In this document: piece after piece, positions 1 to 64,000 of the stretch
Numbering within the stretch: position 1 is the first letter of the stretch
Layout: the number at the start of each line of letters is the position of its first letter
Source: Vallitaleaceae bacterium 9-2
Lineage (GTDB): Bacteria > Bacillota > Clostridia > Lachnospirales > Vallitaleaceae
Reading direction: 5' to 3'
Length of the DNA stretch: 64,000 bases
Assembly: GCA_038396585.1 (NCBI GenBank)
Contig: CP121691.1
Location: 3,658,001 to 3,722,000 of the forward strand
Translations under genes and position numbers: made by a program
Notes under the pieces: model-generated
What the model was told of the DNA's origin: nothing
Databases searched by the model: none
The model's input: only the letters and a program-made list of their open reading frames with translations

Positions 1-130
1 CAAAATATTCTTCTACTGAAAATGTTGGATAACCATGGCGCTCCAACATCATATTTACTGCTTTTCTAATACCTCCGATTGAATCCATTAATGTGCCGTC
101 AAGGTCAAAAATAATTAATTGATACTTCAT
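1..130 (-). CDS. HAD-superfamily hydrolase (phosphoglycolate phosphatase-like), 5' part only
   Basis: The first 43 codons of a gene that runs out of the window at base 1. The protein starts MKYQLIIFDLDGTLMDS. DLDGT is HAD motif I, in which the first Asp is the nucleophile and the second the general acid/base. The following Ser and helical segment resemble PGP/beta-phosphoglucomutase-type members, which dephosphorylate small phosphorylated metabolites. The ATG at 128-130 is preceded by a GGAAGG ribosome site. Only motif I is visible, so the substrate is unknown. Confidence 0.8.
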   Translation of the reverse strand, partial: MKYQLIIFDLDGTLMDSIGGIRKAVNMMLERHGYPTFSVEEYF

Positions 131-293
131 CGCTGTCACTTCCTTCCAAAAGTCACTCCACTCATGCCAATGATTAAAGCCTCTATTTTCGTAAAATTTC
201 ACTTTGACACTTCAATCATCCCTATCATTGTATCAAATGTATATCAACCTGACTAGCCTTCTAATTCATTCCTAATATTTTATTGCCCTTGCA

Positions 294-989
294 TCATAGT
301 TTACGTCGTAAGATAACCATAAGCCACACAAGATGAACAACAAATGCCATGACTACATCAACAATATTATCTGGATAGCGTATGACCCGAATCACCCAGT
401 AAAAAGGAATGACTCCTGCCAAAGTACTTAACCAAGGTTTCCCAAAAAGATCTGCCATAGCAAGCACCATAAATACCCCCATCCCCTTTGAATAGGTCAA
501 CCCCTGTACTTTATCTTTGGCAAAGACAAACAAAAGTGTTCCAATCATTATGCTTTCAAGCCCCATTAATATCATGAGTATCAAAAGGGTTTCTATTCTT
601 AGGGAAAATATATCCAATAACCAATACATTACAAGCGTATATATGGCACTACCTATAACCGGTAGCATTAACCGATGGATCATGTAGCCATTATATCCTA
701 CAGGCGTTATGGAGATTAATTCAAATATTTTTCCATCCTTTTCATCAATCATTAAAAAACCAGCGACCGTTCCAAGCATCATCGGTGACATCAAAAAAAC
801 GCCACCTAAAATATAGGCATAATACAAGGTCACATCAAATCCGTTTCTTTGCCAAAGCCACGGCACCAGATAATGTAAAATCCCCTTAATAAGTAGTCCG
901 GCTAAAAATGGAATGCACATAAATATTATTAAGATCGGATCTCTTCGAATCATTTTCATGTCTGCGTTAAATGCAATCTTATTCACCAT
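294..989 (-). CDS. ABC-2 type exporter permease subunit (second of two)
   Basis: Integral membrane protein of about 231 residues with roughly six hydrophobic segments and no Walker motifs. It is the last gene of a TetR-ATPase-permease-permease cluster and overlaps the upstream permease by 11 bases, so it is translationally coupled. I place the start at the ATG at 989 (MVNKIAF), which has GGAGG five bases upstream. A longer reading from 1019 has no such site. Two-permease ABC-2 exporters of this layout include drug-export systems such as the mycobacterial fluoroquinolone exporter, but the substrate here cannot be read from sequence. No clear terminator follows. Confidence 0.8.
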   Translation of the reverse strand: MVNKIAFNADMKMIRRDPILIIFMCIPFLAGLLIKGILHYLVPWLWQRNGFDVTLYYAYILGGVFLMSPMMLGTVAGFLMIDEKDGKIFELISITPVGYNGYMIHRLMLPVIGSAIYTLVMYWLLDIFSLRIETLLILMILMGLESIMIGTLLFVFAKDKVQGLTYSKGMGVFMVLAMADLFGKPWLSTLAGVIPFYWVIRVIRYPDNIVDVVMAFVVHLVWLMVILRRKL

Positions 990-1677
990 AACTTCCTCCA
1001 AATATTTTCTTATCCACAATATGCAAACACACTATGGTAATTATGGATAGATAAATCAAATGTAATCCCGCCTCTAGCCAATGCATTCCTGTAAATGCAC
1101 CATATACAATGCGAATACCTGCAACACTGGGAAACACACTAAAAACCCAATCAAAAGGTGTCTGAACAAGCAAAAGCAAACAAGGAAGCACTATTAAAAG
1201 CATATATGGAATCATTTTAATAAAATATACATTTAATGACTTACACTTTGCTGCTACAAAAAAACCATAGAGGGTGAATATCAATGCCGAAATTCCTATA
1301 CCCAAAATTAATAAACTCCAACGCACTTCGCCTTGGTATGCCACAAGGGTAATAGCACAGCTTGCCAAAATAGCAAGCATCGCCATCGATATTGCCTTTG
1401 CCATTAAATACTCTTTTGAGCGCAGCGGTGTAACAATGAGAAAATCTAAAATCCCCTGTGTTTTTTCCAACATTACAATACCACCGATAAAGAAAAACCC
1501 TACAATTGAAGGGTCAAAGAAAATAACAATCGGTACCACCACAATACGCATATGTTCCGGCAATTGATGAACAATCAGCATATATATAATCGTTAGCAAA
1601 ATGTAGACCAGATAAAATCCTTGTTTCAACTGAAACGTTACATCGGCTTTTATGGCATTAAGCATTCGTATGTTCAT
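979..1677 (-). CDS. ABC-2 type exporter permease subunit (first of two)
   Basis: Hydrophobic 232-residue protein with about six membrane segments and a short polar N-terminus. It overlaps the ATPase gene upstream by 4 bases and the second permease downstream, so the three are surely co-translated. With its partner it should form the membrane channel of a heterodimeric ABC-2 exporter driven by the ATPase at 1674-2528. The substrate is unknown. The adjacent TetR regulator suggests that a small amphipathic or toxic molecule induces it. Confidence 0.8.
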   Translation of the reverse strand: MNIRMLNAIKADVTFQLKQGFYLVYILLTIIYMLIVHQLPEHMRIVVVPIVIFFDPSIVGFFFIGGIVMLEKTQGILDFLIVTPLRSKEYLMAKAISMAMLAILASCAITLVAYQGEVRWSLLILGIGISALIFTLYGFFVAAKCKSLNVYFIKMIPYMLLIVLPCLLLLVQTPFDWVFSVFPSVAGIRIVYGAFTGMHWLEAGLHLIYLSIITIVCLHIVDKKIFGGSYGE

Positions 1678-2528
1678 GCTAATTCCCTCCCTGTCAATTT
1701 AATAAAGACATCTTCAAGCGTTGCCTCCTGACTGTGTATACGCTTGATCTTATGTTCACGCATGATTTGAAAAAATTGTTCATTCTTTTGGATTGTTTTC
1801 ATCGGAAACGCTTCCCTACATTCTTGACCGTGGCTATAATAATCTAATTGAACCACTTGCGTCCCATGTTCAACCATCAACTCACTCGGTTTTTCAATAA
1901 CCGGAATCTGTCCATCCACAATAAAGGCGACACGGTCACATAACTGTTCTGCAACCGTCATGTTATGGGTTGTCAAAAAAATCGTCTTGCCTTGTTGCTT
2001 AAGCTCCATAATCATATCCTTAATAATTTTTGCATTCACCGGATCCAATCCAGATGTCGGTTCATCAAAAAATAGAAGCTTAGGATCATGCATTATGGCT
2101 CTAATAAAATTCAAACGTATCTTCATTCCTTTTGAATATCCTTCTACCTTTTTATCTTTATCCGCTTGTAACCCTACACGTCGCATGAGTTCGTGAATAT
2201 CTTGACTTTGGTTTTGATAATACGACTGGATTAATTCAAGATTTTCCATTGCCGTTAATTTGACATACAGATTAGGAAAATCAAAAGCAACCCCTATATT
2301 TTCAAAAAAATCTTGCTTCCATAGCTTACGTTCTTTTCCCATAATCTGGACGCTTCCATCATACCCATGTAATAGACCGATTAAGATTCTCTGGGTTGTG
2401 GTCTTGCCTGCCCCACTTGGTCCTAAAAAGCCAAAAATCTCACCTTGGTCAATAGAAAAATCAATCTTTTGTACTGCACGCTTCCCTGATTTTTGATAAA
2501 CATACTCTAAATTTTTTACTTGAATCAT
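1674..2528 (-). CDS. ABC exporter ATP-binding protein
   Basis: Cytoplasmic ATPase of about 284 residues that powers the two neighbouring permeases. Visible motifs in order are Walker A GPSGAGKTT (about residue 38), an ABC signature in the degenerate form YSKGMKIR, Walker B LLFFDEPTSGLDP, and the switch His in TTHNM. The start is the ATG at 2528 (MIQVKNLEY), which sits behind a GGAGGA site; a start at 2552 would read through that site. It is the first gene of the exporter operon after the TetR gene, and two inverted repeats lie just upstream. Confidence 0.9.
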   Translation of the reverse strand: MIQVKNLEYVYQKSGKRAVQKIDFSIDQGEIFGFLGPSGAGKTTTQRILIGLLHGYDGSVQIMGKERKLWKQDFFENIGVAFDFPNLYVKLTAMENLELIQSYYQNQSQDIHELMRRVGLQADKDKKVEGYSKGMKIRLNFIRAIMHDPKLLFFDEPTSGLDPVNAKIIKDMIMELKQQGKTIFLTTHNMTVAEQLCDRVAFIVDGQIPVIEKPSELMVEHGTQVVQLDYYSHGQECREAFPMKTIQKNEQFFQIMREHKIKRIHSQEATLEDVFIKLTGRELA

Positions 2529-2543
2529 ATAAACTCCTCCTTT

Positions 2544-2557
2544 AACGATCACTCGTT
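2544..2557. promoter_or_regulatory. Candidate TetR operator (short inverted repeat)
   Basis: AACGA-TCAC-TCGTT forms a 5+5 inverted repeat directly upstream of the ATPase ribosome site. Its sequence resembles operators of TetR-family drug-efflux repressors (ACGATCACTCGT-like). Assignment to the adjacent TetR protein is inference from position. Confidence 0.4.
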
Positions 2558-2570
2558 CTTTTTTGGGGTA

Positions 2571-2595
2571 TAAGAATGCCTTATATGCATTCTTA
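2571..2595. promoter_or_regulatory. 9+9 bp perfect inverted repeat between tetR and the ABC operon
   Basis: TAAGAATGC and GCATTCTTA are separated by 7 bases. No T-run follows on the minus strand, so a terminator is less likely than an operator or an mRNA processing hairpin. It lies 6 bases after the TetR stop and 43 bases before the ATPase start. Confidence 0.4.
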
Positions 2596-2600
2596 ATATA

Positions 2601-3212
2601 TTATTTTTGATTAAATTCACCTATGATAGCCATGCTTCCTATCATATGAAACAAAAAATGTTCTGTAACTAAAGTCTTTCGAGTTGCTTCATCTTTGACA
2701 TTTTTCAAGATATACAAAAACCCTTCAATAAACTCAATACCTATCACTTTAGCCATCTCCGGATGTACATGACTGCGTCCAAAAGTATCGACATGACTTG
2801 CAAAATGTTCTGATAAAATACTGAGCAAAAGTTCTCGCGTCTTCTCAAAGCGTGTCCCTTGACTGGCTTCAATCAATAAGACAAATCGGTTCGAAAAAGG
2901 CGGTATATATTTTTCTATAAACTCGCCCAATACACTTCTCCACTGGCGAATATCCGTGGTCTCCCATAGATAATCCGGGCGTTCTATCGCATCATGGTGC
3001 TCAATAAGATAGATAAAATTATTGTATTCCGCTTCAACAAGAGCTTCGAATATGGCTTCCTTGTTTTCAAAATAATTATAAAAGTTCCCAATTGTCGTTC
3101 CTGCGGCTTTAACGATTTGACGTAATGACGCTTGCATAAATCCTTTTTCTAAAAACTCTTGTTCCGCGGCATGCATAAGCGCCATATGCACTTCTTCTTT
3201 TTTAACTTGCAT
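2601..3212 (-). CDS. TetR/AcrR-family transcriptional regulator
   Basis: 203 residues. The N-terminal HTH is typical: an AAEQEFLEKGF-like helix, then SLRQIVKAAGTTIGNFYNYFENKEAIF, matching the TetR pattern in which the recognition helix ends in FYxYFxxKE. The C-terminal two thirds are helical, as expected of a ligand-binding domain, with no recognisable subfamily. It is the first gene before the ABC exporter on the same strand and probably represses its own unit. It has a strong promoter at 3239-3267. The effector is unknown. Confidence 0.88.
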   Translation of the reverse strand: MQVKKEEVHMALMHAAEQEFLEKGFMQASLRQIVKAAGTTIGNFYNYFENKEAIFEALVEAEYNNFIYLIEHHDAIERPDYLWETTDIRQWRSVLGEFIEKYIPPFSNRFVLLIEASQGTRFEKTRELLLSILSEHFASHVDTFGRSHVHPEMAKVIGIEFIEGFLYILKNVKDEATRKTLVTEHFLFHMIGSMAIIGEFNQK

Positions 3213-3238
3213 AAAATATCACCTGTTCTTTTTTGTTA

Positions 3239-3267
3239 ATTATATATTGAAAATCGCCTTAGGTCAA
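3239..3267 (-). promoter_or_regulatory. Sigma-A promoter of the tetR-ABC exporter unit
   Basis: On the minus strand TTGACC (3262-3267) and TATAAT (3239-3244) are separated by exactly 17 bases, 27 bases upstream of the tetR start. Confidence 0.7.
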
Positions 3268-3354
3268 GAGGTTATAATTGCATTCTTCGCCTCAAAAGGT
3301 TACAATATTAGTATAATGTCCCTAAAAATATTTTAATATTCAAAGGAGCCATCT

Positions 3355-3777
3355 ATGAAGTATTATCAAGTAGCTGCCGCTATTTTAGTTCACGACCACC
3401 ATATTCTTTGCATGCAACGACCGCAAGGAAAATATAAATACATGGATTATAAGTACGAATTTCCCGGAGGTAAAGTTGAAGCTGGAGAATCCATAGAAGA
3501 TGCCTTAATGCGAGAATTACGCGAAGAGCTAAACATTGATGTTCCTATTAATGCCTCGCATCACTATATGACTCTCGACTATGCCTATCCTGACTTTTCG
3601 ATTACCCTACACAGCTTTTTAGTCCCTGTTGCCTCGCGCACGTTCGATATGTGCGAGCATATTGATTATCGCTGGTGTCTTCCAAAAGATTTACGATCAC
3701 TAGATTGGGCTCTGGCAGATGATCCGATTATTCATCGCCTGATGAATGATGCCTCACTAGTATCTACTGGAACATAG
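3355..3777 (+). CDS. Nudix hydrolase, MutT/NudG-like (deoxy)nucleoside triphosphate pyrophosphatase
   Basis: 140 residues. The Nudix box GX5EX7REUXEEXGU is nearly complete at residues 39-61 (G39, E45, R53-E54, E57-E58), with Asn60 in place of the second Gly. It is preceded by the usual AAAILVHDHHILCMQR strand, and FPGGK supplies the loop. The family hydrolyses oxidised or modified nucleoside triphosphates to monophosphates; MutT- and NudG-like proteins are about this length. An AAGGAG site precedes the ATG. A TATAAT lies at 3312-3317, but I see no convincing -35 element. The c-di-GMP gene follows after 23 bases. Confidence 0.85.
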   Translation: MKYYQVAAAILVHDHHILCMQRPQGKYKYMDYKYEFPGGKVEAGESIEDALMRELREELNIDVPINASHHYMTLDYAYPDFSITLHSFLVPVASRTFDMCEHIDYRWCLPKDLRSLDWALADDPIIHRLMNDASLVSTGT

Positions 3778-3800
3778 ACGAATAATGAGGAGTGAAGTTT

Positions 3801-5840
3801 ATGCCCGATGTATCAACTAAATCGATATTCAAACTATCAATGATTATCTTTAGTATCGCTTTTTTGTCCTTGATTGTTTTTGCCAGCTTATATACTCAGA
3901 AAAAAGTAAATACTTCTTTTTTAACTGATGAAGAGCGGGAGTGGCTAGATTCACATGAAGGTCAAATTAAGATTGGCTATACAACGGACTATCCACCTAT
4001 TGAATTTCTTGAAAATGGTCAATATGTGGGTATTTCTGCCGATTACTTTCACTTGCTGGAAAAAAAATTAGATATAACCATCGATATGGTGGAATTCGAG
4101 CATTGGGATGAGCTGATTGCTCAGGCTAAACGTCGAGAAATAACCGGTATTACTGCAGCAACAAAAACCAAGGAACGAAGTGCATATCTTGATTTTACTG
4201 TCCCTTATATCATGAATCCAAATGTCATTATTACACGTCAGAATTTTTCCGAGCAATTGACTTTTGACAAATTGGCGGATTCGACGATTGAGCTCCTTGT
4301 GGTAAAAGATTATGCCATTACAGAATATTTAAAGCGAGATTATCCAAATATAAATTATGTTGAAGTCCTTAGTGCCAACGAAGGATTAAGGAAGGTTTCT
4401 CTAGGTGAGGCGGATGCCATCATCATCGAGATTATGAGTGCTTCTGCCAGTATTACGGAAGATAGTCTTTCCAACCTTGTCGTTAATGCCGAGACACCTT
4501 TTGAATCTAACTTATCTATTGCAACCCGAAACGACTGGCCTATATTAAGTGACATCTTTGGTAAAGGGCTTGCACAAATCACCGAAAGTGAACGCCAAAG
4601 CATACGATCCAAGTGGGTTTTATTTGAAGAAAAAAGTATCTTTGAGACGCCTTACTTTGGAATCACATTGACGTTTATTCTTCTATTGCTCGTTTTTGTG
4701 CTTATCACAGTTATCATGTGGAATTATACGCTCAAAAAAGCTGTCAACGATAAAACCCTGACTCTTGAAAATTATAAAAACCAACTCCTTAAAGAAATTG
4801 AAGAACGTAAGAAAACAGAGGAAATTATTAAGTATAGATCTTATCACGATGAATTAACCGGATTATATAATCGTGCTTATTTTAGCGAACAATTTTTGCA
4901 TCTTAATCAAGCCGAACATCTTCCGTTATCCATCATTGTTGCAGATTTGAATGGCTTAAAAATAACAAATGATACATTTGGTCATCAAACCGGTGATCAA
5001 ATCATCATACAAATTGCCCGTATTCTTGAGTCTGTTTTTCAAGACGATGGTATTATTGCTCGCATCGGCGGTGATGAATTTGTAATTTTACTCCCCAATA
5101 CCCCTAAAAGTCTTGCCGACAATTTTTGTCAACAAGTCAAGCAAGCCTGTGCCCTTGCTCCAAAAACTCCAATCCAGCCTTCTGTTGCTCTTGGATATGA
5201 AACCAAAAATGATATGACAAGCGATATCAATATGATTTTTAAGCAAGCCGAAGATAAAATGTATGAAGATAAACTTGGCGAACAAGGACATATCAGTACC
5301 ACAATCTTAGAGTCTCTTGAAGGATTGTTGCGCAAAACCACAAATGAATCGTCTGAGCATAGTCAGCGCCTTCGCAACCTAGCTTTAAAGCTAGGCAGGC
5401 AGTTATCGCTTTCAAAGCAGGATTTGAATGCTTTGTCTTTGCTTGCGGATTTACACGATATAGGTAAGCTGGCTCTCTCTGAAGAGCTATTGCAAAAAGA
5501 AGCTCCCCTGACTTTGGACGAATGGGAACGAATTAAGAAGCACTCGGAGTTAGGTTATAAGATAGCAACATCCCTGCCTGAACTTTCTCAGATAGCTACC
5601 GGAATATTAAACCATCACGAGCGTTGGGATGGCGCTGGTTATCCTCAAGGCTTGGCCAAGGAAGACATTCCCTTATTGGCTAGAATTATTGCCCTTGTTG
5701 ATGCCTATGATGTCATGACAATGGGACGACCTTATAAGACACCACTCAGTAAATCGGATGCTATTAAAGAACTAAAAAAATGTGCCGGAACACAATTTGA
5801 TCCGGCACTGGTTAAGCTTTTTATTAATGAAGTTTTATAG
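3801..5840 (+). CDS. Solute-binding sensor with GGDEF and HD-GYP domains (c-di-GMP turnover)
   Basis: About 679 residues. Order: N-terminal membrane segment (about 10-32); extracytoplasmic SBP_bac_3/BvgS-like domain (about 50-275, typical IGYTTDYPPIEF opening); second membrane segment (about 285-307); linker helix; GGDEF domain with intact RIGGDEF (about 421); HD-GYP domain with HDIGK (about 551) and HHERWDGAGYP (about 612). Both catalytic motifs look complete, so it may make and degrade c-di-GMP in response to a bound amino acid or similar solute. No RxxD inhibitory site is visible five residues before GGDEF. The ATG at 3801 is preferred over the GTG at 3792 because GAGGAG lies 8 bases before the ATG. 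Confidence 0.9.
   Translation: MPDVSTKSIFKLSMIIFSIAFLSLIVFASLYTQKKVNTSFLTDEEREWLDSHEGQIKIGYTTDYPPIEFLENGQYVGISADYFHLLEKKLDITIDMVEFEHWDELIAQAKRREITGITAATKTKERSAYLDFTVPYIMNPNVIITRQNFSEQLTFDKLADSTIELLVVKDYAITEYLKRDYPNINYVEVLSANEGLRKVSLGEADAIIIEIMSASASITEDSLSNLVVNAETPFESNLSIATRNDWPILSDIFGKGLAQITESERQSIRSKWVLFEEKSIFETPYFGITLTFILLLLVFVLITVIMWNYTLKKAVNDKTLTLENYKNQLLKEIEERKKTEEIIKYRSYHDELTGLYNRAYFSEQFLHLNQAEHLPLSIIVADLNGLKITNDTFGHQTGDQIIIQIARILESVFQDDGIIARIGGDEFVILLPNTPKSLADNFCQQVKQACALAPKTPIQPSVALGYETKNDMTSDINMIFKQAEDKMYEDKLGEQGHISTTILESLEGLLRKTTNESSEHSQRLRNLALKLGRQLSLSKQDLNALSLLADLHDIGKLALSEELLQKEAPLTLDEWERIKKHSELGYKIATSLPELSQIATGILNHHERWDGAGYPQGLAKEDIPLLARIIALVDAYDVMTMGRPYKTPLSKSDAIKELKKCAGTQFDPALVKLFINEVL
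5782..5808 (-). terminator. Terminator of the GH88/ABC operon, embedded antisense in the HD-GYP gene
   Basis: GTGCCGGA (5782-5789) pairs with TCCGGCAC (5801-5808). Read on the minus strand, the hairpin is followed by A and seven Ts (5774-5780). It lies 65 bases after the GH88 stop and inside the last codons of the opposing gene, at its conserved GTQFDP segment. Confidence 0.7.
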
Positions 5841-5872
5841 CCAAGTAAAACAGCAACACTCTATGGCATGAA

Positions 5873-6985
5873 TTAAAATATACGTTTGTCATATCCCACC
5901 AGTTTGCTTATTGCTTCTGCAAAATAGTAGTCTCCATATATTATAGGAACATTGATATCACGCCCAGCAGGAAAGGCAACCGTGCCTTCGTTAATTAATC
6001 CTTCATCTTGCGTGTCCCAGTTCCCATAATTGACATATAGTGATTTTAGGATTTTCTTAGCCACGTCCAGGTATTTTTCTTTTTCCTGTCCGTCAAGATA
6101 ATAGCTTAATTCGATTAATCCGCTAGCTGCACAAGCTCCAGCTGAACTGTCTTTTGCATATAAGGTATCTTTTGGTGCTCGAAAATCCCAGACTGGCACG
6201 CCATCTTCTGGCAAGTGGGCAATGAAAAAATCCGCTACCTGTTTGCATTTTTCAAGATATATTTCCTCTTTTGTGTATCCATAACCCATGGCTAATCCAT
6301 AGATTGCCCACGCTGCCCCTCTTGACCATGCAGATTCTTTTGAATATCCTTGTCCTCCAAGGGCGTCCACTCTTTCCCCGATTTCAGGATCAAAACACAC
6401 AATATGATATACGGAGCCATCTTCACGAATAAACTCGTTGATGACTGTTTCTGTGTGGGCTTTGGCAATATGTTTATACATAGGATCTTGGCGTACTTGG
6501 GATGCCCAGTATAATAGCGGCAAATTCATCATGCAGTCAATAATAACCCAGCCTTGGCTATTGGCAAAGACCTCATCTGACCATGCCCGTATAAAATTTC
6601 CTTTAATATTAAAACGTCCCGCCAAAGTACTTGCTGCCTTAAGTCCACGAATCTTTGACTTTTCATTTCCTGTCAAATTATAGTTTGCCACTGCAGACAG
6701 TCCCCACATGAACCCTACATCATGATGTAGATTCACAAATCCATCAAGCTCTGCATCTAATTTATCTTCACATTCTCTTGCATATTCAAGAAGTTGAGCG
6801 TCACCGTTGTGTCTATAGACCAACCATAAAAGTCCCGGCCAAAATCCAGCCGTCCACCAGCCTGGTGTTTGATCATCATATTTGCCATCGTAGGCTACAT
6901 GAGGAAAACCGGCTTTTATTCTGTCGCTCGTTGTTGTTACTTTATTCATAATATCTTGCCAGGCTTGTTCGTAAAATTCAGGCAT
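5873..6985 (-). CDS. ugl: Unsaturated glucuronyl hydrolase, GH88 (cytoplasmic)
   Basis: 370 residues without a signal peptide. GH88 enzymes hydrate the C4-C5 double bond of unsaturated uronyl residues left by polysaccharide lyases, releasing the sugar from glycosaminoglycan, xanthan or gellan fragments. The two acidic residues equivalent to the Bacillus UGL catalytic pair (Asp88/Asp149) are seen as Asp89 in HHDVGFMW and Asp150 in IIDCMMNLPLLYWA. Aromatic PGWWTAGFWPGLLW is the usual (alpha/alpha)6-barrel opening. It is the last gene of the operon, 13 bases after the solute-binding protein, with a GGAGG ribosome site. GH105 is the main alternative, but the double-Asp spacing fits GH88. Confidence 0.88.
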   Translation of the reverse strand: MPEFYEQAWQDIMNKVTTTSDRIKAGFPHVAYDGKYDDQTPGWWTAGFWPGLLWLVYRHNGDAQLLEYARECEDKLDAELDGFVNLHHDVGFMWGLSAVANYNLTGNEKSKIRGLKAASTLAGRFNIKGNFIRAWSDEVFANSQGWVIIDCMMNLPLLYWASQVRQDPMYKHIAKAHTETVINEFIREDGSVYHIVCFDPEIGERVDALGGQGYSKESAWSRGAAWAIYGLAMGYGYTKEEIYLEKCKQVADFFIAHLPEDGVPVWDFRAPKDTLYAKDSSAGACAASGLIELSYYLDGQEKEKYLDVAKKILKSLYVNYGNWDTQDEGLINEGTVAFPAGRDINVPIIYGDYYFAEAISKLVGYDKRIF

Positions 6986-6998
6986 CGTTTAGTTCCTC

Positions 6999-8555
6999 CT
7001 AATTATTTTGGTATCGCTCATATGCTGCTTGTTTGATTTGCATCATTTCAACTGCACCTAATTCTTCAAGTTTTTTCATGTAATCATCAAATGTATCTTC
7101 AACAGAAACTGCATCTAAAATCCATTTTTGTGACATTTCTTCAACATATGCTTTTACTTGTGGCTCAATCTTAGCAATTCGCTTTTGTTCTTCGTCCGTA
7201 TAGTTTAAGGCCGGAAGCAAGTCTATGAAATAATCATTGTCAATATACATCTGTGCACCTTCTAATGCCAGTTCATTCATCCACTGCTTTTCATATTCAA
7301 AGTCTTGATGGAATCCGATCATTGTTTGGGCACCGATTAAACGCATGTTTTCTAAGACAGATTTTCCTTCAGATAATGTTTTTTCATTAAATATTGCTTT
7401 GCCATCGACCATATCATAAGTTTGGCCTTCAATTCCATAATTCATTAACCGGCGTCCTTCTTCTGTAAACCAATAGTTCATGAATTTTATTGTTTCTTCT
7501 GGATGTTCATTATTTATAGAAATTCCCCATCCCATATCTTCAACAGTTTTTCTCGAATACTCAATCCACACATCCCCATTTATGTCTGCAGGAGGTGCCA
7601 TTGGAATCCAGTCCAATCCTTCAATTTGATCTACATATTTATCTTGATAACCTGCTGTACTACCAAACCAATCTAGGGTCATCCCACCGATATTATCATC
7701 AAACATCATATCTCTTGCCGTATTGCCTCTTGTAAAGATTTCCGCATCAATCAGACCTTCTTTATATAGATTACGTAGCCCGATGATACCTTCCTTGTAG
7801 TCCTGTGAATACAGATCATTTTTTACCATACCCTCTTCCACATACTCTACATCGACAAGACCATATATGCCCAATAAGTCATAGATTCCAAGCGTTCTTC
7901 TAGAGAAAAACGGAACTTCATCATTTATGCCATTTCCATTTAAATCGTTGTCTTTAAAAGCTCTCATGACGGTAAGCATGTCCTCATATGTACTTGGCAC
8001 CTCTAAGCCCAGTTGGTCTAGCCAGTCTTTACGAATGTGCCATCCCATGGATGCTTCTCCATCAGGAATAAACGGTATATAATACATTTTTCCATCCGCT
8101 GCCTTCATATGCTTGACGACATCTTGACGTTCCTCTAAAAGGGCCTTTAAATCCGGTGCGTGTTCTTCAATAAGCTCATCCAGTGGAAGGAACAATTTTT
8201 CGTTATATTTTAATACGTTAGCTCTTTTTGTATGAATAATATCTGGAATCTCATCTGCAGCTAACATTAGATTAAACACTTCTTCTGAATTTAAAGGTGT
8301 TGTCGGTGCCGTTCCTTTCAAAACAATATTATTGGCTTCTTCGGCTATTTTCCATACCGGCAAGGAGCTATCAAAAATTGTATAACCATCATCGTCGTGC
8401 ATATGAACCGAAAGCTCGGTTACCTGTGCCTCTTCACCGCTTTGTGTGGACACGGAACTTCCAGCTACATTGTCTTTTGATTCATCCGTTTTGCTACATC
8501 CTACTGTTAGGATAAGTATAAGTGCTAAAATAATTGCAATACTTTTTCTTTCCAT
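6999..8555 (-). CDS. Extracellular solute-binding lipoprotein of a sugar ABC importer (LplA-like)
   Basis: About 518 residues. The N-terminus carries a basic stretch, a hydrophobic core and lipobox LTVGC, so it is a lipid-anchored binding protein. The body is typical of large CUT1 oligosaccharide binders of the LplA/YtcQ type, including DLNGNGINDEVPF, a probable calcium-binding loop. The ATG at 8555 (MERKSIA) is chosen because GGAG lies 7 bases upstream; an ATG at 8576 would put the ribosome site inside the gene. It precedes GH88 and follows both permeases, so it probably delivers uronic-acid oligosaccharides. Confidence 0.88.
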   Translation of the reverse strand: MERKSIAIILALILILTVGCSKTDESKDNVAGSSVSTQSGEEAQVTELSVHMHDDDGYTIFDSSLPVWKIAEEANNIVLKGTAPTTPLNSEEVFNLMLAADEIPDIIHTKRANVLKYNEKLFLPLDELIEEHAPDLKALLEERQDVVKHMKAADGKMYYIPFIPDGEASMGWHIRKDWLDQLGLEVPSTYEDMLTVMRAFKDNDLNGNGINDEVPFFSRRTLGIYDLLGIYGLVDVEYVEEGMVKNDLYSQDYKEGIIGLRNLYKEGLIDAEIFTRGNTARDMMFDDNIGGMTLDWFGSTAGYQDKYVDQIEGLDWIPMAPPADINGDVWIEYSRKTVEDMGWGISINNEHPEETIKFMNYWFTEEGRRLMNYGIEGQTYDMVDGKAIFNEKTLSEGKSVLENMRLIGAQTMIGFHQDFEYEKQWMNELALEGAQMYIDNDYFIDLLPALNYTDEEQKRIAKIEPQVKAYVEEMSQKWILDAVSVEDTFDDYMKKLEELGAVEMMQIKQAAYERYQNN

Positions 8556-8591
8556 CTTCATTCTCCTTTTTTTCATCGATTATTATTCATA

Positions 8592-9455
8592 TTACCCCTT
8601 TAGTGATCCTATCATTACCCCTTTTACAAAATACTTTTGAATATATGGATAGATCATCACTATCGGAAGCACTGCGACAACTATGGTTGCATAAATAAAT
8701 GTTTGTTGAGATAATTCACTAACGACATCGATTCCATTAACTTCATCACTCATCTTGGCAATAAAGGATTTTAAAACTACCTGTAGCGGGTACTTATTGC
8801 TGTCTCGAAGCGTTATCATCGCCCAAAAATAGCCATTCCATCGACTGACGGCATAAAACAATCCTACTGTTGCCAGTGCTGCTTTTGATAAGGGCAAGTA
8901 TATCTTTGTCAATACTTGAAACTGTGATGCTCCATCTATTCTTGCCGCTTCATCAATTGACTTCGGTACAGACTCAAAAAAACTTCGTAACAAGATGACG
9001 TTAAATGCGTCAATACCAAATCCCCATACAATTAAAGTACGTGTGTCTAAAAGTCCTAGTTCTTTATAGTTTAAATATTGAGGAATCATCCCCGGTTTAA
9101 ACCACATTGTTAGCGCAATGAAAATTGTAAAAAACGTTCGCCCCCGCAATTCTTTTCGTGAAAGCGCATATGCACCACAGGTGGTTAAAAATAAGTTTAC
9201 CATCGTTCCATATGCCGTATAAAAAATTGTATTTCCATAGCCGATCCAAATTTCTTTTTGCTCAAAAACTTTTTGGTATGCTGCAAATGTAATTTCTTTG
9301 GGTAATAATAACACTTTTCCTGCTGCAACCATATCCGGTGAGCTAATAGAAGACATCAGCACATATATAAAAGGATATATCGTTAAGCAAGCAATCAGTC
9401 CTGCTATCATATTGATAAGAACTTGGTAAACTTTTGTACTTTTTCCAATAATCAT
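8592..9455 (-). CDS. Sugar ABC importer permease (CUT1, YtcP/LplC-like)
   Basis: 287 residues with about six membrane segments. The EAA loop that contacts the ATPase is recognisable as SIDEAARIDGASQFQVLTKI. The C-terminus PYIQKYFVKGVMIGSLKG is typical of YtcP/YesQ-like inner-membrane components. It starts behind a GGAGG site 12 bases after the partner permease. No ATPase gene is in the operon, so a shared MsmX-like ATPase elsewhere probably energises it. Confidence 0.9.
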   Translation of the reverse strand: MIIGKSTKVYQVLINMIAGLIACLTIYPFIYVLMSSISSPDMVAAGKVLLLPKEITFAAYQKVFEQKEIWIGYGNTIFYTAYGTMVNLFLTTCGAYALSRKELRGRTFFTIFIALTMWFKPGMIPQYLNYKELGLLDTRTLIVWGFGIDAFNVILLRSFFESVPKSIDEAARIDGASQFQVLTKIYLPLSKAALATVGLFYAVSRWNGYFWAMITLRDSNKYPLQVVLKSFIAKMSDEVNGIDVVSELSQQTFIYATIVVAVLPIVMIYPYIQKYFVKGVMIGSLKG

Positions 9456-9467
9456 GTTGTTCCTCCT

Positions 9468-10424
9468 TTACCAAATTCCTGTTTCTGTATACTTTTTACT
9501 GATTTTATTTGTTGTGTATACTAAAAGAACCGCAACCAATGAATTGGCAAGCCCTACGGCTGTTGCAATATCATATCTTCCCTGTTGTATTCCTAACCGA
9601 TACACATAGCTGCTAATAACATCTGCTGTTTCATATGTCGCGGGTTGATACATTAAGATAATCGTCTCAAACCCTACATTAAGCAGCATCCCCACCTTCA
9701 GTATAAGCATAATCATAATGGTTGGCAGAATTGACTTAATTGTTATATGCCACATCTGTTTCATCTTTCCTGCGCCATCGATTTCAGCCGCTTCATATAA
9801 CTGGGGGTCAATCCCCGACAGTGCGGCAATGTAAACCACTGCACCAAATCCAATTTCTTTCCATATATTCATGGTTGTATAAATCGTTCGAAAATACTCT
9901 GGTTTAATGAGAAAATAAATCCGTTCTCCACCAAATTTTTCTATAAGTAAGTTCAATAGCCCTGTCGATGGTGACAAAAAGCTCGTCACAATCTGAACGA
10001 TAACGACAATGGATATAAAGTGTGGCAAGTAAGTCATGGTTTGAATAACTTTCTTATAATTTGCATTTTTGATCTCATTAAGGAGTAACGCTAAAATAAT
10101 AGGCGCCGGGAATCCAAATACCAACGCATATATATTGATGATTAAAGTGTTTTTAAGTGTTCTTAGAAAATATTCACTTCCAAAAAACTCTTTAAAATGC
10201 GCTAGCCCAACCCACTCACTATCTTGTAACCCCAAAAGAATGTCATAATCTTTAAATGCCGCCTGCAAACCTATTAAGGGTCTATATGAAAACAAAAGGA
10301 ACCAGACAACAAAGGGCACGAGTAGTGCATATAGAAACCAGTTCTTTTTTAATTCATAGATGAAATTGTAGCGCTTAACATGCCAATAAGATTTTTCTTT
10401 AACTACATACGTACTTTCATTCAT
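9468..10424 (-). CDS. Sugar ABC importer permease (CUT1, LplB/YteP-like)
   Basis: 318 residues with a basic N-terminal tail and about six membrane segments. The EAA motif appears as DPQLYEAAEIDGAGKMKQ, and the conserved SYRPLIGLQAAFKDYD near residue 45 is typical of the LplB/YteP group. First gene of the transporter operon, with an AAGGAGGTG site before the ATG. It pairs with the permease at 8592-9455. Confidence 0.9.
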   Translation of the reverse strand: MNESTYVVKEKSYWHVKRYNFIYELKKNWFLYALLVPFVVWFLLFSYRPLIGLQAAFKDYDILLGLQDSEWVGLAHFKEFFGSEYFLRTLKNTLIINIYALVFGFPAPIILALLLNEIKNANYKKVIQTMTYLPHFISIVVIVQIVTSFLSPSTGLLNLLIEKFGGERIYFLIKPEYFRTIYTTMNIWKEIGFGAVVYIAALSGIDPQLYEAAEIDGAGKMKQMWHITIKSILPTIMIMLILKVGMLLNVGFETIILMYQPATYETADVISSYVYRLGIQQGRYDIATAVGLANSLVAVLLVYTTNKISKKYTETGIW

Positions 10425-10571
10425 TTTTTCACACCTCCTTCGTTTACCAACTAGTTGATGAACACATCATAAGGTATTTCTATTTATTAATAAATCTTCA
10501 TTTTCTTTTTTCATCTCGAACATCTGTGAAACATCCCTTTTTTCACACATCATTTTCTGCTATACATGACA

Positions 10572-10604
10572 AAAAACGTGATTTAAAGCTTTAAACCACG
10601 TTTT
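10572..10604. terminator. Hairpin terminator after the AraC regulator, near-symmetrical
   Basis: ACGTG (10576-10580) and CACGT (10597-10601) flank TTTAAAGCTTTAAA, giving a long near-perfect palindrome with an A-run on one side and a T-run on the other. It can terminate the minus-strand regulator transcript, 24 bases past its stop, and isolates the importer operon. Confidence 0.65.
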
Positions 10605-10628
10605 TACACCCTATATATTACTTATTTA

Positions 10629-12845
10629 TTATTTTTCCCCTTTTTCTTTGTTAACTTTTTCCTTGTACATCGTTGGCGAAATACCCTCGTATTTTTTGAA
10701 AATTCTTAAAAAAGTATTTGGATTTGAGCATCCCACCTGCATGGCAATTTCTTTCATTGCTATTTTTTTATCGCTTTCAATCATTTTTTTTGCCTGGTTG
10801 ACACGATACTGATTTAGATAGTCCTTAAAGTTTGCATTGACTTTATTTTTAAATAATACCCCTGCATAACCTGCTGTAATATTCATCTCTTGAGCCAAGT
10901 CTTCTAAGGCAATATCATGCATATAATTTTCTTCGATGAACAATTGCATCTTCATCCCCATATCTCCATCATTTTTTAACCGATTGCCTTCAATCTGATG
11001 GATGACTTCCTGGAACATATCTATAATTTTTATTTTTAGCTGCTTATAATCTCGCTCAAGTTTTAAATCCATATATGTCATCTTGTCTATGGATGTATTC
11101 TTAGATAATTCAATACCATTGTGTTGCATAATTCGGTTCATCGTTGCAACAATCGCAAGTATAAATTGAGACTGTTTTTCTGCTGACAGTGTTCTTTTTT
11201 TATAGTTTTCATTTAACAAATATTCAAAAAAGACGTTCACGCCGTTTTGATCACAGGCGCTAACCATATTCATCAACCGTTTTTCCTCGTCAATTGGATA
11301 ATAGTAATTATCATAGTCTAACATATCAATCTCATGGCTTGTTATGACATGTCCATCATTAAAAAACACACCATACTCTAAATTTCTTTTTGCTTCATAA
11401 AAGCTATCTACTAGTTCGCTGGTTTTATTATAGATACTGCTTAAGGAAAGATAAAGTTTGTGGTCTAAATTAATCACCGTATCTTCTCCTAAGCTCTTCA
11501 TAAGCTGCTGTATTTGGTTCTTATGTTGCTGATGCGCGATGACAACGATCATATCATAAGCATAATCTAGTATTTCAATGGAGCTTTCAGATACACAAAA
11601 ATCCATCATCCAATTTTCCAAGTTATTTCTTACCATCAAGATTGTCTGATCATCTTTATATGTACCGGGCAATATTTTTATTAATCCAATAAAAAACGGC
11701 GCATTCAAGAAATCTAGTTCATACCTTTCAAGGCCTTGATGGATTTTTTTCTTTTCGAGTGTTCCATGAATCAAGTCTGTAATGAATTTAATCTTTAAGG
11801 TGTCTTTGTTTCTTAATATCTGTTCGGATATAAATTTAAATTCATCCCTTTGTGTCTTCCCATCTTGAGTATTATATAGGGATACGACACTTTCTACAGG
11901 CTTATATATATACTTAACAATCAATTGTACAATGGCAAGTCCTACGACAAGCAATAACAAATAGATAACTAGGGATTTGATTAATAAATCTCTATATCGG
12001 TTAAGCATAAAACTTTTATCAATCACATAATAATATCTCCATTGCATAATATTTGATTTCACACAATAGATATAATATTGATTGGTCTCATAGTTATATA
12101 CCACATCCGGATCCATATTCTTATTTTCAAATTTTGAGCTCGCCTCAGATAGCGCTTTATCCATTATATCTAGACCACTGTCGCCATAATCAACAATTTT
12201 ATCTTTATATCCAATGTAAAACCCATCATAGAATCCATCTTCTCTATTTTTTGCGGTATCTGTTTCGTTCAGCTTTATAAAGATGGCAATATAGTTTTCC
12301 TGATCAATATTTTGCTTTGTCACATAGATGATACTGTCCTTTTGTGTGTCTTGATTCGTACTCTTAATAATAATATGACTACTTAATTCTTCATTGTTAT
12401 TTAACGCTTCTTCGATTTCTACCACTTGCGTTGAATTAATATTCCATTCATTATAAAATCTTGCTAACGTCTCTGTACCATCCGGTGTAATCACACTATT
12501 ATACCCGGGTTTGACTATACCTACAGAAAAGCTGGCATCTGAAAAAGCAATCATATTTTTTTGCAAGTTTTGAAACAAATCAATGACATTGATGTAGCCA
12601 TTGGCTCTATCCACTGCAAATCTTTTGACCGCTTCATCCGTAATTAAATTTTTAATCCAGTTCTTGGCTATTCTATAATTAAGATCGGTCCGATTTTTGT
12701 ATTGCATCAAGATTTCTTCATTCGTTGAACTGATAAAGTCTTTGTTCGCAATATTGACTTGATTAAAAAACAAGCCCACAGCAATCGCCGTATATAAGAT
12801 TATAATTGCGAGATATGTTATAAAAAGTTTGCGATAATATTTCAT
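10629..12845 (-). CDS. Membrane-bound AraC-family regulator with extracytoplasmic sensor
   Basis: 738 residues. A membrane segment at about 8-28, an extracytoplasmic sensor (about 30-290), a second membrane segment (about 292-315), a cytoplasmic linker, and a C-terminal AraC DNA-binding domain (about 635-732) with both HTH units; the second is marked by SNPNTFLRIFKKYEGISPTMYK. Such one-protein sensors control neighbouring CUT1 importers and glycosidases in Bacillota. The importer-GH88 operon starts 204 bases downstream on the same strand, so it is the likely target and its substrate the likely signal. Confidence 0.88.
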   Translation of the reverse strand: MKYYRKLFITYLAIIILYTAIAVGLFFNQVNIANKDFISSTNEEILMQYKNRTDLNYRIAKNWIKNLITDEAVKRFAVDRANGYINVIDLFQNLQKNMIAFSDASFSVGIVKPGYNSVITPDGTETLARFYNEWNINSTQVVEIEEALNNNEELSSHIIIKSTNQDTQKDSIIYVTKQNIDQENYIAIFIKLNETDTAKNREDGFYDGFYIGYKDKIVDYGDSGLDIMDKALSEASSKFENKNMDPDVVYNYETNQYYIYCVKSNIMQWRYYYVIDKSFMLNRYRDLLIKSLVIYLLLLVVGLAIVQLIVKYIYKPVESVVSLYNTQDGKTQRDEFKFISEQILRNKDTLKIKFITDLIHGTLEKKKIHQGLERYELDFLNAPFFIGLIKILPGTYKDDQTILMVRNNLENWMMDFCVSESSIEILDYAYDMIVVIAHQQHKNQIQQLMKSLGEDTVINLDHKLYLSLSSIYNKTSELVDSFYEAKRNLEYGVFFNDGHVITSHEIDMLDYDNYYYPIDEEKRLMNMVSACDQNGVNVFFEYLLNENYKKRTLSAEKQSQFILAIVATMNRIMQHNGIELSKNTSIDKMTYMDLKLERDYKQLKIKIIDMFQEVIHQIEGNRLKNDGDMGMKMQLFIEENYMHDIALEDLAQEMNITAGYAGVLFKNKVNANFKDYLNQYRVNQAKKMIESDKKIAMKEIAMQVGCSNPNTFLRIFKKYEGISPTMYKEKVNKEKGEK

Positions 12846-12946
12846 GACCTTACATCCTCTTAGTTTCTTAAACTGTTGTATTATTGTAACAAATTTTATG
12901 GCATATGACTAGCAAATGTAGTTATTTTTGTTCAACTATTATATAC

Positions 12947-12963
12947 TGCTATGTTTCATAGCA
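12947..12963. promoter_or_regulatory. 17-bp palindrome upstream of the AraC regulator
   Basis: TGCTATG-ttt-CATAGCA, a perfect 7+7 inverted repeat about 100 bases before the regulator start and without a T-run. It looks like an operator; no binding protein can be assigned. Confidence 0.35.
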
Positions 12964-13005
12964 AAATACTTATATCAAGTCTTCCTATTATTCGCATAAA
13001 AAATA

Positions 13006-13026
13006 CCGGAACAAATTTTGTTCCGG
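13006..13026 (-). terminator. Terminator of the SOS polymerase/YhcH operon
   Basis: CCGGAACAAA (13006-13015) pairs with TTTGTTCCGG (13017-13026). On the minus strand it is followed by TATTTTTT. It lies 38 bases after the YhcH-family stop codon. Confidence 0.75.
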
Positions 13027-13063
13027 CACTGACATGTATTGATATATTTTTTTCAGCTTTTAA

Positions 13064-13531
13064 CTAAAGAATGCTGTAACGAATCTTGACGACAACTTTT
13101 TTTATCTTCATCAACTCTTGATATTCGCATCCAGGGCGGTGAATGTCTGTAGGAAAAAAGATTGCATAATCGCCTGGAAACAGGGTAATCAAGCGTTCAC
13201 CCGCAGGATTCTCATAGAATATCACGTCTTTTTCCGGGCGTTTATCTTCTTTGACCTGTGTTGCACTATTTAAGAATGCATGTCCGATGCGTTCGCCTCC
13301 GCTAACAAGATATTGTATATCCACATATTCCTCATGCGTCTCTGGTCGCCTGTTTTCAACATGATCGGTATCGACCTCTTGTACAAGAGCAAAGATATCC
13401 GTTCCTTCTATCTCATACCGTCCGGTCTCCATCGCCACAAAATCATGGGTTTGCAAGTATTCTAATGCTGTTTGAATTGCTTTAGGATACGTTCTTTTTT
13501 CATCTAACTGTTGAATATTTCCTAATATCAT
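13064..13531 (-). CDS. YhcH/YjgK/YiaL-family protein (DUF386, cupin-like)
   Basis: About 155 residues. The sequence has the family pattern: an acidic ETGRYEIEG segment, then RRPETHEEYVDIQYLVSGGERIGHA, then a C-terminal PGDYAIFFPTDIHRPGCE with metal-binding-type His, Asp and Glu residues of a jelly-roll fold. Members are linked to sugar and sialic acid catabolism (an anomerase-type role has been proposed), but the activity here is unknown. The start is the ATG at 13531 behind GGAGG; an earlier in-frame start at 13561 would overlap the preceding gene. It lies 14 bases after the small gene 13546-13731 and appears to be the last gene of the LexA-controlled unit, which is an odd context. Confidence 0.82.
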   Translation of the reverse strand: MILGNIQQLDEKRTYPKAIQTALEYLQTHDFVAMETGRYEIEGTDIFALVQEVDTDHVENRRPETHEEYVDIQYLVSGGERIGHAFLNSATQVKEDKRPEKDVIFYENPAGERLITLFPGDYAIFFPTDIHRPGCEYQELMKIKKVVVKIRYSIL

Positions 13532-13545
13532 ATTGCCTCCATTAT

Positions 13546-13731
13546 CTATCGTACCGGACACACGCCATTGACACAGTTTTCATCGGCTTGAATACCTACG
13601 ACTTCATATGCTTGTTCTTGGGTTTGCTTAAGCGTTGCCCCTTTAAAAATATTACCTACAACTTGCTTTGCATGGATTCGCTGCCCATCATCCGTAAAGA
13701 TAAATGGATATTGAATATGTTCAATTCGCAT
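13546..13731 (-). CDS. Small protein of unknown function (61 residues)
   Basis: Starts at the ATG at 13731, seven bases after a GGAGG site, and reads MRIEHIQYPFIFTDDGQRI onward. It has no membrane segment and ends in CVNGVCPVR, a CxxxxC pair. The open frame extends upstream to 13887 with a hydrophobic stretch, but that part overlaps the YolD-like gene and lacks a ribosome site, so I reject it. I do not recognise a family. It lies between the YolD-like and YhcH-family genes in the SOS-controlled operon. Confidence 0.6.
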   Translation of the reverse strand: MRIEHIQYPFIFTDDGQRIHAKQVVGNIFKGATLKQTQEQAYEVVGIQADENCVNGVCPVR

Positions 13732-13792
13732 GACATAACCTCCTACTTTTGCAAATGATTTTCCATCACTTTCTATTTTATAGCATATGAAG

Positions 13793-14218
13793 TCACATAT
13801 CAATACTATACACATCATCAATATTAATTTTATCTTTGCCGACCAACGATATTTTTTGATTAAAGACATCAATCTTTTCAACGTCACCTATATGTGTCAC
13901 ATACTGTCCGCCTTCTTTGTATCGATCTGCTTCAAAAAATACTATCTTAACTTTTACCGCTCCTATCTGCTGCAACTTCTGCTCAATCTTTCGCAGCGTT
14001 TCATCGATAATACTCTTCTGGGTTTCATCCAGTATTTTTTTCTCTTGGGTGTATCGGGCTAATTCACCAACCGCTGTGTCATAACCAACGACTGCTGAAA
14101 ACGGCGCAAATTGAGCTGCACGCTTTGAACGTTCCATCAAAGGTCTGTTCAAGGATTTAGGACGGCTAATGTCTAATATATCTTGGTAGTCATCTATGCT
14201 TCGCTCTACTTTTCTCAT
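13793..14218 (-). CDS. YolD-like protein, partner of the Y-family polymerase
   Basis: 141 residues. RPLMERSKRAAQFAPFSAVVGYD is the N-terminal signature of the clostridial YolD-like group, and the C-terminal half (GGQYVTHIGDVEKID...KINIDDVYSID) matches its compact beta domain. Such genes commonly sit directly after UmuC/UvrX-type polymerases, as here (34 bases after the polymerase stop). The role is not established; a regulatory or accessory function like UmuD has been suggested for the family. An AAGGAAGG-type site precedes the ATG. Confidence 0.78.
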   Translation of the reverse strand: MRKVERSIDDYQDILDISRPKSLNRPLMERSKRAAQFAPFSAVVGYDTAVGELARYTQEKKILDETQKSIIDETLRKIEQKLQQIGAVKVKIVFFEADRYKEGGQYVTHIGDVEKIDVFNQKISLVGKDKINIDDVYSIDM

Positions 14219-14252
14219 ACCGAGCCTTCCTTTCTATTGCTATACTGTCGTT

Positions 14253-15752
14253 CTAAGCTTTGTGCCCTCCTATTTGACGATTTCGTTCTTTGGTTGTGGC
14301 TCCTTCTTGTAGATTCATTCCCTTTAGGATTGCATTCTTTCCATACTTTTTCTTTATGCTTAAGACCGCTTGCTGTATTTTCTTTTCTTTTTTTAGTGCT
14401 TGGTCTAATTGATGTTGTTTAGTCTCATCTGTAAAAAGGTTGAGTTGCTCATAAGCACAAGCACGGGCGGCTTGGTCTTCACTTTCTACATGGTTGGCTA
14501 CAATATTGACGCGTCGCACAAGTAGCTGTGGATGCGCAATCTCGTCAAACAACTTCATCACGGCTTCCATAATCCATTGAGTTGAGGATGTCTTCTGGGA
14601 GAGGTTGATTGTTCCATTAGCATGTTTTGGTACTTTGCGCCCATAATAATCTGTTTTTACCTCACCACTATATCGCCTAGCAATCAAAGGATCTGTGAGA
14701 TTTGAGATATCATAGCCTATGGTAAGCACAAGTTGGTCTGTAACCAACCCCTTATCGACCAAGTCCAAGACTAAGAGGTCGGTCATTTCCTGCACAATAA
14801 TACGCGCTTTATCAAATGTGTATGGCGTATGTAGCACTTGCCCTGCTCCTGTACTTTGGTTCTTTGGTTTATATGCTTTAACTTCTGCGAGTGTACAAGG
14901 TTCAACTCCCCATGCGTGATCAATCAGCAATTCGCCATTGACACCAAAAAGTTGGTACAATAAGGCTTCATTCTTAATTGAGCATCGTGCAATATCTCCC
15001 ATTGTAAATATTCCATTGTCTTGAAGTTTTTTGGCATAACCTTTTCCCACTCGCCAAAAGTCCGTGAGCGGTTGATGCGCCCATAGCTTTTGTCGATAGC
15101 TCATCACATCAAGGTAGGCAATACGTACTCCGTCTGCATCTGCCGGTATGTGTTTGGCAACAATATCCATGGCTATCTTACACAAGTAGAGATTAGTTCC
15201 AAGTCCTGCTGTTGCTGTAATTCCAACTGTTTTTATAATATCTTGTACCATACGTTTGGTGAATTCATAGGGGTTAAGTTTTGACGACTTTAGGTAATGT
15301 GTAATATCTATAAATACTTCGTCAATGGAGTAAACATGTATATCTTCTGGAGCGACATATTTCATGTATATCGCATAGATACGGGCACTGTATTTCATGT
15401 AGAGAGCCATCCTTGGTGGGGCAACAATATAATCAATCCCCAGCTTTGGCTCTTGCTCTAGTTCAGTAGAAAAATATGAGCTTCCTACAAAGGTTTTGGT
15501 TGCGAGTTGCTGTAATCGAAGCGCATTGGCTTGTTTTACTTTTTCAATAACTTCAAATAGCCTCGCTCTTCCCGGAATATCAAAGGCTTTAAGCGCTGGT
15601 GAAACAGCAAGGCATATTGTTTTTTCAGATCGGCTGTTGTCCGCTACAACAAGATTTGTTGTTAGTGGATCAAGATTGCGCTCAATACATTCTACGGATG
15701 CATAAAATGATTTTAAATCAATCGCTGCATATATTCGATTCGTCGATTCCAT
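14253..15752 (-). CDS. Y-family (UmuC/UvrX-type) translesion DNA polymerase, SOS regulated
   Basis: About 499 residues. Palm-domain catalytic acids are visible as Asp12 in AAIDLKSFYASVE (with the steric-gate aromatic residues) and Asp144-Glu145 in YSIDEVFID. The helix-hairpin-helix region and a little-finger domain follow, then a polar tail rich in Lys and Gln. The family bypasses DNA lesions with low fidelity. The ATG at 15752 is preferred because AGAGG lies 8 bases upstream; the earlier in-frame Met codons read through that site. A LexA box lies inside the promoter. It is followed by YolD-like, small and YhcH genes on the same strand. Confidence 0.9.
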   Translation of the reverse strand: MESTNRIYAAIDLKSFYASVECIERNLDPLTTNLVVADNSRSEKTICLAVSPALKAFDIPGRARLFEVIEKVKQANALRLQQLATKTFVGSSYFSTELEQEPKLGIDYIVAPPRMALYMKYSARIYAIYMKYVAPEDIHVYSIDEVFIDITHYLKSSKLNPYEFTKRMVQDIIKTVGITATAGLGTNLYLCKIAMDIVAKHIPADADGVRIAYLDVMSYRQKLWAHQPLTDFWRVGKGYAKKLQDNGIFTMGDIARCSIKNEALLYQLFGVNGELLIDHAWGVEPCTLAEVKAYKPKNQSTGAGQVLHTPYTFDKARIIVQEMTDLLVLDLVDKGLVTDQLVLTIGYDISNLTDPLIARRYSGEVKTDYYGRKVPKHANGTINLSQKTSSTQWIMEAVMKLFDEIAHPQLLVRRVNIVANHVESEDQAARACAYEQLNLFTDETKQHQLDQALKKEKKIQQAVLSIKKKYGKNAILKGMNLQEGATTKERNRQIGGHKA

Positions 15753-15805
15753 ATTCATGACCTCTTTACGATACATTTTCATTATATAGGCTTTCCCCTA
15801 TATAC

Positions 15806-15834
15806 AGTATAGCTTAGAACATACGTTCGGTCAA
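15806..15834 (-). promoter_or_regulatory. Promoter of the SOS operon
   Basis: Minus-strand TTGACC (15829-15834) and TATACT (15806-15811) with a 17-base spacer. The LexA box fills the spacer. A further inverted repeat, ATATAGG/CCTATAT (15784-15803), lies around the expected transcript start. Confidence 0.75.
15816..15829. promoter_or_regulatory. LexA (SOS) box
   Basis: On the minus strand CGAACGTATGTTCT, matching the Gram-positive consensus CGAACRNRYGTTYG over GAAC-N4-GTTC with perfect symmetry. It lies between the -35 and -10 elements, where LexA binding would block RNA polymerase. Confidence 0.85.
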
Positions 15835-15854
15835 GTTTGACTATCCATAAAAAA

Positions 15855-15886
15855 GGAAGTTAATCTCACATATAAGACTAACTTCC
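15855..15886 (-). terminator. Terminator of the MurNAc operon
   Basis: GGAAGTTA (15855-15862) pairs with TAACTTCC (15879-15886). Read on the minus strand it is followed by six Ts (15849-15854). It lies 43 bases after the EIIA stop and separates the operon from the SOS promoter. Confidence 0.75.
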
Positions 15887-15929
15887 GATTGCTTTTCACC
15901 TATTTTCACCGTAATAGCCTGTCGCCGCT

Positions 15930-16385
15930 TCACCGTACAGTCATTACCTTATCTTTTACTTTTACATGACCTTGCTTTTCAATGGTTATCTGGTGCTCTG
16001 ATGTCACGACAACAGGGGTTATCAATGAGGGAACCTTATCTTTTATTGCCTCTATATCAACTTCACAGAGCAAGTCACCCACCTTGACCTTATCGCCGAC
16101 TTTAACATGCATACGTATGCCTTCGCCTTTGAGCTTAACTGTATCTAGGCCAAAGTGCACCAATATCTCAACACCACTGGGACTTTTTAACCCATAAGCA
16201 TGTCCTGTCTCAAATGCTACCGTGACTTCCCCTTTAATTGGCGAACAGATTCTTCCATTAGAAGGATTTACGGCAAATCCTTCTCCCATCATTTTTTGTG
16301 AAAAAACAGGATCGGGCACTTCTTCCATTCTTATAAGTTCTCCTTCAACGGGAGAACAGACTCGAGTTACTTTGTTCATTAACAT
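15930..16385 (-). CDS. PTS glucose-type EIIA protein
   Basis: About 151 residues. EIIA-Glc fold with the phosphorylated histidine in EILVHFGLDTV (His77) and the supporting histidine in TGHAYGLKS (His62). It takes phosphate from HPr and passes it to an EIIB domain. The start is the ATG at 16385, seven bases after GGAGGA; it follows mupG by one base. MurP-type EIIBC proteins lack an EIIA domain and often rely on a separate glucose-type EIIA. A dedicated copy in the operon fits the EIIBC at 17453-18934. Confidence 0.88.
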   Translation of the reverse strand: MLMNKVTRVCSPVEGELIRMEEVPDPVFSQKMMGEGFAVNPSNGRICSPIKGEVTVAFETGHAYGLKSPSGVEILVHFGLDTVKLKGEGIRMHVKVGDKVKVGDLLCEVDIEAIKDKVPSLITPVVVTSEHQITIEKQGHVKVKDKVMTVR

Positions 16386-16386
16386 G

Positions 16387-17451
16387 TCATTTCCTCCTGA
16401 CCAAGCGCAAACGATCACCGCGTTGAATCATACCGACAAGCCTTATGTATGCATCGTCTAATTGTCCGATGACATTAACACGATGGTCTGCTTCCAATGC
16501 TTTGTAAACTAATTGTATCTCACCACTATATCTTTTATATAAATGATTATCGATTGTCAACGCACCTTGCTCGCGCTTAATGCAGTTGTCTTGCTCGATT
16601 TTCATTCCACTGTTTGTTGAGTATTCTCTTGATTCTAAAAATCTAAACGCATATGCCCCTGAATCTTCCCTAATTGTATATTCCTTGTCATAAAGTTTGG
16701 TATACTGACTTTCTAGGTGGATTGGAACACTGATAATTCCATGATGAATATAATCCATAATCCATTGTATCTGGGTCATATCCATATTAAGATCACCCAA
16801 AAGAACTAAATCCATCGAATACTGGTTCGCCGCTTCTATAAAGCTTACATACGGAGCTATATTTCTTTGGTGTTCTAACGTAGGTAATCCATCAAAAATA
16901 GGTCCTCGCCGCGCATTGTCCCCTGCAATAAACATGGCAATATCGTAACCACAGAGTCGTAATTGTTGATTTTTCCCCTGAAAAAAGGAACACTCTAGTC
17001 CCGTCTCTTGGCGAGGATAATAATTATGAATTGCTAGAGGTTTTTTCCCTGCCTTAGATAATGCCGCCATCATATCCGGCTTAAGCGTCGATGCATTGAC
17101 TGCAATGTCAATCTCTTCCATGGCTTCTTGTATCTGTTCTTGTGTAAATCCATAATCCACGCGTATGACATCTATATCTAATGTGTTTTTTAGCTCTACC
17201 ATGGTCTTGCATCCAAAAAGCTCCAGTGTTCGTTGAGATATATCTGCTATGATATTAAACCCAAACGCTTTTAACTCGTTTAACATATCTATAATCGATT
17301 GTTTGTAGCTTGTTTTATCTTCTGCCTCTTCCATAATATGTAAAGAGGTGAAGATGTAAACATCTTCACTCTCTATTTGTTGAAGAAAAGGCTTTTGCTG
17401 TTCATAGGAAGATACATAGACAGAAAATCCAAATCTTACCTTTTTATTCAT
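16387..17451 (-). CDS. mupG: 6-phospho-N-acetylmuramidase MupG (GH170, formerly DUF871)
   Basis: 354 residues. N-terminal TIM-barrel-like domain (about 1-235; GFSVYVS, IIADIS, IRVDYGF, IHNYYPR, FIAGD) and a C-terminal cyclophilin-like domain (about 240-354; TNSGMKIEQ, RYSGEIQLV), the layout of DUF871 proteins. The founding member from Staphylococcus aureus cleaves MurNAc-6-phosphate-GlcNAc into MurNAc-6-phosphate and GlcNAc after PTS import. The neighbours murR, murQ and murP make this assignment strong. The gene starts one base after the EIIBC stop and lacks a signal peptide, as expected for a cytoplasmic enzyme. Confidence 0.9.
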   Translation of the reverse strand: MNKKVRFGFSVYVSSYEQQKPFLQQIESEDVYIFTSLHIMEEAEDKTSYKQSIIDMLNELKAFGFNIIADISQRTLELFGCKTMVELKNTLDIDVIRVDYGFTQEQIQEAMEEIDIAVNASTLKPDMMAALSKAGKKPLAIHNYYPRQETGLECSFFQGKNQQLRLCGYDIAMFIAGDNARRGPIFDGLPTLEHQRNIAPYVSFIEAANQYSMDLVLLGDLNMDMTQIQWIMDYIHHGIISVPIHLESQYTKLYDKEYTIREDSGAYAFRFLESREYSTNSGMKIEQDNCIKREQGALTIDNHLYKRYSGEIQLVYKALEADHRVNVIGQLDDAYIRLVGMIQRGDRLRLVRRK

Positions 17452-17452
17452 G

Positions 17453-18934
17453 TTAATTCACACTCACACTTTCTTGCCCCATACTTCCATGTATCTCAAG
17501 TCCTTCTTGACCAACTTCTGCCACATCACTATCTTTGATAAAGATGGCTGTAACGATGAAACCGCCAATATATGCAACGACTAATCCGATAAAGTAGTTT
17601 AACATTGAACCTGGCTGCATAAGTGGTATCGCAGTAATTCCTGACGGTCCCCAAGCGGTTGCAAGTACTTTAGTAATCATGACATAAGCTCCACCAAAAC
17701 CTGCTCCAAGCCCTGCTGTAATAAATGGTTTACCCATAGGTAAAGTTACTCCATAAATTAGTGGCTCACCAATACCAAGAATTCCTGCCGGCAATGCTCC
17801 TGAGATGACTTTTTTGATTTGATGATTACCTACTTTTTTAGCTTTAATATAAATAGCAATCGCTGCGCCTACTTGTCCGGCTCCCGCCATAGCAAGTACA
17901 GGGAATAAGGAAACTCCACCCATTGCTTCAAGTTGAACTGCATAGATTGGAATTAATCCATGATGTAGTCCTAACAATACCATCGGAAGGAACAATGCAG
18001 ATAGCACAAATCCAGAGATAATGTTTACTACAGCTATATCCGAAGACACTAACACTTCAAGGACCTTAACAAGATAATCTGAAAAGATTCCCGATACCGG
18101 CATAATAATAACAACAAATAAAACGGCGGTTATTGCTAATGTTAGCAACGGAGTTACAATAAGGTCCAAAACATCCGGCACCAATTTTCTAATGCGTTTT
18201 TCTATTTTGGCAAGAATGTATACACCAACGATAACGCCGATAACTCCACCTTTACCTGAGCGCAATACAGATAATAATGGCGACTCATCATTGTACATCC
18301 CAAAAATTCCAGAGATTTCATTGATTTGTGCCATAACTGACATTGCACCGAGCATACCACCAAGGGCTTCTGTCGCTCCAAATTTTTTGGCTGCATTAAT
18401 ACCGGTGAAAATCGTAAAATAACTTAAGAATGAACCACCGATAAGTGAAAAGAAGAGTCGAATAGTATTCCATACTTCACTTGAGGCTAAATTTCCTGTG
18501 GATTGAAGGTTCGTAATCAACCCTGCAAAACCATTGAATATCCCGGCAGCAATAATCGCTGGAATCAGTGGAATAAATATTTCACCAATGGTTCGAAGCC
18601 CTTGCTTTAAGCGGCTTTGTTTTTGTTTTCCTTTGATTGCTTCTTTATTTGCTTTCCAGTTTTCATCGGATACTTGTGGATTCTTGTCAAGCTTTGCCAC
18701 AATTAAAAACTCGTCCAGCAATTGTTTTGCCTTTCCAGGTCCGACAATAATCTGTAGTGTACCATCTCCGATAACTCCCATAACACCTTCAAGTTTCTTT
18801 AAACTTGCAATGTCGGCTAAGGAATCATCCTTAAGCTGAAGTCGAAGACGTGTCATACAATTTGTCGCACTGATTATATTACCTGTTCCCCCAACATGTT
18901 CAATAATGTGTTTTGATAATTGATTATAATCCAT
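17453..18934 (-). CDS. murP: PTS EIIBC permease for MurNAc or MurNAc-GlcNAc (MurP-like)
   Basis: 493 residues. The N-terminal EIIB domain carries the phosphocysteine in SATNCMTRLRL (Cys26). About ten membrane segments follow from residue 105, and the EIIC substrate-site signature GIGEPLIYG is present. It imports and phosphorylates the sugar. In S. aureus the same gene set takes up the disaccharide MurNAc-GlcNAc; the MupG gene beside it suggests that here too. It lacks EIIA, which is supplied by the gene at 15930-16385. Confidence 0.88.
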   Translation of the reverse strand: MDYNQLSKHIIEHVGGTGNIISATNCMTRLRLQLKDDSLADIASLKKLEGVMGVIGDGTLQIIVGPGKAKQLLDEFLIVAKLDKNPQVSDENWKANKEAIKGKQKQSRLKQGLRTIGEIFIPLIPAIIAAGIFNGFAGLITNLQSTGNLASSEVWNTIRLFFSLIGGSFLSYFTIFTGINAAKKFGATEALGGMLGAMSVMAQINEISGIFGMYNDESPLLSVLRSGKGGVIGVIVGVYILAKIEKRIRKLVPDVLDLIVTPLLTLAITAVLFVVIIMPVSGIFSDYLVKVLEVLVSSDIAVVNIISGFVLSALFLPMVLLGLHHGLIPIYAVQLEAMGGVSLFPVLAMAGAGQVGAAIAIYIKAKKVGNHQIKKVISGALPAGILGIGEPLIYGVTLPMGKPFITAGLGAGFGGAYVMITKVLATAWGPSGITAIPLMQPGSMLNYFIGLVVAYIGGFIVTAIFIKDSDVAEVGQEGLEIHGSMGQESVSVN

Positions 18935-18943
18935 AACAACCTC

Positions 18944-19837
18944 CTAAATTAGTGCGTTTTTAATATGTCCCTTTCCTTTTTCAAGTCGCTTTTTTGCTGT
19001 ATCTGCGTCACACTCCAACAAAAGCATTGTAATCGCAAGTTTTACATGTCCATCGGCTTGTTCCAGAGCTTTTTTGGCGGTTTCACGGTCCACCTCGCTC
19101 GCCTGCATGACAATATTTTCTGCTCTTACTTTTAGCTTCATGTTGGTCTGCTGTACATCCACCATTAAGTTTTTGTAGGCTTTTCCGATACCTACCATTG
19201 AAGCCGTTGATATCATGTTAACCACCATTTTTTGTGCCGTTCCCGCTTTAAGTCGTGTCGATCCGGTCAAAACTTCCGGTCCCGTAACAACTTCAATCGG
19301 AATATCTGCTGCTGCACCGACTTTGGAACCTTTGTTGCATGTGATTCCAACAGTTGTACACCCAACCTCTTTTGCATAGGATAGTCCACCGATAACATAT
19401 GGCGTACGTCCACTTGCCGCTAATCCGATAACAACATCTTTACTTTTTAAATCAATGTCCTTTAAGTCTTGTATACCAAAAGCCTCACTATCTTCTGCGC
19501 CTTCTACAGCACGTATAAATGCTTTTTCACCACCCGCAATAAGACCAACCACTTTTTCCGGTGGTGTTCCAAATGTTGGAGGACATTCAACCGCATCAAG
19601 TAACCCTAAGCGTCCGCTTGTTCCTGCGCCCATATATATCAAGCGTCCTTCTTGTTCAAACGCTTTTATAACGGCTTCCACCGCTTTGGCTATATAGCTT
19701 AGTTCTTTTTCTACCGCCTTGGCTACAGAAGCATCTTCTTCATTCATTACTCGAAGAACTTCTTCTATAGGCATTCCATCTAATTGCATCGTTTTGGTAT
19801 TTCTATTTTCTGTTACTAATTTGCCCAGATTTGTCAT
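18944..19837 (-). CDS. murQ: N-acetylmuramic acid 6-phosphate etherase
   Basis: 297 residues, the normal family length. SIS-fold motif MGAGTSGRLGLLDAVECPPTFG contains Glu84, and AVEGAED contains Glu115, equivalent to the catalytic Glu83 and Glu114 of E. coli MurQ. The enzyme removes the lactyl ether to give GlcNAc-6-phosphate and D-lactate. The C-terminal UBA-like helical domain (about 250-297) is also typical. It lies 3 bases after the regulator gene and 9 before the EIIBC gene. Confidence 0.95.
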   Translation of the reverse strand: MTNLGKLVTENRNTKTMQLDGMPIEEVLRVMNEEDASVAKAVEKELSYIAKAVEAVIKAFEQEGRLIYMGAGTSGRLGLLDAVECPPTFGTPPEKVVGLIAGGEKAFIRAVEGAEDSEAFGIQDLKDIDLKSKDVVIGLAASGRTPYVIGGLSYAKEVGCTTVGITCNKGSKVGAAADIPIEVVTGPEVLTGSTRLKAGTAQKMVVNMISTASMVGIGKAYKNLMVDVQQTNMKLKVRAENIVMQASEVDRETAKKALEQADGHVKLAITMLLLECDADTAKKRLEKGKGHIKNALI

Positions 19838-19840
19838 AAC

Positions 19841-20680
19841 TTATCCTTTCTTCATATAGGTCGCTTGAATTCGCCTAATGGATTCATCATAATTCTTATT
19901 TGCACAAGCTGTATATAATATATCAATGATATTAAGCTGTGAAATTCTAGATGACATGGCTCCACTTCTAAGTGTTGATTCATTGGCCGCCACAAAAATA
20001 TTATGATCTGCCAATTTAGAAATTCTGGATTCAACATATCGCGTAATTGAAATGACTTCCACATCGTTTTTCTTTAATTCTTGAATACACTGAATCATCT
20101 CATCTGTTTCTCCAGAATAGGAGATGACGATACCTATATCGTTGCTATTCATGTTTTTTGCTTGTAATAATTGCAAGTGCCAGTCTTCATAAACAAAACA
20201 TTGCCTATTAATACGCATAAATTTTTGTTGTGCATCTTTGGCAACAATCAGTGATGATCCTATTCCAAAGATTCCTATATTAACTGCTCGTACAATAGAT
20301 TCGATACATTGTTCCAACGTTTGCAAGTCAATCAAGTTACGTGTCACATCCAAAGACTTCATGTTCACATGTGTGATTGTATCTACAATAGATTCTAGAT
20401 CATCATCATCTGATATATCCATGTTGAATTCTTTGGCTGATTGCTTTTGTATGGCAATTTCTTGTATTAAATTTGTCTTTAGTTCTTTAAACCCTTTAAA
20501 TGAATTCTTCTTACATAGTCGGACAATCGTGGAAGCCGATGTGTAGGTTCTGCTTGCAAGCTCATGAATACTTATTCGAGTGACTTCTTCTTGATGTTCA
20601 ATAATATAGTCGATCACTTCTTTTTCTGCACCACTCGTCTCTTTTAAATACTCTCTTAATCTAACAATAACACTTTTCAT
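19841..20680 (-). CDS. murR: RpiR/MurR-family regulator of the MurNAc operon
   Basis: About 279 residues. N-terminal HTH_6 domain (ISIHELASRTYTSASTIVRLCKKNSFKGFKELK) and a C-terminal SIS domain (FGIGSSLIVAKDAQQK; VISYSGETDEMI) that would bind MurNAc-6-phosphate or a related ligand. The ATG at 20680 is preferred because GGAG lies six bases before it; the ATG at 20686 abuts the site. It is the first gene of the operon, so it probably controls its own unit. Confidence 0.88.
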   Translation of the reverse strand: MKSVIVRLREYLKETSGAEKEVIDYIIEHQEEVTRISIHELASRTYTSASTIVRLCKKNSFKGFKELKTNLIQEIAIQKQSAKEFNMDISDDDDLESIVDTITHVNMKSLDVTRNLIDLQTLEQCIESIVRAVNIGIFGIGSSLIVAKDAQQKFMRINRQCFVYEDWHLQLLQAKNMNSNDIGIVISYSGETDEMIQCIQELKKNDVEVISITRYVESRISKLADHNIFVAANESTLRSGAMSSRISQLNIIDILYTACANKNYDESIRRIQATYMKKG

Positions 20681-20706
20681 TGTCATCTCCTTGCTCTCAT
20701 AGTCTT

Positions 20707-20735
20707 ACTATAACGCCACGAGAATTTTATTTCAA
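20707..20735 (-). promoter_or_regulatory. Promoter of the murR-murQ-murP-mupG-EIIA operon
   Basis: Minus-strand TTGAAA (20730-20735) and TATAGT (20707-20712) spaced by 17 bases, 27 bases before the murR start. Confidence 0.65.
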
Positions 20736-20748
20736 TAATTTTTGCATA

Positions 20749-20764
20749 AAACAAAACTTTGTTT
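20749..20764. promoter_or_regulatory. Candidate MurR operator
   Basis: AAACAAA-ac-TTTGTTT, a perfect 7+7 inverted repeat 13 bases upstream of the murR -35 element. A related ATGAAAC half-site lies about 40 bases further upstream. Assignment to MurR is by position only. Confidence 0.45.
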
Positions 20765-20967
20765 CATTATACGGCATATTTTACCAAAATAACATGGTAC
20801 ATATGAAACTTTTGTTAAATAACCACAAAAATTTTCTCTTTTTCACTTATGCGATATATTGGCGACCTATGGATCCTTAATATGAATATTGTGCTATTTT
20901 TTCTTGCTTTATCCTCTTTTTATTTATATCCACATGATATACTATAAAACAAAGTAAGGAGGTTCTT

Positions 20968-22386
20968 ATGCAAAAACCAAATATTATTTATATACTTGCC
21001 GACGATATGGGTTATGGCGACCTATCTTGTCTTAATGAAAACGCAGCTTTTACAACACCTCATCTTGATAAAATGTGCCAAGAAGGTATGTATCATACCG
21101 ATGCCCACGCAACTTCTGCCCTTTGCACGCCTTCTAGATATAGTCTTATGACTGGACGCTACAATTGGCGCTCCTCACTTAAGGAAGGTGTTCTTTTTGG
21201 CTATGACGCACCTTTAATTGAAAAAAGCCGCCCTACAATCGGGTCTTTTTTACAGTCACAAGGATATAAAACCGCATGTATCGGAAAATGGCACTTAGGC
21301 TTTCAATGGCCACTAACAGATTCGAACAATCCTGAGAGTATAGACTTTTCTTTACCTCTACTTGATGCACCTGTTGATCACGGTTTTGACTATTTTTATG
21401 GAATATGCGGTTCGCTAGATATGCCCCCATATGTCTATGTTGAAAATCGCCGTGTCACCGCCATGCCTGATCGAATTACCAAATGCCACACAAGACTCCC
21501 CATTGAATTGACCAAGCATTTTTTCAGAGATGGTCTAACCGGTGCTGATTTTGAACATTCGGATGTTCTGCCTAATCTTACCCGCCGTGTCTTATCACAG
21601 ATAGACCAATGGCAAGATGAACCTTTTTTCTTGTATTTTCCTATGACAGCTCCTCATGCACCTATGCTGCCCACTGAAGAATTTATTGGTAAGTCCGGCA
21701 CTAACCTTTACGGTGACTTTGTCCTAATGTGTGACGATATTGTCGGTCAAATCAATCAAAAACTTAAAGATTTGGGGCTTGTTGAAAATACAATTGTCAT
21801 CTTTGCCAGTGACAACGGATGTGCTCCAATGGCCAACTTTGCTGAGCTTGCACAGTTTGGTCATCACCCAAGTTATATCTTTCGAGGACATAAAGCAGAT
21901 ATTTATGAAGGCGGTCATCGCATTCCATATATCATAAAGTGGCCTGATAAAATCAAGCCAGGTACCTATAGTGATGAACCGGTTTTACTCTCAGACCTAT
22001 ATGCAACGTGTATGGACCTTCTTGATATAGCCCCCGAGACAGATGAAGCCCCAGATAGTCGTAGCAATCTTGATCTCTGGCTTAATCAGCATAGAGAGGC
22101 ACCTATTCATGAAGCTCTTATTCATCATTCCCTTAACGGGTCCTTCTCTATCCGAAAGGGTCCTTGGAAACTGGAAATGTGCCCCGATTCAGGTGGATGG
22201 AGCGCGCCAAAACCCGGTAGCTTACCTAACAATTGTCATCCGATACAGCTTTATAACCTTGATGATGACATTCGAGAACAATATAACATTTATGAACACT
22301 ATCCAGACATTGTTAATGAACTTAAGGAAGCCTTATACGCTATCGTTGGAGACGATGGCGACCCCCATTATGGCATGAAAAATTAG
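20968..22386 (+). CDS. Type I sulfatase (arylsulfatase A family), apparently cytoplasmic
   Basis: 472 residues. Opens with NIIYILADDMGYGDLSC (metal-binding Asp pair) and has the sulfatase signature CTPSRYSLMTGRY; Cys53 would be converted to formylglycine by an anaerobic sulfatase-maturating enzyme, not encoded here. Further metal site SDNGC near residue 275. No signal peptide, so it should act on imported sulfated sugars. It diverges from the murR operon. The GH88 enzyme at 5873 suggests sulfated glycosaminoglycan disaccharides as one possible substrate, but this is only context. GGAGG precedes the ATG. Confidence 0.9.
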   Translation: MQKPNIIYILADDMGYGDLSCLNENAAFTTPHLDKMCQEGMYHTDAHATSALCTPSRYSLMTGRYNWRSSLKEGVLFGYDAPLIEKSRPTIGSFLQSQGYKTACIGKWHLGFQWPLTDSNNPESIDFSLPLLDAPVDHGFDYFYGICGSLDMPPYVYVENRRVTAMPDRITKCHTRLPIELTKHFFRDGLTGADFEHSDVLPNLTRRVLSQIDQWQDEPFFLYFPMTAPHAPMLPTEEFIGKSGTNLYGDFVLMCDDIVGQINQKLKDLGLVENTIVIFASDNGCAPMANFAELAQFGHHPSYIFRGHKADIYEGGHRIPYIIKWPDKIKPGTYSDEPVLLSDLYATCMDLLDIAPETDEAPDSRSNLDLWLNQHREAPIHEALIHHSLNGSFSIRKGPWKLEMCPDSGGWSAPKPGSLPNNCHPIQLYNLDDDIREQYNIYEHYPDIVNELKEALYAIVGDDGDPHYGMKN

Positions 22387-22422
22387 GCTATATACCAAAC
22401 TTTTTTTACCCTTTCTGAGTCA

Positions 22423-22452
22423 TTGACACCTAAGAGATATACATAGTATACT
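22423..22452 (+). promoter_or_regulatory. Promoter of the chemoreceptor gene, with overlapping inverted repeat
   Basis: TTGACA (22423-22428), 18-base spacer, TATACT (22447-22452). The arms CCTAAG (22429-22434) and CTTAGG (22451-22456) bracket the spacer and may be an operator. Confidence 0.6.
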
Positions 22453-22491
22453 TAGGACAATTTAGTCACTAAAGATTCAGGGAGGGTATCT

Positions 22492-24249
22492 ATGAGTAAA
22501 CTAAAAGAACAAACCAAGGGAAAGGTATTAAAAATCAAGTGGATCAGTCACATCAAGCTTCAAGTCAAGCTCGCAATTCTCATTACATTGCCTGTGGTGA
22601 TGAGCCTTATGATTTTTTTTATAAACAATCATTCTCTGGCCGAAAACAAACAAATGATCGAGCAATTAAATAGTACTTATTTCGTTGGACAGTCGACGCT
22701 TCTTGATGTAGATAAGGATTTATATCAAGCCATGACCGGTCAATTAATGAAAATCTCCGGTCAAAATGAAGCCGTCATCGAAGAAGGCAAATATCTACTT
22801 GAAAAAAACATCCAAGATGCACAAGAACGTGTTAACTTAGCTCAAAATATTTTTACCAACTTAAATTCACTTTTATCTAAAAAGCAACAGCAAGAAGTAC
22901 TTGATAACTTTACTCAATATGATATACATATGGCTGCTTGGAAAGAAGCTTTAGATGCGCCAGATGATACGTATGACATCTTAGCCGGTTACGAATATTT
23001 TGACTTGGCTAGAGATGATATCGATATACTGATTGAAGAAATAAAAGCCATGACGAATTCTGAACTGGAAAATCTGAATGCAAAGACAAAGCAAATGCAG
23101 CTTTTTCTCATGCTTTTTATAGCCATGGGGATCTGTATAGAAGTCATCCTTGGTGTTGCGGTTGCTAAAGATATTAACGACCGTGTAAAAACCGTCAACA
23201 ACCATATGGGGCAATTATCTTCTTTGGACTTACAGACAACGGATATGCAGGCTTTAGGGAACGATGAAATTGGACAGATACAAAATCAATTGATGGTAAC
23301 TGTACAAACTTTTGGCGAATCCATCACTAAGGTGAAAAAAGATATGGCTTTGATGGTCAACCTTCTTGAAGAGACAAATCATGGCATTGAAACCATTGAT
23401 GGTAACACAGGCAATGTCGCCAGTGTAGTCGAAGAACTGTCAACAGGTGTTAAGACAACCTATACTTCTATTTGTACGTTGGTAGATATATTAGATGATG
23501 TTACCGATGGAATTGGCATTGTTGCAAAAAAAGCTCAGCTAGGAGGTCATATCGCCGTAAAAATTGCTGAGAGAGCTACAAATATTAAATCAGACTCTGT
23601 CCAATCCAATAATGAAATAAAAGTGATGCGAGAAGATGTGCAGAGAAAATTAAGCGTTGCTATTGAGGAATCAAAAAAAGTAAAACAAATTAATGAATTA
23701 ACCGCCTCGGTATTAACTATTTCTGCCCAAACCAAACTCCTCGCACTTAATGCTGCGATTGAAGCTGCTAGAGCCGGAGAAGCCGGAAAAGGCTTCTCTG
23801 TCGTTGCCGATGAGATTCGAAAGCTTAGCGAATTGACTGAAGATACTGTAGGCGAAATTGAAGGACTAACGGAAATTTTAATCAACTCTGTTGACGCGCT
23901 CCAAAAGGGAACCGAAGATTTAATGCATCTACTTAATGGACGCGTTACACAAGACTATCAAAAAATGAAAGAAGCTGGAGAGCTTTATGAAAACGATGCA
24001 GGAGAAATAAATGAAGTCGTTGCTGAATTAGGTGCAACGAGCCAGGAAATACTGGCTTCTACAGAAACAATCTCTACGACAATTCATGATATGATGGCAG
24101 CTTCCGAAGAATCTGCAAAAGGAATTGAAGATATTGTAACGCGCGTTGTCGATGTTTCCGACGCGACAGGAAAAATGACTAAGAAAACAGAGCAACTTGT
24201 GTCAAGAATTAACCTTGTTCATGAGAACATCAACCAATTCCAAGTATAA
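22492..24249 (+). CDS. Methyl-accepting chemotaxis protein
   Basis: 585 residues. Membrane segment at about 25-45, an extracytoplasmic helical sensor of about 160 residues (four-helix-bundle type), a second membrane segment at about 207-227, HAMP region, then the long cytoplasmic coiled coil with the conserved hairpin tip [28 protein letters not shown] (starts near residue 417). It signals to CheA/CheW. The ligand is unknown. It has its own promoter and is monocistronic, ending in a strong terminator. Confidence 0.93.
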
Positions 24250-24264
24250 TATGACTCCAAAAAA

Positions 24265-24285
24265 GGGGCTGTTTTAAACAGCCCC
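24265..24285. terminator. Bidirectional terminator between chemoreceptor and pentapeptide gene
   Basis: GGGGCTG (24265-24271) pairs with CAGCCCC (24279-24285), flanked by AAAAAA on the left and TTTTTT on the right, so it works for both converging genes. Confidence 0.9.
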
Positions 24286-24289
24286 TTTT

Positions 24290-24895
24290 TTATACAATCT
24301 TAACGCCTAACATCCGTGTAATGTCTGCCGCCTGGAACATATTAATCTTGGCTCCTTGTAATTCAGGCAGACCTTCCGATAACATGATTCCTTCTATAGT
24401 ACAGGTGGATAGGTCCATGTTTTTTAGGGGTGTCTTGTAAAAATCAACCCCGGTAAGGTTAGTATCTACAATTGTTGTCTTTTTAAAGGTCACCTCTGAA
24501 AAAAAAGCTTTTTCAAACTTGGTCTCTTCAATCTTACAATTTTCCCACACAGATTGTGCTGTATTGACATAGTCCATAAAGCCATTTTGAATTGTCATCC
24601 ACTTAAAATGACTATTGCTAAAGTTTGCTCCATTGCCTTTACAACTATGCATCAATCCTTTTTTCCAGAACGTATCTATAAACTTAGCATTTGAGATGTC
24701 GCAATCCTTAAATACCACATCATAGAACCCACTTTTGGTAAAATCACACTGAATGAAGCGACACTTCTTAAAGGTCACCTTTTCAAAATCTATAGACGAT
24801 AAGTCTAGTTCCTCCAGCACTTCACCTTCAAAGGTTATGTTTTCTATGGTATTCTCATCATCTACTCTTGCTAGTCTAAGTTGTTCTAATAGCAT
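24290..24895 (-). CDS. Pentapeptide-repeat protein
   Basis: 201 residues made of imperfect five-residue repeats with a central Phe or Leu (for example FEKVTFKKCRFIQCDFTKSGF, FKDCDISNAKF), predicted to form a right-handed quadrilateral beta-helix. Some members protect DNA gyrase from quinolones, but most have no known role and this one lacks specific markers. A GGAGAG site precedes the ATG. It follows the lipoprotein gene at 24933 by 37 bases on the same strand. Confidence 0.8.
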   Translation of the reverse strand: MLLEQLRLARVDDENTIENITFEGEVLEELDLSSIDFEKVTFKKCRFIQCDFTKSGFYDVVFKDCDISNAKFIDTFWKKGLMHSCKGNGANFSNSHFKWMTIQNGFMDYVNTAQSVWENCKIEETKFEKAFFSEVTFKKTTIVDTNLTGVDFYKTPLKNMDLSTCTIEGIMLSEGLPELQGAKINMFQAADITRMLGVKIV

Positions 24896-24932
24896 AATTT
24901 TTTTCTCTCCTGTATGTCATTGCCTTATTCAT

Positions 24933-26270
24933 TCATTGCTCGACTTCTTGAAGCTGATAGACTCCTCCTCTAAAATCAAGGATGTAAAGTTCCCCCATCC
25001 CATCAAGTCCAAAGGAAGCAATACGTAGGTCTGTATCAAGAAGATGTATGTTTTCTGCGTTACTATTCACATCCAGCCACAATCCCCATAGCTTGCCACT
25101 CATAAAGTCACCATAGACATATACACCATGTAAACTCGCAAGCGCTTGCCCATAATAAGTGTAGCCTCCTGTGATGGACTGGCCTTGTCCATGATCATAA
25201 CTATATAAAGGTGCAACAACCTTGCCTGCTAAAGGGATGTTGTCATTATAAATTTTATCGCCTTCATAATGGGACCATCCATAATTCCCCCCGTTTTCCA
25301 CGTGATTAATCTCTTCGACTGCATCCTGACCTACATCGGCTACAAGCATTAGCTCACGCACGTCATCAAAGCTGAACTTCCATGGATTGCGAAGTCCATA
25401 GGCATAGATTTCTTCTCTAGCCCTATCTTGACCTACAAAAGGATTGTCTTGTGGAATTCCATAGTTTAAACCCTCTTGGTGTTCATTGATGTCAATGCGA
25501 AGGACTTTTCCTAATAAGTTTTGCAAATTCTGGGCATTGTTATCAGGGTCTCCGCCCGACCCTCCATCGCCACTAGCTATATAGAGATACCCATCGGGTC
25601 CAAAAGCTATATGTCCTCCATTATGATTTACATAAGGTTGCTCAAATTCTAGAATCAGCTTGGCCGTTGCATCCATCACCGTATACGATTGATTCGAAGC
25701 ATCCGGTTTTACTTGGTATTCAACAAGTTTGGAAAAATCATCCTGGGTATAATATACAAAAAACCTTGGATCTTCTGGATAGTTTGGATGAAAGGCCAGC
25801 CCCAAGAGTCCGGTTTCATTTTCTGTTGAATCCACGACCGTAGTTAAGTCGATAAAAATATCCATAGAAGCATCCGATGTATGAATACGCTTGACAAGTC
25901 CTTGTTTTTCGACCACATAAACATACGGGCTGTTTGCATAGTCAGCAGTTAGATATAAGGGTTGGCGAAATTCAAGTTCCTCAAAAACCGGTGTCAATGT
26001 ATAGATACCTGGCTCAAATACATCCGGGAGACTTTCCCCCTTCCCCTTGTCATCTTCTACTTCCGCTTCTACTATCGCTTCTTCTTTTGTGTTTTCTGTT
26101 ACGTCTTGCTGCGTTTCTTCTAGGAAATCTTGTGGCATCTCTTCTGGGGCTTCTATAACGTCTTCACGCCCAGTATTGCTTGTATTTTGGGTTTGTTGTG
26201 TTGCCTGGTCACATCCTATAAAGAAAATACTTATTATGCCTAGACATATAAAAAGTAAAATTTGTCGCAT
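24933..26270 (-). CDS. Lipoprotein with glucose/sorbosone dehydrogenase (PQQ-type) beta-propeller
   Basis: About 445 residues. Start MRQILLFICLG with lipobox FIGC, then a Glu/Thr-rich linker (about 20-75) and a six-bladed propeller with the family signatures NHNGGHIAFGPDGYLYIASGDGGSGG, GKVLRIDIN, YGLRNPWKFSFD and NYGWSHYEGD. Known members (Asd/YliI type) oxidise aldose sugars using PQQ. No PQQ synthesis genes are in the window, and anaerobes rarely make PQQ, so the actual role may be sugar binding or another cofactor. The ATG at 26270 gives a proper lipoprotein signal; a TTG 15 bases earlier is possible. Ribosome site is weak. Confidence 0.82.
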   Translation of the reverse strand: MRQILLFICLGIISIFFIGCDQATQQTQNTSNTGREDVIEAPEEMPQDFLEETQQDVTENTKEEAIVEAEVEDDKGKGESLPDVFEPGIYTLTPVFEELEFRQPLYLTADYANSPYVYVVEKQGLVKRIHTSDASMDIFIDLTTVVDSTENETGLLGLAFHPNYPEDPRFFVYYTQDDFSKLVEYQVKPDASNQSYTVMDATAKLILEFEQPYVNHNGGHIAFGPDGYLYIASGDGGSGGDPDNNAQNLQNLLGKVLRIDINEHQEGLNYGIPQDNPFVGQDRAREEIYAYGLRNPWKFSFDDVRELMLVADVGQDAVEEINHVENGGNYGWSHYEGDKIYNDNIPLAGKVVAPLYSYDHGQGQSITGGYTYYGQALASLHGVYVYGDFMSGKLWGLWLDVNSNAENIHLLDTDLRIASFGLDGMGELYILDFRGGVYQLQEVEQ

Positions 26271-26379
26271 AAAATCCACATCCAATCATTAATTGACATT
26301 GGTTTTCATTTACACATCTATTTTACCACTTAAAGGACGTGCCGTCGAATCTAAGAACAAAACGCCTCATGGGCTTAAC

Positions 26380-26700
26380 TTATTGAACCACAACTGCTGT
26401 TCCCGAAGCTGTTACCATAAGCATATTTCCGCCTTGACCTAATACCTCATAGTCAATATCCACACCGACAACCCCATTACACCCTAATTGGGCCGCGCGT
26501 GCTTCAAGTTCTGCAAGGGCATTTTCTCTGGCTTTTATCAATTCACCTTCATATGAATTCGACCGTCCTCCAAAGAAATTAGTCAAGCCGGCTGCAAAAT
26601 CCTTAATAAAATCCACACCTGAAATCACCTCTCCAAAAATAATTCCCTTGTACTCAATAATCTGTTTGCCTTCAATCGTTGGTGTTGTTGTAATAATCAT
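26380..26700 (-). CDS. YbjQ-family protein (DUF74)
   Basis: 106 residues, the usual family length. Begins [14 protein letters not shown] and carries [45 protein letters not shown] and a Gly-rich end, all typical. The family forms ring-like pentamers and is sometimes annotated as heavy-metal binding, with no proven function. GGAGG precedes the ATG. It lies 20 bases after the flavodoxin-ferredoxin gene on the same strand. Confidence 0.88.
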
Positions 26701-26720
26701 ATGTTACCTCCTTATTTTTT

Positions 26721-27512
26721 TCATAGAAACACTTCGGGTTGACATGCCGGCAACCTATAATTCTCCAGTAACCACTGTCTAATGTTCTGAAACTGTTCAT
26801 CTTCAAAGCGTTTTGCTCCTTGAGGACACGCCTTGACACACGCATTACAGTGAATGCATAGAGTCGAATCTACACTCCTTACATCCTCTTGATTAATGGC
26901 TGCCATAGGACACTGCCTAACACAGATAGAACAGTTATTACATTCTTCTGTTGTTATTGGTGCCATCAAAGTTCCTGGTTTTTTAGGTTTGTATGGATAT
27001 GCCCCGGGAACTTCTCTTAGAGGTGTTAACTCTTTTGACAACTTCTTGGCGATCATTTGACCAAAATTACAAGCAAAGTTAAGATCACCTGTGTTGGGGC
27101 GTCCTGAAGCAATTGCATCGGAGTATGAATGTTCGCCAACAAATGCCCCCGCCGCCAAACTAATAAAACCATTATGCTCAAAGAGGTCTTTAAGTTCTAG
27201 AAGGGCATCATCATAAGCACGATTTCCATAAGAAACCACAGGAACAACCCAGGTCCTTTGTCCATGTATTTTTTCAAAAAATGGGACTAAGAAACCTGGG
27301 ACTCTTCCTGCGTATACGGGAACACCAACAATAACCAGATCATCCTGGTCAAAGGTCATACCACTTTCTCTGTTACTGGGCAAGGTGATATCATATTCTA
27401 TGATGTCTTTGGTTGCATCCATACCTTGTGCAATCTCTTGTGCTATTTCTCGTACAATTTTTTTTGTGCCTTGTGTCGGGCTAAAATACAGCGCTTTAAT
27501 ATGTTTTTTCAT
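26721..27512 (-). CDS. EFR1-type flavodoxin-ferredoxin fusion protein
   Basis: 263 residues. N-terminal flavodoxin-like fold (about 1-150; YFSPTQGTKKIVREIA binds FMN phosphate; VGVPVYAGRVPGF). C-terminal double 4Fe-4S ferredoxin (about 185-245) with CNNCSICVRQCP and CIHCNACVKACPQGAKRF, eight cysteines in two clusters. Such proteins are cytoplasmic electron carriers in strict anaerobes; the partner is unknown. GGAGG before the ATG and a good promoter at 27552-27580. Confidence 0.87.
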   Translation of the reverse strand: MKKHIKALYFSPTQGTKKIVREIAQEIAQGMDATKDIIEYDITLPSNRESGMTFDQDDLVIVGVPVYAGRVPGFLVPFFEKIHGQRTWVVPVVSYGNRAYDDALLELKDLFEHNGFISLAAGAFVGEHSYSDAIASGRPNTGDLNFACNFGQMIAKKLSKELTPLREVPGAYPYKPKKPGTLMAPITTEECNNCSICVRQCPMAAINQEDVRSVDSTLCIHCNACVKACPQGAKRFEDEQFQNIRQWLLENYRLPACQPEVFL

Positions 27513-27551
27513 TCTACTACCTCCACAGCGTTTACGCTACCCATGGATAGT

Positions 27552-27580
27552 ATTATACTGTATTTTAATCCAAGTATCAA
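27552..27580 (-). promoter_or_regulatory. Promoter of the flavodoxin-ferredoxin gene
   Basis: Minus-strand TTGATA (27575-27580), 17-base spacer, TATAAT (27552-27557). A palindrome AGCG-TTTA-CGCT at 27527-27538 lies in the leader and could form a small hairpin. Confidence 0.7.
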
Positions 27581-27591
27581 TTTTCTTCTTC

Positions 27592-28998
27592 TCAGCGTTG
27601 CTCTGTCATCGAATAGGCATTAAACAATTCTTTTAGTTTATCTTCATGCATATAATGCTTTTTCTTAATAATCGTTAATAGCGGCTCTTTATTATCAAGC
27701 ACTTCTTTGGCAATTTCTGTGGCCTTACCATATCCAATATATGGGCATAGCACGGTGACTAATCCTGCGCTAGATTCCACCAGTTCTCTACATCGCGTTT
27801 CATTGGCTTGAATTCCAAGGATACAGTTGTCAACGAAGGTTTTGATTCCTCGTGTCAGTATTTCAATGGATTGAAATACATTATGAAAAATGACCGGTTC
27901 AAATGCATTAAGTTCCAGCTGTCCACCTTCAACCGCCATTGTTACAGTGATGTCATTGCCTATCACTTGAAACGCGACTTGATTAATCACCTCAGGAATG
28001 ACCGGATTGATTTTTCCCGGCATAATGGATGATCCATTTTGTTTTTTGGGTAGGAGAACCTCTCCAAGACCAGTTTTAGGTCCTGAAGACATCAGTCGCA
28101 AATCATTAGCTATCTTCGAAAGGTTGACCGCACATGTTTTTAATACGCTCGATACATATAAAAAACCATCCAAATTTTGTGTCGCATCAATAAGATTTTT
28201 TGCTTGTTGAAGAGGTAATTCTGAAACAGTTGCTAGGTTTTCTACAATATGGTGAATATACTCTGGTGATGCATTAATGCCTGTGCCTATGGCTGTACCT
28301 CCCATATTCACGGTGAGCATTTCTTCTCTTGCACGCTCCAAGCGTTTCAAGTCTCTTGATACAACACAATAATATGCTCTAAATTCTTGCCCCAGCCGAA
28401 TTGGAACTGCATCTTGTAGTTGGGTTCTTCCCATTTTAATCACATGGTCAAATTCAATCGCCTTGGATGCAAGCGCATCACATAAACGTTCAAGCTCTTG
28501 TTTCATGGCATCGATTAATCGAATCATGGTCATTTTACCACTTGTGGGGAAGACATCATTGGTTGACTGACTACAATTGACATCGTCGTTAGGATTTACC
28601 AGCGTATAGTCCCCTTTCTTACCACCTAATAGCGTAATTGCATAATTGGCAATCACTTCATTTGCATTCATATTAAAGGAGGTGCCTGCACCGCCTTGAA
28701 TGGGATCTGTTATAAATTGATCGTGAAGCTTCCCTTCAATAATTGCATCACAGGCTTCAATAATCGCATGCGCGACGTCTTCTTTGATATTCTTAGTTTG
28801 CATATTTGTTATCGCTGCAGCTTTTTTTATAAGGGCAATACTATGAATCATCTCCGGATGCACGCTCATACCGGTAATATGAAAATTCTCTAAGGCTCTA
28901 AGGGTTTGTATCCCATAAAACGCATCGGCTAACACAGGTTTTTCCCCAATGGAATCGGACTCTATACGTTGATATCGCTCATTTAACAATGTCTTCAT
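27592..28998 (-). CDS. aspA: Aspartate ammonia-lyase (aspartase)
   Basis: 468 residues, the usual length. Fumarase/aspartase superfamily signature GSSIMPGKINPVIPE, with the catalytic Ser in the flexible loop. TSFNMNANEVIAN, NCSQSTNDVFPT and MGRTQLQDAVPIRLGQE form the other active-site segments. Converts L-aspartate to fumarate and ammonia; class II fumarase is the main alternative, but the GGAGTSFNMNANEV pattern fits aspartase. AGGAGG ribosome site. A LysR gene diverges from it and may control it. Confidence 0.9.
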   Translation of the reverse strand: MKTLLNERYQRIESDSIGEKPVLADAFYGIQTLRALENFHITGMSVHPEMIHSIALIKKAAAITNMQTKNIKEDVAHAIIEACDAIIEGKLHDQFITDPIQGGAGTSFNMNANEVIANYAITLLGGKKGDYTLVNPNDDVNCSQSTNDVFPTSGKMTMIRLIDAMKQELERLCDALASKAIEFDHVIKMGRTQLQDAVPIRLGQEFRAYYCVVSRDLKRLERAREEMLTVNMGGTAIGTGINASPEYIHHIVENLATVSELPLQQAKNLIDATQNLDGFLYVSSVLKTCAVNLSKIANDLRLMSSGPKTGLGEVLLPKKQNGSSIMPGKINPVIPEVINQVAFQVIGNDITVTMAVEGGQLELNAFEPVIFHNVFQSIEILTRGIKTFVDNCILGIQANETRCRELVESSAGLVTVLCPYIGYGKATEIAKEVLDNKEPLLTIIKKKHYMHEDKLKELFNAYSMTEQR

Positions 28999-29035
28999 GA
29001 CAACCTCCTAAAAAACAAATCTCTGTTATGCCTTT

Positions 29036-29064
29036 ATTATACGACCGCTCTGTGATAGAATCAA
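29036..29064 (-). promoter_or_regulatory. Promoter of aspA
   Basis: Minus-strand TTGATT (29059-29064), 17-base spacer, TATAAT (29036-29041). An AT-rich imperfect palindrome just upstream (about 29065-29085) is where a LysR protein could bind; this last point is a guess. Confidence 0.65.
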
Positions 29065-29148
29065 ATATATATATTAGTATATTCATTATAACCATTTGTT
29101 TATACCTCGCCATTAATCCACACCACACTCTTTCTTATGGAGGCTTTT

Positions 29149-30099
29149 ATGTTTAAAGGAAAAGAATACATCTATGAAGTCTATAAAACTCGAAATTTTT
29201 CAAAGGCAGCTACCAATTTATTTATATCACAGCCTTCCTTAAGCGCTACCGTCAAAAAAATCGAGCAACGTCTTGGCACCCCCATCTTTGACCGAAGTGT
29301 AAATCCTATTCAGTTAACTGAATGCGGTCAAAAATACATTCAATACATTGAGCAAATCTTTGACCTTGAAAATGATTTTAAAGCCTATTTGAACGATATA
29401 ACCACCTTAAACACAGGGCATTTGACCATTGGTGGGAGTAACTTATTTTCCTCTTATATTCTCCCTTCCTTTGTTTCCGGTTTTATCGCTCGCTACCCAA
29501 ATATTGATGTGAAGCTCATTGAAGACAACACCAAGTCCCTTGAAACGCTTTTATCCAAAGGCTCTCTAGATCTGCTTATCGATTATTCCGCCTTAAACCC
29601 CAGCGCCTATGATCGTGTTTTATTTGGTTCTGAGCACCTACTCCTTGCCGTCCCTAGACACTATAGTGTCAATGAAATGTTGACAGATTCTGTTTTGATG
29701 CAAGAGGAAATTCTCCAGGACACCTACTTAGAAGATAATGTCCCTACCGTTTCTCTCAAACTTTTTCAGGACTTGCCATTTGTTCTTATGCGACCTGGCA
29801 ATAATACCCGTGAACATTCCAATCGCTTATTTAAAGCGTTTAAAATCGCCCCCCCAGTTATCTTGGAACTCGATCAACAGGCTACTTCCTACCATATTAC
29901 GTGTTCGGGTATGGGCATTTCGTTTATTTCTGACACACTAATAAAGCAAACCCCCTATGATCCGAGAGTTTGCTATTATAAAATCGACAGTAAACACACC
30001 CGTCGAAATATTTACTTTTATTACAAACATACCAAATATATGTCACAAGCCATGAAAGCTTTTTTACACCTTTCCTGCCATGACTTTGATAAGCAATAA
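29149..30099 (+). CDS. LysR-family transcriptional regulator
   Basis: About 316 residues. N-terminal winged HTH (FSKAATNLFISQPSLSATVKKIEQRLGTPIFDR) and a substrate-binding domain from about residue 88 (GHLTIGGSNLFSSYILPSFVSGFIARYPNIDVKLIEDN). The ATG at 29149 follows GGAGG by five bases; the ATG at 29137 overlaps that site and is rejected. It diverges from aspA, the classic LysR arrangement, so amino acid or fumarate metabolism is the likely target. Confidence 0.88.
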   Translation: MFKGKEYIYEVYKTRNFSKAATNLFISQPSLSATVKKIEQRLGTPIFDRSVNPIQLTECGQKYIQYIEQIFDLENDFKAYLNDITTLNTGHLTIGGSNLFSSYILPSFVSGFIARYPNIDVKLIEDNTKSLETLLSKGSLDLLIDYSALNPSAYDRVLFGSEHLLLAVPRHYSVNEMLTDSVLMQEEILQDTYLEDNVPTVSLKLFQDLPFVLMRPGNNTREHSNRLFKAFKIAPPVILELDQQATSYHITCSGMGISFISDTLIKQTPYDPRVCYYKIDSKHTRRNIYFYYKHTKYMSQAMKAFLHLSCHDFDKQ

Positions 30100-30108
30100 C
30101 ATTTACAA

Positions 30109-30786
30109 TTAATCCATATATAAAAATTTGTTGTTATTGGCTATAAGCCAATCGGCTTCAAAATCGTTCACAGCTTTTGTAATATCCGGCATATTCAACG
30201 CCGCCTCGATAAGACTTGGATCCAATGTCACCGACTGGGCTCCTGCAATAAATGCCTTGTTCACTTGACTAATATTTTTAAAGCTTGCTGCTAATATCTT
30301 TGCACTTGATTGACTCTGATCAATCATCTGTCGGCATTGCTGAATCACTTGTTCCGAATTAATATTGAGTCCTTCCATGCGATTATAATAAGGTGCAAGG
30401 TAATCGACTCCTGCTTTAACTGCAAGTAGACATTGCGTCAATGTATAGATAGCCGTTGCCGTCACATGAATATTTTGTCCTTTGAGTTGCTTTATGACTT
30501 TAAGACCTTCCATCGTTGTCGGCACTTTTATATAGACGTGTTCATCAATTTTCTCTAAAATTTTCTCTGCATCACGCAGCATACCATCAACATCTTGTGC
30601 TGTAACTTGGATATGAAGTGTGCGCTCATTACCTATAATGGAACGAATCTCCCGCATATGCTCAAAAAAATCTTGCACCCCGTCATTTTTAATAATCGAT
30701 GGATTGGATGTCACCCCGTCAATGGGTAAGCACTCAACCATCTTTTCAATTCTAGCTAGGTTTACTGTATCTAATAAATATTCCAT
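30109..30786 (-). CDS. Fructose-6-phosphate aldolase/transaldolase-like protein (FSA/TalC)
   Basis: 225 residues, short transaldolase form. The Schiff-base lysine is Lys87 in HVYIKVPTTMEGLKV, matching Lys85 of E. coli FsaA. DGVTSNPSIIK and VTATAIYTLTQCLLAVKAGVDYLAPYYNR are the other barrel signatures. Members cleave or form fructose 6-phosphate or similar ketose phosphates with dihydroxyacetone or glyceraldehyde 3-phosphate. It lies 14 bases after the DeoR gene in one unit, opposite an FGGY kinase, suggesting a pathway of ketose phosphorylation and aldol cleavage. Confidence 0.88.
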   Translation of the reverse strand: MEYLLDTVNLARIEKMVECLPIDGVTSNPSIIKNDGVQDFFEHMREIRSIIGNERTLHIQVTAQDVDGMLRDAEKILEKIDEHVYIKVPTTMEGLKVIKQLKGQNIHVTATAIYTLTQCLLAVKAGVDYLAPYYNRMEGLNINSEQVIQQCRQMIDQSQSSAKILAASFKNISQVNKAFIAGAQSVTLDPSLIEAALNMPDITKAVNDFEADWLIANNNKFLYMD

Positions 30787-30800
30787 AACTTCCTCCTATA

Positions 30801-31547
30801 CTATACGACCGTCACCTGTACATTAGCCAGTGCCATCTCCTCTAAAATCTCAGGGGATAGCCCTTGACTTGTAATCACATGACTGACTTTGTCCGCGTGT
30901 AAAAATGACACTGTCCCTGGATGATTAAACTTGGATGCCTCTGTCAGCACATAAGTTTCTCTCGCTTGTCCCGCCATTACCCTTACCGTCTCTGCACGGA
31001 CCATATCATCTCCGGTAAATCCGGTTTCTTTTGAATATCCATCGGTACCTACAAAAATTTTATCCACCCGAAATTGTTCGGCACATAGCTTGGTCAGTGG
31101 GCCTACCATTGCCTGACTATTTTTTTGATACTCGCCGCCAAGAACGATACAGCGAATATTTTCATAATGCTGTATATGCCTAACCAAGTAAGATGCATTG
31201 GTAATCACGGTAACCTGTTTTCCAGAAGCTCCTAGCGTCTGTGCAAAAACAGCGCAAGTCGAACCTGCATCAATCATAATCGTTGCGTTATTGGCCACAT
31301 ATTTTATCGCTTCTTTGGCTATCGCTTTTTTTATATCATAATTGACGGCAATACGATAATTGATGTCACTTGTGTCTTTTAGTGTTGCATACCCTTGTTC
31401 TCTTTTTAATATGCCTTGTTCCTCTAATGCAGTGAGATCTTTTCGCACTGTCACCTCAGATGTGTCCACATAGCTTGCCAATTCCTTTACGCGAACTTTC
31501 CCTCGTTCACTGACATATTTAATAATTTGCATCTGTCGTTCATTCAT
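30801..31547 (-). CDS. DeoR/GlpR-family repressor
   Basis: About 248 residues. N-terminal HTH (RQMQIIKYVSERGKVRVKELASYVDTSEVTVRKDLTALEEQGIL) and C-terminal sugar-phosphate-sensing DeoRC domain (IMIDAGSTCAVFAQTL; VFVGTDGYSKETGFT). The ATG at 31547 follows a GGAGG site; an upstream in-frame start at 31589 lies within the promoter. The palindrome at 31602-31621 sits between its promoter and that of the divergent kinase and is the probable operator. Confidence 0.9.
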   Translation of the reverse strand: MNERQMQIIKYVSERGKVRVKELASYVDTSEVTVRKDLTALEEQGILKREQGYATLKDTSDINYRIAVNYDIKKAIAKEAIKYVANNATIMIDAGSTCAVFAQTLGASGKQVTVITNASYLVRHIQHYENIRCIVLGGEYQKNSQAMVGPLTKLCAEQFRVDKIFVGTDGYSKETGFTGDDMVRAETVRVMAGQARETYVLTEASKFNHPGTVSFLHADKVSHVITSQGLSPEILEEMALANVQVTVV

Positions 31548-31568
31548 CCAAAGACCTCCTTTGGACAT

Positions 31569-31597
31569 ATTATAGCAACGCATCTTCATTGTGTCAA
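31569..31597 (-). promoter_or_regulatory. Consensus promoter of the deoR-aldolase unit
   Basis: Minus-strand TTGACA (31592-31597), 17-base spacer, TATAAT (31569-31574), an exact sigma-A consensus. Confidence 0.8.
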
Positions 31598-31601
31598 TAT
31601 T

Positions 31602-31621
31602 TTACTTTCGTTCGAAAGTAA
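31602..31621. promoter_or_regulatory. Palindromic DeoR operator shared by divergent promoters
   Basis: TTACTTTCG-tt-CGAAAGTAA, a perfect 9+9 inverted repeat. TTTCG/CGAAA half-sites are common in DeoR/GlpR-family operators. It lies 4 bases from each of the two facing -35 elements, so one repressor dimer or tetramer could control both. Confidence 0.75.
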
Positions 31622-31625
31622 TCTA

Positions 31626-31654
31626 TTTACATACAGAATATTTTATGCTATTCT
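31626..31654 (+). promoter_or_regulatory. Promoter of the FGGY kinase gene
   Basis: TTTACA (31626-31631), 17-base spacer, TATTCT (31649-31654). Confidence 0.6.
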
Positions 31655-31701
31655 AAAGACAACATTTCAGATACTTATTCATCAATGCAGGAGGTATATT
31701 T

Positions 31702-33222
31702 ATGGTACACTATCTAATTGCACACGACCTTGGTACATCAGGCAACAAGGCATCCCTATTTACTACTGATGGGAAACTGATTCGTAGCCAAACCGTTTCC
31801 TATCCCACCCACTATGCACCCGGACATATTGCAGAGCAAAACCCTGAGGATTGGTGGCAAGCGGTAATTCAATCGACACAGCACATCCTTAAGGGAATCG
31901 AGGCTGATCAAGTCCTTGCCATGTCATTTTCTGCACAAATGCAAGGCTGTGTTCTCGTAGACAGCCATGGTGATGTGTTGCGTCCAGCTATTATCTGGGC
32001 AGATCATCGTGCACTTGATGAAACTACATATCTTATCGATCAACTAGGTCAAGAGACTATCTATTCCATCACGGGGCACCGACCAAGCGCCAGCTACAGT
32101 CTGGAAAAACTAATGTGGATTCAACGTCATGAACCTCATCTTTACAAAAGAGCTGCATATATGTTGCAAGCAAAAGACTACATCATCCATAAGTTAACCG
32201 GCATCTTTGCTACCGATGCTTCCGACGCTTCAGGTACCAATGCCTACGATCTTAAAAATCAATGCTGGTCAAAAGAGATTCTTGATGCTGCGAACGTTCG
32301 CCTTGACCTTTTTCCTCCCATCCTTAGATCAATTGATGTTGCTGGAAGCTTAACCGCTGATGCCGCCAAAGCTCTTGGCCTTTCGTCAAATGTACGCGTG
32401 GTTATGGGTGGTGGAGATGGTCCTTGCTCCGCTCTTGGTGCAGGTTGTATTGAACCCAACTCATTATTTTTAACTTTTGGAACTTCCGCATGGATTGGTG
32501 GAACCACCGATGATGTCTTTATTGATCCTAAACAACGCCTTTTCTGCTTTGCGCATGTTATTCCCGGAAAGTATATGCCTTGTGGAACTATGCAGTCCGC
32601 CGGAAGTGCTTATAGTTACATCAAAGACCTCTTCTATCAAGCAGAATGTATGACGGCAAAAACACATGAACAAGACCCCTACGATGTACTTGGTGACTTA
32701 CTGACCCAATCACCTGTTGGAAGCAATAAACTTTTCTTCCTTCCATATCTTACCGGCGAACGCAGTCCGCACTGGAATCCCAAGGCTTCAGGTAGTTATA
32801 TTGGTATGGCTATGCACCATACAAAAGCTGATTATCTTCGAAGTGTGATTGAGGGCATCGGATACAATTTGCGTCTGATATTGGATGCATATCAGCCGCA
32901 ACTATCGGTTCCAGACATGATGTTTACTGGCGGCGGTGCAAAAGGTGACCAAGTTTCACAGATATTAAGCGACGTCTTAAATATTAAGTTAACCCGTCCA
33001 AAACATGTTGAAAATGCAACCTCTATTGCAGCCGCAATTCTCGCGGGTATTGGCATTGGTCTTTTTGAAGATTTCGATGTGATTCATGATTTTCTTCCTC
33101 TGCAAGATACCATTGTTCCAAATCCAACCCATAGCGCACTATACAATCAACAGCTTCTTTTATTTCAAGAAATATATGATGCACTATGCCCAATTTATAA
33201 GCGCCTTCATACAACAACATAA
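31702..33222 (+). CDS. FGGY-family carbohydrate kinase, xylulokinase-like
   Basis: 506 residues. N-terminal ATPase domain opens LIAHDLGTSGNKASLF (Asp9, phosphate-binding Gly-Thr). SFSAQMQGCVLVD and IIWADHRA match the xylulokinase substrate region; GGGDGPCSALGAG holds the catalytic base Asp; MFTGGGAKGDQVSQIL is the adenosine motif. The likely reaction is phosphorylation of a ketopentose or related polyol. It diverges from the deoR-FSA unit. Xylulokinase is the best label, but the FSA partner suggests the substrate could be another ketose. Confidence 0.85.
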   Translation: MVHYLIAHDLGTSGNKASLFTTDGKLIRSQTVSYPTHYAPGHIAEQNPEDWWQAVIQSTQHILKGIEADQVLAMSFSAQMQGCVLVDSHGDVLRPAIIWADHRALDETTYLIDQLGQETIYSITGHRPSASYSLEKLMWIQRHEPHLYKRAAYMLQAKDYIIHKLTGIFATDASDASGTNAYDLKNQCWSKEILDAANVRLDLFPPILRSIDVAGSLTADAAKALGLSSNVRVVMGGGDGPCSALGAGCIEPNSLFLTFGTSAWIGGTTDDVFIDPKQRLFCFAHVIPGKYMPCGTMQSAGSAYSYIKDLFYQAECMTAKTHEQDPYDVLGDLLTQSPVGSNKLFFLPYLTGERSPHWNPKASGSYIGMAMHHTKADYLRSVIEGIGYNLRLILDAYQPQLSVPDMMFTGGGAKGDQVSQILSDVLNIKLTRPKHVENATSIAAAILAGIGIGLFEDFDVIHDFLPLQDTIVPNPTHSALYNQQLLLFQEIYDALCPIYKRLHTTT

Positions 33223-33224
33223 AA

Positions 33225-33244
33225 CCGCTCCAATTATGGAGCGG
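33225..33244 (-). terminator. Terminator overlapping the stop codon of the MFS gene
   Basis: CCGCTCC (33225-33231) pairs with GGAGCGG (33238-33244); on the minus strand TTTTA follows. The hairpin contains the MFS stop codon. On the plus strand no T-run follows. Confidence 0.65.
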
Positions 33245-34457
33245 CAACAATATTGAACTTATACTCATGGAATCGAATGGCGAGTGCAATAAGCATCAAA
33301 AAGACTCCAGAACCTATGATAATCCATTGTAATGGTAGCATATCTGCTAACGGACCAAATAGCATCATGCCTAAAGGTAAAAAACCAGAGTACATCGACG
33401 ATAACAAACCAAAAACCCGTCCTTGCATCGATACCTTAGTATGTTCATGAAATAATGTTGTCATCGACGTTTGAGCGCTAGTCATTGCTATTCCATAAAA
33501 AAGCATAAAGAGTAGATAAAGATTGAAATTATTAATCCCTCCCATACCTATGGCACATACTCCAAAAGCAAATAGGCTATAATATAAAGTCTTAGTTTTG
33601 GAAGAAAATCCACCCCACACACTCATAAGCACTCCCCCTATGACCATCCCGGCAAAGCCAATAAGCTCTACCGCTGTCAGGTGCCAATAAGTATCACCAT
33701 ATGATCGGCGAACCAAAAGCCCTGCGAGAAATCCTCCGGGAACCGTCAAAAAGATAAATCCTGCGTATACCACCAACAATCTAACTAACATTTTGTGTGC
33801 ATATACATATTTAAAACCTATATGCATTTGTTCAAAAACGCTCACCTTTTCATTGACCTTCTGATGTTTTGGAAGAACGAGACATGCTATGATGCCCACA
33901 CCAATCACTGCAGTCACAACATCTAAAAACATCGTAAAGCGTAATGTACTTATAGATAAAACAACTCCTGCAACTGCTGGGGCAGCAAACTGAACCATTG
34001 ACTGCAATGTTGTATTAAATCCATTATAGCGCATTAGATGTTCCCTAGGCACAAGACGCGGTATCAACGCATGTACTGCGGGCGTCTGAATTCCCGTCGC
34101 CAAAGAACGAAACGCTGATATCACCAGTAGGCTATTTAATACCATAGTATCACCCGATAGGTAAGGCATCACTACTATCAAAAGCAATGTTGCCGTGGCA
34201 ATTGCAAGATCTGCACCAACAATCAACCACTTACTGTTCAGATGGTCTGCCCATACTCCACCTAAAAAAGATATAAAAAATTGAGGCAAATATGAACACA
34301 CCGTAAATGCCGCCACCCAAACTCCTGACGATGTTCCTATCGTCACATACCATATGATCGCCATCTGCACAAGTGTCGAACCAAATAAGGTGATCGCCTG
34401 GCTTATGAGAAAAAAAACAATGCGTCGTTCCCAAGTATGCTGTTGCTTTGTTAACAT
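33234..34457 (-). CDS. Major facilitator superfamily exporter (MFS_3/macrolide-efflux-like)
   Basis: 407 residues with about twelve membrane segments. The pattern near the N-terminus (ISQAITLFGSTLVQMAIIWYV) and the A-like motif GGVWADHLNSKW place it with the EntS/MefA-like secretion-effector group, which exports siderophores or macrolides. The substrate is unknown. It follows the AraC-GNAT gene by 12 bases on the same strand with an AGGAGG site, so the two form a small unit, perhaps a stress or drug response module. Confidence 0.85.
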   Translation of the reverse strand: MLTKQQHTWERRIVFFLISQAITLFGSTLVQMAIIWYVTIGTSSGVWVAAFTVCSYLPQFFISFLGGVWADHLNSKWLIVGADLAIATATLLLIVVMPYLSGDTMVLNSLLVISAFRSLATGIQTPAVHALIPRLVPREHLMRYNGFNTTLQSMVQFAAPAVAGVVLSISTLRFTMFLDVVTAVIGVGIIACLVLPKHQKVNEKVSVFEQMHIGFKYVYAHKMLVRLLVVYAGFIFLTVPGGFLAGLLVRRSYGDTYWHLTAVELIGFAGMVIGGVLMSVWGGFSSKTKTLYYSLFAFGVCAIGMGGINNFNLYLLFMLFYGIAMTSAQTSMTTLFHEHTKVSMQGRVFGLLSSMYSGFLPLGMMLFGPLADMLPLQWIIIGSGVFLMLIALAIRFHEYKFNIVAAP

Positions 34458-34469
34458 TATGCTTTCCTC

Positions 34470-35303
34470 CTATGTTTTTGGAGGAAGTACAAATCTCTGT
34501 GTTGGATATCCAAACTCAACAAGCAACTCCCTTTCTGCAAATCCCAGCTGTTTTAACTCTTTGCGATAGCCTGTATCTGCCTTGTCATGTTCACGAAAGG
34601 TTGTCGTAGTGATTTCTCGCCCCGGCAAAAATTCATCCATTAACGTATCCAAAAAAAGTTTTTGAAGTCCGCTTCCCCGATACTGTGGATGTATTCCCAT
34701 AAACTCTATGCACCCTCCATCATATGAAAACAGCATGCATCCAATAATTCTTTTTTGGGATTCTAGAACTAACGCTTGCTCTTTTTGGATATGCGCTTGA
34801 AGTTGCTGAAGATATTGGCGCTCATCAAGATGTGGATATCCATCAATAATCAGATGTATAAACTCCATCCACTCAAAGATATCACTTGCCTTAGCTAAAC
34901 GAATATCCTCCTTGGAAAATGTTCTATTGGCCATGGCTTTATTGAGATAGAACCGTAACTGTAAAGGATAAAACTCCTGCGATTGTCTATATTTTGCGGG
35001 AGTCACTTTATACATTGCTTTAAATACTTTGCTAAAAGACTGTTGACTCTCATACCCACAACAAAGTGCTATATCAATAATTGGACGCTCAGAAAAAACC
35101 AACAGTTTGGCTGCTTCTGTTAACTGGCGTCGACTTACATAATCATGAATCGTCATGCCGACTGTATCTGTGAATTTTCGGTGAAGGTGATATTTGGAAT
35201 AATGCGACGCAGTAGCTAGCGTTTCCAAATCCAACTTATTATCTAGATGCTCTTCTATAAAATCAATAACTTTTTCAATACGAATAACATTGGGGTTTTC
35301 CAT
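34470..35303 (-). CDS. AraC-type DNA-binding domain fused to a GNAT acetyltransferase
   Basis: 277 residues. Residues 1-105 are an AraC HTH pair (LDLETLATASHYSKYHLHRKFTDTVG; DIALCCGYESQQSFSKVFKAMYKVTPAKYR). Residues about 130-250 look like a GNAT fold, with the acetyl-CoA loop IHPQYRGSGLQKLFLD (R/Q-x-x-G-x-G/A type). The HTH is N-terminal, as in MarA/Rob-like regulators, with GNAT in the place of the effector domain. It may regulate the MFS exporter that follows. Whether the GNAT part acetylates a substrate or only binds a ligand is unknown. Confidence 0.82.
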   Translation of the reverse strand: MENPNVIRIEKVIDFIEEHLDNKLDLETLATASHYSKYHLHRKFTDTVGMTIHDYVSRRQLTEAAKLLVFSERPIIDIALCCGYESQQSFSKVFKAMYKVTPAKYRQSQEFYPLQLRFYLNKAMANRTFSKEDIRLAKASDIFEWMEFIHLIIDGYPHLDERQYLQQLQAHIQKEQALVLESQKRIIGCMLFSYDGGCIEFMGIHPQYRGSGLQKLFLDTLMDEFLPGREITTTTFREHDKADTGYRKELKQLGFAERELLVEFGYPTQRFVLPPKT

Positions 35304-35374
35304 TTGACTTCCTCCTTTCCGTTAACACAGTAGCAAATGTCGCTCGCCTTGTTTTGATATTTCTTGCTGTTTAA

Positions 35375-35406
35375 AAAGAGATATTGCTATTAAACAATAT
35401 CTCTTT
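35375..35406 (-). terminator. Terminator of the large glycosidase/peptidase operon
   Basis: AAAGAGATATTG (35375-35386) pairs with CAATATCTCTTT (35395-35406), 12 perfect pairs; the minus strand continues with a short T-run (35373-35377 region). It lies 15 bases after the ROK stop. Confidence 0.75.
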
Positions 35407-35420
35407 GAATATCTTTTTAC

Positions 35421-36377
35421 TTATGCATATAATTTGTACAGCATCCCAGCTCCGATAATTCCAGCATCATTGCCCAGCTGACAAATCACAAGTTTGGTTT
35501 TCAACCCAGACGCTGCTTTTCCCATTTCGTTGTAGATTTCTTCATTTAACAGATTTAGCAATACTTCTTTTTGATTTGAAATCCCTCCACCTAGAGCGAT
35601 AGCCTCTGGTTGAAATGTATTAATTACATTGACAATCCCTATGGCCAAGTTATGTATATAGCTTTTGATCAGTTCATATGCATAAGGATCTTTTTGATGA
35701 TATGCCTTAAAAACTATCTCTGGTGAAATATGCTCTATATTGTTTTGGGCAAACTCAAAAATCAAAGATTCCGGATATTTTTTTATCATTTGCTTGGCTT
35801 CATATATCAATGCCGTTGCCGATGAATACACATCCCAGCACCCATGGCGTCCACATGGGCAAGGGCGTCCGTCTGCTCGAATCACTGTATGACCAAGCTC
35901 TGCCCCTGCGTGATAGGTTCCTGAAAAAATTTTATTATCCATAATAATTCCAGAACCTATTCCCGTTCCGATAGTAATCGCTACAAAGCTTTTATAGTCC
36001 TTACCTATGCCCGCCACATATTCTCCATAAGCTGCGGCATTTGCATCATTTTCTATATGAATCGGACATGGTAGCATCTCTTGAAGATGCGCCTGAATCG
36101 GTACATCTTCAAAAGCCAAATTCGATGCAAAGACCACTCGACCACTATGAGGATCAATAATTCCGGGGCACCCTACACCAACCGATTGAACCGCACCCAT
36201 TCGAATACCATAATCTTTGACTAATGATTTAACCAGTATTCCAATATCATTAACAATCGCTTCCCAATGGCGTTCTCGCCGGGTGGGAATACTCTTTTTA
36301 AATACAATATTTCCTTGCGAATCCAGTACCGCACCAGCGATATTGGTCCCTCCTAGGTCAATCCCAATTGAATACAT
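35421..36377 (-). CDS. ROK-family sugar kinase
   Basis: 318 residues. IGIDLGGTNIAGAVLD is the ATP-binding phosphate loop, VGCPGIID and IENDANAAAYGEY the substrate and catalytic segments (Asp in ENDAN). The zinc site reads CPCGRHGCWD, with Asp in place of the common Glu after CW. Glucokinase-like ROK proteins phosphorylate glucose, GlcNAc or ManNAc. It is the last gene of the eight-gene operon, 11 bases after the transglutaminase-fold gene, and probably acts on the sugar released by upstream enzymes. Confidence 0.9.
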   Translation of the reverse strand: MYSIGIDLGGTNIAGAVLDSQGNIVFKKSIPTRRERHWEAIVNDIGILVKSLVKDYGIRMGAVQSVGVGCPGIIDPHSGRVVFASNLAFEDVPIQAHLQEMLPCPIHIENDANAAAYGEYVAGIGKDYKSFVAITIGTGIGSGIIMDNKIFSGTYHAGAELGHTVIRADGRPCPCGRHGCWDVYSSATALIYEAKQMIKKYPESLIFEFAQNNIEHISPEIVFKAYHQKDPYAYELIKSYIHNLAIGIVNVINTFQPEAIALGGGISNQKEVLLNLLNEEIYNEMGKAASGLKTKLVICQLGNDAGIIGAGMLYKLYA

Positions 36378-36388
36378 CTTCTACCTCC

Positions 36389-38887
36389 TTATCGATTGAG
36401 TATTTTCATAATTAAAGAAGATAAGCCGACATTATATCCACTAAAACCATAGACTACATTTAATCCGTTTTCTGTCACCATCGTCAGTGGATATTTATTG
36501 GGTTCAACAAATATTCTTCGCGCAATGTCTTCAACATCGCTTTCATCATATAGATAATATACTTTAATTTGCGGTAAAACCTCTAAAGTTTTTTCTAATG
36601 TCGCATTTTCAAGGGCTTGTTGATTTTTTAAGATAAAGATAATAGGTACATTACTTTCACGATATTCTTTTTCTTTGGCTTGTAGCTCATTTAAAATATG
36701 TTCTGTAGGTTCACGTCCTTCTTCCAGCCATATAACTACAGCTTTTTCATCATGAAGAATATCTGCGGCTTCATATGTTTGGTCTCCATCGGATAGGAAA
36801 AAGTTGGGAATAGTAATATTTTTTAGCATGTCTTGTATATTCCCACTCTCTAACGTAATCTCCAAATGCTTGACTTCATCTGCTTGGATTTGTAGATAGT
36901 GCTGTGTAACCCACAGGGAGCCATTGGGCATACGATTACTGCAAAGTACTCTATATTTTCCTGGCACAAGCTTATGGGTATAAGTTCCTGCCTCCCAAGC
37001 AAGCTGCTCATAATTTAGCGTGATATATCGCCCTTTTTCTTGACGAGCGATGGTATAGTTTTGAAAATATTCCCACCGATGCTGACTCGCATTGACCAAG
37101 ACAAGCTCGCCTATATTTTTTTCTTCATATAATGGGATAAATCTTCCATCCGACCAATAATGCACCTCACCTGTAACAGCATCCAATTTTGCCGCAATTC
37201 CTAGCGTTCGGTAAATACATACACAAGCAATTTTTTGTGACATTCGACTGCCAATGCCATAGGTCAATATATCTAAAGGATTGGTATATAGAGCATCATA
37301 GGCTTTGTCATCAACGGATTGTACGTGGGCGCGAAGATACTCATAGACCCGTCGAGGCTGCTCGAGAAAGCGTGCTTTTTGTTCTTGGGTAAAATAGTTG
37401 TCAATAAACGCCCGATATGCTGTCAGCTCTTCATAATAAACCCGTGGATTTAAAAGATAGGCACCATATACATCCCTCTCTTGCAAAGCTTTATATTGAA
37501 GGGCATGACGTAAATGGTGTTTTAACATATCTGCCGTTACATCTTTGTAGTCTTTTAAGCACAAGGAATTAAGGAGCATCTTCTTATCTTCCCACTCAAA
37601 ATCCGAATCCAAAATAAAGGATTTTAGTTCGCCAAAGTTCTCCCCACTTTCTAGGATTCCTTCAACAATCTGTGTCGCTTGTATGTGCTGTTCTTCCAAA
37701 AACTGTGTGGCTTCGTTCGTCCATTGTCTCACCTTCGCTTTTCGACGCCCGTCACTTTGATCAAACTTTGTACGTCTGACCTGCTTTTCCTCTTGAGATA
37801 GAGGTCTATAGATTTGTGGTGCATCCAGCGGTGCATGAAAATGATAGGTTCCACTATATTCTTTACAGTGTTGCCGATTATTTTTAATCAAAGTCACATT
37901 CTCTTCATACATGGTCGCAATTGCTTCACCAATATATACATTATCTTTATGTGCAATAAGGTGTACATCGCCTAGTCCGGTCATCACCTTGGCTCGTCCC
38001 AGATGATTGGTATGAAGCTTTGCAATCGGAAAATATTCCGAATAATTTAAGACTTCAACTTCAACTTTTGCACCTTGAATCCCTTGTCCGTATTCATCAA
38101 CTACGGTTATATTAAGCTCTTTGATTTTTGCATAGCGATGCAGATGATTGACCATCTCCACTTGATTGTTCATCATAAACAGGCGACTGTGAATCATCAT
38201 GGCACGCGCCGAAGCCGCATTAAACCACCCAAGATCTAGCTCTTGTTCCGGCTCACAGGCTCCCAAGTAGTGCCAACGTCCATCAATCCAAGCCTCAACC
38301 CATGCATGGTTGTCATCACAATGGGACCATCTAGGAACATATACCTGTCGTGCAGGTATTCCCACACTTCTTAGGGCCGTCACCGTAAATGTAGACTCTT
38401 CACCACACCGACCGTTTGCGGTTCGAAGTAAAGTTAATGGCGAGGATGTACGTTCATCCGTGCTCTTATACGTCACATTTTCCAAACACCAATAATTTAT
38501 ATCCAATACTGCTGCTTCCATTGACTTGTCTTTGATGTGATGTATAAGCCGTTCATAAAAAATGGGTCTGCAATCTTCAATTTTTTCATTATTGATTCTT
38601 GGAAAAACCACATAATCCAAAAAAATATCTGTTGGCATCTGTTGGCACCAACCAATATTTTCATACAAAAACATGCCGTGTCTGACATAGGATAAAAAAA
38701 CCTCAAATTCAACATTAAACCAATCACTCATTGGCACACAGCTATATATGTATTTTAGATAATGTTGTTCTTCTTGACTACACTGTTGTAGCGCATTAAA
38801 AATAGGGTGGTCTTGTTGCCCTATTTTAAGCATTGTTGTATTAAAACTATGATCAATAGCTCTTAACTGTTCTGGAGTAAAAATCAT
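36389..38887 (-). CDS. Large transglutaminase-fold protein, PNGase-like active-site motifs
   Basis: 832 residues, no signal peptide. The transglutaminase core at about 125-215 has GRCGEES (Cys161), IPARQV, NHAWVEAW (His194) and a Trp205-led strand. The spacing resembles peptide:N-glycanase (GRCGE...HVW.E...W). The usual third-acid position (Asp four residues after the Trp) is Gly209 here; Glu212 and Glu214 lie just after. Residues about 257-330 look like a beta-sandwich. Around 555-605 is a degenerate second core (SRMSQKIACVCIYRTLGIAA...HYWSDGRF) without Cys at the nucleophile. The last 140 residues resemble a thioredoxin fold without a CxxC. A protease, amidase or transglutaminase role is equally possible. 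Start ATG behind GGGAGG. Confidence 0.75.
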   Translation of the reverse strand: MIFTPEQLRAIDHSFNTTMLKIGQQDHPIFNALQQCSQEEQHYLKYIYSCVPMSDWFNVEFEVFLSYVRHGMFLYENIGWCQQMPTDIFLDYVVFPRINNEKIEDCRPIFYERLIHHIKDKSMEAAVLDINYWCLENVTYKSTDERTSSPLTLLRTANGRCGEESTFTVTALRSVGIPARQVYVPRWSHCDDNHAWVEAWIDGRWHYLGACEPEQELDLGWFNAASARAMMIHSRLFMMNNQVEMVNHLHRYAKIKELNITVVDEYGQGIQGAKVEVEVLNYSEYFPIAKLHTNHLGRAKVMTGLGDVHLIAHKDNVYIGEAIATMYEENVTLIKNNRQHCKEYSGTYHFHAPLDAPQIYRPLSQEEKQVRRTKFDQSDGRRKAKVRQWTNEATQFLEEQHIQATQIVEGILESGENFGELKSFILDSDFEWEDKKMLLNSLCLKDYKDVTADMLKHHLRHALQYKALQERDVYGAYLLNPRVYYEELTAYRAFIDNYFTQEQKARFLEQPRRVYEYLRAHVQSVDDKAYDALYTNPLDILTYGIGSRMSQKIACVCIYRTLGIAAKLDAVTGEVHYWSDGRFIPLYEEKNIGELVLVNASQHRWEYFQNYTIARQEKGRYITLNYEQLAWEAGTYTHKLVPGKYRVLCSNRMPNGSLWVTQHYLQIQADEVKHLEITLESGNIQDMLKNITIPNFFLSDGDQTYEAADILHDEKAVVIWLEEGREPTEHILNELQAKEKEYRESNVPIIFILKNQQALENATLEKTLEVLPQIKVYYLYDESDVEDIARRIFVEPNKYPLTMVTENGLNVVYGFSGYNVGLSSLIMKILNR

Positions 38888-38899
38888 ATGGCCTCCCTT

Positions 38900-39658
38900 T
38901 TATATCCTTTTTTTCAATTTATTTTCTAAGCTCGTATATACTTTACGTATCTTTTCACTATCCGTCACCCAGTAGGCATATTCGTCAATATATTCACTTC
39001 CCATCGTCACTTGTTCCTTGCGATAAACCATTGGGCTGTCATGACGTTTTTTCCCGGACAAATGGAAGGTATGGGCTTGGGTTCGATCAATAAGTTCTTC
39101 AATATTATTCTCATTAACACCGCTTCCAACCATAATGTCAATCTGATCGGCGGATAATTCCACTAACTCTTTAAGCAGTTGTGCTCCATCTATACAATGG
39201 TTTTGCTGTCCGGAGGTTAAAATAGTCTGGATGCCAAGTTTTTTTGCCTGTTCAAGAGTTTCATATGGATTTTTTGACATGTCAAAAGCTCGATGCAACG
39301 TAATGTGCATATTGCCTGCTATTTTTATAAGCTCTTGCATATGCTGCATATCAAGTGTACCATCCGGTTTAAGCATTCCAATGACCACTCCATCTGCACC
39401 GGCATGCTTGAAAAGTTCGACTTCACGACACATCCGACGAAACTCGTATTGACTATAGCAAAAGTCTCCTGCCCGCGGACGAATTAATACATGTACCTTC
39501 ATCTTGGTTGCTTCCTTAACCAACTCATATAGAGCCAAGCTAGGGCTCGTTCCTCCAACAATCAAATCACTGCATAATTCTAGGCGCATGGCTCCGCCTT
39601 TTTTTGCTTCGATGGCCGATTCTACTGAATCAACACATGCTTCCAAAATAAAATCCAT
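38900..39658 (-). CDS. cutC: CutC-family TIM-barrel protein
   Basis: About 252 residues. Family signatures: LEACVDSVESAIEAKKGGAMRLELCSDL at the start, HVLIRPRAGDFCYSQ, GVVIGMLKPDGTLD, TLHRAFDM and ILTSGQ. CutC was named for copper homeostasis in E. coli, but its enzymatic role is unproven and homologues often sit beside sugar catabolism genes, as here. The start is the ATG at 39658, six bases after GGAGG; the longer frame to 39697 overlaps the aminopeptidase gene. It lies between the M17 and transglutaminase-fold genes. Confidence 0.88.
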   Translation of the reverse strand: MDFILEACVDSVESAIEAKKGGAMRLELCSDLIVGGTSPSLALYELVKEATKMKVHVLIRPRAGDFCYSQYEFRRMCREVELFKHAGADGVVIGMLKPDGTLDMQHMQELIKIAGNMHITLHRAFDMSKNPYETLEQAKKLGIQTILTSGQQNHCIDGAQLLKELVELSADQIDIMVGSGVNENNIEELIDRTQAHTFHLSGKKRHDSPMVYRKEQVTMGSEYIDEYAYWVTDSEKIRKVYTSLENKLKKRI

Positions 39659-39693
39659 CATCTTCCTCCCTACTTTGCTTGAAGCTTTCTTAA

Positions 39694-41118
39694 TCATTTG
39701 TTTGTAGACTTCAATAAGTGATACAATGTTGTCACACCACTTCCGGTTGCCCCTTTTGTTTGATACTCAAACACAGGTGTATCCACCCAGGCCGTCCCTG
39801 CAATGTCCACGTGAATCCATGGAATCTGTTGAATAAAATTTTCCAAAAAAATACCGGCGGTAATTGTCCCCAAATAGGAGGCGCCCACATTTTTTATATC
39901 GGCAATACTACTTTCCAATAATTGACGATACTCATCATAGATTGGCAGTTGCAGATATTGTTCGCCACTTGCGCCTGCCGCTTCTAAAAAGTCTTGTGCA
40001 AATCGATGATCATTGGACAAAATCCCCGCGGTAGAAAATCCAAGTGCTGAGACAACACTTCCTGTTAACGTTGCAATATCCACAACACGATCCACTTTTT
40101 CATTTTGCTGTACATAGGTCAAACTATCTGCAAGAATCAACCGTCCTTCAGCATCTGTGTTAATGATCTCAATGGTTTTGCCTGACATAGAACCAATCAC
40201 GTCTCCCGGAACATAACTTTCCCGTGATAATCGATTCTCACAGGTCGGTATGACACCGATGACATTCGCTTTGACTTGGTTTTTCGCTAATGCACACATT
40301 ACACCAAGCACTGTTGCACCCCCTGCCATATCCCCTTTGATGCCAAGCATGGATTGGCTGGGTTTTAGGCAATACCCTCCGGTATCGCAGGTAATTCCTT
40401 TACCTACAAGTGCTGTTGTTGACTTCGTTAAGGGATTGCCATAATAGCGCATAATAATAAGTCGTGTGTGTTGACTTCCGCTACTTCCTACCGTCAAAAA
40501 TGCCTTCATACCCAGTTCATGAATCTTTTCTTCGTCAAAGACATCAACTTCAAAGTGCTCTTGTTGTCCAAGCTCTAGCGCTATCTTTGCAAATGTAATC
40601 GGTGTCAAGTAATTCGACGGCATATTAACTAGGTTTCGAGTCAATATGATGCTTTCCACAAGATTCTTCGCATGGGTGATGCGCTGTTTTACCTCATCTT
40701 GCATCTCCTCCATAAAACCATATAGAAAAATATCATACTCCGTCGCTTCTTGTGTTTGTTTATAGGATACAGGTGCGTATAGCCCTAGCATAATTCCTTC
40801 AACTAGGGCGTCTACGACAGGTACTCCATAGGCTTTGATCAAAAGCTCAACATGAATACTGCAGGTCTTAATTTTATCTTGTATTAAGGCTTTCATCCCT
40901 TTGGCAACACAAGCCTTAACGCGTTGTGTACTAAGTTTGTCACGTTCTCCAAGTCCAACCATGAGCGTTTGACACTGATTGTCAAACGCTCTAGAGAGAT
41001 GGAGATAATCTCCTCGGTGATTATCTCCATCTGCTGAATACATAAAATCAAGGTTTATCGATTTTTGAGGCATCATACCACAATCTATTTGTATCTTTTG
41101 GTTTAATATTGTATACAT
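39694..41118 (-). CDS. Leucyl aminopeptidase (M17 family)
   Basis: 474 residues. The two-zinc active site is visible: VGKGITCDTGGYCLKP (Lys, Asp ligands), GDMAGGATVLG, and the M17 signature NTDAEGRLILADSLTY. N-terminal domain about 1-150, catalytic domain from about 155. The cytoplasmic enzyme removes N-terminal residues from peptides. Unusually, it is embedded in a sugar-import operon, overlapping the GHL6-type gene upstream by 16 bases, so its substrate probably enters with the sugar. The ribosome site (AAAGGG) is weak, consistent with translational coupling. Confidence 0.9.
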   Translation of the reverse strand: MYTILNQKIQIDCGMMPQKSINLDFMYSADGDNHRGDYLHLSRAFDNQCQTLMVGLGERDKLSTQRVKACVAKGMKALIQDKIKTCSIHVELLIKAYGVPVVDALVEGIMLGLYAPVSYKQTQEATEYDIFLYGFMEEMQDEVKQRITHAKNLVESIILTRNLVNMPSNYLTPITFAKIALELGQQEHFEVDVFDEEKIHELGMKAFLTVGSSGSQHTRLIIMRYYGNPLTKSTTALVGKGITCDTGGYCLKPSQSMLGIKGDMAGGATVLGVMCALAKNQVKANVIGVIPTCENRLSRESYVPGDVIGSMSGKTIEIINTDAEGRLILADSLTYVQQNEKVDRVVDIATLTGSVVSALGFSTAGILSNDHRFAQDFLEAAGASGEQYLQLPIYDEYRQLLESSIADIKNVGASYLGTITAGIFLENFIQQIPWIHVDIAGTAWVDTPVFEYQTKGATGSGVTTLYHLLKSTNK

Positions 41119-43094
41119 ATCATCTCATGCCCTTTCACACCATAATTGAAAATGTCAATGTAGTCTTCTCGGCACTTAAAATCAATGTCTTTTTCTGTGG
41201 TTACATTATATACCCGCTTAACCTCTTGGTCGCCTACATAGACACTAATATCCAGCGCATTTAATGTATGGACATCTTCAACGGTATATAGATTTTTCGC
41301 TCTTTTTTCAATAATGTAGTGCAGTAGATGTAAGACATCTCGGTTATGCTCCTCTTGATGATTCAAGGTCGTCAACAATGTCGATGGACCGTTATGCGAC
41401 ACCACTCCACTGCCAATCAAAGCATGAATCAAATCTCTAACTACTATTTTACACCATTTTGGACAATAATCATTATAAATCGTAAAAATCGGATGGGATA
41501 TATAGATGGCATTGTCTAAGCGTGTAACTGCCGGCGTTCCTTCTTGCCCTGATGATGGTGCATGCTGGTGGGAACAGTAAGTATCGCCTTCTCGATTAAA
41601 GTAAGGTTTAACTGAAGACATTAATATTTGGGCTTTGTCTGCCTCTACTGCTGCTCCTTTTTCATACATCACATAAGGTTCTGGAAAGAGTTCACTGGCG
41701 ACGACTTCATTAGGAAGTATAAAATCACGATCATATGGGGACTCTCCATGATAACGTACCCCAAATACATTATCCTTTTGACCACTAAGGTCTAGGTTTG
41801 ATTGGTAACTTCCAAGCACTTTACCTCCTTGACCGATATAATTTTCTAAGCGCTCATTCAAGTATGTTGAGTACTGAATGTGGTCAGGTAAAATCAACAG
41901 CTTATATTTTGAAAAATCCATTTCACTATCAATAATATCAAACTGAAGGCTCAATTCTTGAAGTATGCGGACAGTCCCCATCAAACTTGGTGGCAACCCT
42001 AAGTCATGATCTTTTGAAGTATAAAATTCTTCGGGTGTTAATACGCCAATTTCAGTAATGGCCTTTGCCCCAAAACAGTAAGGTTCTTTTTTTGCCACTT
42101 GACCATATACGTGTTCAATCAAACTGTAACCTGCCTCAGATAATTCGCCAAGGGGGTGAAGTTGGTCTCCGACGGAACACCCGGCATTCATGGCTAGCAT
42201 TTGAAAGCATTCATACTCTAGTGCTGCTTGATTTTTGACCGAGTGAAAATCCCCCCAGTATGTATGGAACTTGCCTGTCATGCCTAAGATTTCTTTGTCT
42301 AAGTGACGTGCATAACGCACCGTCGTAGGAAAATGCATATAGCCCCATCCACCACTTGGCAAAGATTCCAGTTCCAGGTGGGTATATGCGTCAAGGTTAT
42401 TTTTTATTGCTGGTCCAATATGGGAGCTATTATAAAAAATACCGACACCAGGAACCCGTTCTTGTATAAAGGCGGTAATCTCTGTCTTAAATTCATTGAG
42501 CATAAGAAGTGAATATTCGATACGGTTCTCTTTTTGTGTAGGATCCATGTTTTTCTCTGCCATTTTCTCTTGGCATACCGGACAATTACAATCCGTTTTA
42601 AAGAGTATATCCATAAAAAATCCGTCAATACGCTCGATGCCCACAGAATCAATAATATCTTGTAAGTGGTCTTTAAAGTATTTTCTATATCCACTATTAA
42701 GGCATATCGTATAGTAAAAATGCGGTTCAGCTACATTTTGACTGTTGATGTGATTGCCCTCTCCATCCACGGCTAACCACTGGGGATATTCTCGTGCAAT
42801 ATAAGCATCCCACTGTACTGTGGTATAGATTGGGGCCTTGATATTTTGTGCATGGCAGGCATCGATTTGCTCAATCAACAAGTTCTTATTATCTAAGTGA
42901 GGATGTATGCGCTCTGGTTGATGCTTGGAAGGGTAGTATAAATTTCCATGATGGCATCTGGCAAAACATGTTATTGAATCTACATTTGCTTTTTTTAAAC
43001 GTTTTGCAAACCGTTCTCCATCAAAATCTTTTCCAATATGTTCAATATGCTCACTCGTGTGAAAATCTAAATGAATCTGACGATAACTTAACAT
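41103..43094 (-). CDS. Putative glycoside hydrolase (GHL6-type barrel with GH42-like trimerisation domain)
   Basis: 663 residues, no signal peptide. N-terminal barrel starts YRQIHLDFHTSEHI and carries SITCFARCHHGNLYYPS, typical of hypothetical glycosyl hydrolase 6 proteins, with RIDGFFMDILF and THLELESLPSGGWGY as likely acidic active-site strands. The region from about 385 (ITEIGVLTP...YKLLILPD) resembles the beta-galactosidase trimerisation domain. A cluster CNCPVC near residue 170 could bind a metal. The glycosidic specificity is unknown; fucosidase or galactosidase labels are seen for relatives. First enzyme gene after the importer in the operon; AGGAGG before the ATG. Confidence 0.72.
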   Translation of the reverse strand: MLSYRQIHLDFHTSEHIEHIGKDFDGERFAKRLKKANVDSITCFARCHHGNLYYPSKHQPERIHPHLDNKNLLIEQIDACHAQNIKAPIYTTVQWDAYIAREYPQWLAVDGEGNHINSQNVAEPHFYYTICLNSGYRKYFKDHLQDIIDSVGIERIDGFFMDILFKTDCNCPVCQEKMAEKNMDPTQKENRIEYSLLMLNEFKTEITAFIQERVPGVGIFYNSSHIGPAIKNNLDAYTHLELESLPSGGWGYMHFPTTVRYARHLDKEILGMTGKFHTYWGDFHSVKNQAALEYECFQMLAMNAGCSVGDQLHPLGELSEAGYSLIEHVYGQVAKKEPYCFGAKAITEIGVLTPEEFYTSKDHDLGLPPSLMGTVRILQELSLQFDIIDSEMDFSKYKLLILPDHIQYSTYLNERLENYIGQGGKVLGSYQSNLDLSGQKDNVFGVRYHGESPYDRDFILPNEVVASELFPEPYVMYEKGAAVEADKAQILMSSVKPYFNREGDTYCSHQHAPSSGQEGTPAVTRLDNAIYISHPIFTIYNDYCPKWCKIVVRDLIHALIGSGVVSHNGPSTLLTTLNHQEEHNRDVLHLLHYIIEKRAKNLYTVEDVHTLNALDISVYVGDQEVKRVYNVTTEKDIDFKCREDYIDIFNYGVKGHEMICIQY

Positions 43095-43119
43095 ATGTTC
43101 CTCCTATTTTGTCCTTTGC

Positions 43120-43944
43120 TTAACCTTTTACTGCACCAGCTGCCAGTCCACCTTCCACTTTTTCCTGGAATAGTAGGTAGATAATCAGCGGTATGCAAAC
43201 AGTAATAATAATTGCTGCCATCAAGGGACCATATTCTGATCCACGTTCACCATTAAAATTTAGCAATCCCAAAGAAATGGGCTTAAGTTTATTGTCGTTG
43301 ATGAACAACAGCGGGAATAAGACATTATTCCATGCACCTAAAAAGTTAAAAATCGATATGGTTGAGATTGCAGGCACAGACATTGGCAACATGATTCTCC
43401 AATAGATTTGAAAATATCCGGCACCGTCAATAATCGCCGCTTCCTCAAGGGATGCATCAATTCCTCGCATAAATGTTGTCAATACCATGATGCTAAAAGG
43501 TAATGAAAATGCTACATAAATTAAAATCAAAGCCATCAAATTATTTTTCAAGTTAAACATTCCAATAATATAGGCAACAGGAACTAAAACTGAATGCATA
43601 GGAATCATCATTCCTAACAAGAAAAATAGGGAAATTGCTCGGTTAAATTTAAATGTAAACCTTGACAATACATACGCCACCATTGAGGCGGTAACAATAA
43701 GCAATACAATGGTCATTACCGATATAAAGATACTATTAATAAAATAGGTTCCCATATTTGCTTCAACCCAAGCGACTTTATAATTCTCATACAAGAACTT
43801 TGCCGGTAAGCCAAAAGGTGAATCAAATATTTCCACATTGTTTTTAAATGATGATAATGCTGTAAATAGCATGGGGCCGATAAAGGCTGCCGCCATAACA
43901 ATTAAGAACAAAAATGTAATGATTTTATTGATATTTTTTTTCAC
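43120..43944 (-). CDS. Sugar ABC importer permease (CUT1, MalG-like), GTG start
   Basis: About 274 residues with six membrane segments. EAA loop SLEEAAIIDGAGYFQIYWRI and the C-terminal AAGAVKG are typical of MalG-like subunits. The GTG at 43944 (VKKNINK) is chosen because AGAGGTG ends seven bases before it and the frame then no longer overlaps the partner permease, whose stop codon is at 43949-43951. Pairs with 43949-44839; no ATPase in the operon. Confidence 0.88.
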   Translation of the reverse strand: MKKNINKIITFLFLIVMAAAFIGPMLFTALSSFKNNVEIFDSPFGLPAKFLYENYKVAWVEANMGTYFINSIFISVMTIVLLIVTASMVAYVLSRFTFKFNRAISLFFLLGMMIPMHSVLVPVAYIIGMFNLKNNLMALILIYVAFSLPFSIMVLTTFMRGIDASLEEAAIIDGAGYFQIYWRIMLPMSVPAISTISIFNFLGAWNNVLFPLLFINDNKLKPISLGLLNFNGERGSEYGPLMAAIIITVCIPLIIYLLFQEKVEGGLAAGAVKG

Positions 43945-43948
43945 TTTT

Positions 43949-44839
43949 TTACACCTCTTTTCTATTTCCTTGCAATAAACGTTGTCCACCAACCGTTAGA
44001 ATCAAGGCAATCAATAAAATAATGATTCCTATTGCACTACCCAATCCATAATTATCATATCTAAAGGCTTCATAGTACATTAACGTTGTCGGTAAGTTCG
44101 TCAATCCATTCGGTCCGCCTTCCGTCATGACAAAAATCAACTCAAAGACTTTAACGGTTCCAATGATATCCATAAGGATACACATGCTGATAATCGGTTT
44201 AAGCATTGGAATGGTAATGTAAAAAAGTTTGGTTACGCCATTAACACCATCAAGTGCTGCAGCTTCATATACTTCGTTGGGTATAGTGGTTAACCCTGCT
44301 AAGAGGATGACCATATAGTAGCCTATTCCAACCCATATATTTACAAAAATAATCGTATTCATCGCTGTTGAGGGGTTAATAAGCCATGCTGTTGCTAAAT
44401 TATCCAACCCAAGCGATGTCAACATTGCATTCATTGAACCATTGGGCATGAAGATAAAATACCATAACAAGCCAACTGCTGTCAGTGGAAATACGGTCGG
44501 CACGAAAAAAATCGCTTTAAAGACTCGATAACCTTTGTATCGGTTATTAATGGCAACCGCTAGCAACAATGCAATGGGTGTATGAAACAACACACTAAAA
44601 AATACCATACGCATCATATTCTTTAACGATAGAATAAAATTCGGGTTGTTAAATGCCGTTATATAATTTTTTAATCCTACAAATTCCAACGCTGCGCCTT
44701 TGATTCCATTCCACTCTACGAGAGAAAAGTATACGGCTCCTAACATAGGAATAATCATAAATACAACATATATGATTAATGCAGGGGCTAAAAAGAGAAA
44801 AAGCTTGGTTTTATCCTTCGTTTTTTTTAATGTTCTCAA
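43949..44839 (-). CDS. Sugar ABC importer permease (CUT1, MalF-like), probable TTG start
   Basis: About 296 residues with six membrane segments. EAA loop PNEVYEAAALDGVNGVTKLF is clear. A TTG at 44839 has GAGG eight bases upstream and gives a normal basic N-terminus (RTLKKTKDKTK). The longer frame to 44893 would begin inside the hairpin at 44868-44905, so I reject it. It follows the solute-binding protein gene after that hairpin. Confidence 0.85.
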   Translation of the reverse strand: MRTLKKTKDKTKLFLFLAPALIIYVVFMIIPMLGAVYFSLVEWNGIKGAALEFVGLKNYITAFNNPNFILSLKNMMRMVFFSVLFHTPIALLLAVAINNRYKGYRVFKAIFFVPTVFPLTAVGLLWYFIFMPNGSMNAMLTSLGLDNLATAWLINPSTAMNTIIFVNIWVGIGYYMVILLAGLTTIPNEVYEAAALDGVNGVTKLFYITIPMLKPIISMCILMDIIGTVKVFELIFVMTEGGPNGLTNLPTTLMYYEAFRYDNYGLGSAIGIIILLIALILTVGGQRLLQGNRKEV

Positions 44840-44867
44840 TCTGATTACCTCACTAACCTTTTGTAAA

Positions 44868-44905
44868 AAATGAGAACAAAGTGCAACATGCACCCGTTCT
44901 CATTT
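44868..44905 (-). terminator. Intercistronic hairpin (partial terminator) after the solute-binding protein gene
   Basis: AAATGAGAAC (44868-44877) pairs with GTTCTCATTT (44896-44905), and inside it GTGCA/TGCAC pair. On the minus strand six Ts follow. It lies between the binding-protein and permease genes and would make the binding protein more abundant than the membrane subunits. Confidence 0.7.
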
Positions 44906-44918
44906 ATTAACTTTTATT

Positions 44919-46277
44919 TTACTTATTATCGATTTCTGATTGAATCTCTTGTGCTGCTTGTTCTGGTGTGTTACCCACAAACATACCTACAATAGAGTTT
45001 CTTGTACGGTCTTGCATAGATCCTACCGGGTCAAAGTCAAAGACGTCAACTGCAATTCCTTCTGATGTTCCACCAAGCTCTGCAACTTCTTTAAACAAGT
45101 CGCTTACTGTATTGTCTGCAATATCGATATCATTACGAGGCATTAAAAATTGTGCTTCTTCAGCATATCGCTTCGCTGCATCTGCAGATGTTAACATCAT
45201 CACAAGTTCTGTAGTGTATTCTTTTTCCTTACCTTCAAGATCTCCACTCACCATATATGGGCTGATAATTTGCATATCATGATCTTTAAATTCTGGTTTT
45301 TCTTCAAAATATGGGAACTTAGCACTGTGGATATCTTCTGCATATTCTGTCTCTTCAGGATTTGTGAATTTTCCGATATTCCATGGTCCGGTGATAATCA
45401 TTGCCGCTTCACCTTTTAAGAATTGTGTTACTGCAATATCATCGCTAATTCCTGCTGTTCCTTCTGGGAATGCATCCATATCATATAACTCTTTAACATA
45501 AGCAAGCGTTTCTACAACATCTGGATCCGTCCATTTTTTCTCACGTGTTCCAAGCGCTTTAGCCGCATCAATCCCTAACCATTTGTAGAAGATTTGATTG
45601 TGCAAATGTCCCGCCATATATGTTGACTTTGCACCTAAAGCAATCGGTACAATATCGGCTTCGTTTAATGTCACGATCGCTTCTTTTAATTCAGTCCATG
45701 TCTCTGGGAACTTGTCGATTCCTGCGTCATTGAGTACTTTTTCATTATAGAAGACACCGATAAGTCCAGACTCCATAGGCACTCCATAATAACCTTCATA
45801 TCCAGGAACTTTATAATAGTCCATTGCCCCTTTAGCTAAGCCTTCTGACCATTCAGGATTGGCTTCATACACTGGTCCCATATCCATAATCATGCCATTT
45901 TCAATATAATCACTTAGGTTTGCCACCCCTTGAATTCTAAAGATATTTGGCAGTGTACCTGATGCAATGTCCGTCTTAAGTTTGTTGTTAAATGAGGACT
46001 CATCCCCTTGAGATTCATCCACGATGACAACATCTGGATGCTTTGCTTCAAATTCTTTAAGGACATCTTTAAAGATTTGTACTTGAGTTGTTGTTCCTGC
46101 CATTCTTGTTAACAGGCGAATCTCGATTTTTTCTTCGTTATTGGATGTGCTTTCATTTCCTGTGGATGTCTCTTCTCCTGAGTTTGTTGTTGAATTTCCT
46201 TCGTCATTTGTGTTGCCACAAGCTGTCATACTAAAAATCAACGTTAACATCATTAGTAGTGCGATTATTTTTTTCAT
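44919..46277 (-). CDS. Extracellular solute-binding lipoprotein of a sugar ABC importer
   Basis: About 452 residues. Signal MKKIIALLMMLTLIFSMTAC with lipobox MTAC, a Ser/Thr/Asn-rich linker, then a CUT1-type binding domain (IRLLTRMAGTTTQVQIFKDVLKEFEAKHPDV; GEAAMIITGPWNIGKF). The ATG at 46277 is chosen from the lipoprotein signal and a GGGGG ribosome site. It is the first gene of the eight-gene operon and diverges from the two-component system at 46459, its probable regulator. Confidence 0.9.
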   Translation of the reverse strand: MKKIIALLMMLTLIFSMTACGNTNDEGNSTTNSGEETSTGNESTSNNEEKIEIRLLTRMAGTTTQVQIFKDVLKEFEAKHPDVVIVDESQGDESSFNNKLKTDIASGTLPNIFRIQGVANLSDYIENGMIMDMGPVYEANPEWSEGLAKGAMDYYKVPGYEGYYGVPMESGLIGVFYNEKVLNDAGIDKFPETWTELKEAIVTLNEADIVPIALGAKSTYMAGHLHNQIFYKWLGIDAAKALGTREKKWTDPDVVETLAYVKELYDMDAFPEGTAGISDDIAVTQFLKGEAAMIITGPWNIGKFTNPEETEYAEDIHSAKFPYFEEKPEFKDHDMQIISPYMVSGDLEGKEKEYTTELVMMLTSADAAKRYAEEAQFLMPRNDIDIADNTVSDLFKEVAELGGTSEGIAVDVFDFDPVGSMQDRTRNSIVGMFVGNTPEQAAQEIQSEIDNK

Positions 46278-46458
46278 TTGGTACCCCCATTGATAAAATA
46301 ATTTTATTAGTGACACGTCAATAGTAGCAAAATTATTGCTCTACTTCCATGGACATAACTTCTTTTTTTTGTACTTTTTCAATATTTTCCCACAAAAACT
46401 CGAATCTATTATATACTAATTATACAATAATCAGGAACCCTCCAAAGGAGATTATATT

Positions 46459-48168
46459 ATGAAGCAATTTTCCAATCGTATAAAAAACTTACGTATCAAG
46501 CATAAAATCTTTATTGGAATCTTAATAACATCGATTATTTCTATATATCTTATTTTTGTCACAACTGCAATTATCATGTACAATTATCACATCCGCCTTA
46601 CCTCGACGGCTTCCATGAAAGAACTGGACTATATCACTAAACAGTTAGACACTACTTTAAATACCGTTGAAAACTTTGGAAAAACTATTGCTGTCACTCC
46701 ATCTGTTCAGACATTTACCGATAAATTCAATGCCGCTCCCGAAACATTTAACCCCCTCGATGCATTCAATTTAAAAAATGATATTAACACGATTATCCAG
46801 TCAACCCCTTTTATCCATTCCGTCTCCATATATTCTTCTGCACGTGAGCTCATTGCCACAACAGACAATGCAACAACACCGCCTAATATTGATGGGATTA
46901 ACATATCCGAAAACATATGGATTTCTCGCGAAAAAATAAAAGCTTACTATCCGAATCAGACCGTAAGCGTTATCTCATATATCCAAGAGTTTTATGGTTA
47001 CAACGACGGAAAACTCCTTGGCTACATAGAGATTTCCATACCTGAAACCTCTATTTCCAATATCTATAATAATAAGTCCACCCATCACTATAGCAATCAA
47101 TTTATTGTTGATCATCATGGATTTGTCCGCAGTACCGATGGGTCCTACAAGCTCTACCAATACTACGCCGATTTTTTAGATATTATTGTCCCGGAATCTT
47201 CCGGCTTTAATTATGTTAATGATGACATTGTTTTTTACAAATATTATGACCGACTCGACTGGTATTTGGTTTATGCTATTAATCGCAACTTTTTCTTAGA
47301 ACCCATGTATTCCCTTATCCTTGTGTCCGCAGGCATCACTATTCTAGGATTGATATTAGCAAGTTTGTTATCTCTTAAGATATCTAAAACCATCACCATG
47401 CCCATTGATTTTTTGATTCGTCATATTCAAAAAGTCATCAAAGGGGATTGGACCCCGCTTAACAGCGCGACATATGATAAAGATATCCAGTTTTTATACC
47501 ATGAGTTTAATGCCATGTTAAAAGCGCAAACCAAGTTGACCTCTGACCTCATTAACGAGCAACAGTTAAAAGAAAAGCTCTCCCTTGATTTACTTCAGCA
47601 ACAAGTCAACCCGCATTTTTTATATAACGCTTTAGATAATATATGCTCTCTGGCTGAGATGGAAGAAAAAGATATCCTTGTGGATGTGGTCATGAATCTT
47701 TCGAATTTTTATCGGGAAGCACTTAATGATGGCAGCATCTATATTACCATTGGACAAGAGCTATCGATTATCGAGTCCTATCTTAAGATTATGCTGGTAC
47801 GCTACTATCAAAAATTTGATTATACGATTGAATGTTCCGAGTATTTGAAGAATAAACAGTGCCTTAAACTGCTACTTCAACCTATTGTCGAGAACAGCAT
47901 CTATCATGGTATCAAAGAGATGAACGGAAAAGGGCATATTCAGATTCGTGTCTTTGAAGAAGACGGTTCCGTCTATTTCCATATTCAAGACAACGGTATC
48001 GGCATTAAAGAAGAAACCATTCAACGCATTTGGGATCAAGACAGTCGAAGCTTTGGTTTAAAAAATGCCAACCAACGTATCAAACTATACTATGGTGATG
48101 ATTATGGTATCACCATCTCAAAAAATGCCCCCAAGGGTTGCCTTGTTATTATACGCATAAAAGCATAA
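46459..48168 (+). CDS. YesM-like sensor histidine kinase
   Basis: 569 residues. Membrane segments at about 18-40 and 285-305 flank an extracytoplasmic sensor; HAMP follows. The HisKA_7TM-type phosphoacceptor region reads QQVNPHFLYNALDNICSLAE (His near 386) and the ATPase part has PIVENSIYHGI (N box) and DNGIGI (G1). This is the LytS/YesM class that senses sugars outside the cell. AAGGAG ribosome site. The response regulator gene follows after 18 bases. Confidence 0.92.
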   Translation: MKQFSNRIKNLRIKHKIFIGILITSIISIYLIFVTTAIIMYNYHIRLTSTASMKELDYITKQLDTTLNTVENFGKTIAVTPSVQTFTDKFNAAPETFNPLDAFNLKNDINTIIQSTPFIHSVSIYSSARELIATTDNATTPPNIDGINISENIWISREKIKAYYPNQTVSVISYIQEFYGYNDGKLLGYIEISIPETSISNIYNNKSTHHYSNQFIVDHHGFVRSTDGSYKLYQYYADFLDIIVPESSGFNYVNDDIVFYKYYDRLDWYLVYAINRNFFLEPMYSLILVSAGITILGLILASLLSLKISKTITMPIDFLIRHIQKVIKGDWTPLNSATYDKDIQFLYHEFNAMLKAQTKLTSDLINEQQLKEKLSLDLLQQQVNPHFLYNALDNICSLAEMEEKDILVDVVMNLSNFYREALNDGSIYITIGQELSIIESYLKIMLVRYYQKFDYTIECSEYLKNKQCLKLLLQPIVENSIYHGIKEMNGKGHIQIRVFEEDGSVYFHIQDNGIGIKEETIQRIWDQDSRSFGLKNANQRIKLYYGDDYGITISKNAPKGCLVIIRIKA

Positions 48169-48186
48169 CTGAAAAGGAGTTTATCT

Positions 48187-49713
48187 ATGTTTAACGTACT
48201 TATTGCCGATGACGAATACTTTATTCGTCAACGTATCAAAAAAATTATTGATTGGGAATCTCTTGATATGATATGTATTGGAGAAGCAGAAACCGGGGAA
48301 GAAACCATACGTTTTTTGGATCAAAATGATATTGACATATTGCTTCTTGATATTAATATGCCTTCTATGTCCGGCCTACAAGTTGCCGAGCATGTCTATA
48401 CACATAAATATAAGACAAAGATTATTATTTTAACCGGTTTTAACCGTTTTGATTATGCACAAACCGCATTAAAGTTAAGGGTTGAAGATTACTTGGTCAA
48501 GCCAATTAATAAAGCCGATCTTAATAAGACCCTTGAAAATTGCAAGGCACGAATTCTAACCCAAAGAAAAGCCGATCTTGACCTACACAATTATCAACGC
48601 TATATTCAAAAGAACACCTTATATAAAGTTATTGATGCTACGATGGCTTTTTCTTCTTTGGCAGAATTGATGCCTGCCATCACACGCTATGCATACACGG
48701 CATTTGTAAGCCTCTATCTGCCGACGCACCATAATTCACATGTTGAACAAATCGCGCAACAATTATCCGCTTTATTCAAAGCAGAACATTACACAGACTA
48801 TGACATCGTCTCATTTCAAGAATCTGAATCCATCACTATCTTTCAATTGCTGATGGCTAAACCTATTGAGCGCAATACACTTGTTCATCTATTTTCAACC
48901 GTTTTAAACCAATATTTATCCCATACCATCCATTACTTTGCTGCGTTTAGCCATATCCTCCCCATTCAGGACGTCTGGGCAGATGCCTATCAGGCAACAT
49001 TCACGGCACTTAATACACGCTACTTTAAGCCAAAGGATAAGATTATCCTTGCGGATAACGCTTCCCATACCATCACCACTTCCGGGTCGGTTTCTATAAG
49101 AAACCAGCTAACCGTTTATCTAAATGCAAAAGATGTCGCCGCGATTGAACAATTACTCGATAATTTATTTTTCAATATTCAACAGGCTGAGTCCTACGAC
49201 TATTTACTAATTGCCGTTACAGAGATCTTTATCACATTAAAAATAAGCTACCCTCATCAATTTAATCTCATCGAAACAACGATTCAAGATTTGATTTTAG
49301 ATAGCTATGCATTAACAGATATAAAAGAAACAATGATGCTCTATATTTCCCAGTGTTTGGAAACCGTTGTACACGATAAGCCATCGAATACCGTTTTGGT
49401 CAATAAAGTCATCGATTATATTAACAAAAACTATACTGCCAATGATTTATCGGTCGCTGAAATATCTGCATATTTTGATTTTACGCCTACATATTTAGGC
49501 ACAACCTTTAAAAAGATTACGCAACAGTCCTTGTTACAATATATTACCAACATTCGTATGGATAAGGCAAAAGATCTCTTGACCCATACGGACACCTCCA
49601 TTACAGAAATTTCAGAGTGTGTTGGCTATTCAGATGTGTTCTACTTTAGCAAAAAATTCAAAGCCATTCACGGCTGCTCGCCAAAAGAATACGCCAAGCG
49701 AAACCGCTCATAG
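48187..49713 (+). CDS. YesN-like response regulator with AraC DNA-binding domain
   Basis: 508 residues. Receiver domain 1-125 with the acidic pair Asp8-Asp9, phosphoacceptor Asp55 in LLLDINMPS and Lys in YLVKPI. A central variable region, then the AraC domain from about 405 (IDYINKNYTANDLSVAEISAYFDFTPTYLGTTFKKIT; ISECVGYSDVFYFSKKFKAIHGCSPKEY). Partner of the kinase upstream; the divergent operon at 46277 is the likely target. Ends at a hairpin. Confidence 0.92.
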   Translation: MFNVLIADDEYFIRQRIKKIIDWESLDMICIGEAETGEETIRFLDQNDIDILLLDINMPSMSGLQVAEHVYTHKYKTKIIILTGFNRFDYAQTALKLRVEDYLVKPINKADLNKTLENCKARILTQRKADLDLHNYQRYIQKNTLYKVIDATMAFSSLAELMPAITRYAYTAFVSLYLPTHHNSHVEQIAQQLSALFKAEHYTDYDIVSFQESESITIFQLLMAKPIERNTLVHLFSTVLNQYLSHTIHYFAAFSHILPIQDVWADAYQATFTALNTRYFKPKDKIILADNASHTITTSGSVSIRNQLTVYLNAKDVAAIEQLLDNLFFNIQQAESYDYLLIAVTEIFITLKISYPHQFNLIETTIQDLILDSYALTDIKETMMLYISQCLETVVHDKPSNTVLVNKVIDYINKNYTANDLSVAEISAYFDFTPTYLGTTFKKITQQSLLQYITNIRMDKAKDLLTHTDTSITEISECVGYSDVFYFSKKFKAIHGCSPKEYAKRNRS

Positions 49714-49723
49714 TAGGCGGTTT
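49701..49723 (+). terminator. Terminator overlapping the response regulator stop
   Basis: AAACCGC (49701-49707) pairs with GCGGTTT (49717-49723), followed by TATT. The T-run is short, so it is a modest terminator. Confidence 0.5.
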
Positions 49724-49765
49724 TATTGCCTTGTGATTTATTGGCCTTGCTTTATTGACCTTGCT
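49721..49765. repeat. Three imperfect tandem repeats of about 15 bp
   Basis: TTTATTG-CCTTG, TTTATTGGCCTTGCT and TTTATTGACCTTGCT follow each other between the response regulator and the small Cys-rich gene; the last copy runs into that gene's C-terminal codons. Likely replication slippage. Confidence 0.55.
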
Positions 49766-49934
49766 TTTTAACGATAGTATAGTCATCCCCCATACGAAAA
49801 GCCGTACATTCGACTCGTCCACTATAAAACATTTTTTCAAGGTCATCTTGATCTAGGTCCATCGAGCAAAAATATACATCTTCTTCTATATCATAATCAT
49901 AATACATGCAGTATTGGCACATATTTTCATTCAT
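49752..49934 (-). CDS. Small Cys-rich acidic protein (DUF6472-like)
   Basis: 60 residues starting behind AAGGAGG. CQYCMYYDYDIEEDVYFC and VEC supply four cysteines in a CxxC...C...C arrangement that could bind a metal. The ending FRMGDDYTIVKKQ resembles a small family of clostridial proteins (DUF6472-like, from memory). Function unknown. It lies 17 bases after the YdcF-like gene on the same strand. Confidence 0.7.
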   Translation of the reverse strand: MNENMCQYCMYYDYDIEEDVYFCSMDLDQDDLEKMFYSGRVECTAFRMGDDYTIVKKQGQ

Positions 49935-49951
49935 AAAAATAGCCTCCTTAT

Positions 49952-50638
49952 TTAATCATTGGTTGCTTCGCCACTACCGCTTATGGGAATCACTTCACCC
50001 AAATAGGTTGGTTGAGGTTTTAGCAGTGCCGTTCCAAAGTCTTTAACTCGAGCTGCCATTTCACGTAAATCCCGATAAAATTGCCCATTGTACTTTCTAG
50101 GGTCTGATGCGACACCATATGCCTCAAGCCCTAATTCATTGGCTACATACAAGGCTCTAGATAAGTGATAGCCTTGTGTCACAATAATCACTGAATCTAC
50201 TTCAAAGACCTCTTTGGCCCGTATCATGGATTCATACGTTGAAAAACCTGCATGGTCCATAAAGATATGACTATCTTCGATTCCAGCATCCATCGCATAA
50301 TTTTTCATGACATTAACTTCATCATAGTATTGCCCACCATGATCACCGCTCATCAGCATCCGCGGGGATGCCCCTTGATTATAAAGTTCAATCCCTTTAT
50401 CTAAGCGATCTTGAAGCATCGGACTAGGACGTGTCCCTCCCCAAACGGCTGCACCAAGGACGAGAATACAATCTACATCTTTTGCTTTTGCTTCTTCTAG
50501 TGTAATTATCCGTTCTCTATATTTAAAAACAACATATCCATTAATCGCGAGTATAATTACTAGCGCAACCAAGGATAGTCGAATAAGTCTTACTAATAAA
50601 CGCTTTAAGGCATTTAGCATTCTTTTAAGTCGTTGCAT
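49952..50638 (-). CDS. SanA/YdcF-family membrane protein (DUF218)
   Basis: 228 residues. One membrane segment at about 14-35, then a DUF218 domain: DCILVLGAAVWGGTRPSPMLQDRLDKGIELY, MSGDHGGQYYDEVNVMKNYA and IIVTQGYHLSRALYVANELG. Family members are linked to envelope integrity and vancomycin exclusion in E. coli (SanA), but the reaction is not known. AGAGGA site before the ATG. The small Cys-rich gene follows closely. Confidence 0.85.
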   Translation of the reverse strand: MQRLKRMLNALKRLLVRLIRLSLVALVIILAINGYVVFKYRERIITLEEAKAKDVDCILVLGAAVWGGTRPSPMLQDRLDKGIELYNQGASPRMLMSGDHGGQYYDEVNVMKNYAMDAGIEDSHIFMDHAGFSTYESMIRAKEVFEVDSVIIVTQGYHLSRALYVANELGLEAYGVASDPRKYNGQFYRDLREMAARVKDFGTALLKPQPTYLGEVIPISGSGEATND

Positions 50639-50748
50639 AGCACATTCCTCTCACAGTCACCTAACCATTTGCGACTATATTATATCATGCTTTAGCGCTT
50701 TTTTTTATTAAAGTTTTATAATAACCTATTCTTTTCATTCAGAAAAAA

Positions 50749-50778
50749 AGCAATCGGAAGGCTCCCTTCCGATCGCTT
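50749..50778 (-). terminator. Terminator of the secreted Gly-rich protein gene
   Basis: CGGAAGG (50755-50761) pairs with CCTTCCG (50765-50771), extended outward by further pairs to 50750/50776; on the minus strand it is followed by seven Ts (50743-50749). Confidence 0.8.
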
Positions 50779-50798
50779 CTTTTCGTTATAGGTAAAGC

Positions 50799-51218
50799 TT
50801 AATGACAGATTCCTAAGCCTTGACCACGTCCTCGTCCAAGTCCAAGACCTGTACCATCTGCATTTCTTTGTTTTACACCATTTCCTTGTCCTTGACGTAA
50901 GCCTGAAGTATCGTTTCTAAAAATTTGAAGATGTCCATCTTCACCTAATACACAATCTTCATTGTATAGATATCCATTAGGACCTCTACCAAAGACGCCT
51001 TCTTCAGCCACTTGTGTCATATGTTCAACCATAAGATCGTATTGTTCTTGAGTGATTAATCCACTATCTAAGGCTTCATCCAACTGCTCTAATCGTATTT
51101 CTAAAAAAGTTGCTGCATCCATGTTGCTGTCTGTCGTCTCAACCTCTGCTGCTGATACTGCTGCGACACTTAGGATAAGCATCGCTACTGCTGTTAATGT
51201 TACTAATAATTTTTTCAT
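50799..51218 (-). CDS. Small secreted protein with Gly/Arg-rich tail (DUF2680-like)
   Basis: About 139 residues. Cleavable signal peptide MKKLLVTLTAVAMLILSVAAVSAAE (AxA site), a helical segment (DAATFLEIRLEQLDEALDSGLITQEQYDLMVEHMT) of the kind found in DUF2680-like proteins, and a C-terminal tail of Gly, Arg and Gln (GLGLGRGRGQGLG) ending in CH. The ATG at 51218 follows GGAGGA. It is a single gene with a terminator and direct repeats upstream, suggesting regulated expression. Function unknown; such proteins are often envelope-stress induced. Confidence 0.72.
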   Translation of the reverse strand: MKKLLVTLTAVAMLILSVAAVSAAEVETTDSNMDAATFLEIRLEQLDEALDSGLITQEQYDLMVEHMTQVAEEGVFGRGPNGYLYNEDCVLGEDGHLQIFRNDTSGLRQGQGNGVKQRNADGTGLGLGRGRGQGLGICH

Positions 51219-51262
51219 TTGAATTCCTCCATTCGTTTTTTTCATCTTTTTTTGATACTCTT

Positions 51263-51294
51263 ATTATAGGAATCAAATGTGACAGATTTGTGAC
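51263..51294 (-). promoter_or_regulatory. Probable activator-dependent promoter with TGTGAC direct repeats
   Basis: Minus-strand TATAAT (51263-51268) without a good -35. On the plus strand TGTGAC occurs twice (51278-51283 and 51289-51294), start-to-start 11 bases, covering the -35 region. This spacing fits an OmpR/PhoB-type response regulator. Confidence 0.5.
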
Positions 51295-51326
51295 TGTTTT
51301 ATGTAAAATTCGATTTGTTCTTTGTT

Positions 51327-51355
51327 TTGACGCTTTAAACCTTCTATGCTAGAAT
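51327..51355 (+). promoter_or_regulatory. Promoter of the cupin-AraC regulator gene
   Basis: TTGACG (51327-51332), 17-base spacer, TAGAAT (51350-51355). Confidence 0.6.
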
Positions 51356-51411
51356 GGATTAAATATCAATCTGGGAATACGATAGAATATGATAAGGACT
51401 TGGGAGGATGT

Positions 51412-52251
51412 ATGATTACCAAAAATATTGATTATGTTGTTGATCACTTTCGCATTAAATCAAAAGCATATAATAACTACACCATGAATGCATGCCATTT
51501 TCACGATGCATACGAGATCTATTATTTGAACAAGGGCTCTCGTCAATATTACATTAATAATCAAACCTATTCTATTGAGGCAGGTTCTCTTGTCATGATT
51601 CCACCCTATATTTTGCATAAAACCATGGACACCGGTCTTGCCCATGAACGTCTACTTTTAAGCTTTCGTCCGGATTTTCTTCCTATGACAGATTCAACCG
51701 CTCTCATACAAAAAACATTTTCAAAGCGACATGTCCTTGCACTCGATGCGACCATGCGAAGTCATATTGAGACTATTTTTAATGCAATGATTGATGAAGC
51801 CTCTCAGCAAGACGCTTTCTTTACCACACGCTTGCAACTACTACTCACAACGCTGTTGATTGATGTTGCCAGGTATATTGAAGCAAACGAATCGGCTCCC
51901 AAAAACAAAAACTCTGTCAAACAACGTATCTATCAAGTCATCGACTATCTAAAAACGCACTACAAGACAAAGATTTCTCTACAGCAATTAAGCGACACAT
52001 TTTTCATCAGCCCCTATTACTTAAGCCGTTCCTTTAAAAAAACAACAGGCGTCACCATCAATAAATACATCCAACAGCTTCGTATTATTGAAGGTCAACG
52101 CCTGTTAAAAGAAACCTCTCGTCCCATTAGCTCCATTGCTGATGAGTTAGGCTATGCCAATATCTCCGCTTTTGACAAACAATTCAAGTCCTATACTGGC
52201 CAAAGCCCAAAAGAATATCGCCAGTCTTCACCTAAAAAATCAATTCGTTGA
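51412..52251 (+). CDS. AraC-family regulator with N-terminal cupin domain
   Basis: About 279 residues. Cupin sensor (about 15-110) with HFHDAYEIYYLNKGSRQYYINNQTYSIEAGSLVMIPPYILHK, and two HTH units at the C-terminus (ISLQQLSDTFFISPYYLSRSFKKTTG; ISSIADELGYANISAFDKQFKSYTGQSPKEY). The ATG at 51412 follows GGGAGG by four bases; the ATG at 51346 lies in the promoter. It overlaps the GH105 gene tail-to-tail by 12 bases and probably controls the GH28-GH105 unit. Confidence 0.9.
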   Translation: MITKNIDYVVDHFRIKSKAYNNYTMNACHFHDAYEIYYLNKGSRQYYINNQTYSIEAGSLVMIPPYILHKTMDTGLAHERLLLSFRPDFLPMTDSTALIQKTFSKRHVLALDATMRSHIETIFNAMIDEASQQDAFFTTRLQLLLTTLLIDVARYIEANESAPKNKNSVKQRIYQVIDYLKTHYKTKISLQQLSDTFFISPYYLSRSFKKTTGVTINKYIQQLRIIEGQRLLKETSRPISSIADELGYANISAFDKQFKSYTGQSPKEYRQSSPKKSIR

Positions 52252-53388
52252 TGTCTCAAACCGTAAAATCTCTGTATAGCACATCAAAAATGGCGCTACA
52301 CCTTTAGCTTCGCTCTCAACGACCGGTTCTGATAGATAGTACTCAATCGTTCCATCCCGTCGTTCTTTGCCGCCAAGGCCTGCCACTAGGCAAGTCCCAC
52401 CTAAACTTAGCTGACCGTTTTCTTCTTTAAGATAACGTCGGCATATATCTTCATAGGTCTTATATCCATATGCTGCATAACGATTAGGAAGAACGCCCAT
52501 ATTCACACCTTTAAAAATTGCATAGGCAATAATAGCACTTGCACTTGTCTCTAGGTAGTTACCTTCTACATCCGCTCGGTCAAGAACTTGGTAAAACATA
52601 CCACTGTCGCTTTGTACCTTTAATAGTGCGTCGATAACCTCTTTGAACAAATCAATCAAGTACTTATAATCTTCAAAAATCTGCTCATCCATGGCTTCAA
52701 CCGTATCCAAAATAGCCATGACATACCATCCCATCGCTCGTCCCCAAAAATTCTTTGATAGTCCTGTGGTCTTATCACACCAAAACATCTCCCGGGAAGA
52801 ATCATAGGCGTGGTAATAGAGACCTGACTTTGAATCTTTCATCATGGCTTCAACCACTTTGAATTGTCCCACGATATCTTTATAATTTTTGAAGCCATTA
52901 TACTTTGTCTCATAGCTCATATAAAATGGCTGAGCCATATACAGCCCATCCAGCCAAATTTGATTTGGATAGATCTGCTTATGCCAAAAGTTTCCTTCTT
53001 GAGTCCTTGGCTGCTCTTGAAGTTGAGCATATATAGTTTCAATCGCCTTTCGATATTTTTCCTTACCGGTCAATTCATATAAAGGGTAAAGCACCTTTGC
53101 CTCGTTGATATTATCCAAGTTATAGGTTGTCTTTTCATAGGTTTTAATCTGGCCATCATCCATCACAAAGTAATCAATAAACTGATCCACAAACTCGAGA
53201 TATTTTTTGTCTTCCGTGATGAAGTACATATCCAAAATCGCTTTCATCATGCATCCATCGATATAATTCCATTTGTTTTGTTCCCCTGAAAGAATTTTTT
53301 CCATATTCCATGCCGGGGAAATAGGGCTTGATTTTTCAATGAGTTGGTCTAAATATTTTTGTATTTGATCTAATACATGTTGTTCCAT
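52240..53388 (-). CDS. Unsaturated rhamnogalacturonyl hydrolase, GH105 (YteR-like)
   Basis: 382 residues, no signal peptide. IWLDGLYMAQPF holds the catalytic Asp147 (Asp143 in Bacillus YteR). The (alpha/alpha)6-barrel signatures WGRAMGWYVMAILDT and ETSASAIIAYAIFKG are present. It removes the unsaturated galacturonyl residue from lyase-derived pectin oligosaccharides inside the cell. It lies 11 bases after the GH28 gene with a GGAG site; both form an oligogalacturonide unit. Confidence 0.92.
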   Translation of the reverse strand: MEQHVLDQIQKYLDQLIEKSSPISPAWNMEKILSGEQNKWNYIDGCMMKAILDMYFITEDKKYLEFVDQFIDYFVMDDGQIKTYEKTTYNLDNINEAKVLYPLYELTGKEKYRKAIETIYAQLQEQPRTQEGNFWHKQIYPNQIWLDGLYMAQPFYMSYETKYNGFKNYKDIVGQFKVVEAMMKDSKSGLYYHAYDSSREMFWCDKTTGLSKNFWGRAMGWYVMAILDTVEAMDEQIFEDYKYLIDLFKEVIDALLKVQSDSGMFYQVLDRADVEGNYLETSASAIIAYAIFKGVNMGVLPNRYAAYGYKTYEDICRRYLKEENGQLSLGGTCLVAGLGGKERRDGTIEYYLSEPVVESEAKGVAPFLMCYTEILRFETSTN

Positions 53389-53399
53389 AATCTTCTCCT

Positions 53400-54959
53400 T
53401 TAGTGTCTAAGTGTATCTACCTGTTCCATTGTATATTTTTCTCCAATAATACCTTGCATATCCACCTGTTCAAGAATAAGCTCTGACACATATTGAGCAA
53501 CAATCCCTTGTTTGGTTACAGGCTCAATAAAGCTCATCATTGCCGGAACCTCCTTTGTCGCCTCTTCGCTAAAGCCAACAAAGACATTTTTCATATGTAT
53601 CTTTTCAATCGGTTGTTCAGGAAGTCCTGCAAAAAAACCTGCCGCCACATGGCTGTTGTTACAATGAATATTTTCAAATAAGAACTGTCCTAGATAAGGC
53701 GTCTCTTGTGTCACCGGTAATTTTTCCTTTGACCAGACATATTCTGTCTTGCCGTCCGGATCACAAAAATAGAACATATTCATCACAAATGGTGTCAATA
53801 CTTGCTCCATTTGAATGTTTCGAAATATAATATTGTCGATACGTCCCTGCTCACCACGGCCACGACGCGTCTTTATGCGTAGCCCCCGATCGGTTTTTTC
53901 AAAGATGCATCGCTCCACACAAACATCCCAAACGCCTCCCGACATTTCTGAGCCAATCACGACTGCACCGTGTCCATGTTGCATATGGCAATTGCGAATC
54001 GTGATATCCTTAGATGGTGTCTTTCTTTTTTTTCCCATATATAACTTGCCGGCTTTAAGCGCAATACAATCATCTCCAACCGAAAAATGTACTCCAATAA
54101 TCTCAACATGATCACATGATTCTGGATCCAGACCATCCGTATTGGGTGAATCTTTTGGATTTTCAATGTGCATATCGACAAACTCAAGATGAGAACTAAA
54201 GTAAGGATGTACTGTCCATGAAGGTGAATTTTTTACTGTGATTCCATGTACCATAATGTGATTACACTGATTTAAAAACAGTGTTCGCGGCCGCCATGCA
54301 CCACGTCGGCGCTTTGGTTCTTGCCACCAATCGCTTTCACATCCATTTCCGTTAAGTGTTCCTCTTCCGATAATCGCTACATTCTCCACATTGATACCTG
54401 TAATCAAGCTGGCGAAGCTGTCAAGCGGATTTCCTTCCCATGTTCCGAGATAGTACTCATCTTTTTCATCACTGGTCATCGTATATCCCGGTAAAATCGG
54501 ATATAACAAGCGATCCGTATGCCCTAATAATACCGCATGTTCATCAAGCTCAAGCGTTATATCACTTTTTAGAAAAATCGGTGTACAGACGTAGTTCCCC
54601 TTAGGAATATAGACAGTCCCATGTTGAGGGCAGGCAGCAATCGCAGCTTGAATATATATAGAATCAAGCTGCTTACCATCCCCTTTAGCGCCAAAACTTT
54701 GTACATTTAATCGAACACTTTCCGCTTTGGTTGTCACTGAAAATTCAAGTACTTCCTGTGTTTTGGTTTGCTTTATGCAGATGTCATAAGAGGTACTTGG
54801 ACATAAATCAAACAGACTGATGACATTTTTATTTGTTTGCCTAATCACTAATGTGTTGTTTACATAGACTTCATAATCAAATGGTGCATAAACACATGAA
54901 GTATTTTCAAGTTCAATACTTATGCTACGACATGTTGCTTTGGTTTCTTTAAGTATCAT
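53400..54959 (-). CDS. Polygalacturonase-type GH28, probably exo-acting and intracellular
   Basis: 519 residues, no signal peptide. N-terminal 80 residues look like a fibronectin-III-type beta domain, then a right-handed beta-helix with all four GH28 signatures: NTDG (273-276), GDDC (Asp296-Asp297), GHG (329-331) and RIK (361-363). The catalytic acids are Asp275, Asp296 and Asp297. An N-terminal FnIII domain is typical of exo-polygalacturonases. Removes galacturonic acid from oligogalacturonides. GAAAGGG precedes the ATG. Confidence 0.92.
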   Translation of the reverse strand: MILKETKATCRSISIELENTSCVYAPFDYEVYVNNTLVIRQTNKNVISLFDLCPSTSYDICIKQTKTQEVLEFSVTTKAESVRLNVQSFGAKGDGKQLDSIYIQAAIAACPQHGTVYIPKGNYVCTPIFLKSDITLELDEHAVLLGHTDRLLYPILPGYTMTSDEKDEYYLGTWEGNPLDSFASLITGINVENVAIIGRGTLNGNGCESDWWQEPKRRRGAWRPRTLFLNQCNHIMVHGITVKNSPSWTVHPYFSSHLEFVDMHIENPKDSPNTDGLDPESCDHVEIIGVHFSVGDDCIALKAGKLYMGKKRKTPSKDITIRNCHMQHGHGAVVIGSEMSGGVWDVCVERCIFEKTDRGLRIKTRRGRGEQGRIDNIIFRNIQMEQVLTPFVMNMFYFCDPDGKTEYVWSKEKLPVTQETPYLGQFLFENIHCNNSHVAAGFFAGLPEQPIEKIHMKNVFVGFSEEATKEVPAMMSFIEPVTKQGIVAQYVSELILEQVDMQGIIGEKYTMEQVDTLRH

Positions 54960-55135
54960 ATTAACCCTTTCTTTACGTACATCTCAATTTGTTACTCATA
55001 CTTTCTCTGAAAAATAGTTTTTTATTCATTGTAACAAGTTTTCGTATGTATCTTCTATTCTTTTCTTGCTCTCCACCTCTATATATCTGTCAAATATTGC
55101 TCTATCATCATCTTTTTGCGTTGTAGACAACACCC

Positions 55136-55164
55136 TTGCCAAACCCGCTCCATTACTGTATAAT
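55136..55164 (+). promoter_or_regulatory. Promoter of the AraC regulator-hydrolase unit
   Basis: TTGCCA (55136-55141), 17-base spacer, TATAAT (55159-55164), 55 bases before the ATG at 55219. Confidence 0.7.
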
Positions 55165-55218
55165 CATGCTATATCGGCATACAATTCGATAAAATCCAAG
55201 GAAAGAACGGTCGTATCT

Positions 55219-57447
55219 ATGAAGTCAAAAAATGCAAAGTTTTTACGTAAGCTTGTTTTTTTATATAGCACAATTATTTTGACAATTTTAATCACCGGTG
55301 TTTATCTATATAACTTGAGCATCGAAAATGTCAGCAAGGAAATCAAAGCCCAAAACCATTTTATGCTTGAAAAAACTATCCACGATATGGATTCTTCATT
55401 ACGTCGAATGGAAATACTCGCCGGGCAAATGGTTGAAAATTCTAATATCGTATATTTAGCTAATCAAGGGAATAATCAGGCCCAAGATTTCTATTTGCGT
55501 GCCTATCATGCAATGGATGATTTGTCTGTCTATGGGCTAACCCAAGCCACTCTCCCAATTAATGATGCCTACATTTATTTAAGGGATCCTAATTTTTTCT
55601 TATCATCAAGCATTTTTCAAGAAAGCTATTTTTTCTATGTGCAAAAATATACACCGACCTACTATAACGATTTTATGCAGCTCGTCAATGACGGAGCCCT
55701 TAATTATCAGTTTATCGCGTTGGACGACTACAAACGTAGCGGAGCATCCGTATATTTGTATATGATGCCTCTAGAAAACTATACTCTAAAAAACATTCCT
55801 GCTTCTTTGTGCTTTGAAATTGACCACAACAAGTTATCCAACATATTCTCAGAGCTTCATACCTATGACGATGGTTTTGTCTTTGTAACTGACAGCAATA
55901 ATCGTCCTATTTTTACGTTAAGTCAACATGATGACAACGCAGTCTCTAAGGCGCTTGAAGCTGATTTACTTAAACTTCATGACGCACAGGGCATCTCAGA
56001 AGCGACCATCAACGAACACCAGATGTTAATTACCAACAGTCGTTCTACCTACAATGACTGGAATTATTTTTTAGTCCAACCCAAAGACGACGCTCTATAC
56101 TCTCTTAATCAATATCGCAATATTTTCTTTAGTATTTTAGGTCTTTCATTGCTCATTAGTGTGTTCCTTTTTCTTTTCTTATCCAGAACAAGTATGAAAC
56201 GGTTTACACAGTTAGGGACAGAATTAGAAAATACGTTAACACATCAAGAACACTTACAAGAACTTGTTGAAAATCAAAAACCACTGATCATGGATACCTA
56301 TCTGCACAAAATCATTGAAGGTAACATCTCACGTGCTGAAGAGCTTGCCTATGCTCAGGAATATTTGGACATCCCTAGCAACAACCAAAAATTTGCCATT
56401 TTGCACTTAGTCATCTACCTAAGTCAGTATGAACTGCAAGTCGATAATTCCATGGTAACCGGTCCCGATACACTCCATCACAAGGAAATCATCGAAGATG
56501 CCCTGTTAGACTACTTTGACGAGCCCCCATACATACTAAGTATCAACGAACGAGAGTACACGCTTTTATTAAGCTGTCCTTTAACGACATCTAAAGAAGA
56601 GTCCACAAGCTATATCAAACAGCAGTTTCTTGCCTTGCACGATGACCTTATCAAAAATTATTCCATTTGGACCTTTGCAGGCCTTGGGGACTGGAATGAA
56701 GGGCTGATGCCGACTTGGAAATCCTTCCAACAAGCCAAGCAAGCCATTAGCTACACAACCAAGAAAAGCCCTATGAAAATATATCAATCAATTACTGAAA
56801 AGTCTCCCGGATTTTATTATCCTATAGAATTAACACGCCAACTCACCAATTTTGTCACGACAGGAAATACCAGTCAAATTCTAGAAATTTTTGAAGTGAT
56901 TCGTCATGAAAATATGGAAGTTCGTTCACTCCCGATACATATGATTCAATATCTTCTTACCGATATTCGTAACACTTTATTCAAAATCCGCTTTGATATC
57001 AAAGGGAATGAAGAACATGCCGACGCTTTACAAGCTATTGATTCCTTGTTCGACCAGCATATGTCGTTAAAACTTTGTGAAGACATTGCACTTCACCTTG
57101 GAACACTTTTTGAAAAGAAAACAAGCAACAACGATCTCATCAAAACCATTCAAGAATATATTGATGCAAACTTTGAAGACCCATCCCTTTGCTTAAGTAA
57201 AATCGCTGACGAATTTCCTATTTCCGAGAGTTACTTTTCTTATCTGTTCAAAGAAGAAATGGGCATCAATTTTTCAAACTACCTAGAACGAAAACGTATG
57301 GAACGCGCCACCTTGTTATTAAAAGACACCTCGTTAACCATTCAAGAAATCTATCAGCAAGTTGGCTACAACAGCCCCCATACCTTCCGACGTGTATTTA
57401 AAAAGATCTATGGTATGTCACCAAATCAAGCTCGAAAGGAACTTTAG
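55219..57447 (+). CDS. Membrane-bound AraC-family regulator with extracytoplasmic sensor
   Basis: About 742 residues. Membrane segment at about 11-31, an extracytoplasmic sensor to about 300, a second membrane segment (about 303-322), a long linker, and a C-terminal AraC domain (IDANFEDPSLCLSKIADEFPISESYFSYLFKEEMG; QQVGYNSPHTFRRVFKKIYGMSPNQAR). The open frame extends upstream to 55066, but a promoter lies within that part and the N-terminus would be unlike the family, so the ATG at 55219 is used. Ribosome site weak. It is followed at once by the hydrolase gene and faces the GH28 operon. Confidence 0.88.
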   Translation: MKSKNAKFLRKLVFLYSTIILTILITGVYLYNLSIENVSKEIKAQNHFMLEKTIHDMDSSLRRMEILAGQMVENSNIVYLANQGNNQAQDFYLRAYHAMDDLSVYGLTQATLPINDAYIYLRDPNFFLSSSIFQESYFFYVQKYTPTYYNDFMQLVNDGALNYQFIALDDYKRSGASVYLYMMPLENYTLKNIPASLCFEIDHNKLSNIFSELHTYDDGFVFVTDSNNRPIFTLSQHDDNAVSKALEADLLKLHDAQGISEATINEHQMLITNSRSTYNDWNYFLVQPKDDALYSLNQYRNIFFSILGLSLLISVFLFLFLSRTSMKRFTQLGTELENTLTHQEHLQELVENQKPLIMDTYLHKIIEGNISRAEELAYAQEYLDIPSNNQKFAILHLVIYLSQYELQVDNSMVTGPDTLHHKEIIEDALLDYFDEPPYILSINEREYTLLLSCPLTTSKEESTSYIKQQFLALHDDLIKNYSIWTFAGLGDWNEGLMPTWKSFQQAKQAISYTTKKSPMKIYQSITEKSPGFYYPIELTRQLTNFVTTGNTSQILEIFEVIRHENMEVRSLPIHMIQYLLTDIRNTLFKIRFDIKGNEEHADALQAIDSLFDQHMSLKLCEDIALHLGTLFEKKTSNNDLIKTIQEYIDANFEDPSLCLSKIADEFPISESYFSYLFKEEMGINFSNYLERKRMERATLLLKDTSLTIQEIYQQVGYNSPHTFRRVFKKIYGMSPNQARKEL

Positions 57448-57449
57448 TC

Positions 57450-58847
57450 ATGACATTTTGCTCTCAATCCCCTGAATCTGTTGGCATCGCATCCAAGGAT
57501 GTTTTAACGCTCTTAACAACACTGGAAGATGCCAAGATTCCCATGCATAGTTTATTGATTTATCGCCACGGTGCCCTCGTCACTGAAGGTTACTATGCAC
57601 CCTATAAAAAAGAAACGCTCCATCGCCTGTTTTCTGTAACAAAATCCTTAGTTTGTGTTGCTATTGGTGAACTCATATCCCGTGGACACCTTTGCCTTTC
57701 TGACCCTATCTGTGATTATTTTTCAGATTATGTAACCAAAGATACGCATCCCTATATTAAATCGATGACAATTGAGCACCTTCTCAAAATGGAAACATGT
57801 CACCGTGCAACTACTTATAAGCATGATGCAAGTCTCAATTGGGTCCAGAGCTTCTTTACAACACCACCTAGCCATCGCCCCGGCAGTCATTTTAATTATG
57901 ACACGTCCTCAAGCCATACATTAGGGGCCCTTGTTAAGCGTATCAGCGGTAAAAATGTTCTCGATTATCTTCGAGAGACTTTTTTGCATGGCACCGATTT
58001 TAGTCCTGACGCTTATATTCTAAACGATCCTTTTGGCGAGGCTATGGGCGGCTCCGGATTAATGGCCCGTCCTATAGACCTTTTGATTTTTGCACAAAAA
58101 GTTATGATGGAACGTACAGATAATCCCTACCTGCGTGATGCAACATCCAATCTTACCTCAACGCTCTACCAGACGAACTCTATTGAAGAGCAACAAGGAT
58201 ATGGCTATCAGTTTTGGCAACTTCGCCATGAAGGATACGCCTGCTTTGGAATGGGTGGTCAATATGCTTTATGCTATCCTAAACATGATCTTATTGTTGT
58301 AACTACAGCGGATACCCAAGGGCTTAAAGAAGGCAATGCCACTATTATCAAGGCTGTTTATGACCATATTGTACGTCCATTAAGTCAGGCACCGCTCCCA
58401 AAAAACCTCTCGACTTATCAACAATTGTGTCAGCGATTAAACCACTTATCCATAGATCACCCTGTTGAAAACTGTACTCAAGCATTCCACAACCGCTACG
58501 CACTCGCCACGAATACCTCTGGTTTTCACCATGTCACACTTGATATTGATCCAGTCAAAAACCAAGGTATATTAAGCTTTGAACAAGATCAAGAGGTTTT
58601 TGATATTCCTTTTGGATTTGACCATGGCATCGTATCGACTATAGCAAGATATCATCAGCGGGTATTTTCCTATGGACACAACTTATGCACAAATCAATTA
58701 CATATCAAAACACATCTTATTGATGCGTGTATAGGTTCCATCGATTTCCATCTGACTTTTCATAAAGACAAACGCCTCTCCATCTTTATAAAAAAGATTG
58801 AAGAGACGCTCTTTCATGAATTCAACGGCTATTTTGAGAGCATATAG
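57450..58847 (+). CDS. Beta-lactamase-fold serine hydrolase (class C/EstB type)
   Basis: 465 residues. The SxxK motif is S62-V-T-K65 and the second motif Y150-D-T replaces the common YxN. GMGGQYALCYP takes the place of the third motif. No signal peptide, so a cytoplasmic esterase or amidase acting on an imported substrate is more likely than a cell-wall enzyme; deacetylation of plant oligosaccharides is possible. It starts two bases after the AraC stop, and ends one base from the opposing ABC gene. Confidence 0.8.
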   Translation: MTFCSQSPESVGIASKDVLTLLTTLEDAKIPMHSLLIYRHGALVTEGYYAPYKKETLHRLFSVTKSLVCVAIGELISRGHLCLSDPICDYFSDYVTKDTHPYIKSMTIEHLLKMETCHRATTYKHDASLNWVQSFFTTPPSHRPGSHFNYDTSSSHTLGALVKRISGKNVLDYLRETFLHGTDFSPDAYILNDPFGEAMGGSGLMARPIDLLIFAQKVMMERTDNPYLRDATSNLTSTLYQTNSIEEQQGYGYQFWQLRHEGYACFGMGGQYALCYPKHDLIVVTTADTQGLKEGNATIIKAVYDHIVRPLSQAPLPKNLSTYQQLCQRLNHLSIDHPVENCTQAFHNRYALATNTSGFHHVTLDIDPVKNQGILSFEQDQEVFDIPFGFDHGIVSTIARYHQRVFSYGHNLCTNQLHIKTHLIDACIGSIDFHLTFHKDKRLSIFIKKIEETLFHEFNGYFESI

Positions 58848-58848
58848 T

Positions 58849-60624
58849 TTAACTTTGCATGCTTTTCATATGATAAAAAGCGCCTTTTTTTGCCATCAAT
58901 TCCTCGTAAGAACCTATCTCTACAATATGTCCATGATCCAAAACACAAATCTTATCTGCTCCGCGAATTGTTGACAGCCGATGGGCGACCATAAATGTGG
59001 TTCGCCCTTTTATTAATTGGTCCATCGCTTCCACAATCAAGGATTCGGATACACTGTCAAGTGCCGACGTCGCTTCATCAAACAAGATAACCTGTGGATT
59101 ACGAATCAGCGCTCTTGCAATGGCAATACGTTGGCGCTGTCCACCAGACAGCTTATTACCATGCTCTCCGACTTTGGTATCCAATCCTTCCGGCAATTCA
59201 CGAACCAGGCTTTCTAGATTTGCTGCACGAATTGCCCACTGAACCTTTTCATCACTTACAGATTGCATCCCATAGGTGATATTGTCGCGAATACTTCCAG
59301 AAAATAGAATCGTCTGCTGAGGCACGACGGCAATATGTTTTCTGTAGGTTCTTAAATTAATGGCATCAATGGGTGTCCCGTCAACCATAAGTTGTCCCTG
59401 TGTTGGGAGTTCAAAACCGATTAACAAGTTTAGGATGGTCGATTTTCCTGCCCCTGATTCTCCTACAAAAGCGACTGTCTCCCCAGCTTTGATATCTAAG
59501 TTAATCCCGTGAAGCACATGCTCTTGTGATGCTTGGTACTTAAAGTGGACATCATTAAATGTAAAGTCTCCGTTGACCCCTTCTACAATCAGTTTACCTG
59601 AATTATCTTCCGTGTCATCATCATTAAGTACTTCTTCAATACTGCTGATTGACTCTAAGCCTTTTGCCATCGTTGGCAACAACATAATCAATGAGGATAC
59701 TTGTGCTACAATGGTCGTAAAATAGCTTTGATACAGAACGATATCTCCTCCGGGTATCCGCCCTTTTAACACCATGAATCCGGTAAAAATCAACGCACCG
59801 ATTTGAAAAATCTGAAAAATCGCCCAACTAACCGATCCAAAATTCGCTTGAATGATATCGAGTCGATAGCCTTCTTCGGAGACTTTTTCAACGATTTCTT
59901 TCATACGGCGCATCTCAAGCTTTTCCAATCCATGTGCCTTGGTCACAGGAATCATGGCTTGCATGTCCATCACTCTAGCTGATGTTGTCTCTACCTCTTT
60001 TCTAAAGAGGTGATTTTGTTGACGTATCCTTTTTCTAAAAAAGACGATGGTTAAAGATGCAACCGGTATCGTTAATAAAAAGAACAAAAAAACAACACGA
60101 TTTTTTAGAGCAGTAATCACAAGTGCAATAGAAATATTAATCGTAATATTTAAAAGTGTGACAAAAATTTGCGATGACAGCATTTGCACCGCCTCAACAT
60201 CACGTATAACCTTGGATTGAATTCTTCCCGATTGAACATTCTTATGAAACCGTATGGATAATTGTTGTAATTTGTTAATAAGCGCACTTCGAAGTCCACC
60301 TTCTACTGTCCGAACTGCGGTAGAACTAAAATGAATATGTAAATAATTCATCGGAATATTTAGGAGAACCAAAACCGAAATCACCAATGCATTTAGAAAA
60401 ATTGTCTGTTCCGGCTTTTCGGATGTATACATGACTGCATTGACAATATTAGCAATGACAATGGGCATTACCCATGCCGGGCTATGTTTAATCATATAAA
60501 ACAGTCCCGAAAGTGCAAATCGATAATAATTCCCTTTAAACATACCAACAAGTATACGACTCGGCTTATGCCGATGTTGTCTAAAACTTTCTAGAATAAT
60601 ATCTTCCGTACGTTTTTTGCGCAT
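58849..60624 (-). CDS. ABC exporter with fused membrane and ATPase domains (MsbA/LmrA-like half-transporter)
   Basis: 591 residues. Six membrane segments in the first 320 residues, then an ATPase with Walker A GESGAGKST (about 390), signature LSGGQRQRIA (about 492), Walker B VILFDEATSALDS and the switch His in VAHRLST. Acts as a homodimer or with an unseen partner; the substrate is unknown. It follows the ankyrin-GH43 gene by 33 bases on the same strand, an unusual neighbour for an exporter. Confidence 0.9.
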   Translation of the reverse strand: MRKKRTEDIILESFRQHRHKPSRILVGMFKGNYYRFALSGLFYMIKHSPAWVMPIVIANIVNAVMYTSEKPEQTIFLNALVISVLVLLNIPMNYLHIHFSSTAVRTVEGGLRSALINKLQQLSIRFHKNVQSGRIQSKVIRDVEAVQMLSSQIFVTLLNITINISIALVITALKNRVVFLFFLLTIPVASLTIVFFRKRIRQQNHLFRKEVETTSARVMDMQAMIPVTKAHGLEKLEMRRMKEIVEKVSEEGYRLDIIQANFGSVSWAIFQIFQIGALIFTGFMVLKGRIPGGDIVLYQSYFTTIVAQVSSLIMLLPTMAKGLESISSIEEVLNDDDTEDNSGKLIVEGVNGDFTFNDVHFKYQASQEHVLHGINLDIKAGETVAFVGESGAGKSTILNLLIGFELPTQGQLMVDGTPIDAINLRTYRKHIAVVPQQTILFSGSIRDNITYGMQSVSDEKVQWAIRAANLESLVRELPEGLDTKVGEHGNKLSGGQRQRIAIARALIRNPQVILFDEATSALDSVSESLIVEAMDQLIKGRTTFMVAHRLSTIRGADKICVLDHGHIVEIGSYEELMAKKGAFYHMKSMQS

Positions 60625-60657
60625 TTTATTTTCCTTACCCCTTATTTTCTGTCACTG

Positions 60658-62589
60658 TCATAAATAGGTTTGAGTATCAAGACCATAGTGGAATTTTTCA
60701 AAAGGAACTAAAAGCTCTGTCTTTCCTCCATAAGCATATACTCCCACCATCGCTCCTGTGAAGCGTTTTCCTTGCTTAATACCTTCATCACTTAAATAAT
60801 AGACGTTGTCAAGTCCTGTTAATAATTGAAGTTTTCCATCATCCAATTGATAATAAAAGAAACGTTTTAATCCTTTTGTGACCACTTTAAGCTTTATGCG
60901 TTTTACCGTATCTGCTACATTTACCTGTTCTAATGCAACGGTCTGCTGATGCCCCACATGTTCAACTACCGATAGCTGATTTCCCATAATACGGTCATGA
61001 AACAAACCAAATTTGAGCCATGTGTTTTCATCATAATAGCATATTAGTCCGGCATTCTGCTTTTGCCGTAACTTGGTATTTTCCATAACAACGGATGCAC
61101 AAAAGTCAAATTCTGTCTGACGGCGCAATAGGATATTTTTAGCTTCTTTCATATGAAGCTCATCCTGGCTTCCCTTAAGAACGATTTGTCGACCATTGAT
61201 GAACACTCCATCCACCTCAGGCGGTCTTGGGAAAACCCAGTCTTTGCTTAGTTTATGGTCATCATCAATAAAATCGGTATTGACTGTTTCTATCCTTTGT
61301 TGCGTTATTGCCCCGCGAATAGATGGCTTAATTTGCAATGTGCTCGGTCCCTGAAGCTGATTTACAATTGGCCATCCATCAGGTGTCCAAGAGATAGGAT
61401 CAAGGGCAGTTTCACGGCCTAACATTGTATATCCTTCTAAAGAACGGCCACATAAATACACCATGTACCATTCTCCTGCTTGTGTTTGAACCGGTTTACC
61501 ATGACCACAGCGTTGAATCGGCGCATCTTCCAGCCACTGACGCATAATTGGATTATAAGGACATGGTATAAAGTTGTCATCCAAGCTTTTGGCACGAGAC
61601 ACGGTAATTCTATGTCCGGGTCCTGTCCCGCCTTCGGCAAGGAACAAATAATAATATCCATCACGCTTAATTAAATGTGGTCCTTCCGGCGCACGTTTTT
61701 GATCTCCATAATAGAGTAATCTAGCCTCAGATATTTTCTTCGTTGCATCTGCACTCAATTCAAAAATACGCGCTCCCCGATTTAAAAGCATATATCGACG
61801 CCCATCATCATCATTAAAAATCGATGGATCAATACCATCTTCGTCAATAAAGACAGGCTTATCATACGGTCCTTGAGGTTGGGCAGATGACGTCACCATC
61901 TGCTTTCGATAAACCGTTCCAGTATCATTTAATCGATAGGTTGCTGTAATATAAAATCGTCCCTTATAATAAGATATATCCGGCGCCCAATAACCACGCC
62001 CACCTTCTAAATCATCTAATTCAGCCCACTGTGGATTTGTAATCGCATATCCGATGACATTCCAATGAACCAAATCTTTTGAGTGGGATATAGGGATACA
62101 GGGAAAGTAAATAAAACTTGAATTTACCATATAATAATCATCGTCGACACGAACAATTGAAGGATCCGGATACATTCCACGACGTATAGGATTGCGATAC
62201 ATCTGATCAATAGATGCACCGCAAATCTTCTCATAATAAGCTTCTATCTCCGTCAGTCCCTTTGCTCTAGCAATATCAAAAGGCGTTATCAACTCTTGAT
62301 CTCCTTCAACCGGAGACATACCTACCTTCTCAACAAGATAGCGAACCACCTCAAGATTGCCTGACATGGTTCCATAGTGAAGAATCGAACGGTATTTGGC
62401 ATCTTTTGTATTCATGCTTGCGCGGGAATATTCTACGATATACTTCACCATCTCCAGATTCCCCGTCTTTGCCGCAACAAATGGCAATGGAATATTGTCT
62501 GTTGTATATTTTTCGATGAGTTCCGGTGCTTGTTCAAGAATAGACTTTAGTTTGTCTATTTCTTCATTGATAATAACTTGTTCAATCAT
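60658..62589 (-). CDS. Ankyrin-repeat domain fused to a GH43 glycoside hydrolase
   Basis: 643 residues, no signal peptide. Residues about 35-125 form about three ankyrin repeats (PFVAAKTGNLEMVKYIVEY; SILHYGTMSGNLEVVRYLVEKVG; TPFDIARAKGLTEIEAYYEKI). A GH43 five-bladed propeller follows from about 133: base Asp142 in YPDPS, Asp254 in GIDPSIF and acid Glu302 in PEGPH. From about 440 a beta-sandwich resembles the C-terminal domain of GH43 beta-xylosidases. Likely an intracellular beta-xylosidase or arabinofuranosidase. Ankyrin repeats usually mediate protein contacts and are rare on bacterial glycosidases. It overlaps the upstream GH43 gene by 8 bases. Confidence 0.85.
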   Translation of the reverse strand: MIEQVIINEEIDKLKSILEQAPELIEKYTTDNIPLPFVAAKTGNLEMVKYIVEYSRASMNTKDAKYRSILHYGTMSGNLEVVRYLVEKVGMSPVEGDQELITPFDIARAKGLTEIEAYYEKICGASIDQMYRNPIRRGMYPDPSIVRVDDDYYMVNSSFIYFPCIPISHSKDLVHWNVIGYAITNPQWAELDDLEGGRGYWAPDISYYKGRFYITATYRLNDTGTVYRKQMVTSSAQPQGPYDKPVFIDEDGIDPSIFNDDDGRRYMLLNRGARIFELSADATKKISEARLLYYGDQKRAPEGPHLIKRDGYYYLFLAEGGTGPGHRITVSRAKSLDDNFIPCPYNPIMRQWLEDAPIQRCGHGKPVQTQAGEWYMVYLCGRSLEGYTMLGRETALDPISWTPDGWPIVNQLQGPSTLQIKPSIRGAITQQRIETVNTDFIDDDHKLSKDWVFPRPPEVDGVFINGRQIVLKGSQDELHMKEAKNILLRRQTEFDFCASVVMENTKLRQKQNAGLICYYDENTWLKFGLFHDRIMGNQLSVVEHVGHQQTVALEQVNVADTVKRIKLKVVTKGLKRFFYYQLDDGKLQLLTGLDNVYYLSDEGIKQGKRFTGAMVGVYAYGGKTELLVPFEKFHYGLDTQTYL

Positions 62590-64000
62590 TTGGCACCACC
62601 TCTATACTGTCAAACTTGGCATTTCCCTGTTTTCCTATTGCATAAAGCCCGATTTTTGATCCTACCCATGTATCATCCGATGGTGTAAAGAGGGTTTTAC
62701 ATGCTATGCTTCTTTCTCCATCTTGTGCATATCCCATCCTTATCTGATGCTCACCATCCACTTGTTTTAGACAAATCGACAGATGAATTTTTGTTGTATC
62801 TAAGTTCAGCTGTATTGTTTCTACTATCTTTTCTTGGCGTGTATTTCCATTCCCTGAAGAAATCCCATGGACTACATGCACTCCTTCTTCACTTTTTTTC
62901 ACTGCAAGATAGGTATACTGACCGCCAAGAATCACACATCCTGCTTGTGACCCTATCTCAAGGTCTTTATAGTCCATCACAATGGTTGCCTCAAAGCTGT
63001 CATACATAAACTTCTGTGTCAACACATTAGGTGTCTCCCATAGGTTGGGTCCATTAAAACAATGCAGGTGCAGTTCTGAATTTAGTGTATCTAAGGTGTA
63101 AAACTCCGGTCGGTGGTTACCAAACCATTGCCACTGTAACCCTAAAGACTTACCGCTAAAATCATCGGATGTCCCTATCTTTTGCTGTGAAGACGAGGGC
63201 CCAAATGGCATAGGATAAGATAGCACCGGTTCTCCATGATTACCCATCACCGGCCAATAGTCCTCCCATCGCATCGGTTGTAAGTGAACAACTCTCCCAT
63301 AAATTCCTCGGTCTTGAAAATGAATGAACCAATGACTACCATTTGGCGCTTCAACCCATCCTCCTTGATGAGGACCGTTAACCGGTGTTGAACCTTGTTC
63401 CAAGACGATTTTTTCTTCATAGGGCCCCATAATATCTCGACTTCTAAGAACCGTTTGCCACCCTTGCGTTACGCCTCCGGCTGGTGCAAATATATAGTAA
63501 TACCCATCACGTTTGTAGACTTTTGGACCTTCAATCGTTATCTGGGTTTTAGTTCCATCAAATAAAAAGGTATCATCACTTAATACTTTTGTTGCATCAA
63601 GAGACATCTCAAAAATTCCTAGATAGCTTTTAAATCCAATACGACTCTTGGCATATCCATGAATGACATATGCCCGGTCTCCATCCCAAAACGGACATGG
63701 GTCAATATATCCCTTCCCTTCAAGTAACAGGTATGGCTCACTCCACTGATCTAGAGGGTCTTGGGTTTTGACCATAAAGATACCTTCATCCGGCATGCCA
63801 TAAAAAATCCAAAAAAATCCATCATAATACCGTATCGCCGGTGCCCATACACCTTTAGCATGGGCCGGTTTGGCATACATTGGATAGTCAATGTTTTGTA
63901 TGGCATAGTTTTTAAGTTCCCAGTGTACCAAATCCTTGGATACCAGTATAGGTAATCCAGGTGTATAGTTAAAGCTTGATGCTGTCATATAATACGTATC
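62582..64000 (-). CDS. GH43 glycoside hydrolase, 5' end cut by the window
   Basis: The open frame continues past the window edge; the visible part begins DTYYMTASSFNYTPGLPILVSKDLVHWEL, the second strand of the GH43 propeller, so roughly 20-30 residues are missing, including the usual first Asp. The catalytic residues seen are Asp in YIDPCPFWDGD and Glu in ITIEGPKVYKRDGYYY. After about residue 280 a concanavalin-like beta-sandwich follows (GH43 C-terminal domain). Probably beta-xylosidase or arabinosidase. It is translationally coupled to the ankyrin-GH43 gene. Confidence 0.88.
   Translation of the reverse strand, partial: DTYYMTASSFNYTPGLPILVSKDLVHWELKNYAIQNIDYPMYAKPAHAKGVWAPAIRYYDGFFWIFYGMPDEGIFMVKTQDPLDQWSEPYLLLEGKGYIDPCPFWDGDRAYVIHGYAKSRIGFKSYLGIFEMSLDATKVLSDDTFLFDGTKTQITIEGPKVYKRDGYYYIFAPAGGVTQGWQTVLRSRDIMGPYEEKIVLEQGSTPVNGPHQGGWVEAPNGSHWFIHFQDRGIYGRVVHLQPMRWEDYWPVMGNHGEPVLSYPMPFGPSSSQQKIGTSDDFSGKSLGLQWQWFGNHRPEFYTLDTLNSELHLHCFNGPNLWETPNVLTQKFMYDSFEATIVMDYKDLEIGSQAGCVILGGQYTYLAVKKSEEGVHVVHGISSGNGNTRQEKIVETIQLNLDTTKIHLSICLKQVDGEHQIRMGYAQDGERSIACKTLFTPSDDTWVGSKIGLYAIGKQGNAKFDSIEVVPND

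Follow-up and report, generated by a model that had tools for sequence, protein, structure and literature searches.

What would a bacterium take apart with an operon that joins a sugar-type importer to an aminopeptidase, a CutC-family protein and a transglutaminase-fold protein (hereafter TG)? Such an operon lies in the window, the whole stretch of 64,000 nucleotides analysed here, from the gut-type bacterium Vallitaleaceae bacterium 9-2. It consists of eight minus-strand genes running from 46277 to 35421 with intergenic gaps of -44 to +25 bp, and a YesM/YesN-type pair opposes it on the plus strand. All ten of these genes were found where the first-pass annotation had placed them, and its claims of one operon, of the opposed regulators and of CUT1, M17, CutC and ROK proteins were upheld, the protein families by Pfam matches above the curated cut-offs, dCache in the sensor excepted. 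Judging from gene content and comparative genomics, we think that the operon probably serves to take up and break down core-fucosylated GlcNAc-asparagine, alone or within short glycopeptides. Core-fucosylated remnants of N-glycoproteins are a host-derived food of gut bacteria.

The importer comprises a CUT1-type solute-binding lipoprotein (44919..46277; SBP_bac_1, E 9e-34, with a lipoprotein-like N-terminus) and two BPD_transp_1 permeases (permease 1, 43949..44893; permease 2, 43120..43992), the ATPase being absent from the operon as in CUT1 systems. The lipoprotein gene plausibly begins at 46277, where an ATG opens the lipoprotein-like signal; the ORF as listed starts at a GTG at 46316. The glycosidase (41103..43094) is followed by a predicted cytoplasmic M17 leucyl aminopeptidase (39694..41118; Peptidase_M17, E 1.5e-112) carrying the signature motifs GKGITCDTGG and NTDAEGRL, the second of which is characteristic of the M17 catalytic domain. 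A CutC-family protein (38900..39697; CutC domain, E 2e-64) and its neighbour TG (36389..38887; Transglut_core, E 7e-24) come next, and the last gene encodes a ROK-family sugar kinase, a putative GlcNAc kinase (35421..36377; E 8e-72, with ELGH and CPCGRHGCWD motifs). These eight genes are all on the minus strand. Between the operon end and the next gene, a consensus scan alone picked out a terminator-like stem-loop (35375..35406, listed on the plus strand) with a 12-pair stem and a T-rich tail. The divergent plus-strand genes encode a YesM-type sensor histidine kinase (46459..48168), with His_kinase and HATPase_c above and dCache below cut-off, and a YesN-type response regulator with a receiver and an AraC-type helix-turn-helix (48187..49713; Response_reg and HTH_18).

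The glycosidase had been described as a putative enzyme of GHL6 type. Its Pfam match is indeed to GHL6, but this label missed its identity as a fucosidase: residues 3-663 align with residues 31-687 of PDB 6tvk (E 3e-131), a full-length match to the structure named as the GH151 alpha-L-fucosidase ALfuk2 in the accessible part of a review (PMC10154630). The same part of the review gives the active site of ALfuk2 as the nucleophile Asp154, the acid/base Glu235 and His503, the last contributed by a neighbouring subunit. We located the corresponding residues by counting along the 6tvk alignment, assuming a chain-tag offset of 29 and reading out the residue surroundings; Asp162, Glu243 and His509 of the operon enzyme align with all three. 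The enzyme is therefore a GH151 alpha-L-fucosidase by predicted activity, set in an operon context that differs from that of ALfuk2. A hydrophobicity score, the one measure applied, gave it no signal peptide-like N-terminus, and we predict it to be cytoplasmic. According to the same portion of the review (PMC10154630), GH151 enzymes cleave Fuc-GlcNAc disaccharides (alpha-1,2/3/4/6) and Fuc-alpha-1,2-Gal, and did not cleave the trisaccharides and the hexasaccharide tested. Such a specificity fits the removal of core fucose.

Free disaccharides are GH151 substrates, and both CUT1 importers and ROK kinases are of sugar type. The operon could thus be an ordinary one for fucosyl-oligosaccharides, such as Fuc-GlcNAc from milk or mucin fragments, in which the work falls to the fucosidase and the kinase, with M17, CutC and TG either passengers or engaged on unrelated metabolites. 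The gene order makes this improbable. Conservation of the gene set had been chosen beforehand as a test that could refute a glycopeptide reading, and the reading survived it: the order transporter-GH151-M17-CutC-TG is kept by two further genomes from the same family (G014 and G019), one of which has an opposite-strand ORF between GH151 and the permeases. The solute-binding protein is 71% identical to that of G019 and 77% to that of G014 (over the portion fetched), and permeases 1 and 2 are 75-77% and 77-80% identical to those of the two relatives. Recurrence in the same order indicates that the grouping of GH151, M17, CutC and TG is not due to chance. M17 and TG also recur together in N-glycan operons that lack GH151 (L026 and L028), with M17 in 3 of the 19 TG operons of GH18 type. 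With the order conserved as well, M17, CutC and TG are unlikely to be passengers.

To place TG in its wider company, we collected loci by TG similarity alone, obtaining 94 neighbourhoods; three without a TG ORF were dropped (L054, L083 and L093) and two were merged (L024/L038), leaving 90 non-redundant loci. By a mechanical rule, any run of same-strand genes with gaps under 350 bp was taken as an operon, and gene families were defined as similarity clusters with a Pfam check on representatives; because of this calling and of loci at contig ends, the counts are approximate and probably low. TG homologues fall into two mutually exclusive operon types, one with the N-glycan enzymes GH18, GH29, GH130 and GH38 and one with CutC. 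Across the 90 operons we counted CutC in 34, GH29 in 26, GH18 in 19, M17 in 15, GH130 in 6 and GH38 in 4; the GH18 members give EndoS-type matches below the Pfam cut-off. Some operons of the CutC type hold peptidases or Opp peptide importers, Opp-type binding proteins occurring in 4/34 CutC-TG operons and 0/19 of GH18 type. Neither CutC nor GH18 is present in 37/90, and 13 TG genes stand alone; some of the loci are contig ends. The window's own genome (G000) has a second TG operon of the N-glycan type, L028, with the order GH29, GH18, M17, GH29, TG, GH130, GH38. The ROK kinase may be a local addition, as it occurs in only 3/90 TG operons and is absent from those of both syntenic relatives. In the window's phylum, TG was found at E 1e-30 or better in 5 of 199 genomes: CutC adjoins TG in G000 and lies elsewhere in G322, and the other three have no CutC. 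With so few TG genomes of mixed CutC status, this sample alone does not show a link between TG and CutC.

TG had been credited with PNGase-like motifs, a claim that holds for two residues of the triad. By phmmer, TG matches three PNGase chains (1x3w, 3esw, 2f4m) at E 0.0026 to 0.0057, and the PNGase-type Cys161 and His194 are kept; together with Glu163 and Glu212 they are invariant in 89/89 full-length sequences, that of the window included. The triad of NGLY1-type PNGases is Cys-His-Asp, as stated in the available portion of one paper (PMC9102325). In TG, the Asp position is Gly209 in all 89 sequences, so TG may work like a PNGase and is not classed as one. An AlphaFold model of TG (mean pLDDT 85), used in a fold search, matched transglutaminases with Z about 14 and rmsd about 3 over about 180-200 aligned residues, and revealed thioredoxin-like and Ig-like domains besides the transglutaminase one; the matches listed include no PNGase, which tells neither for nor against the PNGase comparison. 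Compared with the eukaryotic cytosolic PNGase (NGLY1/Png1), TG thus shares the transglutaminase-fold core, the order of the Cys and His motifs and, as proposed here, the target bond, but has an invariant Gly for the triad Asp, an invariant Glu three residues further on, and different extra domains (a 3e8v-like Ig domain and a thioredoxin-like C-terminus).

A generic transglutaminase/cysteine-protease core of this kind, whose matches among solved structures are transglutaminases and a putative cysteine protease and which has no PNGase-typical Asp, would also suit a cysteine peptidase or deamidase that acts on the peptide and not on the sugar link, the substrate then being an O-glycopeptide or a fucosylated mucin peptide. 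We consider this very unlikely, as the companions of TG (EndoS-type GH18 below cut-off, GH130 and GH38) point to N-glycans and CutC pairs with glycosylasparaginase-type genes where TG is absent. Known glycosylasparaginases cut the same GlcNAc-Asn bond that we propose for TG. No gene of their family, Asparaginase_2, was found in the window's genome, which leaves TG as the candidate for the amide cut, a putative GlcNAc-Asn or glycopeptide amidase.

The pairing of CutC was seen in genomes without TG. Within Bacteroidota, CutC lies within 1 kb of a glycosylasparaginase-type gene in 14/34 CutC-bearing genomes, and an Asparaginase_2 gene is present in 34/34 of these versus 51/84 others (p 2e-6, kinship ignored). 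CutC scored above cut-off in only 20/199 genomes of the window's phylum, against the 34/90 TG operons that hold it; all four that also have a glycosylasparaginase-type gene hold the two within 5 kb, three of them in PTS operons. We fetched 51 CutC loci (the two main samples hold 54 CutC genomes, of which G000, G096 and G389 were left out), the CutC ORF being missed in three (L131, L143 and L159); the last of these belongs to the 14 adjacent Bacteroidota cases, a tally taken from coordinates. Among the 96 immediate neighbours in the remaining 48 loci, Asparaginase_2 leads the Pfam families, with 13. As this family includes both glycosylasparaginases and isoaspartyl peptidases, we compared two members with solved structures, and both were closer to glycosylasparaginase than to the best isoaspartyl peptidase (E 7e-120 versus 2e-36 for L149, and 4e-59 versus 5e-37 for L121); the other CutC-linked ones were grouped with them by similarity (21 members).

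From this company, CutC, a widespread family, probably serves GlcNAc-Asn catabolism as an enzyme and, despite its 'copper homeostasis' label, may really belong to that pathway. Its reaction would perhaps be the hydrolysis of 1-amino-GlcNAc, the shared product of both proposed amidases. That CutC is, in the simplest version, the missing 1-amino-GlcNAc hydrolase, partnered according to lineage by one of two unrelated amidases, a glycosylasparaginase or a new and widespread bacterial TG amidase, is a tentative proposal. CutC might instead be a copper protein or serve general metabolite repair, and simply accompany amino-sugar operons. Several observations speak for this: 16/18 Actinomycetota CutC carriers have no Asparaginase_2 gene (TG was left out of that search), 14/18 CutC loci fetched from phylum-mates have no Asparaginase_2 neighbour, a NamZ exo-muramidase gene lies near CutC in two related loci, and the minimal cell Syn3.0 retains CutC, according to the accessible part of its description (PMC4993169). 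We nevertheless regard it as rather unlikely, given the lead of Asparaginase_2 among the neighbours, its presence throughout the CutC-bearing Bacteroidota, and the finding of no copper family among the 25 listed of 108 neighbour families. In Actinomycetota (n=197), CutC and Asparaginase_2 each occur in 18 genomes and together in two, with no association (p 0.67, kinship ignored); in one of the two they lie 7 kb apart, and in the other, Bifidobacterium biavatii (G103), a TG gene and CutC are separated by about 13 kb. Actinomycetota neighbourhoods were left out of the neighbour counts, the CutC ORF being uncalled in 12/18 fetched loci.

In the favoured pathway for core-fucosylated GlcNAc-Asn, the substrate would be the N-glycoprotein stub that remains after endo-glycosidases and proteases. 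The CUT1 importer would take it up, GH151 would remove fucose from the GlcNAc, and M17 would trim the peptide. TG would then cut the GlcNAc-Asn amide to release aspartate (or an Asp peptide) together with 1-amino-GlcNAc, CutC would work on this glycosylamine or on an adjacent step, and ROK would phosphorylate GlcNAc and pass it to a NagA encoded elsewhere in the genome, while the released fucose would go to a fucose isomerase, also encoded elsewhere. Genes of the NagA and L-fucose isomerase (FucI) families are present in this genome. We infer the substrates and reactions of the TG, CutC, ROK and importer proteins. Counted against the pathway were the importer, which is of sugar type (CUT1) and not of peptide type, the missing PNGase Asp, the scarcity of ROK, the opposite-strand ORF in one syntenic relative, the TG operons with neither CutC nor GH18, and the lack of a CutC link in Actinomycetota. 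Signal-like N-termini of Bacteroidota TG were counted likewise: by hydrophobicity score only, one is seen in 17/91 TG proteins, almost every one of the 17 from Bacteroidota, and mostly not in CutC, so that a shared compartment is not required there.

A functionally comparable pathway is known from Lactobacillus casei, whose alf-2 cluster handles fucosyl-alpha-1,6-GlcNAc-Asn (PMC6960285) and was the only dedicated catabolic route for core-fucosylated remnants found in the literature searched. The common logic is import of a fucosylated glyco-amino acid, an intracellular fucosidase, a peptidase gene, a GlcNAc-Asn amidase and a ROK kinase. The parts differ: L. casei uses an MFS permease, the GH29 AlfC, the M20 PepV, the glycosylasparaginase AsnA2 and a GntR repressor, with CutC absent from the gene list, whereas the window operon has a CUT1 ABC importer, GH151, M17, TG, CutC and YesM/YesN-type control. 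The kinase family, ROK, is the only one in common; fucosidase, importer, peptidase and kinase thus stand together in both, but the Asparaginase_2 glycosylasparaginase of alf-2 has no match in the window's genome. The L. casei authors propose that 1-amino-GlcNAc decays spontaneously there, since the cytoplasm can become acidic, and, in the part of the paper available, PepV is not required for glyco-amino acid use (PMC6960285), a further point against the pathway favoured here. The first-pass annotation had read the operon as one for glycopeptide import, cleavage, trimming and sugar phosphorylation. Comparative genomics favours this (the conserved gene set, TG in N-glycan operons, a fucosidase that fits core fucose and the CutC-glycosylasparaginase link), yet the reading stands only in part, because it left the glycosidase unrecognised, the PNGase triad is incomplete and the L. 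casei pathway was known.

If our reading is true, the window operon is a second such route, built almost wholly from other protein families, and the TG family, with at least 584 relatives confirmed, could supply new amidases for work on glycopeptides. Neither a description of the TG family nor a link between CutC and GlcNAc-Asn was found among the titles and abstract openings of the matches listed, which covered few subscription papers and no bioRxiv preprints, an absence that weighs little. In the Xanthomonas nix N-glycan cluster, according to the accessible portions of two papers (PMC6718126, PMC5700972), cutC is in the cluster with an asparaginase named nearby; the authors call cutC copper resistance, and those portions do not mention TG. 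Were the CutC link true, a possibly mislabelled family would become an enzyme that can be tested, and one that might conceivably bear on the fate of the glycosylamine released by human NGLY1. A eukaryotic CutC homologue is in the PDB as 3iwp.

The window operon comprises eight genes on the minus strand (46277 to 35421, intergenic gaps of −44 to +25 bp), encoding in order a solute-binding lipoprotein, two permeases, a 'GHL6' protein, an M17 aminopeptidase, CutC, a transglutaminase-fold protein (TG, 36389..38887) and a ROK kinase. Opposite them lie the genes of a sensor kinase and of a response regulator of AraC type. Every gene that a first-pass annotation had named here, from importer to ROK kinase and the facing two-component pair, was found in place, all eight in a single run. 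That annotation had called the fourth product a putative glycosidase of GHL6 type. A glycosidase it is, but its sequence assigns it more exactly to the GH151 fucosidases: it aligns over its entire length with PDB 6tvk (E 3e-131), which is ALfuk2, a GH151 enzyme of Paenibacillus thiaminolyticus according to a review (PMC10154630), and its Asp162, Glu243 and His509 (positions counted along the alignment) correspond to the ALfuk2 nucleophile Asp154, acid/base Glu235 and His503, the last contributed by the neighbouring subunit (PMC10154630). As described there, GH151 enzymes cleave fucose-galactose and fucose-GlcNAc disaccharides and left the tested trisaccharides and a hexasaccharide uncut, a preference that fits fucose attached to a bare GlcNAc stub.

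The window TG has 832 residues with a transglutaminase core, and all 89 full-length sequences compared share Arg160-Cys161-Gly162-Glu163, His194, Gly209, Cys211, Glu212 and Pro213. The PNGase-like motifs noted earlier held up in part. Cys161 and His194 fall within segments aligning with PNGases, whose corresponding Cys and His we take to be the catalytic residues. The PNGase triad is Cys-His-Asp (PMC9102325), and its Asp is absent from TG; we therefore do not class TG as a PNGase, though it may work like one. A structure model (mean pLDDT 85) predicts the transglutaminase core, an Ig-like domain very near PDB 3e8v and a thioredoxin-like end. TG matches were found in 13 of 96 genomes searched, counting the window's own, and were long in 10 of these 13. 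The conserved co-occurrence that the first-pass annotation had proposed as a check was seen in two relatives (L019 and L020), which keep GH151, M17, CutC and TG in the window's order with importer genes adjoining; ROK was absent from both inspected operons. In L019 an opposite-strand ORF of 390 residues (L019:16162-17334, relative G014) separates GH151 from the permeases.

We assembled 94 TG loci, chosen by TG alone: 13 genome neighbourhoods, 80 scan loci (the best 80 of at least 584 confirmed TG relatives) and the window. A TG ORF was obtained in 91, of which 90 were non-redundant. In these 90 mechanically called operons (counts approximate) the companions were CutC (34), GH29 (26), CUT1 permeases (21), GH18 (19) and M17 (15), with GH130 (6), GH38 (4), GH151 (3) and ROK (3) rarer. 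CutC and GH18 never shared an operon (0/90, p 3e-5 with loci taken as independent), a mutual exclusion that indicates two operon types; the 37 operons lacking both count against this picture. From sequence, type I is a whole-N-glycan operon, and TG homologues mark N-glycan loci. The window genome's own type I operon (L028, G000:C1:2592001-2612000; GH29, GH18, M17, GH29, TG, GH130 and GH38, with a LacI regulator) is apparently for whole N-glycans, and N-terminal hydrophobicity scores of its proteins were all under the signal-peptide threshold used. Its TG has 1157 residues, the extra N-terminal part resembling a CBM9-type protein of another locus (L026). Type II operons, with CutC as in the window (n = 34), carry M17 in 9 cases, an M28-family peptidase in 2 and an Opp-type peptide-binding protein in 4. 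At three loci (L024, L025, L027) a YjeF/NAD(P)H-hydrate dehydratase gene follows the CutC-TG pair.

The most valuable lead of the analysis is the reassignment of CutC. The Asparaginase_2 family includes glycosylasparaginase, whose product is 1-amino-GlcNAc. According to work on L. casei, this amine cannot be metabolized and is unstable in acid; the authors suggest that it can break down in lactobacilli owing to the acidification of the cell interior (PMC6960285). An enzyme acting on 1-amino-GlcNAc would be of use to bacteria whose interior is neutral, and we infer that CutC is a candidate for this step. Of 118 genomes of Bacteroidota, to which Labilibaculum (G096) belongs, 34 have CutC and 85 have Asparaginase_2, which is present in 34/34 genomes with CutC versus 51/84 without (p 2e-6, genomes taken as independent). 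In 14 of the 34, CutC and Asparaginase_2 share a strand and are no more than 1 kb apart, where random placement expects 0.07. Of the 118, only G096 yielded a full-length TG, 0.2 kb from CutC. In the window's phylum (199 genomes) only 6 carry Asparaginase_2, and CutC is present in 4 of them (p 0.001 for co-occurrence, genomes again taken as independent), with 0.1 to 4.6 kb between the two genes in every case; the 6 do not overlap with the 5 genomes carrying TG. A search of all 94 TG loci found no glycosylasparaginase relatives. Asparaginase_2 was the commonest family among 96 immediate CutC neighbours from 48 loci (13), and glycosylasparaginase was the closest solved structure for both CutC-linked Asparaginase_2 proteins compared. 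For Xanthomonas, cutC (XAC3091) is listed with the nix N-glycan cluster in a published table (PMC6718126), and another paper relates the asparaginase XAC3092 to N-glycan catalysis (PMC5700972); the relevant passages of these papers make no connection between CutC and GlcNAc-Asn.

At four loci (L121, L122, L123, L125) a glycosylasparaginase-type gene and CutC accompany a PTS of the lactose/cellobiose type; families were assigned by Pfam for L121 and for representative members of the NagA-like and NagB-like clusters, and by similarity for the remainder. L121 and L123 read PRD regulator, IIA, Asparaginase_2, IIC, CutC, IIB, and L125 has this order without IIC. L122 has a complete PTS set, with CutC divergent at 4.6 kb and adjoining NagA-like and NagB-like genes. 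This linkage suggests import of GlcNAc-Asn as the 6-phosphate.

Several observations count against this role for CutC. No CutC-Asparaginase_2 association was found in Actinomycetota, most CutC genes in the sample of the window's phylum have neither amidase nearby, and some TG genomes lack CutC or carry it at another locus. One locus (L124, G243:C1:4420500-4432500) has Opp-type importer genes, M17, CutC, ROK and a GH29 fucosidase without TG or Asparaginase_2. At two related loci (L112, L113) CutC lies near a NamZ exo-muramidase-family gene, with ROK and a NagA-like amidohydrolase, a possible second, peptidoglycan-related context. A twin-arginine-like motif, which we read as a sign of export, is present at the N-terminus of 15 of 21 glycosylasparaginase-type proteins, whereas CutC proteins mostly do not look exported, so Bacteroidota would need to import the amine. 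CutC is reported as retained in the minimal cell Syn3.0 (PMC4993169), and in E. coli the small RNA MicL, located at the cutC 3' end, complicates the 'copper' label of the protein (PMC8216713).

With CutC as the candidate enzyme for the amine, the importer would take up Fuc-GlcNAc-Asn(peptide), GH151 would remove the fucose, and M17 would trim the peptide before or after TG cut the GlcNAc-Asn amide; CutC would then handle the released amine, and phosphorylation by ROK would lead to NagA. The window's genome had no match to Asparaginase_2, and carries NagA at G000:C1:225190 and a fucose-isomerase-family gene at G000:C1:3479112. By analogy, the window operon looks like a functional counterpart of L. 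casei alf-2, similar in function but with nearly every role filled by another protein family. Elsewhere in the window (30109-33222), a DeoR-like regulator is flanked by transaldolase-like and FGGY-kinase-like genes, as judged by eye from their translations.
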